In this document: positions 1 to 35,013 of the stretch, piece after piece
Layout: each line of letters starts with the position of its first letter
Numbering within the stretch: position 1 is the first letter of the stretch
Source: a virus
IMG/VR virus record: IMGVR_UViG_3300008259_000078
Span: 1 to 35,013 of that record
Length of the DNA stretch: 35,013 nucleotides
Reading direction: 5' to 3' (one strand)
Translations under genes and position numbers: made by a program
Notes under the pieces: generated by a model
Told to the model about the DNA's origin: nothing
Seen by the model: only the letters and a program-made list of their open reading frames with translations
Database searches by the model: none

Positions 1-1229
1 GCGCGGACTCAACCGTTACAGGACCGACCGGACCTACGGGCGCGACCGGCGCGACTGGTTCTGTGGGCGCGGCAAGCACAGTTGTAGGACCGACCGGCCC
101 GACTGGCGCACAAGGTGAGCAGGGCTCTGGCGTAACTATCTTAGGTCAGTACGTGTCTTTTGCGGCGTTAACAGCTGCGCATCCTACTGGCTCGGCTGGA
201 CAAGGCTATCTAGTTGGCACAGACCTGTACGTTTGGGACACGGTTAGTACAAACTGGGTTTCAGTGGGCGCAGTTCGAGGACCAACCGGACCGACTGGTG
301 CTACTGGATTGCCGGGCGGCTATACGTACTCGGTGGAGCTACAAAACGGAAGTTATTTTGTTTCTGGTTTTAGTTCACCACTACCGGCTCTAACAGTTAC
401 TCGCGGAGCAAAATACTACTTTACACTTCAAGGCGTAAATAGCACTAAACCTTTGGCAATTCGTCTTGCTTCTGGAAACACCACTCCAGTGCCAGGAGCC
501 ACAAACAACGACACTGTTGCAGGCGTATCAAACAGCAGTGTAGTTTCTACAATTACACTAGACGTACCGTTCGACGCTCCGTCTTCATACGTATATGAGT
601 GCGTAAGTGATTTACTACTAGTCGGCGTAATTAACGTAAAGAACGCAGAAGGTCCGACAGGCGCGCAAGGTATTCAGGGCGTAACTGGTCCAACCGGCGC
701 GACTGGTCCGACTGGTCCAACTGGAGCAGCTTCAAATGTAACTGGTCCGACCGGTTCACAGGGCTTGCTCGGGCCGACGGGACCGACCGGTGCACAGGGT
801 ATTCAAGGCGTAACTGGTCCGACCGGTTCACAGGGCTTGCTCGGGGCGACGGGACCGACAGGCGCGCAAGGTATTCAGGGCGTAACTGGTCCAACCGGCG
901 CGACTGGTCCGGCTTTCTATAACTTAGTTGCAGTTCCTCAGTCTAATTCTTATCCGTTAGATTTAATTGACGCGACTAGACTGGTACAGATGACATCAAG
1001 CGTGCCAGTGACCGTGACAGTTCCAACAAATTCTGCCGTTCCATTTGCAACAGGAGCACAAATTGTAGTAGTCCAGACTGGAGTAGGACAAGTTTCTATT
1101 GCACCTGCTAGTGGAGTTACCATCTACTCTGTTCAAAATAAACGAAAGCTCTCCGAGCAATACGCGGTTGCTTCTCTTGTAAAGTTAGGCACGGATACTT
1201 GGATTTTAACAGGTAGCTTGGCTCTGTAG
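1..1229 (+). CDS. Collagen-like tail fibre protein with degenerate cupredoxin-like domain (5' partial)
   Basis: Probable virion fibre or adhesin. The reading frame (first full codon at base 3) is open to the window edge, so the GTG at 63 is internal and the true start lies upstream. Order of parts: Gly-Pro-Thr/Gly-Ala-Thr triplets; a short module (about bases 141-275) ending in DLYVWD...W that recurs in the 5591-6037 protein; more triplets; a beta-rich domain (about 330-645) related to the cupredoxin-like domains of the 12576-15419 protein; a long collagen-like stretch (about 648-912); then a C-terminal beta-rich head of about 105 residues. At the copper-ligand positions the domain has Lys (447-449), Cys (600-602), Asp (609-611) and Leu, so metal binding is probably lost. 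Fibre assignment is by composition and context; the receptor is unknown. Confidence 0.85.
654..911 (+). repeat. Exact direct repeats inside the collagen-like region
   Basis: Two exact direct repeats are interleaved. A 57-base unit occurs at 654-710 and 855-911, and a 36-base unit at 738-773 and 810-845. All spacings are multiples of three, so gain or loss of a unit keeps the frame and only changes the length of the collagen-like stalk. Identity at the DNA level, not only the protein level, points to recent duplication. Confidence 0.9.
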
Positions 1230-1238
1230 GAATTCTAT

Positions 1239-2144
1239 ATGCTGACAATGTTGCATGGAGTTTTTTCCTCAGAAAAAATAGTAAGACCGCCACAAGACTG
1301 GACTGTGCGTAGCGCTGGATTTGGAACTACAAACATAAATACTCTTGCTTTTGGTAGTAACTCTGGGTTGTACCTAGCGGCTGGAGACAGCGCTAAACTT
1401 GCAGTGTCTATTGACACTGTAACTTGGTTACATAAAACTTCTGGTTTTGGATCTTCTTCTATTTATGGGTCTGCCCACGGCGTGGGTGTTTTTGTCGTGG
1501 CTGGTGCAGCTGGAAAGTTAGCAACCTCTACAGATGGAAGTACATACACGCTGAGAAGCTCTTCTTTTGGTACTACGGCAATTTTAGACGTGCAGTATGG
1601 AAATGATATTTTTGTCGCCGTAGGGGCAAATGGTAAACTAGCTACGTCAACAAACGGTACTACGTGGACTCAGCGTACTTCTAGTTTTGGAAGTACTTTT
1701 ATCTATGCAGTTTCCTACAGTGCCGGTCAGTGGATTGCGGTCGGCGACGAAGGTAAGCTGGCTACCTCTTCTGACGGCATTACGTGGACCCAGCGAGTTT
1801 CTGGATTTGGACTGACTCGTATTCGTGGAGTAGTTCACAGTTCATCCATAGGGGCAGTAATAGCGGGTGACGATGGTAAGCTGGCTTCATCTTCTGACGG
1901 CATTACGTGGACCCAGCGAGTTTCTAGTTTTGGACTGACGAACATAACTGCAGTTGCCGCCGGAAACGACGCCTACGTAGCGGTAGGCTTTAACGGAAAA
2001 CTGGCAGTTTCTGTGGACAACGGCGTGAACTGGACACAACAAGACGTAGGCGTAGGAGCAAATTGGCTTGCCTGCGCGTCGTTCGGCCCGGGCGCATTTG
2101 TGGCTGCCGGAGCCGCCGGACAGCTAAGCTCTTCAATACTATAA
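1239..2144 (+). CDS. Asp-box (BNR-like) seven-repeat beta-propeller tail protein
   Basis: Probable virion adhesin or spacer. After about 20 residues the protein is seven repeats of about 40 residues. Each has a W-x-x-[RK]-x-S-x-F-G segment, a hydrophobic strand ending in VAVG/VAAG, then GKLA-[TV]-S-[TS]-D-G-x-T-W. The last element is the Asp-box signature (S-x-D-x-G-x-T-W) of BNR/sialidase-type propellers, and seven copies suit a closed seven-bladed ring. No sialidase catalytic Arg/Tyr set is obvious, so an enzyme role is not supported. The ATG follows AGGAA (1229-1233) nine bases after the previous stop; a second in-frame ATG is at 1248. The fourth to sixth repeats are very similar in DNA, a sign of recent internal duplication. 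Confidence 0.85.
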   Translation: MLTMLHGVFSSEKIVRPPQDWTVRSAGFGTTNINTLAFGSNSGLYLAAGDSAKLAVSIDTVTWLHKTSGFGSSSIYGSAHGVGVFVVAGAAGKLATSTDGSTYTLRSSSFGTTAILDVQYGNDIFVAVGANGKLATSTNGTTWTQRTSSFGSTFIYAVSYSAGQWIAVGDEGKLATSSDGITWTQRVSGFGLTRIRGVVHSSSIGAVIAGDDGKLASSSDGITWTQRVSSFGLTNITAVAAGNDAYVAVGFNGKLAVSVDNGVNWTQQDVGVGANWLACASFGPGAFVAAGAAGQLSSSIL

Positions 2145-2162
2145 AGATACAGGGAGAAAATA

Positions 2163-2330
2163 ATGAGCTACTCGTACGAGGTAACAGACAACCCCCCTAT
2201 GGCAAAAATACAGTCAAATGGGCAAACAATAGACTTAAGCGGCCCCTGGGAGTCAGTCGAGGCTGCGTCTGCTTGGGCGGAGGCCTACACTAACCAGTTA
2301 AACCAAGGACTGGTCACACCAGAAGCATAG
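2163..2330 (+). CDS. Small hypothetical protein, 55 aa
   Basis: A short gene between two fibre genes. It begins MSYSYEVTDNPPMAK and contains the segment GPWESVEAASAWAEAYTNQ, probably an amphipathic helix, and ends VTPEA. It has a strong ribosome-binding site (AGGGAGAA, 2151-2158) five bases before the ATG. Short linker or assembly-type proteins of this kind are common between phage fibre genes; I do not recognise a named family. A chaperone or small virion-subunit role is only a guess from position. Confidence 0.65.
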   Translation: MSYSYEVTDNPPMAKIQSNGQTIDLSGPWESVEAASAWAEAYTNQLNQGLVTPEA

Positions 2331-2436
2331 CAGTAAAAACAGTAAAAATAGGGGCACTTTGCTTCTATTCATATTGCACGTTTGCGGTACACTTTGACAA
2401 CGACACTTTATCGGTAATTCTTCGCAAGGAGCACAA

Positions 2437-4221
2437 GTGGTAGCAATAAACTTTCCTGACAACCCCAGTGTTGGACAAGAGTTTTTTGCTGGTCAGACAA
2501 CTTGGAGTTGGACTGGACAGTACTGGAAAGTACTCAGAATCACTCCCACGGGTCCGACTGGAGCGATCGGTCCGACAGGACCCGCCGGTAATTTTTCTAC
2601 AGCAGAAGCCACGCCGCCGTCTAACCCAAACCCAGGGCAAGCTTGGTTCAACTCAAACAACGGAAAAGTTTATGTGTACTACGACAGTTACTGGGTTGAA
2701 GTAGGCGCAGCTCCAGTAGGACCGACCGGCCCAGCTGGTGCTGCCGGACCGCTAGGACCGACCGGCCCCGCTGGCAGCGATGCAACCGCAACAGGACCTA
2801 CGGGTCCCACTGGACCCACCGGTGCAACAGGACCGGCGCAACCAGGACCGACTGGTCCGGCTGGACCAATTGGAAAATTTCAACCGTCGGATACTGCACC
2901 TACATTGCCACAAACTGGAGACGGTTGGTTTAACACACAAAACTTAAGACTGTACGTCTACACAGATGGTTACTGGGTAGAAACAGCAACGGCAAACTTT
3001 GGCCCAACGGGCGCAACCGGGCCAGCTATCACAGGACCAACAGGTGCAGCAAGCACCGTGCCAGGTCCGACTGGACCCACTGGACCACAAGGACCGACCG
3101 GCGCTACTGGAGCAGCATCAACTGTACCGGGACCTACTGGACCTGCCGGCGGACCGACTGGTCCGACTGGTGCACGCGGACCGACTGGACCAACCGGACC
3201 GACAGGCGCAGTGTCAACCACACCAGGACCCACGGGTCCGACGGGCGCAGCTGCACCTCAAGTTGAAACTTTTAGAAACATAATCATAAATGGGGCAATG
3301 CAAGTTGCCCAGCGTGCCACTACAGCTACGGCTATAACTAGTGCAAACAGTCCAGGGTACTACACAGTTGACCGTTGGAGCTTTGGCGGCGACGGGTCTT
3401 TTGGCACGTGGAATCTAGAGCAGTCAAACGACGCTCCTGCGTACAACGGTTTTAGCAAGTCAGTAAAAATGACTTGTACAGCGGCAGTCAGTAGCTTAAG
3501 CTCAGATACTTTTTTAGTTCTAGAACAAAAAATAGAAGGAAAAGCTCTGCAGCACTTGTCTAAAGGCAAGCTAGGCTCTAGAGACACGAGCATAAGTTTT
3601 TGGGTAAAAGCATCTCAGACTGGCACGTACGTAGTAGAGCTTTTTGATCATGACAATGCCAGACACGCAACTAAAACTTATTCAGTAACTGCAGTAGATA
3701 CTTGGGAGCAAAAGTCAATAAGCATTAACGGTGATCTGTCTGGAGTGCTAGACAACGATAATCAAACTTCTATGCACTTAGCATTTATGCTTCTTGCCGG
3801 CACTAACTACACGTCTGGCTCCGCTACAAATAATTGGGCTCCTTATGTTTTTGCAAACAGGGCGCCCGGACAAGTAAACTTAGGTGCTGCAGCACAAAAC
3901 TACATAGCTATTACAGGCGTACAGTTTGAGGCAAACAGCACTGCTACTCCCTTTGAGCATAGAAACCACTCGGTCGAGTTAGACTTGTGCATGCGTTACT
4001 GTGAAAGAAGCGCACAAAATGCAGGCGTTGCTCTAACGGTTGCCTCTGCAGGCTACCCGGGCTTTTACTACAAAGCCAGAAAGAGAGTAGCACCCAGCAT
4101 AACTGCATCCTTTACAGTTGGAACTGGTGCAACATTCTTGGCCTCAGAAGACAGCCACGTGCAGCTGACTAGCCACTCAACTGCGGCGCGGTACAGCTTT
4201 ATAGCGGAGGCAGAACTATGA
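2437..4221 (+). CDS. Collagen-like tail fibre protein with jelly-roll-like C-terminal domain
   Basis: 594-residue virion fibre. The start is GTG with AAGGAG (2426-2431) five bases before it. Parts: an N-terminal module of about 30 residues ([11 protein letters not shown]...WSWTGQYW) shared with the 4398 and 5591 proteins and so likely the attachment adaptor; GPT triplets interrupted twice by a beta module of the type W-F-N-x(4)-K-[VL]-Y-V-Y-x-D-x-Y-W-V-E (about residues 69-90 and 165-185); then from about residue 283 a domain with [40 protein letters not shown] and [18 protein letters not shown], ending in an LCMRYCER block. That order is the common phage receptor-binding/carbohydrate-binding-like C-terminal domain. 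The stop overlaps the next gene's ATG (ATGA). Confidence 0.88.
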
Positions 4222-4394
4222 GCTATTTTCTACACACTAACACCAGTTTTGGAGCGCTAATAATGCGTGTAAACTCAGACAACTCCGTAACTTGTATTCC
4301 AGCAGACGAAAACAATGTAGACTACGTTGCGTATCTAGCTTGGCAAGCGGCAGGAAACACTGCAGCTCCATGGCCAGAGCAGAGCGGAGAGTAG
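4218..4394 (+). CDS. Small tail-fibre-associated protein, 58 aa
   Basis: Starts on the ATGA that overlaps the stop of the preceding fibre gene, so translation is probably coupled. The sequence ends [22 protein letters not shown] followed by PWPEQ. The pattern I-P-x-D-x-x-N-x-D-Y-x-x-Y-L-x-W-x-x-x-G-N-T is a recurrent phage motif found in small tail proteins and at the ends of fibre or fibre-assembly proteins. Function is not established; a fibre-assembly or attachment role is inferred from position and motif. Confidence 0.7.
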
Positions 4395-4397
4395 CAC

Positions 4398-5591
4398 ATG
4401 GCGTACGACTTTCCAGACTCTCCCTCAGTAGGACAGTCAGTAACAGTAGACTCGAAGCGTTATGTGTGGACTGGCACCACTTGGAACGTAGACTACAGCG
4501 AGGGTCCAGCAGGCCCAACTGGTGCAACCGGTCCAGTCGGTCCAGTGGGGGCAACGGGGCCAGAGGCTTCTATAAATGCAATATCACCATTATTGTTCAA
4601 CAATAGCACTAGAGAGTTGTCTGCACCGACAGTTACTACATCGACACAAGCTGCAGAAATAGCGGCAATCGCGGCCGCAGCAGCCATCGCGGCGCACAAC
4701 TCTGACCACACAGACGTACACGGTATTCCAGCTACTTACGAGCTAGAAACACAGGTAGGAGCGCAAGATAAAGCAACGGCGACAGCAGATGCAAAAGTAG
4801 CGGCGCACAACGCTTTAACAACTGGTATACATGGCATTGCAGACACAAATGCACTTGCAACTGAGGCAGAGGCACTAACAATAGCCACAAACGAAGCTGC
4901 AGCCCAGATTGAGACACACAGAATAGACACCACAGACGTGCATGGTATTTCAAACTCTGCAAACTTAGTGTATCGATCAGAAGGCATCATAAAAACAGCA
5001 ACTGGTGCCGCTATTAGTCCATACGATATAAGTTCTTTGTCACTAGATGCACTGTACGGCTACCAACACATGAGCAGAGCGCATTTAGATCTAGCACCTC
5101 GCAGATTTAACAGTCAAGTGAGCTTAGTTTCTGGAGTCTGTTGGTTTCATTATTTTACACCGCTAGTAAACAAAACAATTTCTAGTATAATGATTGTAGG
5201 TGGCAATCCAGCTGCAAGCAACGCAACGACAATTAGATTTGCACTGTACACCGTAGATGAAAATGACTCGCTAACTATGGTTGCTAGAACGGCAAATCAA
5301 ACGTCTCTGTTTGAGTTTACAAATTCATACAACACTGGTACATTTGTTGAAGGCGGCGGCTATCCAGCCTCTTATGCTTTAGTCGCGGGAACCAGGTACG
5401 CGATTGGCGTCATATTTGTTGGTTCAGTGGCACCAGGCGTGTACCTAGCGTACAACAACCCGCCTGTCACGCTCACTTCATTGGCACCACGCATCACCGC
5501 GGCAATCGGCGCACAGACAGACTTACCAGCCACCGTCGACTACACCACCTTCAGTAACACTACTATCGGCATTTGGGCGAGGTTAATCTAA
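4398..5591 (+). CDS. Tail fibre with collagen segment and 37-residue His-containing repeats
   Basis: 397-residue fibre. It opens with the shared adaptor module (MAYDFPDSPSVGQ...YVWTGTTW, residues 1-29), then a short collagen-like stretch (about 35-56). The stalk (about 82-190) carries three repeats with a 37-residue period: His pairs at 100/108, 137/145 and 174/182, the second His always followed by Gly-Ile. The stalk is Ala-rich and probably helical or coiled-coil and trimeric. The C-terminal domain (about 215-397) is beta-rich with LYTVDENDSLTMV and YALVAGTRYAIGVIF, consistent with a jelly-roll receptor-binding head, but I recognise no named family. GGAGAG upstream serves as ribosome-binding site, and the stop overlaps the next start (TAATG). 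Confidence 0.85.
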   Translation: MAYDFPDSPSVGQSVTVDSKRYVWTGTTWNVDYSEGPAGPTGATGPVGPVGATGPEASINAISPLLFNNSTRELSAPTVTTSTQAAEIAAIAAAAAIAAHNSDHTDVHGIPATYELETQVGAQDKATATADAKVAAHNALTTGIHGIADTNALATEAEALTIATNEAAAQIETHRIDTTDVHGISNSANLVYRSEGIIKTATGAAISPYDISSLSLDALYGYQHMSRAHLDLAPRRFNSQVSLVSGVCWFHYFTPLVNKTISSIMIVGGNPAASNATTIRFALYTVDENDSLTMVARTANQTSLFEFTNSYNTGTFVEGGGYPASYALVAGTRYAIGVIFVGSVAPGVYLAYNNPPVTLTSLAPRITAAIGAQTDLPATVDYTTFSNTTIGIWARLI

Positions 5592-6037
5592 TGGCAATTG
5601 ACTTTCCTAGCACACCTACGTTAAACCAGACCTACACGTCTGGCGGTCAAACCTGGAAGTGGTCGGGCGTAGCTTGGGACTTAGTAGTAGTTCCACTAGT
5701 AGGTCCAACGGGTGCAACTGGCCCAGTTGGTCAACCTGGCCCGACGGGTCCGACAGGCGCTACTGGACCAATCGGTCTTTCTGGACCATTTACAACAATA
5801 AAGGGACAGTACCCGTCGCTGGCGGCTTTGCTGGCTGCGCACCCCACAGGGGCAGCAGGCGACGCCTACGTTTTAACAAATGGAGACTTGTACGTTTGGG
5901 TAGTAAGCACGAATCAGTGGGATAATGTAGGTAATACACTAGGCGCTACCGGACCGACCGGACCAATAGGCCTGCCTGGACCAATTGGACCGCAGGGCAC
6001 TGCTAATTTTTCAGTAGCCTGGTGGTTGGGAGGATAA
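5591..6037 (+). CDS. Short collagen-like tail fibre protein, 148 aa
   Basis: I chose the ATG at 5591 (TAATG overlap with the previous stop, purine-rich GGGCGAGG just upstream) over a start 18 bases further up, because the protein then begins with the adaptor module MAIDFPSTPTLNQ...WKWSGVAWD shared with two neighbouring fibres. The middle has GPT/GAT triplets around the module TTIKGQYPSLAALLAAHPTG...LYVWVVSTNQW, which is also in the first protein of the window. It ends in a short hydrophobic tail, FSVAWWLGG, with no head domain. Either it is a complete short spacer fibre or its head is supplied by the next genes. Confidence 0.8.
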   Translation: MAIDFPSTPTLNQTYTSGGQTWKWSGVAWDLVVVPLVGPTGATGPVGQPGPTGPTGATGPIGLSGPFTTIKGQYPSLAALLAAHPTGAAGDAYVLTNGDLYVWVVSTNQWDNVGNTLGATGPTGPIGLPGPIGPQGTANFSVAWWLGG

Positions 6038-6040
6038 AAC

Positions 6041-6370
6041 ATGACAGCTAGCATTAAAAGACTGGCCATTGCAAACCCAGCCGCTGGAGCAACTGGCACT
6101 AAAGTCTTTGACTCAGACAGCGAGCACTTAGTCTCCGTGATAGTTACAAACAAATCTTCGACTGTAGCTACTTTTTCTATCTGGATAGCACCAGCAGGAG
6201 TAAACGATGAAGCAGGAAGAGGCTACATAGCAAAGGAACAGTACTCCGCAACTTCTAACTCTTTTGAAACATTTAAGTTTCCACTCAACATCAACGATGA
6301 TTTGTACGTCGCTGCTTCAACCGCCAACCTATCTTTTACGGTAGTCGGCGTAGACCAGCTAGACCTATAA
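6041..6370 (+). CDS. Tail protein, small beta-sandwich type, 109 aa
   Basis: Starts three bases after the preceding stop. The protein alternates hydrophobic and polar residues as in a beta-sandwich: IKRLAIANPAAG, HLVSVIVTNKSSTVATFSIWIAP, then FPLNINDDLYVAASTANLSFTVVGVDQL. It resembles its downstream neighbour in layout (interaction with ALTNL/VTNKS strands and SISVVVT/NLSFTVV near the end), so the two are probably distant paralogues. Proteins of this size and pattern are common in fibre clusters of aquatic phages as minor virion components. The exact function is not known. Confidence 0.7.
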   Translation: MTASIKRLAIANPAAGATGTKVFDSDSEHLVSVIVTNKSSTVATFSIWIAPAGVNDEAGRGYIAKEQYSATSNSFETFKFPLNINDDLYVAASTANLSFTVVGVDQLDL

Positions 6371-6401
6371 TCACAAGAATAGACACAAGGGAGACACGGC
6401 A

Positions 6402-6761
6402 ATGGGATACAGCAGTAGTAGCTTAGTGGGGAGCCAAAGAACCATAGTCCACACCAACCCAGGTGGCTCCAACTTCAACGTAGTGTACCTGCCACCAGTG
6501 CGTACCAAAATAGACGGCATAGCGCTCACCAACCTAACAGGTGGAGCACTGCCGGTGTCCGCAAAAATAGTCCCGCGGAACAGCACTGACTTCGAGACAG
6601 ACGGATTTTATGTGTTTAATGAGGCAAGAGTCGCCGGTGGAGAGACACTGAACCCCGTAAAGCTTGGTACTATCGTAGAAGTCACAGAGCAGCTCGTGCT
6701 AAAAAGCCCCGTGGCGTCCAGCATAAGTGTAGTAGTAACCTCAACAGAAGGCGTGGTCTGA
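6402..6761 (+). CDS. Tail protein, small beta-sandwich type, 119 aa
   Basis: Preceded by a purine-rich AAGGGAGA ten bases before the ATG. The sequence is strand-rich: GSQRTIVHTNPGGSNFNVVYLPPVRTKIDGIALTNL is followed by LPVSAKIVP and ends in SISVVVTSTEGVV. Layout and size match the 6041-6370 protein. A minor virion or fibre-junction role is inferred from the operon only. The stop is separated from the next ATG by a single base. Confidence 0.68.
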   Translation: MGYSSSSLVGSQRTIVHTNPGGSNFNVVYLPPVRTKIDGIALTNLTGGALPVSAKIVPRNSTDFETDGFYVFNEARVAGGETLNPVKLGTIVEVTEQLVLKSPVASSISVVVTSTEGVV

Positions 6762-6762
6762 C

Positions 6763-7095
6763 ATGCTCTACTCCCACAGACAAGGTGGCAGCCCGAATGA
6801 CGCTGTTGTCTCTATTCCGGCACCTAAAGACTTCTTCAACCTAGAGGATGTTGCAGACTCTGTTTTTTACGGCTTCAGAATGGACTGGGCTACCGGAAAG
6901 CTTCGCATAGAGAAAATAGACCCGACTGATCCATCTCCCATAAGTCTGCCAGATGCAGCCTTTGACGCAAATGGTAACAGAGTCGTTTACTCGGAGAGAG
7001 ACAACGACTACTCACAATGGCTGTTTACAAAGAACACCCTGCAGTTTTCATGGAATAATTCCGATACAAGTCGTCTTCTGGTGGAGGTACTCTAA
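6763..7095 (+). CDS. Hypothetical tail protein, 110 aa
   Basis: Begins MLYSHRQGGSPNDAV and contains FRMDWATGKLRIEKI, then ends FSWNNSDTSRLLVEVL. Its stop codon directly abuts the GTG of the large fibre gene, so the two are probably translated together. I do not recognise a family. Position suggests a structural or assembly partner of the 1049-residue fibre. Confidence 0.68.
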   Translation: MLYSHRQGGSPNDAVVSIPAPKDFFNLEDVADSVFYGFRMDWATGKLRIEKIDPTDPSPISLPDAAFDANGNRVVYSERDNDYSQWLFTKNTLQFSWNNSDTSRLLVEVL

Positions 7096-10000
7096 GTGGC
7101 ACAAATTATCGATCTAGGTAAGCTTCGTTTTGACTTTGTAGGTGACTACAGCAGCTCGACTCAGTACGAGCGCAACGACGTCGTCAAGTACGGCGGCAAC
7201 GTCTACGCGTACATCAATCAAGTCAGCACGACCGGCACTCTACCGACGACAACCTCCCACTGGGCACTCATGGTCGAAGGCATCAACTTTAGAGGGGCTT
7301 TTGACCCCCTAGTCCAGTACATAGTTGGCGATGTTGTTGCCTATGGCGGCGCTGCGTTTATCTGCGTAGCCAACACGACTGCAAACACACTACCGACAGT
7401 TACTGCCAACTGGGAAAAGTTTATCGACGGCATACAGTTTGAAGGCGCGTACAGCAACTCCACCTCATACCAGAAAAACGACGTTGTTACGTACGGTGCC
7501 CGCACTTTCATTGCCAAGCAGACTACAGCAGGAAACCTGCCGACAGACACCAACAACTGGGAACTGTTCTCAGACGGACAGTCGTTCGCGGGAGAGTGGT
7601 CCTCTTCCACAGAGTATCAGAAAAATGACATAGTTTTATTCGGCTCAGTCGCGTACATCGCGCTTCGCGACACCGTAGGCGACAGCCCAGACACGAGCGC
7701 CAGCGACTGGCAGGTATTTTTTGAAGGCCTACGCCTACGCGGAGCCTGGACAACCGGTACAGTTTATTACGCACGCGACCTCGTCTCAAGAGGCGCTTAC
7801 CTATACGTAGCCACTTCTAAGCACACTGCCGCCGCAACGTTTGCAGCAGACCTGGCTACTAAGTGGTCAGTAATCACGTCCGGCTTTAGGTGGAGAGGCG
7901 CCTGGGGTCCAGGAGTGTCCTACTTCCGCGGCGACGTTGTAACAGACGGCAACTCTTCCTACATCGCCAACTCAGACTTTAACTCCGGCGTAACTACAAT
8001 TCTTGACGACGCCGACTGGACGGTAATCGCACAGGGTGCAGACTACCTACCAGCACAAGTGTCTAACGCCGACAAGCTACTCACTACAAACGGCACCGAC
8101 CCAGCGTGGACAGCAGACATCGACATCAACAGCGCCAAGCTAGACACAGAGATCATCGTCGGCGGTGCCAACGCGCAGACCTTCCACGACAACTTAACAC
8201 AGCCGGTAGTCACAGTTGTCCGCAACTTTGCTAACGACTACGCCCAGATCTCATTCAAGAACACGGGCAACGGCACGGCGTCTTCGACCGACTTCATCGC
8301 GTACACCAACAACGGTAACGACGACGAGGGCTTCATCGACATGGGTATCACGTCCGCCAACTTTGCTGACACGGAGTTTGGCATTACCGGTAATCACGAC
8401 GGCTACATTTTCATGCAGGCACCGGCTGGCTCGACCGGAAACGGCGACTTAGTCCTCGCCACCGGCGACGGCGGCGTCCGCAACGCAATCGTCTTCGCCG
8501 CCGGCGGCTTCAGCACCGGCACTGAGCAGATGACCATCATTCCAGACGACCGAGTGCACATTGAGATCGACACCGAGTCTACCAGCTACACCACCGGCGC
8601 CCTCACAGTGGCCGGCGGCGTTGGTGTCACCGGTAACCTAAACGTAAACGGCGACGTGCTCATCAACGGCGACATCAGCCTTACTGGCCTAGAGTTCTTG
8701 GCCGTTGGAAACGGTGCGGCCGTATTTGCAGACACACTGACCAACCCGGCCACAGTGTTTACGATCGACGCGGACGACAACTACGCGCAGGTCGCCTTCA
8801 AGAACCTTGGCTCCGGCGTGAACGTGTCTACGGACTTCATTGCCTACGCTAACAACGGCAACGACAACGCCGGATACATCGACATGGGTATCACCGGCGC
8901 CACGTTTGCAGACCCTTCGTTCACCATCACTGGCATAAACGACGGCTACATCTTCATGGAAGCTCCGGTCGGCACCACGGGCCGCGGCGACCTAGTGCTA
9001 GCCACCAGCAACAACGGTACCCGCAACGCGATCGTCTTCGCCGCGGGCGGTCTAGCCAGCGACGACACCCAGATGGTCATCATCCCAAACCAGTCTGTCC
9101 ACATTGAGATCGACACCGAGTCCAGCACCTCTGCCAACGGCGCACTGACTGTTGCCGGCGGTATCGGTTTGACCGGTAACCTGAACGTCGGCGGCAACGT
9201 CGGCATCGTCGGTAACGTCGACATCCAGGGTCAGATTTCTATCGCGGGCGGCGGCACCACGTTCGACACCGCCAACCTAGCGGTCGTCGACCCGATGATC
9301 TACGTCGCCCAGAACAACCCAGACGACGTGGTCGACTTTGCCTTCGTCGGTGAGGAAGCAGTAGACCTTTCGAGCGCGCTAGTAGCGACGATCACAACCA
9401 GAGCGCTAACCAGCGACGAGGCCACAATTACCACGGCCGCTGACCACGATTTCCAGATCGGCGACTACGTAGTAATCGCAGGTGTGACCGGCACCAGTGC
9501 AGCCGTATTCAACGGTACGCACCGAATCATCGCGACACCAACCAGCACTACTTTCCGTTTTGCCAAGGTAAACGCCAACGTAACCAGCGCGGCTACCGGC
9601 GGAACTGCAACGGTCTCTGCCAGAGCTCAGTACGCAGGTATCGCTCGCGACGCCACGGACAAGAAGTTCAAGCTGTTCGACGGCGTAGACACGAAGCCGG
9701 CCAACACGGTAAACTTTGGTCAAGCCACGTATTCAACGCTTGTTTTAGGGACAGTTGAGGCCCAGACGGACGTAACTGTCAACGGCTCCCCTGTAATAAC
9801 AAAGAGCGTGCTGGACGCAAAGGGCGACCTGATCGTGGCCTCTGCCGCCGACACGTCCGTCCGCCTGCCAGTCGGTGCAAACACCACCTTTGTACAGGCC
9901 GACAGCTCGACCGCCACCGGCCTTAAGTACACCAGCCTGGCCACGGACAAGGTTCTCGGCGCCATAACACTGGGCACTTCCTCGGCCAGACCGTCTGCAC

Positions 10001-10245
10001 CGGCGACCGGTCAGTTCACTTACGAGACCGACACCCAGAGTCTGCTACGATATACCGGTACCGCCTGGCGCAAACTAGGACCAGTATTCTTCGGGTTGAA
10101 AGTCAACGAAAACGGCGACTTGGTAGCAGATGTAGGCGCAGATACTGCGACTTATTCGACTAGCGACTACCAAGACTACGCTATACTTCCCGATGAAGTC
10201 GATGTACAAGTAAACTCAGCAGGCCAACTCCTGCTGATCTCATAG
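7096..10245 (+). CDS. Large modular tail fibre (1049 aa) with CBM5/12-like tandem repeats
   Basis: GTG start with GGAGG (7083-7087) inside the previous gene. Residues about 8-310 are six tandem modules of about 48 residues with the pattern G-x-[WY/F]-x(3)-T-x-Y-x-x-x-D-x-V-x-x-G-x-x-[YF]-x-A, ending W-x-x-[FI]-x-x-G. This is like the small W/Y-rich chitin-binding (CBM5/12-like) fold; one copy heads each RCC1 protein downstream. Then come two long repeats (about 372-530 and 552-715) containing DFIAY-N-NGND...GYIDMGIT, DGYIFM-AP and RNAIVFAAGG, each followed by TVAGG-[VI]-G-[VL]-TGNLNV. The C-terminal third includes a beta domain (about 750-840), KGDLIVASAADTSVRLPVG and LRYTGTAWRKLGP. A side or central tail fibre is likely. 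Codons become more C-ending through this gene. Confidence 0.88.
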   Translation: MAQIIDLGKLRFDFVGDYSSSTQYERNDVVKYGGNVYAYINQVSTTGTLPTTTSHWALMVEGINFRGAFDPLVQYIVGDVVAYGGAAFICVANTTANTLPTVTANWEKFIDGIQFEGAYSNSTSYQKNDVVTYGARTFIAKQTTAGNLPTDTNNWELFSDGQSFAGEWSSSTEYQKNDIVLFGSVAYIALRDTVGDSPDTSASDWQVFFEGLRLRGAWTTGTVYYARDLVSRGAYLYVATSKHTAAATFAADLATKWSVITSGFRWRGAWGPGVSYFRGDVVTDGNSSYIANSDFNSGVTTILDDADWTVIAQGADYLPAQVSNADKLLTTNGTDPAWTADIDINSAKLDTEIIVGGANAQTFHDNLTQPVVTVVRNFANDYAQISFKNTGNGTASSTDFIAYTNNGNDDEGFIDMGITSANFADTEFGITGNHDGYIFMQAPAGSTGNGDLVLATGDGGVRNAIVFAAGGFSTGTEQMTIIPDDRVHIEIDTESTSYTTGALTVAGGVGVTGNLNVNGDVLINGDISLTGLEFLAVGNGAAVFADTLTNPATVFTIDADDNYAQVAFKNLGSGVNVSTDFIAYANNGNDNAGYIDMGITGATFADPSFTITGINDGYIFMEAPVGTTGRGDLVLATSNNGTRNAIVFAAGGLASDDTQMVIIPNQSVHIEIDTESSTSANGALTVAGGIGLTGNLNVGGNVGIVGNVDIQGQISIAGGGTTFDTANLAVVDPMIYVAQNNPDDVVDFAFVGEEAVDLSSALVATITTRALTSDEATITTAADHDFQIGDYVVIAGVTGTSAAVFNGTHRIIATPTSTTFRFAKVNANVTSAATGGTATVSARAQYAGIARDATDKKFKLFDGVDTKPANTVNFGQATYSTLVLGTVEAQTDVTVNGSPVITKSVLDAKGDLIVASAADTSVRLPVGANTTFVQADSSTATGLKYTSLATDKVLGAITLGTSSARPSAPATGQFTYETDTQSLLRYTGTAWRKLGPVFFGLKVNENGDLVADVGADTATYSTSDYQDYAILPDEVDVQVNSAGQLLLIS

Positions 10246-10258
10246 GAAAAGGATAACG

Positions 10259-12226
10259 ATGACAACGATCAACCTAGGCAAAGTTCGCCTCAACTGGCGC
10301 GGAACGTGGTCTAACTCTACGGCCTATGACGTAAACGATAGCGTCTACTACGATGGCAGCTCTTACGTCTGTGTAACCGCGAACACCAACCAGACACCAA
10401 TCTCCAGCGGCACAGTAAACGCAAACTGGAACGTGGTAGCGCAGGGCTCCACCTCTGTAACAACTACCCGTGGTGACATCGTCTTCCGCGGCGCGTCTGG
10501 CCTAGAGAGACTTCCAGCCGGCGCCGACAACACCGTGCTAACTTCACGCGGCCCAGGACGCGACCCAGTGTGGACAGACAAGCCTGGACGATACTTCCAG
10601 AGCGCCTACACAGGCACCTCAATCTTGCTGGACCCGGCCGTCTACCCAAGCAGCCAGGACCTAGACCGCTACTGCGGCGTGCACATGAACAACCGCGGCG
10701 CAAACCCAGGTGACGGTCCGACCTACGTGATCTCCCCAGACCGCAAGAGCATCAAGGCTTTCGGCTACAACTGGCAGGGCATCCTCGGCTACAACCACAT
10801 GTCCGACAACTACTCTGCCTCCACCTACCCGGGCGCACGCCAGAGCACGCCTCAGTACTGTCAGTTCGTCAACACCGCCTCCACTAACGGCAGCTACCTA
10901 GACGACGACGAGTTCTTCGACTACGTCCGACGCGGCGGCTACCAGGCTTTCGCGGTCACCACTAAGGGCAAGCTGTTCGCGACCGGCTACAACAACTACG
11001 GTCAGCTAGGCACCACGGACACGACCAACCGCTACATCTTTACCCAGATTCAGTTCTTCGGTCCGGGCACCGGCAAGACCGTGCGCGACATACGCGTCAT
11101 GCGACGTTTCTCCGGCTCAGACGGCTCCACCAGCTCCAACTTCGTACTCACGCAAGAGGGTGAGCTGTACGGCACCGGCTACAACGCACAGGGACAGCTC
11201 GGACAGGGCGACACCACCAACCGCTCCAACTGGACGCGCATCGGTGCGTCTACGCTGAACGGCGGCGGCGCGGTCGTGCTCGGCTTTGGCTGGTCGCAGG
11301 AGGCAAACGGCCCGGCGTACAACAACGACGTCATTGCCTGGAACTCCAACTACCAGGTGTGGGGCTGGGGCAGAAACTACTCCTACGGACTCGGACTAAA
11401 CGATTCAAGCACACAGCAGAACTCTCCGGTGCGCATGTCTGCCTTCGAGACGCTCGCCAACATCAACTCCACGAGCGGCATCCTTCCCAAGCAGGTGCTG
11501 CAGCCACGCAGCGACACCGCTACCGTCGGTTCACGCCAGACGACCATGATTCTGACCACGGCCGGACAGCTGTACTCCACCGGTCGCTCTAACCAGGGAC
11601 AGCTTGGCATCGGCGGCGCCGACTCACAGGACTCACAAATCTACCAGCTCGTCACTCGGCCGGTCGGCAAGGTGTGGGAACAGTGCTGGGCAGAGGGTGG
11701 CGTCAACAGCTCGTATTACGCGCTGACGACCGACAAGCTGCTGTACTCCTGGGGCTACAACGGCTACGGACAGCTCGGCTTTTCAGACACCACCAACCGC
11801 CAGACTCCGACACTCATCACCGCCATGCCGACAAATTTCCAGGGCAACATCACCGGAGTGTGGGTCATCGGAGACACCGGCTACGTCACAGTGTACGTGC
11901 GCGCCCTGATCGCCGGCAAGCAGCGCTGGTGCTCGTTCGGCTACTCAAACTACGGCTCGATCATGCACTCAGACCGCTACATCCCAGACATGTGGAACAC
12001 CACGAACTACGCCAGAGAGATCACCGGCTTCATGCCTAACCAGGGAGAGGACATCCTCGACATCAAGGCGTGGAACTCCAGCTCCAACTCCGCCGGCATG
12101 ATCATGATGGGCGACGGTCGTCTGTTCTGGTTCGGCTACCGCGACGGCAACCTGCACGACGGCACCACCGACGGCAGCAACTACACCAACTACAACTACT
12201 ACCCAATGCAGGTCAGCCTCCTGTAG
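10259..12226 (+). CDS. RCC1-repeat beta-propeller tail protein (655 aa)
   Basis: Virion protein by context. Residues 1-65 are one W-R-G-x-W...D-x-V-x-Y-x-G-x-x-Y-V-C module like those repeated in the preceding gene and heading the 12576 protein. From about residue 150 there are seven to eight RCC1-type repeats, seen as GYNNYGQLGTTDTTNRY, GYNAQGQLGQGDTTNR, GRSNQGQLGIGGADSQ and GYNGYGQLGFSDTTNR. This signature (G-x-N-x-x-G-Q-L-G) forms a seven-bladed propeller in RCC1 and BLIP-II-like proteins. In phages such propellers are presumed adhesins or protein-binding platforms; a nucleotide-exchange role is not expected. AAAGGA lies seven bases before the ATG. The gene is strikingly rich in C-ending codons. 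Confidence 0.88.
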   Translation: MTTINLGKVRLNWRGTWSNSTAYDVNDSVYYDGSSYVCVTANTNQTPISSGTVNANWNVVAQGSTSVTTTRGDIVFRGASGLERLPAGADNTVLTSRGPGRDPVWTDKPGRYFQSAYTGTSILLDPAVYPSSQDLDRYCGVHMNNRGANPGDGPTYVISPDRKSIKAFGYNWQGILGYNHMSDNYSASTYPGARQSTPQYCQFVNTASTNGSYLDDDEFFDYVRRGGYQAFAVTTKGKLFATGYNNYGQLGTTDTTNRYIFTQIQFFGPGTGKTVRDIRVMRRFSGSDGSTSSNFVLTQEGELYGTGYNAQGQLGQGDTTNRSNWTRIGASTLNGGGAVVLGFGWSQEANGPAYNNDVIAWNSNYQVWGWGRNYSYGLGLNDSSTQQNSPVRMSAFETLANINSTSGILPKQVLQPRSDTATVGSRQTTMILTTAGQLYSTGRSNQGQLGIGGADSQDSQIYQLVTRPVGKVWEQCWAEGGVNSSYYALTTDKLLYSWGYNGYGQLGFSDTTNRQTPTLITAMPTNFQGNITGVWVIGDTGYVTVYVRALIAGKQRWCSFGYSNYGSIMHSDRYIPDMWNTTNYAREITGFMPNQGEDILDIKAWNSSSNSAGMIMMGDGRLFWFGYRDGNLHDGTTDGSNYTNYNYYPMQVSLL

Positions 12227-12256
12227 GAGCGCTGCACCACGGACGAGAGGACAAAC

Positions 12257-12538
12257 ATGGCCGAAGAACAATACACGCATCCACTGTACTGCTACGCAAT
12301 GCTGCTTGACGCGCAATACGTGCAGCAAGGCGCTTGGGAGGGCGGACCCGTCGAGACTGTCGGCTTTTTTGACGGTAGACTGTTTTTACGCTTTCCAAAC
12401 GAGGCGGCCGCGAACGCAGTCACAGCCAGTGAAGAGCAGGACTTCAGACTGGCGACAGCAGAAGAAATTACTGCAGCCGGGCTAGACGGCCTAGCTGCCT
12501 ATCCACTGCCTCTGCCGGGCAGCACCCCAGCAGAGTAG
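12257..12538 (+). CDS. Hypothetical protein between RCC1 genes, 93 aa
   Basis: Begins MAEEQYTHPLYCYAMLLDAQYV, continues with FFDGRLFLRFPNEAAANAV and ends in a Pro-rich tail, LPGSTPAE. GAGAGGA stands six bases before the ATG. It lies between two paralogous RCC1 fibre genes. I recognise no family; a small assembly or capping protein of the fibres is possible. Confidence 0.65.
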   Translation: MAEEQYTHPLYCYAMLLDAQYVQQGAWEGGPVETVGFFDGRLFLRFPNEAAANAVTASEEQDFRLATAEEITAAGLDGLAAYPLPLPGSTPAE

Positions 12539-12575
12539 TCAAGTACCACTAGTAGAAACAGAGGAAGCTAAGAAC

Positions 12576-15419
12576 ATGGCAACTGTTAGCCTGAACAAGA
12601 TCAAGTTTAACTGGCGTGGAGAGTGGTCTAGCACCGCCTCATATCAAGTCAACGACGCGGTTAGCTACAAGGGCGCGAGCTTTGTCTGCACTGTCGACAC
12701 ACCTCTGGCTACTCGGACAGTACGCCAAGATCCAAACAACCTCGAACTGCGAGTTGTAGACACTCTAGACACTGTAAGTGTCAACTCATTCGGGCAGCCA
12801 GTAGGTCAGACAGCCGCACAGCGTCGCTTGGCACCACTTCTACCAGATGGACTAGACCCACAAACTTTTGCAGTTACGTACAACGGAAGCGCCTACGTGT
12901 TTTCCGGAGTCTCGGGCACCAACCCAACACTCAAGCTTACGGCGGGCGAGACCTATCGCTTTGACTGTTCTGCTCTGCCGACCACCGCGTCATTTGCCCT
13001 TCGCACGGCGGCAGGCGTTACGACTAACAACCCAATCGGGGCGCTCTTCAACAAACCAGTAGAGGGCGTAGACAGCACAACCACCGGTCCTCAGGGTACT
13101 CCGTACTCGACTACCATCACCTATCGTGTGCCGACGTCACCGTCGATGACCAGCATAGTGTACCAGTCAGCAGACAGCTCAGGCGCGGTCGGCACCATCG
13201 AAATAGTGCATCCGGCCGACATGACAGCGGTAAACTCAGACTACTGGAAGAAGCTCAGCGGCTTCGGCGACGAGCAAGTGCTTACACACCAGGGAGACAT
13301 CTTTGTAGAGGGCGACGCAAACGCGCCGCACAACCTACCACCGACACAGCCGAACTACATCCTGGAGGGCGGAAGCGCCTGGCCGAGCGGCACGGTGTTT
13401 CAGGTAGTCAGCCCGACGACGGGCGCGTCTGGACCGTACACAATCATTGCACGAACTTCTAAGACAGGTCGCAGCGGCACCATCAGCGGCAACAACCCGA
13501 CGCTACGGTTGGCCAAGGGAAACACCTACTACTTCGACGTACGTCAGGTCATCTCTGCCCACCCTCTTGCACTGCGTACCTCTTCTGGCTCGACGAGCGC
13601 CCTTACTGGCACGACGAACAACGACGCCTCGGCCGGCATACACCAGTCGACCACGACCGGCACAATGATTACTTACACAATTCCGTCTAATGCACCGGAC
13701 ACGCTGGTCTACCAGTGCGTTGTGCACTCCGGCATGGTCGGCACCATTCAGACCACCGGCTCAGACACGGACCTGGTCTACAGGCAGCAGGCTGGACGTC
13801 CTTACGCAAATATTTCGGCGTCTAACTGGACTGCGTCAGGAGAGATTTCACCGACCGGAAACGCCAGACCGACTCAAGTCGAGCAGACCTTCTGCGTGAC
13901 CGACATAAACATGCGCGGCACCACGTCCGGCTTCAAGGCCGCACAGCACTGGATTCTGCCGGGCCGCAAGGGACTGAAGGCCTCCGGCTATCAGGCCAAC
14001 CACCCTCTTGGCTTCAACCACCTGTCTGACGAGTATAGCACCACCACCTACCCGGGACAGCGCTTCGCACAGCCGCAGTACTGCCAGATGGACCAGTGGC
14101 TCGAGGCCGACGAGTACATCTCCTACGTCAACGGCAACAACGGCGGGGCCTACTTCGTCACGACGAAGGGCAACGTCTACTTCACCGGCTACAACGGCTA
14201 CGGTCAGTTCGGCTTCGGCGACACAATACGCCGCACAATCTTTATCAAGCAGAAGTTCTTCGGCCCGGGCACCGGCCGCACCGCACGCGACGTGCAGATG
14301 AACGGCTCCTTCACCAGCTCCGACGGCAACGTGAACACGATTCTCGTGCAGACGGTCGAGGGCGAGCTCTGGGGAGCCGGCCACAACGGCCACGGCGTCC
14401 TCGGACAGGGCGACACCACCAACCGTCCGTTCTTCGTGCGCATCGGCGCGGCGACCTTCAACGCGGGCGGAGCGACACTGCTCGGCTTCAAGTACTCCCG
14501 TCAGTCCGGCCAGGACGGCAACGTCATCGCCTGGGACTCACTCAAGCGCGTCTGGGGCTGGGGCCAGAACGGTACCTTCACTCTCGGCATCGGCAACCAG
14601 ACACAGCAGAACGCGCCAGTTCGTCTGAATCAGCTGGAGTCGCTGTACAGCGGCACCCTCGACGTACTAGACGTAGCCATGAACTTCTACTCCGGCCGCT
14701 GCGTGTGCGCAATTCTCATGAGCAACGGAATCATCTACACCACTGGTCAGTCCGACCAAGGCCAGCTGGGCATCGGCGGCGCCGACTCACAGCAGTCTAC
14801 AGTCTGGACGCAGATCACCATGCCGGCGGGCAAGACGTTCCGCAGGCTGACAAACTACGGCGCCGGCACCGGCACCTTCTACGGAATCACGACCGACAAC
14901 TTCTTGTACGCCTGGGGCTACAACGGCTACCGACAGATCGGCGACGCGACGACCGCAAATCGTCAAGTAGCGACTCTTTGCAGTGCGCTGCCGACAGACT
15001 TCCAGGGCAACATCCAGCAGCTGTACGGCGAGGGCAACGGCGGCGGCTACGTCACAGTGTGGGCGCGCGCGACCATCAACGGCCGCACCCGCTGGTGCTC
15101 TTGGGGATACAACAGCGGCGGCACCACCATGCACTCTGACACCTACGTCCCAGACAGGTGGTTCACCGGTGCAGACCCTAGAGAGATCACGCAGTTCCTG
15201 CCAAACCAGGGACAGAGAATCGTCGACATCTACTACCAGTGGTACAGCACCACCGCGCAGGGCTGGTACCTGCTGCAGGACGACGGACAGATGTTCTTCG
15301 TCGGGTACACGGACAACTACCTCCGCGACGCGTCGATCGGCACGGCCAACTACAGCGCCGGCTCTGGCTACACGTTCAACTACCCTAGAATGGTCACCAA
15401 CAGCAGGGTGTTTGGATAG
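12576..15419 (+). CDS. RCC1-repeat tail protein with two cupredoxin-like domains (947 aa)
   Basis: Parts in order: an N-terminal W-R-G-x-W module (residues 8-45); cupredoxin-like domain A (about 90-215); a linker; cupredoxin-like domain B (about 310-398); and from about 440 a propeller of seven to eight RCC1 repeats closely related to the upstream RCC1 protein. Domain B has all four type-1 copper ligands: His329 in SAHPLAL, then Cys381, His384 and Met387 in YQCVVHSGMVG, with the C-x2-H-x2-M spacing of amicyanin. Domain A has Ser, Ser, Ser and Ala at these places (YQSADSSGAVG). The type-1 site is known from plastocyanin/amicyanin; that it binds copper here is inference. AGAGGAAG precedes the ATG. 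An intrinsic terminator follows directly, making this the last gene of the fibre operon. Confidence 0.88.
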   Translation: MATVSLNKIKFNWRGEWSSTASYQVNDAVSYKGASFVCTVDTPLATRTVRQDPNNLELRVVDTLDTVSVNSFGQPVGQTAAQRRLAPLLPDGLDPQTFAVTYNGSAYVFSGVSGTNPTLKLTAGETYRFDCSALPTTASFALRTAAGVTTNNPIGALFNKPVEGVDSTTTGPQGTPYSTTITYRVPTSPSMTSIVYQSADSSGAVGTIEIVHPADMTAVNSDYWKKLSGFGDEQVLTHQGDIFVEGDANAPHNLPPTQPNYILEGGSAWPSGTVFQVVSPTTGASGPYTIIARTSKTGRSGTISGNNPTLRLAKGNTYYFDVRQVISAHPLALRTSSGSTSALTGTTNNDASAGIHQSTTTGTMITYTIPSNAPDTLVYQCVVHSGMVGTIQTTGSDTDLVYRQQAGRPYANISASNWTASGEISPTGNARPTQVEQTFCVTDINMRGTTSGFKAAQHWILPGRKGLKASGYQANHPLGFNHLSDEYSTTTYPGQRFAQPQYCQMDQWLEADEYISYVNGNNGGAYFVTTKGNVYFTGYNGYGQFGFGDTIRRTIFIKQKFFGPGTGRTARDVQMNGSFTSSDGNVNTILVQTVEGELWGAGHNGHGVLGQGDTTNRPFFVRIGAATFNAGGATLLGFKYSRQSGQDGNVIAWDSLKRVWGWGQNGTFTLGIGNQTQQNAPVRLNQLESLYSGTLDVLDVAMNFYSGRCVCAILMSNGIIYTTGQSDQGQLGIGGADSQQSTVWTQITMPAGKTFRRLTNYGAGTGTFYGITTDNFLYAWGYNGYRQIGDATTANRQVATLCSALPTDFQGNIQQLYGEGNGGGYVTVWARATINGRTRWCSWGYNSGGTTMHSDTYVPDRWFTGADPREITQFLPNQGQRIVDIYYQWYSTTAQGWYLLQDDGQMFFVGYTDNYLRDASIGTANYSAGSGYTFNYPRMVTNSRVFG

Positions 15420-15435
15420 TAAGTTCTACTCAAAA

Positions 15436-15465
15436 ACCCGCGGGCTTACGGCTCGCGGGTTTTTT
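15436..15465 (+). terminator. Rho-independent terminator of the fibre operon
   Basis: The stem pairs 15436-15445 (ACCCGCGGGC) with 15451-15460 (GCTCGCGGGT), ten pairs including one G-U, around a five-base loop TTACG. It is followed by a T-run at 15461-15465. It starts 17 bases after the stop of the RCC1/cupredoxin gene, the standard place for an operon-ending intrinsic terminator, and separates the fibre operon from the glycosyltransferase gene. Confidence 0.93.
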
Positions 15466-15489
15466 ACTTTTTAGTGTAGGATACACAAC

Positions 15490-16560
15490 ATGGACGTAAA
15501 AGTAGGCTTTTATACTATAGCCTTAAACGAAAAGCAGTTTGTAGAGCGCTGGTACGAGTCGTGTAAAGACGGAGACTACCTACTAATTGCCGACACCGGC
15601 TCTACTGATGGAACAGTCGAACTTGCGCAGAGTTTAGGCATACACGTAGTCTCAGTAAAAGTGTCGCCCTGGCGCTTTGAGATCGCTCGCAACGCTTCGC
15701 TGGCGGCACTGCCGCTAGACCTAGACTACTGCGTGGCGCTCGACATGGACGAGGTAGTGCTACCGGGCTGGAGAGAAAACCTACAAAAGGCAAAGGAACA
15801 GGGCTGGACTAGACCGCGCTACAAGTACACTTGGAGCTGGGAGTCTGAGGGCGTGCCAGGCCTGCAGTACGGCGGAGACAAGATTCACACCAGAAAAAAT
15901 TATAGGTGGAAGCACCCAGTGCACGAGGTGCTACTTCCGTACCCGGCGCAGTACGAGGTGCAAGGCTGGACTGACAGTCTAGAGATTCACCACTATCCAG
16001 ACTCTAGCAAGTCTAGGTCACAGTACATGCCGCTACTGCACATGGCAGTACAAGAAGACCTGCACGACGATAGAAACGCTTTTTACTACGCCAGAGAGCT
16101 CTACTACCACAGACAGTACGAAGAGGCTATAGTGCAATTCAAGCGGCACCTAGCATTGCCAACTGCCACTTGGGCGCCAGAGCGCGCCGCTTCTTACCGC
16201 TTTTTGAGCAAGTGTGACCCGGTGAATAAAGAGCAGTGGCTCACCGAAGCTATAAAGACAGCGCCCGGGTCTAGAGAACCGTACGTAGACCTCGCGCAGC
16301 ACTATTACGAGATAGCTGCTTGGCAGCAGTGTCTGGCCGTGGCAGAGAGCGCTCTACAAATAACTGAAAAGCCACTAGAGTACTTGTGCGAAGCAGAGGC
16401 GTGGGGTTGGAAGCCGTACGACTTGGCCGCGATCGCAGCACACCGATTGAATATACACATTAAGGCACTCGAGTACGGTAGAACAGCTTGTGCGCTGGAG
16501 CCCAGCGACGAAAGACTTGCTAAGAACTTGGCTTTTTACGAGGCGGCTTTGCTCGCTTAG
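15490..16560 (+). CDS. Family 2-like glycosyltransferase with C-terminal TPR-like region
   Basis: 356 residues. The N-terminal GT-A domain shows TIALNEKQFVERW, IADTGSTDGT (Asp35, Asp40, nucleotide-sugar binding), FEIARNASL (63-71) and the metal-binding D-x-D as LDMDE (Asp85, Asp87). The C-terminal half, from about residue 180, is helical with paired aromatic/Ala patterns typical of TPR repeats. Cytosolic, with no signal peptide. Acceptor unknown: fibre proteins, host glycan or another phage component are possible. It sits alone on the plus strand after the terminator. A TAGGAT box (15477-15482) seven bases before the ATG could be either a ribosome-binding site (AGGA) or a leaderless-type -10 box. 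Its end overlaps the convergent WhiB gene by 41 bases. Confidence 0.85.
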   Translation: MDVKVGFYTIALNEKQFVERWYESCKDGDYLLIADTGSTDGTVELAQSLGIHVVSVKVSPWRFEIARNASLAALPLDLDYCVALDMDEVVLPGWRENLQKAKEQGWTRPRYKYTWSWESEGVPGLQYGGDKIHTRKNYRWKHPVHEVLLPYPAQYEVQGWTDSLEIHHYPDSSKSRSQYMPLLHMAVQEDLHDDRNAFYYARELYYHRQYEEAIVQFKRHLALPTATWAPERAASYRFLSKCDPVNKEQWLTEAIKTAPGSREPYVDLAQHYYEIAAWQQCLAVAESALQITEKPLEYLCEAEAWGWKPYDLAAIAAHRLNIHIKALEYGRTACALEPSDERLAKNLAFYEAALLA

Positions 16561-17059
16561 CTCTGTTTTTTCTTCTTGCTTTTGCTCTTTCGGCTTTTTC
16601 AAGTCTAGACTGTCTGTCTAGATGGTAAGCTTCTACGGCGTTTGCACTAGTCCTGCTCTTCCAGCTAAAATTACAAGACTTGCACGTTACTATTTTTGCA
16701 GTTGTCCATCTTCCGCCGCCGGACAGCTGTATCACTCCAGTAAACAAATTTACCGGCCTAGCCGAGCACAACGGGCAGTTTGGAAAACGTCTTCTTCTAG
16801 TCTCTTCGCCAGTGTAGCCGACTGAAAGCGCTCTTCTTATCTCTACTTCGTCTTTTCCTCCCCACACTCCCCATATTTGTTTATGCTCTAGTGCCCACTT
16901 TAGGCACTGCGCTCGCACTGGACAGGAAAAGCAGAGGTTTTTAGCCGCGTATTTTTTATTGAATTCTTTTGAGAAAAAATAGTCAATCATTGTCTTATTT
17001 TCTGGCCTGGCGCAGGCTGCTTGTCTCTGCCACTCTAGTTCATCGGCTGGTCTACTCAT
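16520..17059 (-). CDS. WhiB-family regulator fused to a zinc ribbon (179 aa)
   Basis: Iron-sulfur transcription regulator of the actinobacterial WhiB type. Cluster ligands are Cys16, Cys43, Cys46 and Cys52 (C-x2-C-x5-C), followed by the family's GVWGG turn (64-68) and a basic segment. Unusually, the protein continues with a zinc ribbon (CPLC, Cys95/98, and CKSC, Cys126/129) and a Lys/Arg-rich tail, whereas typical WhiB proteins are about 80-130 residues. WhiB proteins bind the principal sigma factor region 4, so this one probably redirects host transcription. There is no good Shine-Dalgarno before the ATG; a TATCCT box is close upstream. It is the last minus-strand gene, convergent with the glycosyltransferase. 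Confidence 0.9.
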   Translation of the reverse strand: MSRPADELEWQRQAACARPENKTMIDYFFSKEFNKKYAAKNLCFSCPVRAQCLKWALEHKQIWGVWGGKDEVEIRRALSVGYTGEETRRRRFPNCPLCSARPVNLFTGVIQLSGGGRWTTAKIVTCKSCNFSWKSRTSANAVEAYHLDRQSRLEKAERAKARRKNRAKRAKPPRKKPSS

Positions 17060-17077
17060 TGTAGGATAATTGAACCA

Positions 17078-17094
17078 CGGAAGTAAGTCTTCCG
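17078..17094. repeat. Short hairpin between the 112-aa gene and the WhiB-zinc-ribbon gene
   Basis: CGGAAG and CTTCCG form a perfect six-base inverted repeat around TAAGT. It lies between the stop of the 17119-17457 gene and the start of the WhiB gene on the minus strand. There is no following T-run on either strand, so it is not a standard terminator; an operator or RNA-processing site is possible. Confidence 0.4.
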
Positions 17095-17118
17095 GCGTGT
17101 CATAGACGCTGGCCTAGC

Positions 17119-17457
17119 CTACATAACCTCTATCCAAGTTACCGCTTGCACGGCGTCTACGGTGTCGCCCAGCCTGGTCTCTCCGTTTTCATCGCACACA
17201 GTGCGCAGGTCGTCGCCGTCCACTGTACCCGCGTAGCCCAGCACCACTACGGCGCCGCTTTGCAGTCTGTACCCCTCGCCTAGGCCGGTAGCCACTCCAT
17301 CTCGCTGGAGAGACGACGCGAGTGCACGCTGGACCACCTCATTCTCCATGTCTACATGTTCGTCGGTGCAGTACACGAGCGCACCGTGGACAGCCGCGAT
17401 GTAACCGTGGCCGTCCCACTCCCCCCACAGCTGCTCTCCGGGGCGCCTATCCTTCAT
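17119..17457 (-). CDS. Hypothetical protein, 112 aa
   Basis: Acidic soluble protein beginning MKDRRPGEQLWGEWDGHGYIA, with VVQRALASSLQRDGV and YRLQSGAVVVLGYAGTVDGDDL, ending WIEVM. AAAGGGG stands eight bases before the ATG, a good ribosome-binding site. No recognisable domain, signal peptide or membrane segment. It lies between a small zinc-binding protein and a WhiB regulator, after the longest intergenic gap of the window. Confidence 0.68.
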   Translation of the reverse strand: MKDRRPGEQLWGEWDGHGYIAAVHGALVYCTDEHVDMENEVVQRALASSLQRDGVATGLGEGYRLQSGAVVVLGYAGTVDGDDLRTVCDENGETRLGDTVDAVQAVTWIEVM

Positions 17458-17667
17458 ACTTGTGCCCCTTTCTGTTTCTTTTTGTGCAAATAAATAGTTT
17501 TAGTGCATGTTACTTGCCTATTTACCTGGCTTGTTTTAGGCATTTAGCCCCAAAAAAGCCACCTGGAGTCAATAGGAGAGTTTTAGTAGTCTTTAAGGTA
17601 ATACGACTATACTGCCCACAAAGGTGTCCTATAACCAATCCTATGGCTTTTTTGGGTGGCTTACGGA
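17458..17667. other. Intergenic region of about 210 bases
   Basis: No credible gene on either strand. It carries the spaced inverted repeat described separately and, at the end nearest 17458, the ribosome-binding site of the downstream minus-strand gene. I looked for a tRNA cloverleaf in both orientations and found neither a T-arm nor a matching acceptor. AT-rich stretches could hold a minus-strand promoter, but no pair of boxes is convincing. Confidence 0.6.
17549..17656. repeat. Spaced inverted repeat with A/T tracts
   Basis: CCCAAAAAAGCC at 17549-17560 is the exact reverse complement of GGCTTTTTTGGG at 17645-17656, with 84 bases between. A second pairing overlaps it: GCCACC (17558-17563) with GGTGGC (17655-17660). 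Read on the minus strand, the distal arm is GGTGGC followed by TTTTTT, as in a terminator with a very long loop. It could fold as two mutually exclusive stems. Confidence 0.6.
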
Positions 17668-17922
17668 CTAGTGCTGCCTGTACAGCCTGCGGTCTACCGG
17701 CACCATGTCGTATATCCCAGCAACTGTTACAGCCTCACAGACGGCGCACACTTCTACTGAACCGTCGTTGACTTTTTCTGGCACTTCCACTCCGACCAGT
17801 TTTACACTGATCGAGCCGTTCTCAAAAACACCCTCTGGCTCCCACCGGGAGTGGGTGGCAAGCCAGCAGGTTTCACACACGGCGGCAATAGCTATTTGCG
17901 ACGCAAAATTATTGTCTGCCAT
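17668..17922 (-). CDS. Small zinc-binding protein, 84 aa
   Basis: I chose the ATG at 17922, which has GGGAGGA seven bases upstream, over an upstream in-frame start lying inside the previous gene. The protein has two C-x2-C pairs, Cys16/Cys19 (CETC) and Cys59/Cys62 (CAVC), separated by about 40 residues of beta-like sequence (SISVKLVGVEVPEKV), the layout of a zinc ribbon. Role unknown; candidates are a transcription or DNA-binding accessory factor. It follows the aGPT/HMUDK-like gene closely. Confidence 0.72.
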   Translation of the reverse strand: MADNNFASQIAIAAVCETCWLATHSRWEPEGVFENGSISVKLVGVEVPEKVNDGSVEVCAVCEAVTVAGIYDMVPVDRRLYRQH

Positions 17923-17953
17923 GCCTGTCCTCCCTGGTCTAAAACCTACTGGC

Positions 17954-18817
17954 CTAGCGTACCGCAACGGGGGCACTCCAGTTGTGCGGCAGTCTGTCCA
18001 GTGTTTTTAGGCTAGTGCTGTACGTACGCATCTTTACTTTTTTAGTGCCACTTTCAGCGTGTTTTATGTATTTATAGTACTCGCACAGGCTGTGCTCAAG
18101 TGCCCTGGCGTCGTATGCGACCGGACTGCCGGCTACCATCGGTCTGCTGTCTAGAGGTAACCCAGCGTCCACTGTCTGCAGCAACGTGTCCCAGTCGCCC
18201 TGTCCCGTGGCGGCACAGTGTGCTAGGCCTCGAACTGCTCCAGGCCCCAGCGAGGGCATAAACGCGCCGTGAAACGGTCCTCCTTGCCACACCAAGTCCA
18301 TTACTAGCTGGTCCACTAAAAAGTCACCAAATGAGTATATCTCCCTAAGCAACTTCCATGCCCTAGTAGTTGCACCGGCCTCCAAGGCTTGCGCCGTCTT
18401 CGTGGCGACCTCACGTAAATCACACAGTGCCTCGCACACCTTTTTTAGGTCTGGACAGCGTACATAAGCACCCGTGAAGTTTTTTTCTCTGGCTGATAAA
18501 AACGCGTACAGTGCTTTTGCGTCTGCTCTAGCCGTTGGCCAGTTATTAAAATGGGCCAGTATCGCCTCGTGCGTGTCAATTCGATTAAACGCTCTATAGC
18601 AGATAGTGTCCGCCACTAGCTTAGCGCTGTTCTCGCTATTAACCTGTACGTTATTGAAAAGGTAGACAGTGTGTCTGTCGAGCTCTCGCCAAAGGTTTGT
18701 GTAGTGGTACTGCCTGAGTTCGGCGGTATTTTTGCTCAAGCTTTCTACCGGCAGACCGTACGAGCGCTCTAGCCATAAAGCGTGCCGTGCCTGACAGAAC
18801 TCTACTAGTGTTAGCAC
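17954..18817 (-). CDS. Putative hypermodified-thymine enzyme (aGPT-PPlase / 5-hmdU kinase helical superfamily)
   Basis: 287 residues. The N-terminal part has FCQARHALWLERSYGLP, then QYHYTNLWRELDRHTVYL. This resembles the conserved R-H-x-I-x-x-x-R-x-x-G-x-P and Y-x-[FY]-[TC]-N-x-[WY]-R-E-x-D-R signature that I associate with alpha-glutamyl/putrescinyl-thymine pyrophosphorylases and the helical domain of 5-hydroxymethyl-dU DNA kinases. The usual P-W-T-x-D segment is missing, so this would be a divergent clade. The C-terminal part (GPFHGAFMPSLGPGAVRGLAHC and SLCEYYKYIKH) suits the all-helical fold. In known phages these proteins help build hypermodified thymidine. The start is GTG with AGGAG nine bases upstream, overlapping the end of the WhiB gene by seven bases. 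Family placement is from memory of the motif. Confidence 0.62.
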   Translation of the reverse strand: MLTLVEFCQARHALWLERSYGLPVESLSKNTAELRQYHYTNLWRELDRHTVYLFNNVQVNSENSAKLVADTICYRAFNRIDTHEAILAHFNNWPTARADAKALYAFLSAREKNFTGAYVRCPDLKKVCEALCDLREVATKTAQALEAGATTRAWKLLREIYSFGDFLVDQLVMDLVWQGGPFHGAFMPSLGPGAVRGLAHCAATGQGDWDTLLQTVDAGLPLDSRPMVAGSPVAYDARALEHSLCEYYKYIKHAESGTKKVKMRTYSTSLKTLDRLPHNWSAPVAVR

Positions 18818-19083
18818 GCTTTTTTACTCCTGGTCTTTTTTCTTTTGTAGGCACGTCGTTCTACTACAGACATTCCGCCCCAGATGCCGTGGGCTTCGTT
18901 GGTTTCTATCGCCCATTCCAAACATTCTTCTTTATGTTTGCAGGCACTGCACAGCTTTTTTGCTAGTCTCCAATTTTCTGGGTGCACTATCTCTCTGTCA
19001 CTTGTATCGTCCGCAAGGGGAAAGTAGGCTGAAGTGCCTATCTCTGCGCACAGTGGCTGCTCGAATGTCCACGGTGTTTTCAT
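18811..19083 (-). CDS. WhiB-family transcription regulator, 90 aa
   Basis: Compact, complete WhiB: Cys12, Cys45, Cys48 and Cys54 (C-x2-C-x5-C) for a [4Fe-4S] cluster, GIWGG (66-70), then a basic tail (RKKTRSKK) for DNA contact. I chose the ATG at 19083, with GGAGA about ten bases upstream, because an upstream in-frame start would add ten residues absent from typical members. Phage WhiB proteins are known to modulate host WhiB regulation (for example in mycobacteriophage TM4). It overlaps the aGPT/HMUDK-like gene, suggesting co-expression. Confidence 0.9.
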   Translation of the reverse strand: MKTPWTFEQPLCAEIGTSAYFPLADDTSDREIVHPENWRLAKKLCSACKHKEECLEWAIETNEAHGIWGGMSVVERRAYKRKKTRSKKAC

Positions 19084-19127
19084 GTGTGTCTTCTCCGTCC
19101 TGCATGTAACCACGCAAAAGTACTGTC

Positions 19128-19445
19128 TTAGTTGGTTTGAGTTGCTTGTTGCTCTTTCTCTTTTTCTATACTGCCAACCTCGTACCCGCAGCCTGCGTAT
19201 CCAGCAATGTCTACCCAGGTGTCTGGCTTGTACGGAATGCCAGGACCTACGTCTCTGGAAAGTTTAACCAAGATGAGTGCGGTTGCTACGTCACGTCTGC
19301 TAAACTTGCGTCCAAACGCCGTAGTCCAAAACTCTGCAATACGCCCAAAGTTTTCATACGGACCGCCGTAGTCGGCGTCTCTGGATCCAGAGATTAGACT
19401 TGCTGCCTCTCTGAGGGCCTCCACTCTCAAAGCGTCTTGGCTCAT
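19128..19445 (-). CDS. DUF6378-like phage protein, 105 aa
   Basis: Contains SGSRDADYGGPYENFGRIAEFW, then DVATALILVKLSRDVG and DTWVDIAGYAGCGYE. This matches the phage family pattern R-x-x-x-Y-G-x-P-x-x-N-F-x-x-I-A, D-V-A, K-x-x-R and D-x-W-x-D-I-A-G-Y-A, which I associate with DUF6378. The conserved acidic residues suggest an all-alpha nucleotide-pyrophosphohydrolase-like fold, but activity is not established. The start overlaps the stop of the preceding gene (ATGA). The C-terminal tail is charged. Confidence 0.75.
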   Translation of the reverse strand: MSQDALRVEALREAASLISGSRDADYGGPYENFGRIAEFWTTAFGRKFSRRDVATALILVKLSRDVGPGIPYKPDTWVDIAGYAGCGYEVGSIEKEKEQQATQTN

Positions 19446-19867
19446 ACTGCTGCTCTTTTCTCAAGCACGTGCGGTGAAAAATGTGTTCCGTCTAGGCCTG
19501 GCAGTACTCCGTCTACGCTGTTTACGATTACATCACCGTATCTAATTGCCACGACTTTAGCAATTCGTCCGTTGTGTAGCACCCCTGTGCTGCCAGTAAA
19601 TGCGTCTAGTTTTACTCGCACTTCATCTCCGACCTTAATCAGTCCCGGTCCGGCGGCAACCCAGTTAGAGCCTTTGTCTTCAACTAGTACGTGTCTCTTT
19701 GCTAGCTTAGAAAAGTAGCTCAAGGTTTGATCTACGGCATCTTCTTTCATTTTTTCAGACGCAACGTCCCACACCTCGAGCAGCTTTAGCACTGTGTCTC
19801 CCACTGCTTTTCGAGCCTTGACGCTCTGAAGCTGCTGTAAGACCCACTCTTTGTCTTGCTGTTTCAC
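19442..19867 (-). CDS. Hypothetical protein with C-terminal SH3/KOW-like segment, 141 aa
   Basis: The N-terminal half is helical (KEWVLQQLQSVKARKAVGDTVLKLLEVW). The C-terminal half is beta-rich, with GLIKVGDEVRVKLDAF, NGRIAKVVAIRYGDVIV and FSPHVLEKR, the pattern of a KOW/SH3-like barrel. GTG start on a GTGA overlap with the upstream gene. Function unknown; a small nucleic-acid-binding factor is possible. Confidence 0.7.
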   Translation of the reverse strand: MKQQDKEWVLQQLQSVKARKAVGDTVLKLLEVWDVASEKMKEDAVDQTLSYFSKLAKRHVLVEDKGSNWVAAGPGLIKVGDEVRVKLDAFTGSTGVLHNGRIAKVVAIRYGDVIVNSVDGVLPGLDGTHFSPHVLEKRAAV

Positions 19868-20340
19868 GTGTCACTCCGTTCTTTTTTCTTGTTTGGACAG
19901 ACAGACTCTCTGCACTGTTCTACGTCAAAGTCGTCTAGTGCTCTGCTGCACTGGTTGCACTTTACGCCTTCAGCCTTTACTTTGTAGCCCTCTAGCTGAC
20001 GTTTTTTGTTTTTTTCCATTTTTTGCAGGTAGAGCTTGTTTAGCTCTTCGTCTGTACCACCGGCAGCTACGATCATGTTTGCTATGAAGTGCAGCACGTC
20101 TACCGCTTCCTTGAGTATCTCTTCGCGGTCCGCGTATGGCGCGTCGTGCTGCCATGGCTTCCATGATATTGCTTGGCGCATCTCGGCTAGCTCGTCGTCT
20201 ACTGCAAGCATGTTCCAGCGCATGTACTCGACTAGGTTGCGAATGTTTTGTGGACGGTCTCCCTCGAACTTGTCAAACTCTATAAAGTACACTTCTTTCT
20301 GTAGCTTTTTTGTCATGTCTAGCCATTTGTTAAACAGCAT
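19864..20340 (-). CDS. MazG/dimeric dUTPase-like NTP pyrophosphohydrolase with C-terminal zinc ribbon
   Basis: 158 residues. The all-alpha NTP-PPase core shows E50-x2-E53 (DDELAEMRQAISWKPW) and E78-x2-D81 (KEAVDVLHFIANM), the metal-binding E-x-x-E...E-x-x-D set, plus KLYLQKMEKNKKRQLEGY at the end of the core. That combination is typical of phage dimeric dUTPase/MazG-like enzymes that hydrolyse dUTP or other dNTPs to dNMP and pyrophosphate. A tail with Cys128, Cys131, Cys143 and Cys148 looks like a small zinc ribbon. It fits the nucleotide-metabolism block with dCMP deaminase and the ThyA-like enzyme. AGGAG lies about ten bases before the ATG. Confidence 0.8.
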   Translation of the reverse strand: MLFNKWLDMTKKLQKEVYFIEFDKFEGDRPQNIRNLVEYMRWNMLAVDDELAEMRQAISWKPWQHDAPYADREEILKEAVDVLHFIANMIVAAGGTDEELNKLYLQKMEKNKKRQLEGYKVKAEGVKCNQCSRALDDFDVEQCRESVCPNKKKERSDT

Positions 20341-20342
20341 TT

Positions 20343-21380
20343 TTATACCACTCCTGTCAGTTGATTTTGTAGACTTAGTGCAAGTGTAATTTGAGCAGTG
20401 CTTTCTAACGTGCTAGGCACCGCTTCCGTGTACGCGACTTTTTGTCTAATAGCCATTTCGTACCGCTCTAGCTTGTCCATGCTCTCTACGGTGGACGGTA
20501 GCGTTACCCAGTCTGATCCGAGCCCAGCGGAGTGTCGCCAGTCGGTAAGCGCCGGTGTGTTTACTGCAAGACTCTGCGCTAGTTTGTTTGTCCACCAAGG
20601 AACGCCGTTTCTGTACGTGCTAACCAACAAACCAATTGCGCCCGCAATTGTGGCTAATGTTTCCAAGTCGCTACTTTTTGCGTGTCTCTTTACTGGCACG
20701 ACTGGGTAGTGCAGCTGCTTTTGTACTTCGTCAACCCAGTTGGTGCCTAGGGCAGTTGCGCACCACCAACTGGTTCCAAATTTGGCTGCAGTTGGTTTGA
20801 CGGTATCTCGCAGAATAAATGCGTCTAGGCAGATAGAAAAAAGACTGCTGTCCGAAAGCGCTGGAATCTGCGAAACTAGGTGCTCATCTTCTGACCATGG
20901 CAGCGCCGCGTACATAGTTCTAGCCCAAGAGTCACTCAATAAACTACGTACTGTTTTTACTAAACGTTCATAATGCGCTGGCTCTGCTGCTTTGGCGTGC
21001 TCGTATCTACTCTTGTAAAAAGATTTTACTAGGCTTTCTGGAGAACGGTCTACTGTTTTTAGGCTAGTCCAAATCTTGTATGGCTCGGGTGCGTCAATTA
21101 GAAGTGTAAGCCTAGGATCGTTCTTAAGAATGTCTAGAGACCCCAACGCTCCGTAGGCTCTGTGCGCAGAAGTACTTGTGAGAGGAGCTATACCTACCAC
21201 TACACTGTCGTACTTATCAAAACTTTTTTCTGTCCAGTCAAGAGAAGGAGGAAGCTGCTCTACGTTGTAGCCATGCTCAGTTAATGCAGTGTACATCAAA
21301 CTACTGAAGCCCTGTGTTTTTGCGTTTAATTTTCTAGACGTGTGCTGAGCAGTCATCCCTGTTAAAAGTATGTTTTTCAT
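20343..21380 (-). CDS. GT-B-like glycosyltransferase, possibly acting on DNA
   Basis: 345 residues. The N-terminal Rossmann-like half starts KNILLTGMTAQHTSRKL, with YDSVVVGIAPLTSTSAHRAYGALG and a beta strand LTLLIDAPEPYKIW. The C-terminal half has IAGAIGLLVSTYRNGVPWWTNKLAQSL followed by TPALTDWRHSAGLG, similar to the donor-binding region of GT-B enzymes (E/Q-x-x-A...P-V/A-x-x-D). Comparable proteins occur in actinophages near nucleotide-modification genes. The substrate is unknown; a modified base in phage DNA is suggested by the neighbourhood only. ATG on an ATGA overlap with the 74-residue gene; two bases before the dUTPase-like gene. Confidence 0.5.
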   Translation of the reverse strand: MKNILLTGMTAQHTSRKLNAKTQGFSSLMYTALTEHGYNVEQLPPSLDWTEKSFDKYDSVVVGIAPLTSTSAHRAYGALGSLDILKNDPRLTLLIDAPEPYKIWTSLKTVDRSPESLVKSFYKSRYEHAKAAEPAHYERLVKTVRSLLSDSWARTMYAALPWSEDEHLVSQIPALSDSSLFSICLDAFILRDTVKPTAAKFGTSWWCATALGTNWVDEVQKQLHYPVVPVKRHAKSSDLETLATIAGAIGLLVSTYRNGVPWWTNKLAQSLAVNTPALTDWRHSAGLGSDWVTLPSTVESMDKLERYEMAIRQKVAYTEAVPSTLESTAQITLALSLQNQLTGVV

Positions 21381-21601
21381 TTAACACCGTCTTCTAGACT
21401 GTCCAGCGCGTCTATAACTATTCTTGCTTCTGTAAAGCATATCTCCCACCATTTTTTATAGGACTCGTTGTCCATTGGCTCGATTGACGGCCACCAATAC
21501 TTCCAAAGCGCACGAGCACTTGCGGACAGGCGTGCATCCGTGCCTTCTGGCTCAGTAAGTTCCATAAGTATCTTTCTGTTAGAGTCAAGCGGTGTTGACA
21601 A
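21377..21601 (-). CDS. Small hypothetical protein, 74 aa as called; true start uncertain
   Basis: As called it begins with a TTG and a weak ribosome-binding site: LSTPLDSNRKILMELTEPEG...ALWKYWWPSIEP...SYKKWWEICFTEARIVIDAL, an acidic, Trp-rich helical protein. The frame is open upstream to inside the preceding gene and reads VECSSCRTCHDEYFK immediately before the TTG, a C-x2-C-x2-C-H cluster that looks like a real zinc site. No ATG, GTG or TTG precedes that cluster in the gap. The mature protein is therefore probably longer, with an unusual start or a frameshifted origin. Function unknown. ATGA overlap with the GT-B-like gene. Confidence 0.6.
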   Translation of the reverse strand: MSTPLDSNRKILMELTEPEGTDARLSASARALWKYWWPSIEPMDNESYKKWWEICFTEARIVIDALDSLEDGVK

Positions 21602-21654
21602 CTTAAAGTACTCGTCGTGGCACGTGCGACACGACGAGCACTCTACGTTTGTTG

Positions 21655-22197
21655 TTAGAACGGTGCGGCTGGTGCCTGCACATTTGCCGGTGCAGGCGCT
21701 GGTGCCGGCGCTGGTGCTGGTGCAGGCGCTGGTGCTGGTGCCGCTGCGGCTGGTGGCATTGCTGCAGCAGGTGCAGCAGCTGCGTTTACCGCGATATTAA
21801 AGTAGTTCTTGATCTCGTTTTTCTTCTGACCTTGCCATGTTCTGCTTCCAACAGTGGCACGAAACTTTTTGCCAACTATTGCTGACTCAATCTGTGCATT
21901 GGTTGGGTTTTGTGCAAAGTAGTCTCTGTTTAAGCCAAGTGCGTACATCTTACGGAAGAAGATGCCAAGAGCTGCCTGGTTTTCAGGAGAAATAACTAGA
22001 TTGTCCCAGACTAGTCGCTTGTTATGCGCTCCGCCTTGAACTTGTGCCTTGATCGCAAACATTGTTTTACCAGACTGCGAAACCTTTGCGGTGGCTTCTA
22101 GTACTACGAGATCGTAGTCACCATCTGGAAGTGGATCGTAACTGCCGCCGGCGTCTCCGGCGTCTTTGACTAGGTCGCCCCAGTTGAGAGTGCTCAT
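21655..22197 (-). CDS. DUF669-like ssDNA-binding protein with Ala-Pro linker
   Basis: 180 residues. The N-terminal 130 residues (WGDLVKDAG...YDPLPDGDYDLVVLEATAKVSQSGKTMFAIKAQVQGG, then FRKMYALGLNRDYF, VGKKFRATVGSRTWQGQKKNEIKNYF) resemble phage DUF669/SSB-like OB-fold proteins. The tail is almost only Ala and Pro (about residues 140-175) and ends APAAPF. Bacterial SSB proteins end in an acidic tip with terminal Pro-Phe that recruits partners; here Pro-Phe is kept but the acids are not. AAAGGAG lies four to five bases before the ATG. It directly follows the Sak4-like ATPase, a pairing common in phage recombination modules. Confidence 0.72.
   Translation of the reverse strand: MSTLNWGDLVKDAGDAGGSYDPLPDGDYDLVVLEATAKVSQSGKTMFAIKAQVQGGAHNKRLVWDNLVISPENQAALGIFFRKMYALGLNRDYFAQNPTNAQIESAIVGKKFRATVGSRTWQGQKKNEIKNYFNIAVNAAAAPAAAMPPAAAAPAPAPAPAPAPAPAPAPANVQAPAAPF
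21668..21775 (-). repeat. Low-complexity Ala-Pro coding repeat
   Basis: Imperfect tandem repeats of a short GGTGC(T/A/C)GG(T/C)GC-type unit on the plus strand, encoding the (Ala-Pro)n linker of the SSB-like protein on the minus strand. Such tracts are prone to in-frame length changes. Confidence 0.8.
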
Positions 22198-22206
22198 GTT
22201 TCTCCT

Positions 22207-22986
22207 TTAAGCGCTTAGCGCGGTTGTGGTTGGTTGTGTTGCTGCTTGTTGCTTTGGACCAAAAACTATGTCTAGCATGTTTTCAATCCCAAGGTTTTCT
22301 TGCTCTACGATTTTGCCGAGGCGTCCCTGAACGCGCTCGCCTGCCTCGTATTGGTTTGTTCTCTCTATGTACATACGTCGAACTTTGAGAGAGCCAACTT
22401 GTGTAGGGTCGGGATTAGGAAACTCCTCAACCGTGATAGCTCCGAGCAAATCGTAGAAGTACGGAGCTTGAATTGCTAGTTGTCCTTGCAGGTAAGGACG
22501 GTATCTGCCGTCAGTATTAGGTCTGGCCATCGCGGTCAGAACTACAGCTTCTAGTGGCGCAGTCGGGTGCATAGTTAGGTCGCGTAAGTCACGTAGCAAT
22601 GCTCCCATGTGACGAAGTAGCTCTCCCCACTGCTGCTGGCTCATCTGCTGCTTTCCAGCTATGTTCTCAAGACACTTTACTTGCAACTCACTCACCGAGT
22701 CAATGATGAGAGACTTGAATTGGTGTTTGCCAATTTGAAGCCACTGATAAGCTTTTAGCACGGTGTCGTAGTCACGAACTTGCACTACACACGTGTCCCA
22801 AGTGCCGTCTGCTATTGGTGGTTCTTCACGCAGTGGATCCCAGTATTTAACGACTATAGGTAAAAATCTATGGCCGCCTTCGACGTCTAGCATTAGCCTC
22901 GGATATGGAGCTGTTACCGCAAAAGTAGACTTACCAACTTTACTTTCACCGTACACCATCATCGTCAGCGATCTCTGTACCGTCAT
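22207..22986 (-). CDS. Sak4-like RecA-fold ATPase (AAA_24 type)
   Basis: 259 residues. Walker A is GESKVGKST (residues 13-21), followed by MLDVEGG; Walker B is SLIIDSV (about 92-98), with a following SELQVKCLE; a sensor-like VVLTAMARP lies near 150. This is the arrangement of phage AAA_24/Sak4 single-strand annealing or recombination ATPases, which act with an SSB. A short Thr/Ala-rich tail ends the protein. AAAGGAAG lies ahead of the ATG within the end of the nuclease gene; the following SSB-like gene starts nine bases after the stop. The role would be DNA pairing during replication or repair. Confidence 0.82.
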   Translation of the reverse strand: MTVQRSLTMMVYGESKVGKSTFAVTAPYPRLMLDVEGGHRFLPIVVKYWDPLREEPPIADGTWDTCVVQVRDYDTVLKAYQWLQIGKHQFKSLIIDSVSELQVKCLENIAGKQQMSQQQWGELLRHMGALLRDLRDLTMHPTAPLEAVVLTAMARPNTDGRYRPYLQGQLAIQAPYFYDLLGAITVEEFPNPDPTQVGSLKVRRMYIERTNQYEAGERVQGRLGKIVEQENLGIENMLDIVFGPKQQAATQPTTTALSA

Positions 22987-22989
22987 GTG

Positions 22990-23922
22990 TCATTCACTTC
23001 CTTTCTTGTTGTCGTTTTCGTAGTAGGCATACGGGTCGGCGACCTCGTACATTTCACTGATTGCTTGTTCGGCGGCGCTTCCGTCGTCGATCATGTTACA
23101 TACAGCGAAAAACTGACACTTCCAATTGCAGTCTCTGCTCGGCCGCGGGTAGGCAACAAAGTTTGGATCTGCACCGGCATCTAGCGATTTTCTAGTCTGC
23201 ATGATGTCAGCTATGACACCGTGAAGTCTAGCCCAGAAAGACCTTAAAGTAAATACGTTGTGTCTTACTTCTATCTGCTGGTAGAAAGGTGGCTTAGCCG
23301 TAGCGGCTCTCTTTACTTTTTTAAGCATAGTAAATATGCCCCCGTCGCATCGCTCATCTGCGCTGTTTTTAGACGACTCTAAGATCATGTAAGTCATGAT
23401 CTGCTCGTTCATGTGCGCCATACGGGTAAAGTCTGTAAATGAACCGCCAACAGTCTTAAAGTCGCGGAACATCCGTACTCCGTCTCCCTTACGGCGTACT
23501 CTCATATCCAGTTTTCCCTGTAGCTCTACTGCACCGCCAAAGAGGGGCATGGAAATTTTTTCTTCGCTCGACACGAACTCTAGCTCGGCGTCGACACCTT
23601 CCTCTTCTACCCACTGAAGGTAGCCTTCTAACATTAGTCGGCCTAGCTCTGCTTCCCCGTCTAAGTCCGTGGTGTCACGCATAGTTTCAATCAACTTTTG
23701 TCGGTCCGTCTCGATCAGCTTACTGTGTGCGTCTAGCAGCGGCACACCGTTTGCGTAGTAGTCTTCCAAAGCCGAGTGAATGCGACTTCCTAGTGCAAGT
23801 GCACCGGTCATATCGCGCTGTGCTGGCTGTAGTCTTCTGTAGTACGAGAGCCACCACTTTCTACGGCAGTCTTTGAACGTTTGGATCTCCGAGTTGGAAA
23901 GCCTTAGTACGTTTTCATCCAT
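22990..23922 (-). CDS. Cas4/RecB-like PD-(D/E)XK nuclease with Fe-S cluster
   Basis: 310 residues. N-terminal LSNSEIQTFKDCRRKWWLSY places Cys19; G45-x3-H49 follows. The nuclease core has GKLD (Asp139) and RDFK (Asp154, Lys156), then EQIMTY (Gln174). The C-terminal cluster is Cys265-x3-Cys269-x5-Cys275 (CNWKCQFFAVC). Cys19 plus these three is the iron-staple layout of Cas4/AddB-type exonucleases, which resect DNA ends to give single strands. It fits the adjacent Sak4-like ATPase and SNF2 helicase in a recombination module. GGAGA lies six to seven bases before the ATG. No cas genes or CRISPR array are in the window, so a CRISPR role is not supported. Confidence 0.87.
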   Translation of the reverse strand: MDENVLRLSNSEIQTFKDCRRKWWLSYYRRLQPAQRDMTGALALGSRIHSALEDYYANGVPLLDAHSKLIETDRQKLIETMRDTTDLDGEAELGRLMLEGYLQWVEEEGVDAELEFVSSEEKISMPLFGGAVELQGKLDMRVRRKGDGVRMFRDFKTVGGSFTDFTRMAHMNEQIMTYMILESSKNSADERCDGGIFTMLKKVKRAATAKPPFYQQIEVRHNVFTLRSFWARLHGVIADIMQTRKSLDAGADPNFVAYPRPSRDCNWKCQFFAVCNMIDDGSAAEQAISEMYEVADPYAYYENDNKKGSE

Positions 23923-23949
23923 TTTTTCTCCCAGTGTCTCTGTAGTCTT

Positions 23950-25752
23950 TCATAGTCTTCCTGCCTTTTCGTCTTTTAGCATGGCGAGTAGTTTTGCTCT
24001 ATCTCGAACTACTTCGTCAAAATTGTCTGCTTTAGTGTCTAGCACCTCTATCACACGCTCTTCAACCGTATTTTCAGTTACGTAGTCAATTATCGAGATT
24101 GAGTCATGCACTTCTGAGCCAATGCGGTGGACTCTGTCCATTGCTTGTTTGTAGTCGACTAACGACCACGGTCGTTGTAGCATTACCAGCCTTCGCGCTG
24201 CAGTAAGCGTAATCCCCACACCGCCGGCTTGAGCGGTAAACAACAGCCATTTAGTGTTGCCAGACTGAAAGTCGTCAATTGCCTGCTGGCGTTCGTCTTC
24301 ATCTTGTGCACCGGTGACTAGTCCGTGCCTTATGTCCAGCTTGGTAAGGCGCGCGCTGAGCAGCTCTATTAACTGCCTTGACACGGCGCACACAGCTACA
24401 GAATCTTCGCCAAAGTCACCGTTTTCTATGTCCTCTATCAGTGCGTCTACTTTGCATGAAGGCTCCACTAAAACTGCTTTAGTCTCTCCGCTCTCCGTGT
24501 CAGTGCTTATAGTTGCGTATGAGCTCGCAAACTGTAAAAGTCTAGTAGTCTGAGTGAGAGCGCTGGGCGCCGTTAGAGCTTCTCCATTTTCTAGCTCAGC
24601 TATCATCGTGTCGCGCATTTGTTCATACGCTTTTTTCTGCTTAGTAGACATTTCAACGTCTCTGCGCTCTTTCATTACTGGTGGCAGCCATTTGAGAACT
24701 TGCTGCTTTAACATTCGACGCATGCGTGGATTTATTGACTTATAGAACTCTTCTTGCATGTGCGGCTTAACACCAAGTACAGTCATACCACCGAACGCAT
24801 TAAGCATAGTGTCGACCATGCGGTCTACCCACTTTGTTTTGCTTGGCCATTCCTCGGGTGACAGCCAGTGCAAAATTGCCCATAGATCAAGTACGTTATT
24901 CGCAATAGGAGTACCCGTGAGAGCAAATCTAAACGGAGCGTCTCCAGTTGCTGCCCACAGCGCTCTAGTCTGTTTGCTGCGCGGGTCTTTTGACCGGTGA
25001 ATTTCGTCTGCTATGACCGTATTAAAGTCTATGTTGTTCAGCTCTCTTGGTCTGACTTCGCAGCGCGCTTCGGTCACTCTTTCGTCGTGTCCACCGTACT
25101 CTGGACTTCTTGCCAGCGCTATTGAACCGTAAGCTGCAAGTTTAGAGTGTGCGCGTAGCGACTCCCAGTTAATGATGTACACCTGCGCGTCAGGCTCTTC
25201 TAGCTGTCTGCGTCTCTGCAGCGCAGAGCCTTTGACTACTTGAGTTACTACGCCTGGCCACCATATTTCAAACTCTCTTGCCCAGTTCTTTTTCAGCGTG
25301 TTTGGGCAGACTATTAGTGCTGGAAACACTGCCTCGCCGCGGTCGTGGAGCAGCTTCATAGTGTGTATTGCCTGAGCAGTCTTTCCAAGCCCTGGCTCGT
25401 CGGCCAGCAGTGCCCTGCGTGCTGTAGCTAAAAACTGTACGCCAGCTCGTTGATAAGGAAACAATTTTTCTGCGCCATCACCGTCTTCGGCCTCGCGGAG
25501 GGCGAGTGACGGAGTGATTCTGTCAGAGACTTCTCTTGCAGCCCATTCGCCCAGTGCGTCTCCAATAGTGAGCTGGTCGCGAAATGTGGACCTTAAAGCA
25601 AGACAGCTACTCCAACTAAGGGGTACACGCCAAACTTTGTCCGTGGTCGACCACGTGGCTCCTGGGATGCTCTTACAGAGCTCCTTGTAGCGCCATTCCG
25701 CCGTTATTAGAATGGACCCTTTTTTAGGGTCTATGTCTACTGTAACTGACAT
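23950..25752 (-). CDS. SNF2-family (SMARCAL1/HARP-like) DEAD/H helicase
   Basis: I chose the ATG at 25752 with GAGGAG seven bases upstream (600 residues) over a GTG 39 bases further up without such a site. After about 90 residues of a HARP-like N-terminal region (SILITAEWRYKELCKSIPGATWSTTDKVWRV) come FPYQ (98-101), Walker A DEPGLGKT (118-125), DEIH (249-252), ALTGTPI, and helicase C motifs including LLFTAQAGGVGITLTAA and QAMDRVHRIG. SNF2/HARP proteins reanneal or remodel forked DNA; in phages they accompany recombination-dependent replication. It is flanked by the Fe-S nuclease and the RuvC-like gene. No DnaB-type helicase or primase is seen in the window. Confidence 0.88.
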   Translation of the reverse strand: MSVTVDIDPKKGSILITAEWRYKELCKSIPGATWSTTDKVWRVPLSWSSCLALRSTFRDQLTIGDALGEWAAREVSDRITPSLALREAEDGDGAEKLFPYQRAGVQFLATARRALLADEPGLGKTAQAIHTMKLLHDRGEAVFPALIVCPNTLKKNWAREFEIWWPGVVTQVVKGSALQRRRQLEEPDAQVYIINWESLRAHSKLAAYGSIALARSPEYGGHDERVTEARCEVRPRELNNIDFNTVIADEIHRSKDPRSKQTRALWAATGDAPFRFALTGTPIANNVLDLWAILHWLSPEEWPSKTKWVDRMVDTMLNAFGGMTVLGVKPHMQEEFYKSINPRMRRMLKQQVLKWLPPVMKERRDVEMSTKQKKAYEQMRDTMIAELENGEALTAPSALTQTTRLLQFASSYATISTDTESGETKAVLVEPSCKVDALIEDIENGDFGEDSVAVCAVSRQLIELLSARLTKLDIRHGLVTGAQDEDERQQAIDDFQSGNTKWLLFTAQAGGVGITLTAARRLVMLQRPWSLVDYKQAMDRVHRIGSEVHDSISIIDYVTENTVEERVIEVLDTKADNFDEVVRDRAKLLAMLKDEKAGRL

Positions 25753-25832
25753 GCACTGCTCCTCGTCTTTCGTCTTTGTAGATACTACCACGGTTTAACA
25801 AAAAATTTTAATCTATTTACGGCAGTATCTTT

Positions 25833-26333
25833 CTAGCCCTCCAATAGAGCTCGGGGGACCCAGCCGGCTTTAACCAGCCTCAACAGACCGTGCCGTATGG
25901 CGTCCAGCGCGTGGCCATCTCCCCCTACGTGCCAGTAGCCAAGCTTCTTTAGCGCTTGGTTCGGGAACATGTTTTTAGCGTCTGACGGTGCCTGCATTGC
26001 CAACCCAGGTAGATAGTGACCTACTCTGTTAAGATGCTTTTCCATGTCTTTCAGCGCTTGTTTTAGAATGCCTATCTGCTCTAGGCTGTATGGCGCTTGG
26101 CTGTTTTTTACCGTCTGAGCGTTTATGGTAAACCGCTCACACGCAACCAGTAGCCTGTCGGCACCTCCTTGTACGCTTACGTATATCATCCCTCGAATGG
26201 TGTCCGCGTACGTGTCAAAGTCAGTTTCGTAGGAATGTAGAAGCGTCGGAACTCCATTCTGATACTGGAATAGAGCTATACCACTCAGCTTGCCTGGGTC
26301 TACAGCCAGCACAAACGTGTTTAGTTCTGTCAT
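25833..26333 (-). CDS. ruvC: RuvC-like Holliday junction endonuclease
   Basis: 166 residues from the ATG that overlaps the polymerase stop (ATGA), chosen because longer in-frame starts lie inside the polymerase gene. RNase H-like fold: VLAVDPGKLSGIALF gives Asp12, LLVACERF gives Glu66, and GHALDAIRH gives Asp144, the acidic triad of RuvC-type resolvases. Length is close to bacterial RuvC (about 170). It would cut branched DNA intermediates before packaging, in line with the recombination genes next to it. The gene symbol is a family-level name only. Confidence 0.8.
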   Translation of the reverse strand: MTELNTFVLAVDPGKLSGIALFQYQNGVPTLLHSYETDFDTYADTIRGMIYVSVQGGADRLLVACERFTINAQTVKNSQAPYSLEQIGILKQALKDMEKHLNRVGHYLPGLAMQAPSDAKNMFPNQALKKLGYWHVGGDGHALDAIRHGLLRLVKAGWVPRALLEG

Positions 26334-28153
26334 TTGTATTTGTCTCCCCACGTCTCTAGCGGTCCTTCTACACCGGCAGTTAGTGGAACTTCCCAGTTTT
26401 CTCTGGTAGTCATGCACTCACGAACGGTCTCCATGACATCTCTAGCGTCTTCTCTACGTGCCTGCAGCACAATTTCGTCATGCACCGGCACAATTAAATT
26501 TTCTGTAAGGTCGGCTTGGTCTAGCTTTATTAAGTTTTGTTTGAAGACCTCCGCGGCTCCGCCCTGTATTAAGTAGTTTACCAAAGTGTACACTCGGTCT
26601 TCGTCACAAGGCAATCTTCGTCCGGTCCACGTGTACACGTAGCCCTGGCCTTCGTTTTTTAATCTGCGCATACCAGCATCCTCTATTTTTCTTTGAAACA
26701 TGGCCATGCCCGGGTAGCGCTGGTCAAATGCGTCTGAGACCGCCCGCATCTGCGCCTCCGGCACTCCCGCAGTCAAGGCTTGTTTTGGAACTCCAGCGCC
26801 GTACAGTCTTCCGTATACAGTTCCTTTTATCAAGTTTCTGCGCTTGTCGGTTCTCATCATGCTGGGGTCTTTGTATATCTCTCTGCCTATTTCTGTAAAA
26901 GGATCCGAGCCGGTAGCATCTGCACGATTGAACAGAGTTATCAAGTTTGAGTCCGTAGACAGGGAAGCAAACATTCTAAACTCGACTTGGTCAAGATCTG
27001 ATGTGATAATTACATGGTCTTCGTCTTTAGGTATAAACGCAGTTCTGACTACTTCGTCGCCTTTAGGCAGTGTCTGCAAAGCTGGGGCCTGAATAGACAT
27101 TCTAGAAGTTCTAGCTCCGAGAGTCTTTACTGACGGGTGCACAAATCCGTTTACGTTGTCGTTTAGAAAGTTTGCAAAGTATGTAGTAGCTAGTTTGTCT
27201 GCCTTGCGCTGCTTAAGCACCAAAGAAGCTAACTCTTTTACCTGCTCATTTCCCTCTATTTGCAGCAGCTTTAGCTGGTCTTTAGTGCACGCCTTTTGTC
27301 CGCTCGGCGTCAACTCTGTAATCTCTGCGCCTAAACTTTCAAAGAGCCTAGTCAGCTGTATGTTGCTGGTGATAGAAACGCCGTTGTATCTGTTGTCTGC
27401 CCAGTCTTTTACTTGCGTAGAGTAGTGTATTAACTCGTCGTACTTTTTGCGTGAGTACTCTAAGTCAATTTTTGCGCCGTTTATCTCCATGCGCGTAACT
27501 ATCTTTCTTGCCGCCATCTCTAGTTCGTATGGCCTATGGTACTTTCCATCTGGTCCACAGTCTTTGTAGAACTGGTGCCACAGCCGCATAGTAAGCACGC
27601 AGTCGAGTGCGCCGTACGCCCAGTACGGTTGAAAGTTGGTAGGCACTGTTCCCCAGGTCCAGCCGTTCTTGGCCATCTCTACGTCTAAGTTTTCTTGCAG
27701 CGCAACGGCCTTGCCGTCTATGTGTAGTGCCGCAAGACGCTTGAGTGCGCCAGAGCCAAGCGGGTCAATGATGTGCGCCATGATCATGGTGTCGTGCGCT
27801 TGGTGCCAGGGCAGCTTCCAACGAGACTGTACGTCAAACCACCGCGCCTCAAAAGCGATGTTGTGAAATACTATTGGTCCATCGTAGTTTTCCATTGCTT
27901 GATAGAAAACGCCGCCCCACTCGTTCCAAGGTATCGCCCAGGCCTGTTCGGCGTCTCCAACCTGCACGAGCCGCAGCTGCCCGTGCCAAGGCGACAGCGC
28001 ATGTGCACGCACGCCGCCAGGACGTTCTCCGGTTTCAGTGTCCACCGCAATAGCGTTTAGCGGCCTGCGTTGGCTGATCCAGTGAATAAACTCAGAAGCT
28101 TTTTCAGCAGTGTCCACCAAGTGCAGCTTAACTTCGTTCATGGAAATTGTCAT
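26330..28153 (-). CDS. polA: Family A DNA polymerase with 3'-5' exonuclease
   Basis: 607 residues from the ATG that overlaps the dCMP deaminase stop (ATGA). The proofreading domain has AVDTETG (Asp38, Glu40), VFHNIAFEARWFD and a Y-x3-D (Tyr180, Asp184). Polymerase motif A is SDLDQVEFR (Asp386), motif B is R439-x3-K443-x3-Y447-x3-Y451-G, and motif C is PVHDE (His558-Asp559-Glu560). Tyr at 447, the position of E. coli Phe762, is also found in T7 DNA polymerase. There is no 5'-3' exonuclease domain, as usual for phage replicative Pol A. It is the core replicase of the block, co-transcribed with nucleotide-metabolism genes. Confidence 0.93.
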   Translation of the reverse strand: MTISMNEVKLHLVDTAEKASEFIHWISQRRPLNAIAVDTETGERPGGVRAHALSPWHGQLRLVQVGDAEQAWAIPWNEWGGVFYQAMENYDGPIVFHNIAFEARWFDVQSRWKLPWHQAHDTMIMAHIIDPLGSGALKRLAALHIDGKAVALQENLDVEMAKNGWTWGTVPTNFQPYWAYGALDCVLTMRLWHQFYKDCGPDGKYHRPYELEMAARKIVTRMEINGAKIDLEYSRKKYDELIHYSTQVKDWADNRYNGVSITSNIQLTRLFESLGAEITELTPSGQKACTKDQLKLLQIEGNEQVKELASLVLKQRKADKLATTYFANFLNDNVNGFVHPSVKTLGARTSRMSIQAPALQTLPKGDEVVRTAFIPKDEDHVIITSDLDQVEFRMFASLSTDSNLITLFNRADATGSDPFTEIGREIYKDPSMMRTDKRRNLIKGTVYGRLYGAGVPKQALTAGVPEAQMRAVSDAFDQRYPGMAMFQRKIEDAGMRRLKNEGQGYVYTWTGRRLPCDEDRVYTLVNYLIQGGAAEVFKQNLIKLDQADLTENLIVPVHDEIVLQARREDARDVMETVRECMTTRENWEVPLTAGVEGPLETWGDKYK

Positions 28154-28617
28154 ACTGTCTGCACTACTTCTATGCTGCACTTGCGTAGATAAGCAATAAC
28201 GTCGTCTGGGTTTCTGTGCGAGTCGTTTTTGACTTTAAGCAGCACTACTCTGGTTAACCCAGAGTTTGACACAGCTTTTGCACAGTTCATGCAGATAGAG
28301 CTGTTTACGTACAGAGTTCCGCCCTCTACTCTAGACCGGTCTACGTACATCAGGGCGTTCATCTCGGCGTGTATAGCCGGACACTCGTCGTAGCTCTTGT
28401 CGAGCGGCGCCTCTCCTCTAGCTCGTTTGCACCAGTTTATGCAGTCCGAGTTTTCTGGCCAAGAAGCGGCGGGACCGTTGTATCCAGTAGACGCAATTCG
28501 ACCGTTTAGCGAAACTATGACCGCGCCAATTCGAGCACGTGAGCAACGACTTCGACGCCCGATAGCTACAGCTACGCTCATCCAAGTGTCGTCCCACGAC
28601 GGTCTAGGTGTGTTCAT
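28150..28617 (-). CDS. Deoxycytidylate (dCMP) deaminase
   Basis: 155 residues from the ATG at 28617. An upstream in-frame start would add 29 Arg-rich residues encoded inside the preceding gene. Zinc site: His83 in IHAEMNAL with catalytic Glu85, and Cys109/Cys112 in SSICMNC, where the usual Pro before the first Cys is Ile. GYNGP (45-49) and IGAVIV are typical of the family. It converts dCMP to dUMP, feeding dTTP synthesis. T4 similarly carries both a deaminase and a dCMP hydroxymethylase. The stop overlaps the polymerase start. Confidence 0.88.
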   Translation of the reverse strand: MNTPRPSWDDTWMSVAVAIGRRSRCSRARIGAVIVSLNGRIASTGYNGPAASWPENSDCINWCKRARGEAPLDKSYDECPAIHAEMNALMYVDRSRVEGGTLYVNSSICMNCAKAVSNSGLTRVVLLKVKNDSHRNPDDVIAYLRKCSIEVVQTV

Positions 28618-28628
28618 TTGCGTGTTGT

Positions 28629-29510
28629 TTACTTTACTTCTGGTTCTGCGGGTGCGGCTTTGGCATTTTTCTCTATCGCCGAGATCATGGCATCTGCATA
28701 CCACTTTTCATTTTCTGCTAGTCTGTCTAGCACGCTTGGATTTATCGCTGCTTGCAGACATAGAAGTGCTGACGACTCTACTTCTCTCCAGTTTCTGCCC
28801 TTGATTGCTGGAATAGCCTCCGGCTGTTTTTCTGGTGCATGCAGCTTTTCTGCCTTCTCAAAATGCTGCTCGTATAGATGCAGCGATCCAACGTGGTGTG
28901 CGTAGACGCCTGGCTCTATGTCTAGCACTGAAGCGATAGCAATTTGTACTCTTGTAAACTGGAACCAGTCGTACGCTGCGCCAAGCCAAGCGTCGTTTGA
29001 CCGCATGTACACGCTCATGTTTAGCTTGCCGTCTCTGATACGAAACTGGTGCAGCACCGTGCATGGATAGTCTTTTTTTCCCTTTAGCAGGTCTAGGTTT
29101 GGGTTCCACAGTGTAACTACAGCCTGCCTGGTGTCTTTGTCGGCGATTAGACGCTCGATTACGTGGTCGTACTGCCCCCTTGTTCTTACGCCGTACGGTC
29201 CGTGAAAGGTGTTGTTTGGTTCTAAGAACTGTGCAAAGTTTGGACTGACTGCTACGGTCAACGCAGGGTGCGTTATGCCAGACAACAACTGGCACGCCTC
29301 AACCGCGCCTATGCCTGCTACTGCGCCGCGACCCGTTCCAAGCGGCAGCGTGTTTTGTACGTCGTTGATGTACACCACTGCGTCTTCTAGCTCAACGGTG
29401 TTCATTCCTCTTGGCGATGTCTTTTTTCCGTTTTTTAGGACCCACTGAACCATTTCTGTGTATCCAGTTACTCCGTCTTCTACCTCGATCGCATTTACGC
29501 GAGAACCCAT
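28629..29510 (-). CDS. ThyA-type pyrimidine (hydroxy)methyltransferase, predicted dCMP-preferring
   Basis: 293 residues. The catalytic region aligns to E. coli ThyA without gaps at an offset of four: Cys150 (Ec Cys146, in DYPCTVLHQF), Arg170-Ser171 (Ec 166-167), Asp173, Gly177, His211 and Tyr213 (Ec His207, Tyr209, in GSLHLYEQH). The residue matching Ec Asn177 is Asp181 (GAAYDWFQF). In this family Asn selects dUMP, while Asp at that place is found in T4 dCMP hydroxymethylase, and the corresponding L. casei N229D change favours dCMP. So dCMP hydroxymethylation or methylation is more likely than dTMP synthesis. AAAGGAGA lies six bases before the ATG. It overlaps the kinase gene. Confidence 0.85.
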   Translation of the reverse strand: MGSRVNAIEVEDGVTGYTEMVQWVLKNGKKTSPRGMNTVELEDAVVYINDVQNTLPLGTGRGAVAGIGAVEACQLLSGITHPALTVAVSPNFAQFLEPNNTFHGPYGVRTRGQYDHVIERLIADKDTRQAVVTLWNPNLDLLKGKKDYPCTVLHQFRIRDGKLNMSVYMRSNDAWLGAAYDWFQFTRVQIAIASVLDIEPGVYAHHVGSLHLYEQHFEKAEKLHAPEKQPEAIPAIKGRNWREVESSALLCLQAAINPSVLDRLAENEKWYADAMISAIEKNAKAAPAEPEVK

Positions 29511-30529
29511 GATGTCTCCTTTGCCCAGTTAGTACTTCTGTTTTTTGGTGTTTCTCCACGCGCTAGAGCGGCTATTGCTGCTCCGTACTCTTGCTGTTGT
29601 CCCGCGTAGAATCTTTTTATGTGCTGAGGGTGCGAAGTAACAGCAGTTAGTTCTACTTCTGCTTTTTTACATATTGCTTCGGCGTTTCTTCCAAGTGCAA
29701 TTACTGTCGGAGAACCGAGCGTACTCCATGACGAGTGCAGGACTTCTGGAGATAGCTCGCTGCCGTTTAGTATTCCAGCAGTAGGCCAAAAGTTGTCTTC
29801 TAAGGCACCCAGTAAAAAGTCACCGCTGTTTCCGTCAACTGGTATAAATGGCAACATTGTTGCTTTTCCGTACCACCTGTTTTGATTACGCTGGTCTCCA
29901 ATCAACAAAGTTTTTGGTTTAGGCGCACCGATGTAAAACGGCATGTTTGCTAAATGCTTTACATCGTTTTCTACTTGAAAAGCGGTATCAACAATCATGT
30001 CAGCAAGTGCGGCTAGTTCGTTTAGATCGTCCGGGTTTGGCTGCAGCTTTCCAGTAAACACGGCTGATTTAGTTACTGTTTTTTCGTGTAAGTCGATGAG
30101 CGCGCCTAGCTCGTCTGACTTCACATAGTCATCGCCACGGCTGTCTAGTCGTCTGGTGACTACGTCTAGTGGTTGATACAGCCAAAACAGTGCGGCACCG
30201 CGGGACATTAAAAACATCTCTGTCCATCTCCACCCAGCCGCGCCTAAAAGACCGTATCCGTCGCTGTCGCTGCTCGGTCGCTTTAGCGGAGCATAGGTGG
30301 CTTCTCCCCAGTGCCATCTATCGGCAACTATCAAGGAGTCAGGGTGCGCAATGTTTTCTATGGACAGTACATAGTCTTTTAGCGCCCAGCGTCTGTTGAG
30401 TTCCTCTGGCTTACTTTTGTGAAAAACATGCACTGGACTTCCAGTGTCTAAATTGCACAAAAGTAGTTTTATTTCTTCTACCAATGTGCTCTTCCCAGAG
30501 GCGTCTGTGCCCTCAATTATGATAAACAA
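29495..30529 (-). CDS. dNMP (thymidylate-like) kinase fused to a UDG-like domain
   Basis: 344 residues, TTG start with AAGGA six bases upstream. Residues 1-190 are a P-loop nucleotide kinase: FIIIEGTDASGKST (Walker A, 7-15), the D-R-W motif at 70-72 of thymidylate-kinase-like proteins, and an R-x-x-x-R-G-D-D lid-like segment (126-134). Residues about 198-310 look like the uracil-DNA glycosylase fold: TLLIGD (207-212), PFIP...GNSGDFLLGAL, AGILNG, PTVIALGRNAEA and SHPQHIKRF (299-307), the order of UDG family 4-type motifs. The usual catalytic residues are not evident, so the second domain may bind rather than excise. It heads the operon segment after a TATAAT box and overlaps the ThyA-like gene by 16 bases. 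Confidence 0.72.
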   Translation of the reverse strand: MFIIIEGTDASGKSTLVEEIKLLLCNLDTGSPVHVFHKSKPEELNRRWALKDYVLSIENIAHPDSLIVADRWHWGEATYAPLKRPSSDSDGYGLLGAAGWRWTEMFLMSRGAALFWLYQPLDVVTRRLDSRGDDYVKSDELGALIDLHEKTVTKSAVFTGKLQPNPDDLNELAALADMIVDTAFQVENDVKHLANMPFYIGAPKPKTLLIGDQRNQNRWYGKATMLPFIPVDGNSGDFLLGALEDNFWPTAGILNGSELSPEVLHSSWSTLGSPTVIALGRNAEAICKKAEVELTAVTSHPQHIKRFYAGQQQEYGAAIAALARGETPKNRSTNWAKETSWVLA

Positions 30530-30583
30530 TTTTTATCCTTCATCCTTTGTCTTGTGTCTTTTGCGCTTGTTACTACTATTGTT

Positions 30584-30589
30584 ATTATA
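30584..30589 (-). promoter_or_regulatory. TATAAT -10 box before the nucleotide/replication block
   Basis: On the minus strand TATAAT is a perfect -10 consensus, 55 bases before the TTG start of the kinase gene, in the only sizeable gap (about 99 bases) between 16 and 35 kb besides 17458-17667. No good TTGACA-type -35 box lies 16-18 bases upstream, so activation or a phage-modified polymerase may be needed. WhiB proteins act on promoters of this kind in actinobacteria. Confidence 0.5.
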
Positions 30590-30591
30590 GG

Positions 30592-30635
30592 CCCGTGTAG
30601 ACCTAAAAGTACACGACTGGCCAGGCGTCTACGGG
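30592..30635. repeat. Imperfect inverted repeat beside the -10 box
   Basis: CCCGTGTAGAC (30592-30602) pairs with GTCTACGGG (30627-30635) except for a two-base bulge. It overlaps the stop of the 30629-31123 gene and ends just upstream of the minus-strand TATAAT box. It could be a terminator stem for the upstream gene (without a T-run) or an operator for the promoter. Confidence 0.45.
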
Positions 30636-31123
30636 ATTATTTCTACCCGGTACATTTTTTCTATCTTCTGGTCGACGTCAGCTGCCTGCTCCAACAGTCG
30701 CTGGGCCACATTCGTGAGATACCTGGCGCCACCCTGGTCGTACTTGTACAGCGCGTCTAGTACTGCCTGCGGGTCTTCACTGACCTGTGCCCAGTACCGG
30801 TACTTTTCTGGAAACACCAGGTCTATGCTGTCGTCTGGCTGACATGCCACCGGGCAGCTCTCCCTCTGGTCACCACACAGGACGGCAGCAGAGTCTAGCT
30901 CACTGCGACTGGCTTCGTTTAGCGAGTATCTAGTTACCAAGGGACATGTCGCGCCGTGGTACACAATAGAGACCCCTACCCTAGACAAGACGTACGAGCC
31001 GTTGTCAGTTTTGTAAAGCTTAAACTCTATCCAACGGTAAGAGCCACGACGCCATGAGGAAGACTCTGCCAATAGCTTACCGTTGAACTGTAGTGTTCTG
31101 GTGCCGTCTTTTATTTCAAACAT
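30629..31123 (-). CDS. Hypothetical protein, 164 aa
   Basis: Starts MFEIKDGTRTLQFNGKLLAES with a beta-rich half (YRWIEFKLYKTDNGSYVLSRVGVSIVYHG) and a helical half (AQRLLEQAADVDQKIEKMYRVEII). Three Cys lie close together (CGDQRESCPVAC), with another at TCPLV, which might hold a metal. I do not recognise the family. It is separated from the kinase gene by the promoter-containing gap. Confidence 0.7.
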   Translation of the reverse strand: MFEIKDGTRTLQFNGKLLAESSSWRRGSYRWIEFKLYKTDNGSYVLSRVGVSIVYHGATCPLVTRYSLNEASRSELDSAAVLCGDQRESCPVACQPDDSIDLVFPEKYRYWAQVSEDPQAVLDALYKYDQGGARYLTNVAQRLLEQAADVDQKIEKMYRVEIIP

Positions 31124-31159
31124 ATAGTCGCTGCCTCACTGTTTCTGTGTTGTTTAGTG

Positions 31160-31369
31160 CTACTGCTGGCTAGGTTCTTCTTTTTGCTTTTCTCTTGGCT
31201 CAAAGTTTCCCGGGAGAAGGTTTGCTACTTTTTCTTTTTCAAGAATCAGCATGCCTTCCAGCTCAGAAGCCAGCGCCATTGCCCTGTTTAGTTGGTCCCT
31301 AGTTATACGAATTACCTGCTGCAGTAGTGCTATCTGCTCGGCTTGTTCCCGCTGTTTTTCTTCTGACAT
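31160..31369 (-). CDS. Small coiled-coil protein, 69 aa
   Basis: Strongly charged, Gln/Glu/Lys-rich helix (KQREQAEQIALLQQVIRI...DQLNRAMALASELEGMLILEKEKV) with heptad-like hydrophobic spacing, probably a coiled coil; Pro-rich, disordered tail. TAATG overlap with the upstream 76-residue gene, which is also helical, suggesting they are made together and may interact. Function unknown. Confidence 0.65.
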   Translation of the reverse strand: MSEEKQREQAEQIALLQQVIRITRDQLNRAMALASELEGMLILEKEKVANLLPGNFEPREKQKEEPSQQ

Positions 31370-31599
31370 TAGTTTTCTTCTGGCAGCAGGGCAGCTCTAC
31401 TGGCATTGAGCGCCGCGATCTGTCGATCTTTTTCTGCAATTTGATTTGTTAGTTCCAGCAAGGTAATAGCGTCGGGTGCACTCTTTGCCTGTTCGGCAAT
31501 TTTTGCAATCTCGTTAGTGTACTTACTGTACTCAATTGTACGGATCTGAGACTCCACTATTGCAATTTTTTCAGAATTGTCTATGAACGTATAAGACAT
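31369..31599 (-). CDS. Small helical protein, 76 aa
   Basis: Begins MSYTFIDNSEKIAIVESQIRTIEYSKYTNEIAKIAEQAKSAPDAI, then LLELTNQIAEKDRQIAALNASRAALL: two predicted helices with coiled-coil character. Similar short proteins of this layout are frequent in T4-like cyanophage and related genomes, without known function. AGAGAGGA in the end of the preceding gene serves as ribosome-binding site; stop overlaps the next ATG. Confidence 0.68.
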   Translation of the reverse strand: MSYTFIDNSEKIAIVESQIRTIEYSKYTNEIAKIAEQAKSAPDAITLLELTNQIAEKDRQIAALNASRAALLPEEN

Positions 31600-31603
31600 G
31601 TCT

Positions 31604-31771
31604 TTACATTCCTCTCTCGTTTATCATGGTTTTTACTTCATCTAGTTTGGCTTTAAGCGCTAGCACCTGCGAGTACTCTAGCTTTGGCTCGCCCAACGCC
31701 ATTCGAACGGGACGCAGTAGCTGATCGCTGTCTAAATACTTGTACGTGTAGACACCGTCGTTTTCACTCAT
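31604..31771 (-). CDS. Small hypothetical protein, 55 aa
   Basis: Short gene fitting exactly between two neighbours: its ATG overlaps the stop of the oxygenase-like gene (TAATG) and its stop lies four bases before the next ATG. Sequence MSENDGVYTYKYLDSDQLLRPVRM then SQVLALKAKLDEVKTMINERGM, a beta hairpin-like start and a C-terminal amphipathic helix. No family recognised; support comes from the tight gene packing. Confidence 0.65.
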   Translation of the reverse strand: MSENDGVYTYKYLDSDQLLRPVRMALGEPKLEYSQVLALKAKLDEVKTMINERGM

Positions 31772-32346
31772 TACATCGTTCCTATCTGTTTGCCAAGCTT
31801 TTCTTTCGCCCTTATGGTGTCTAGATAGCTAGGTCCATGTGTATAGTACCAGTGATCTGGCTCTACGAAGTGAAAAAAGACCATAGCTACTTGATTAGTG
31901 GCGGGCGAGGGGAACTGCTCTCGCCAGTGCCATTGATCGTTGCCAAAGTACGCAAGTGACTGATTTGGTCTGAGCATGTACGGTCGGTCAGCCACCCAGA
32001 GCGCCCAGGGCTCATTTTGGTAGATGCACATGTCTATAGTGTACGTACAGGCGTTATTGTCCCGGTGCTTAAACAGGTTTGCTCTCTCTGTTTCATAGTG
32101 TGCAAATAGTGCGTAAGAAGGTAGAAGAGTGTCACTGTCAAAAGTCTCTCTGGCCAGCGGCAGCACCGATTCAAATGCCTGCATAAGGAGCGGCTCGGCC
32201 TGCGCACTCAAACAAAAACGTCCAAATCCCGGGTCCCAAGACATCGAGCCGGTACCGCGTTTCTTGAGCACGTCTACTAGACTTTTGTGCATGCCTATGT
32301 CTAGTGTTTCCTCGATTATTACCGGGTCTGGTCTGCGTCTGCCCAT
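31771..32346 (-). CDS. 2OG-Fe(II) oxygenase-like protein, 191 aa
   Basis: I chose the ATG at 32346, which overlaps the stop of the upstream oxygenase (TAATG), over a start 51 bases further up. A cupin-like core shows FKHRDNNACTYTIDMCIYQ with a His94-x-Asp96 pair, LRPNQSLAYFGNDQWHWREQFP with a candidate distal His140, and VAMVFFHFV as the closing strand. This is the H-x-D...H iron site of 2-oxoglutarate oxygenases, though the usual downstream Arg for 2-oxoglutarate is not clear. The substrate is unknown. Tandem placement with a second oxygenase suggests linked function. Confidence 0.65.
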   Translation of the reverse strand: MGRRRPDPVIIEETLDIGMHKSLVDVLKKRGTGSMSWDPGFGRFCLSAQAEPLLMQAFESVLPLARETFDSDTLLPSYALFAHYETERANLFKHRDNNACTYTIDMCIYQNEPWALWVADRPYMLRPNQSLAYFGNDQWHWREQFPSPATNQVAMVFFHFVEPDHWYYTHGPSYLDTIRAKEKLGKQIGTM

Positions 32347-32984
32347 TAGTGAAACCACCCAACCACACAGTAACGCAGGCCACTTATGACCGGCCACACT
32401 TTGTGTGTGTACACGTACGTCGAGGGAAAAAACACGACTTGGTTTGTTTCTGGTTTTATTTTTAGATTGAACTGATCAAATTCTATCTCGCCACCCTCGA
32501 AGTCTGAATTTAGGTAGAAACTCATCGACACACGACGTTGAAACATTTTGGCTGCGTCAGCGTGTCTGTCAAAGTGCTGCCCCGTGCCGTACTTTAGAAG
32601 CTGCCAGCCCTCGTTGTCTAGATCGCCACCTATTCCAAACTGCCTAGAGTAGGCGTCTAGCAGCGGCAGTAGACTCGCGTCTAGCAGGTCGCTTAGTACC
32701 GCCAGTACACCACCCGTGGCCTTTAGCTCCGGCGTTTTTGCGAAAGCCGGTATAGACACCGTCTCGACGTCGCGAATTGACCTAGTGAGAGCACCGGCTC
32801 TGTTTTGAATGCCACTGCCCTGCTGGCCTGGTTGCCAGATCAGTTGACGCATCTCTGTAAGACCGTCTAAATCGCGTATAAGCCCGGCGGGATCCCGCAT
32901 AACGTTGGAGTAGCTGACTATGCCCGGAGCCAATAGTTTTCCTTCTATTTGACTCGGGTTAGCGCCTACTGTCACTGTGTTCAC
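32346..32984 (-). CDS. 2OG-Fe(II) oxygenase, prolyl-4-hydroxylase-like
   Basis: 212 residues with a full double-stranded beta-helix signature: YGTGQHFDRHAD (His141, Asp143), RRVSMSFYLNSDFEGGEIEF (151-169), VVFFPS (183-188), then YTHKVWPVISGLRY with distal His194 and Arg204. This order (H-x-D, Y-L-N-x-x-F-x-G-G-E, F-P, H-x-V-x-P-V-x-x-G-x-R-Y) is that of prolyl-4-hydroxylase-type enzymes, which hydroxylate proteins using O2 and 2-oxoglutarate. Such genes are known in cyanophages. The GTG start overlaps the preceding stop (GTGA). The collagen-like fibres of the same phage are a plausible but unproven substrate. Confidence 0.85.
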   Translation of the reverse strand: MNTVTVGANPSQIEGKLLAPGIVSYSNVMRDPAGLIRDLDGLTEMRQLIWQPGQQGSGIQNRAGALTRSIRDVETVSIPAFAKTPELKATGGVLAVLSDLLDASLLPLLDAYSRQFGIGGDLDNEGWQLLKYGTGQHFDRHADAAKMFQRRVSMSFYLNSDFEGGEIEFDQFNLKIKPETNQVVFFPSTYVYTHKVWPVISGLRYCVVGWFH

Positions 32985-33394
32985 TGTTGCACTCCGTTCT
33001 GTGGTAGCACTGCTTGAGGATTAAAGTAAAAAACACCGTTATCGTAGAAGTCACCAATTTCTGGAAGCCAGGGCTGAGTGGTCACGTCTACAATCGTTGG
33101 GCTGCTTTGCAGGGCCGCCGAAAGACGCTCTGTCGCCATAAGAGCCTCTACTACGGCTCCGTCTATAACTATAGCTATGAAACGCTGCCCCGGTATTGTT
33201 GGTGGTTGGTGTCTACCCTGTGGCACTCCCTGTGTCTGTGGCTGCTGCACGAGTGCTGTAATCGCTGTGTTGCTCTGTGCCATGTTAAGCGGCGAAGGCG
33301 CCGGCTTTCCTTCCGCAGCTGCTTTTCTCGCAAGAGCTGCCTGTAGCTCCGCAGAGTTAATCACTGAAAAGCCATTGTTGTTTGTAGTGCTCAT
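32981..33394 (-). CDS. Hypothetical protein, 137 aa
   Basis: N-terminal helix (FSVINSAELQAALARKAAAEGKPAPSP), a Gln/Pro-rich linker, then a beta-rich C-terminal part: GQRFIAIVIDGAVVEALMATERLSAALQSSPTIVDV and PEIGDFYDNGVFYF. The last block (I-V-D-G-x-V-x-x-x-x-x...L-S-S-P-x-x-V-x-V, W-x-Y-x-x-G-x-F) resembles small virion-associated proteins of aquatic phages, so a structural role is possible. ATGA overlap with the upstream gene and GTGA with the downstream one. Confidence 0.68.
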   Translation of the reverse strand: MSTTNNNGFSVINSAELQAALARKAAAEGKPAPSPLNMAQSNTAITALVQQPQTQGVPQGRHQPPTIPGQRFIAIVIDGAVVEALMATERLSAALQSSPTIVDVTTQPWLPEIGDFYDNGVFYFNPQAVLPQNGVQQ

Positions 33395-33666
33395 GACTGC
33401 ACCTGAGAGTTTTCGTTTCCGTAGTCAGTAACGTTTACGGCTGTCCACTTCGGTGGGTCTAGCGGGCACTGGGCGTGCGGCAGCTTAGTTTTTGCCGGCA
33501 TAAAGCAACCGCACTTAGTGCATTGTTTTGTTAGACCAATAAAATGCGGACAACCTTTGCAGATCTCCATTCGATCTGCTTGCAACTGCTCTTCTACACG
33601 TCCGTACTTGCTAATAAACAAGTCCCACGGCCTTGCAGTTTTTGGTTTTGGTGCGTCTTCAGTCAT
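33391..33666 (-). CDS. Zinc-ribbon phage protein, 91 aa
   Basis: Core ICKGCPHFIGLTKQCTKCGCF then PHAQCPLDPPKW: Cys36/Cys39 and Cys49/Cys52 (plus Cys54, His64, Cys67) form a zinc-ribbon-like site. The pattern C-x2-C-P-x-F...C-x2-C-G-C-x-[ML]-x-x-K-[TL]-x-x-x-x-x-x-C-P is a recurrent small protein of cyanophages and related phages, often close to structural genes. Function unknown; nucleic-acid or protein binding possible. AAGGAGA lies six to seven bases before the ATG. Confidence 0.78.
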   Translation of the reverse strand: MTEDAPKPKTARPWDLFISKYGRVEEQLQADRMEICKGCPHFIGLTKQCTKCGCFMPAKTKLPHAQCPLDPPKWTAVNVTDYGNENSQVQS

Positions 33667-33707
33667 GCGTTCTCCTTGTCTTTCGGTGTGCGTCGTGGTA
33701 GTACCCT

Positions 33708-33713
33708 ATCATA
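33708..33713 (-). promoter_or_regulatory. Possible -10 box (TATGAT)
   Basis: TATGAT on the minus strand lies 42 bases before the zinc-ribbon gene, in the 52-base gap after the Hint-protein stop. No -35 match at 16-18 bases. Suggestive only. Confidence 0.25.
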
Positions 33714-33718
33714 CGATG

Positions 33719-35013
33719 TTACATTTTTAGGTTGTGCGTGAGCATGCCCACCGTAAATAGCACGTCGTCTTCCTCCGTGTCAAAAATGTAGGCTATGGCC
33801 GGAAGGTCTATGACTGTCTTTTCCATCACTGGAGTCCACTCCAGGTCAGCAACAGTGTCTCCGCCCCTACGCAGTACTAAATCACCGACTTGAACCGAGC
33901 CAGCGCTAAGAAATGAATAGGTGGTGTGTCGCCTGACTAGTATCGGGTGTTCTGGTGTAAATCGGTCTCCGTTTATAGAAACCTGTATCATGCTGGCCCT
34001 AGTCACGCGTACTTGTTGCACAACTGTCGTCAGCATTTGTACCGGCGTTAAACTCTCGCTGGACCACAGTGGCAGTGAGTAGACGGTCTCATCCGTGGTA
34101 AGTTCTGCAAATCTCACGGAGTAAACGACGTCACCTCCACGTAGGTGCTGCGCCTCCACCGGGCCGTTAGGTGTGGCGACTAGCGTAGAACCGACTATAC
34201 AGCCACCGCCACCACTAGGTGGGTTGTAGTTGTCCTGCTGCTCCTGTGGAGCCGACGGCGGCACCGGACTCGACTGTGGAGGTGCCGGAGTCGGAGCTGG
34301 TTCACCACCACTTTCGTAAATCGCGGGAAGGCTCGGGTAGTCGATGCTAAACGGCGGGAAAGTCGGCAGGGTGAACGGCGGGAACGGCTGTGGGTTGTCC
34401 GGGTAGTAGTACGGGAACGCGGCCGGTGCGTCGCTCGGCGGGGGCGGAAGCTGCGGTGTAGTCGGGGTAAACGGCTCAGGTACGAAGAAGTCAATTGGGA
34501 TAGGCGGAATTGTCGGAGTAACCGGAGTCGGCGTTGGAACATTGCCGCCGCTGCAGTTGCAGCACCGCTGCCCGGCCGGAATGGCGTATTGGCTCGAGCC
34601 GCCTATGTCCGTGCAGCCGAGTTCGGCGCACGTGTAGTTAACTGGGTTAGTGATGGTCCCCGGGCAGTCAGGCAGGCCGCCAGTCGGCACAGGCACTGTT
34701 GTCGGCACCGGCACGCTCGGGGCACAGCCCAGGTCGTCGTACCGGTTGGCACAGCCGTCCGGTGTCCAGCACAGGTACCAGTTGCGAGTACCGCTTGGGC
34801 AGTTACTGTCGCTGGTGGTGTAGTTGTAGCTTTGCGTAGGGCTGCACGTGTTGCAGTTTGCTGCTACTGGCACCGGCACCGGTGTCGGCACAGGCACTGT
34901 TGTCGGCACGGGGACTGGCACTGTTCCCGGACACGGCGACGGAAAGGCGGGGTGCTGCAGACACTGTGTGCTGTAGCAGGTGCCGCTCGCAGACTGGTTG
35001 GTAGCTGACGAGT
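33719..35013 (-). CDS. Cys/Pro-rich repeat protein with C-terminal Hint domain (N-terminus beyond window)
   Basis: The frame is open to the window edge, so the GTG at 34921 is internal. The visible N-terminal part has Cys-rich blocks (e.g. CNTCSPTQSYNY, CPSGTRNWYLCWTPDGCAN, QRCCNCSGG) joined by VPVPTTVPVP linkers, then a long Pro-rich disordered stretch. The last 157 residues are a Hint (hedgehog/intein) domain: GCIVGSTLVATPNGPVEAQHL with Cys1 at 34199-34201, then GGDVVYSV, FTPEHPILV (block B), VQVGDLVLRR, and a final TVGMLTHNLKM with the His-Asn pair at 33731-33736. There is no Cys/Ser/Thr after His-Asn (Leu instead), so ordinary protein splicing is unlikely; N-terminal thioester cleavage or ligation is the expected chemistry. 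Probably a secreted or virion protein. Confidence 0.85.
   Translation of the reverse strand, partial: SSATNQSASGTCYSTQCLQHPAFPSPCPGTVPVPVPTTVPVPTPVPVPVAANCNTCSPTQSYNYTTSDSNCPSGTRNWYLCWTPDGCANRYDDLGCAPSVPVPTTVPVPTGGLPDCPGTITNPVNYTCAELGCTDIGGSSQYAIPAGQRCCNCSGGNVPTPTPVTPTIPPIPIDFFVPEPFTPTTPQLPPPPSDAPAAFPYYYPDNPQPFPPFTLPTFPPFSIDYPSLPAIYESGGEPAPTPAPPQSSPVPPSAPQEQQDNYNPPSGGGGCIVGSTLVATPNGPVEAQHLRGGDVVYSVRFAELTTDETVYSLPLWSSESLTPVQMLTTVVQQVRVTRASMIQVSINGDRFTPEHPILVRRHTTYSFLSAGSVQVGDLVLRRGGDTVADLEWTPVMEKTVIDLPAIAYIFDTEEDDVLFTVGMLTHNLKM
34860..34921 (-). repeat. VPVPT linker-coding repeats
   Basis: GGCAC(T/C)G(G/T)-type short units repeat on the plus strand, encoding runs of Val-Pro-Val-Pro-Thr on the minus strand. 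A related linker recurs near 34681-34716. The linkers separate the Cys-rich blocks of the Hint protein and would give extended rigid spacers. Confidence 0.75.

Follow-up and report, generated by a model that had tools for sequence, protein, structure and literature searches.

A candidate pyrimidine-modification module with T4-like logic, most likely directed at cytosine, in an uncultured freshwater phage

The window (the whole 35,013-nucleotide stretch of virus record IMGVR_UViG_3300008259_000078) belongs to a lake phage whose hosts are probably freshwater actinobacteria. A preliminary description of the sequence had singled out four genes as sufficient to make, phosphorylate and decorate a modified pyrimidine: a ThyA-like enzyme, a dNMP kinase, a GT-B-like protein and an aGPT/HMUDK-like protein. 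All four are open reading frames of the minus strand (as are all window genes discussed below) and lie where the description had placed them. Their family assignments hold, apart from a UDG label on the kinase and the detail of a link to thymine hypermodification; a pyrophosphatase and a dCMP deaminase had been overlooked.

The ThyA homologue (28629–29510; PF00303, E 1.9e-25) has MilA, a CMP 5-hydroxymethylase, as its best PDB match. The catalytic Cys and the nucleotide-binding residues of the ThyA fold family are present: in an alignment of 11 sequences that includes T4 gp42, Cys150, Arg170, Ser171, Asp173, His211 and Tyr213 are invariant. Thymidylate (dTMP) synthase needs Asn at the base-reading position, Asp being the cytosine form. 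At this position (181, equivalent to Asn177 of the Escherichia coli enzyme) the window protein has Asp, as the preliminary description had recognized. The same residue occurs in syntenic relatives and in T4 gp42, MilA, DSL-LC01, GMA2, GodonK and Neferthena; PaMx11, FP1 and LuckyBarnes have Asn. Judged by these residues, the window enzyme is predicted to hydroxymethylate dCMP.

The gene adjacent to ThyA (29495–30529) encodes a P-loop dNMP kinase (PHROG thymidylate kinase, E 1e-10), with the P-loop at the start of the protein; it is a predicted hm-dCMP kinase. The protein is 35% identical to a kinase encoded beside a gp42-like ThyA on contig G047, and a search with the G047 kinase did not detect T4 gp1. 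The kinase call of the preliminary description thus stands, but the UDG-like domain that it had added is unsupported and was discarded: the C-terminal part gave no match to PF03167 at E ≤ 10, a search that was positive in 13 of 14 control genomes, and none in a profile search of the PDB. What resembles UDG is a set of conserved motif-like residues only. The C-terminal domain itself is conserved and was assigned to no family.

The dCMP deaminase (28150–28704; PF00383, E 1.7e-18) probably starts near 28617, since the copy in a sister genome has 155 amino acids. At 19864–20340 lies an all-alpha pyrophosphatase, a predicted dCTPase/dUTPase, which on sequence grounds may be added as a fifth gene to the original set of four: it is 29% identical to T4 gp56 over 136 amino acids (E 4e-13), both proteins contain PF08761, and the gp56 motifs WKxW, E-x-VD-x-x-HF-x-x-N and R-Q-x-x-GY align. 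Two conserved neighbors are found alongside, namely a DUF6378 gene (19128–19445; PF19905, E 1.1e-22), which has this position in many relatives, and a gene next to the pyrophosphatase (19442–19867) that falls into no Pfam or PHROG family and occurs in 62 of 79 related loci.

The protein encoded at 20343–21380 is a predicted glycosyltransferase of an unnamed family. Pfam and PHROG searches with it returned no match, and profile searches gave no signal against either T4 BGT or the GT4 protein of a Gordonia phage; by sequence it does not belong to a known DNA glycosyltransferase family. Its AlphaFold2 model (pLDDT 93.6) nevertheless bears out the GT-B-like call of the preliminary description: Foldseek matches are GT-B glycosyltransferases, among them the phage HY126 glycosyltransferase, and the five best PDB matches include DNA-bound T4 AGT (alpha-glucosyltransferase). 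TM-scores to known glycosyltransferases are modest (0.36–0.40). The family has 168 matches in IMG/VR. In GenBank, 12 phage records carry such a protein (DSL-LC01 and Gordonia phages), and it is among these same groups that the ThyA and kinase of the window find their best matches. In this gene slot, relatives carry a UDP-galactopyranose mutase or else a sugar-nucleotide cassette. Occurrence of the GT-B gene is not confined to phages with a source of hydroxymethylated DNA: it is retained in five contigs that, within the sequence searched, lack any PF00303 gene.

The gene called aGPT/HMUDK-like encodes a PF18723 protein (17954–18817; E 1.8e-28; HMUDK_hel, formerly aGPT-Pplase1, names taken from Pfam and secondary sources [PMC9476957]). 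The family is thereby affirmed, but the protein consists of the helical domain only and has no P-loop. Structure matches are to other PF18723 proteins and, more weakly, to amino acid:DNA transferases; a profile link to E. coli endonuclease III gave no signal. In the 118-kb sister genome no amino acid:DNA transferase was matched and no separate P-loop 5-hmU-DNA kinase was found, the kinase profile matching the dNMP kinase only, and weakly. Within this phage group PF18723 is restricted to the clade of the window. We predict a hydroxymethyl-pyrimidine DNA-binding or transferase protein. A residue signature, W-A-N before G-P-G, suggested a split between hmU and hmC in some clades; it was dropped as a marker, many contigs with Asn-type ThyA lacking W-A-N.

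In most contigs the partner of PF18723 is an Asn-type (hmU) ThyA. PF18723 and Asp-type ThyA nonetheless occur together in three separate lineages, and because of this PF18723 is not thymine-specific. Some PF18723 contigs encode a ThyA 53% identical to T4 gp42 together with a dNMP kinase, a deaminase and a pyrophosphatase; others combine an Asp-type ThyA with UDP-sugar enzymes and a TAGT glycosyltransferase. A P-loop kinase/amino acid:DNA transferase accompanies none of seven Asp-type ThyA contigs vs. 22 of 64 with Asn-type ThyA, a difference that is not significant (P = 0.09). The preliminary description had seen a paradox in a dCMP-type ThyA beside a thymine-family protein, and had offered two ways out of it, a new target base or a mistaken assignment. 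The paradox falls, since PF18723 occurs with Asp-type ThyA elsewhere, once with a gp42-like one.

Related phages show which of these genes travel together. The block of kinase, ThyA and dCMP deaminase and the distant pyrophosphatase gene are jointly present in at least 20 contigs and jointly absent from five (Fisher P = 2e-5, kinship ignored), and the tree shows at least two independent concordant changes of block and pyrophosphatase. Relatives without the module have no PF00303 gene within the sequence searched; a TET/JBP dioxygenase profile had no match in them, and likewise none in the controls. Wherever the pyrophosphatase is present in this phage group it adjoins the GT-B gene. The expectation that the four original genes co-occur in relatives is thus largely borne out for GT-B, ThyA and kinase, which are found in the same phage groups, but GT-B survives alone and PF18723 does not extend beyond the window clade.

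Together these data support the earlier proposal of a module that modifies a pyrimidine by T4-like logic. The Asp-type ThyA and its co-inheritance with kinase, deaminase and pyrophosphatase point to cytosine as the most likely target base. We consider it rather probable that the gene set serves, as in T4, to replace the cytosine of phage DNA by hydroxymethylcytosine (hmC), which is decorated afterwards. The ThyA homologue would convert dCMP to 5-hydroxymethyl-dCMP, which the adjacent kinase would phosphorylate; the gp56-like enzyme would remove dCTP (and dUTP), and with dCTP removed the polymerase is proposed to insert hm-dCMP. After replication the GT-B protein would glycosylate hmC, drawing on a nucleotide sugar made by the host, while the PF18723 protein may bind or flip hydroxymethylated DNA as its partner, or may itself add a group. 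Several observations count against this reading: the persistence of GT-B without the module, the modest TM-scores, the failure to link GT-B to T4 BGT by sequence, and the association of PF18723 mostly with Asn-type ThyA. In addition, many relatives (though not the window clade) carry a C5-cytosine methyltransferase, an unexpected gene if no unmodified cytosine is left.

Because GT-B is kept in phages without hydroxymethylation genes, hmC need not be its acceptor. The pathway to hmC could be real and GT-B act on the host surface or a virion component, hmC staying plain or being decorated through PF18723 only. Retention of GT-B where ThyA, kinase, deaminase and pyrophosphatase are all missing is what this arrangement would produce, as is the failure to match DNA glycosyltransferases by sequence; yet the constant adjacency of GT-B to the pyrophosphatase, the restriction of GenBank phages with GT-B to groups carrying Asp-type ThyA, and the DNA-bound AGT among the best fold matches all speak for a role on DNA, and we regard action elsewhere as unlikely, if worth keeping in mind. 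Similarly unlikely is a more general role for PF18723, as an adaptor or transferase for hydroxymethyl-pyrimidine DNA at large: here it would itself introduce, or guide, a modification of hmC other than a plain sugar (e.g. phosphorylated or amino-acylated), a cytosine counterpart of thymine hypermodification.

Two further explanations dispense with hmC. Deaminase, ThyA, TMP kinase and dUTPase form the textbook route to dTTP, and if they did no more than supply nucleotides to unmodified phage DNA their co-inheritance would be predicted just as well; the base-reading Asp, where a dTMP synthase needs Asn, and the location in the same gene block of PF18723, a family characteristic of DNA-modification loci, render this very improbable. 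Thymine would be the target if ThyA made hm-dUMP despite its Asp and PF18723 belonged to a thymine hypermodification route that has diverged or lacks components. Most PF18723 contigs do have an Asn-type ThyA, and many of these also encode P-loop kinase and amino acid:DNA transferase; against this stand Asp181 itself, the sister genome, which yielded neither a P-loop 5-hmU-DNA kinase nor an amino acid:DNA transferase, and the Asp-type ThyA of the closest PF18723 relatives outside the clade. We give a thymine target hardly any credence.

Replacement of cytosine by hmC, the reading that we favor, can be set beside known systems. With T4 (gp42, gp1, gp56, AGT/BGT) the window shares an Asp-type ThyA, a dNMP kinase, a gp56-type dCTPase/dUTPase, a dCMP deaminase and a GT-B protein; it differs in that its kinase, judged from the related G047 kinase, seems to be of another family, its GT-B protein has no sequence link to BGT, and PF18723 is extra. 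In RB69-type arabinosylation a gp42 homologue makes hmC, the transferase is a diverged GT-B protein, and genes have been proposed for nucleotide-sugar supply (PMC6024577). Relatives of the window likewise carry genes of sugar-supply type beside GT-B; the slot in the window itself has none, and the transferase families are unrelated by sequence search. Phages with thymidine hypermodification of the M6/PaMx11 type also encode PF18723 near a ThyA homologue, but theirs is Asn-type and is joined by two further enzymes, a P-loop kinase and an amino acid:DNA transferase; the searches here recovered none of the three. Neferthena (a Microbacterium phage) and LuckyBarnes (a Brevibacterium phage) have PF18723, ThyA and a glycosyltransferase in one region, and Neferthena further resembles the window in its Asp-type ThyA, thymidylate kinase and nucleotide pyrophosphohydrolase; unlike the window, both have transferases of the TAGT type (PF20691), and the ThyA of LuckyBarnes is Asn-type. 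The Actinomycetia phage DSL-LC01 and the Gordonia phages GMA2, GodonK and Forza share ThyA, kinase, deaminase, pyrophosphatase and the GT-B family in conserved order. They differ from the window in having two GT-B paralogues and, in the three examined, no PF18723; DSL-LC01 has in addition a UDP-galactopyranose mutase and a C5-methyltransferase.

If the analysis is right, the DNA of cultured Gordonia phages, and of many freshwater phages not yet in culture that form a large group, should be based on hmC. The analysis also picks out a candidate phage glycosyltransferase family with a swappable slot for sugar supply. It further suggests that PF18723, a family named for thymine chemistry, may serve cytosine chemistry too; if so, the annotation of such phages would change. 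The UDP-galactopyranose mutase of DSL-LC01 has been read as a cell-wall gene (PMC10611076): supply of a sugar for DNA is an alternative.

The best reading of these genes is a T4-like pathway that replaces cytosine with 5-hydroxymethylcytosine (hmC), with a protein modelled as GT-B likely to decorate the product. The preliminary description had proposed a hypermodification module of four genes, and all four lie where it placed them, on the minus strand. The ThyA homologue (28629-29510) carries the catalytic Cys150 and has Asp181 at the position of E. coli ThyA Asn177; in this family an aspartate at the base-reading position directs the enzyme to cytosine and an asparagine to uracil. Asp181 is shared with T4 gp42, the alignment with which also has Cys150, Arg170, Ser171, Asp173, His211 and Tyr213 invariant, and the best solved-structure match is MilA, a CMP 5-hydroxymethylase with the same aspartate. 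The adjacent dNMP kinase (29495-30529, minus strand; P-loop and PHROG match) has a conserved C-terminal segment of 150 residues, but the label of UDG-like domain, previously attached to this protein, failed in both a PF03167 search and a PDB profile search.

The four-gene list was nevertheless incomplete, since it lacked a homologue of T4 gp56 (19864-20340, minus strand; 29% over 136 aa, E 4e-13) that falls in the same Pfam family as gp56 and sits beside the GT-B gene. T4 gp56 is a dCTP/dUTP pyrophosphatase that excludes plain dC from T4 DNA; presence of the gp56-like gene would turn a capacity to make hm-dCMP into replacement of dC.

Related contigs preserve the order kinase, ThyA, dCMP deaminase, PolI, RuvC, helicase, nuclease, RecA, SSB, GT, pyrophosphatase. 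Some relatives have the two flanking genes without the kinase–ThyA–deaminase block that otherwise separates them, and these relatives also lack the gp56-like gene approximately 8 kb away: both are present in at least 20 contigs and neither in five (Fisher p 2e-5, ignoring kinship), and within the available sequence of those five no PF00303 gene was found. A tree built on RecA plus nuclease requires at least three changes of the pyrophosphatase and, where ThyA is scorable, at least two of ThyA, always in step with the pyrophosphatase; these joint changes are too few as independent events for a sign test to reach significance. Joint movement of two distant loci is a prediction of a dC-replacement pathway. 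If the genes served simply to supply dTTP, then the same movement would be predicted equally, but the aspartate of the ThyA homologue speaks against this. In two of the five module-less contigs (G017 and G023) the ThyA position is filled by a 263-aa gene, the G017 copy being DUF6065. A C5-cytosine DNA methyltransferase (PF00145) lies alongside the module in a related locus (L002, 22956-24200) and in many relatives, and is absent from the window clade; such a neighbor is odd if all cytosine is hydroxymethylated.

The hmC pathway works like that of T4, yet not every part is a member of the T4 system: the window transferase (20343-21380, minus strand) belongs to none of the known DNA glycosyltransferase families that were searched, and Pfam and PHROG searches placed it in no sequence family. 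Its AlphaFold2 model (pLDDT 93.6) matches GT-B glycosyltransferases, and the five best PDB matches include the phage HY126 glycosyltransferase and the T4 alpha-glucosyltransferase/DNA complex; TM-scores are modest (0.36-0.40) and therefore support fold class, not function. The protein occurs in 12 GenBank phage records (DSL-LC01 and Gordonia phages), groups that also supply the best ThyA and kinase matches. The chief fact counting against a DNA-only role is that the GT-B gene is retained by phages without the hydroxymethylation genes: five loci of the same phage group (L227, L228, L229, L230 and L231, on contigs G017, G018, G023, G024 and G036) keep it without ThyA, kinase, dCMP deaminase or pyrophosphatase. 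Such phages have either another modified base or a second acceptor for the protein. The slot between SSB and pyrophosphatase, which in relatives holds one or two GT-B paralogues, looks like a swappable sugar-supply cassette: DSL-LC01 has a UDP-galactopyranose mutase between two paralogues, and G028 and G035 have a GT4-like protein and three genes ahead of the GT-B gene, those of G028 matching APH-type kinase, HAD hydrolase and nucleotidyltransferase families. The genes of these two loci (L236, L237) are a possible phage-borne nucleotide-sugar pathway.

The fourth gene (17954-18817, minus strand) encodes a PF18723 protein without a P-loop. We take the aGPT-Pplase1 of M6-like phages to be of the same family. 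The gene so named in those phages adjoins a nucleotide kinase (PMC9476957). PF18723 had been expected to indicate a thymine target. We surveyed 80 PF18723 contigs from IMG/VR, reading the ThyA residue where the flanks held a ThyA: most have an Asn-type enzyme, and in many of these both a P-loop kinase and an amino acid:DNA transferase are also present. The thymine expectation does not hold throughout, since Asp-type ThyA occurs in three separate lineages (the window clade with G046 and G047, the Microbacterium phage Neferthena group, and the L133 contig). The PF18723 protein of G047 is 45% identical to that of the window over the part present. Approximately 4 kb separate its gene from a row of genes for a pyrophosphatase, a dCMP deaminase, a ThyA with 53% identity to T4 gp42 and a relative of the window dNMP kinase. 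On L133 an Asp-type ThyA is followed by PF18723, UDP-glucose dehydrogenase, an epimerase-family enzyme and a TAGT glycosyltransferase; in LuckyBarnes two TAGT glycosyltransferases precede PF18723 and the ThyA is Asn-type. The window-type dNMP kinase was found in five of seven contigs with Asp-type ThyA vs. none of 64 with Asn-type, a count in which contigs are not independent, one kinase comes from a wider search and other kinases may escape the profile. Given the three lineages and the kinase association, PF18723 accompanies hydroxymethyl-pyrimidine DNA in general.

The PF18723 model (pLDDT 87) matches other PF18723 proteins, amino acid:DNA transferases more weakly and DNA glycosylases very weakly (E 0.25); from this we infer a putative role in base flipping or as a transferase. 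Beside a P-loop kinase the domain may be the DNA-binding half of that kinase, and beside glycosyltransferases it may serve those enzymes. A known 5-hydroxymethyluracil (hmU) DNA kinase is active on hmU and inactive on hmC (PMC6457204), so phosphorylated hmC in the window phage would be new. The defence domains newly validated in one screen include a 5-hydroxymethyluracil kinase and a thymidylate synthase (PMC13092281): bacteria may therefore turn parts of such modules against phages.

The 35,013 bases of the window, a linear fragment in IMG/VR, come from a tailed phage and are spanned almost entirely by a sister genome, G009 (117,837 bases); further close contigs were found. The host is probably an actinobacterium, to judge from WhiB-like genes on the fragment and from the nearest relatives that have a name, Actinomycetia phage DSL-LC01 and Gordonia phages. 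Translations of the plus strand give collagen-like G-P-T-G repeat proteins (63-1229, 2437-4221, 4398-5591 and 5573-6037), in what is probably a tail block, and large proteins with repeated W/G-YN-x-YGQLG motifs resembling RCC1-type repeats (10259-12226 and 12576-15419). On the minus strand, the protein at 33719-34921 (1,732 aa in G009, 32711-37909, minus strand) carries, in its C-terminal part, CIVGSTLV...MLTHN motifs reminiscent of a Hint (hedgehog/intein) domain. A 2OG-Fe(II) oxygenase (PF13640; 32346-32984, minus strand) directly adjoins a gene without a family match (31771-32397, minus strand); since the phage also encodes collagen-like Gly-Pro-Thr repeat proteins, prolyl hydroxylation of tail proteins by this oxygenase is conceivable.
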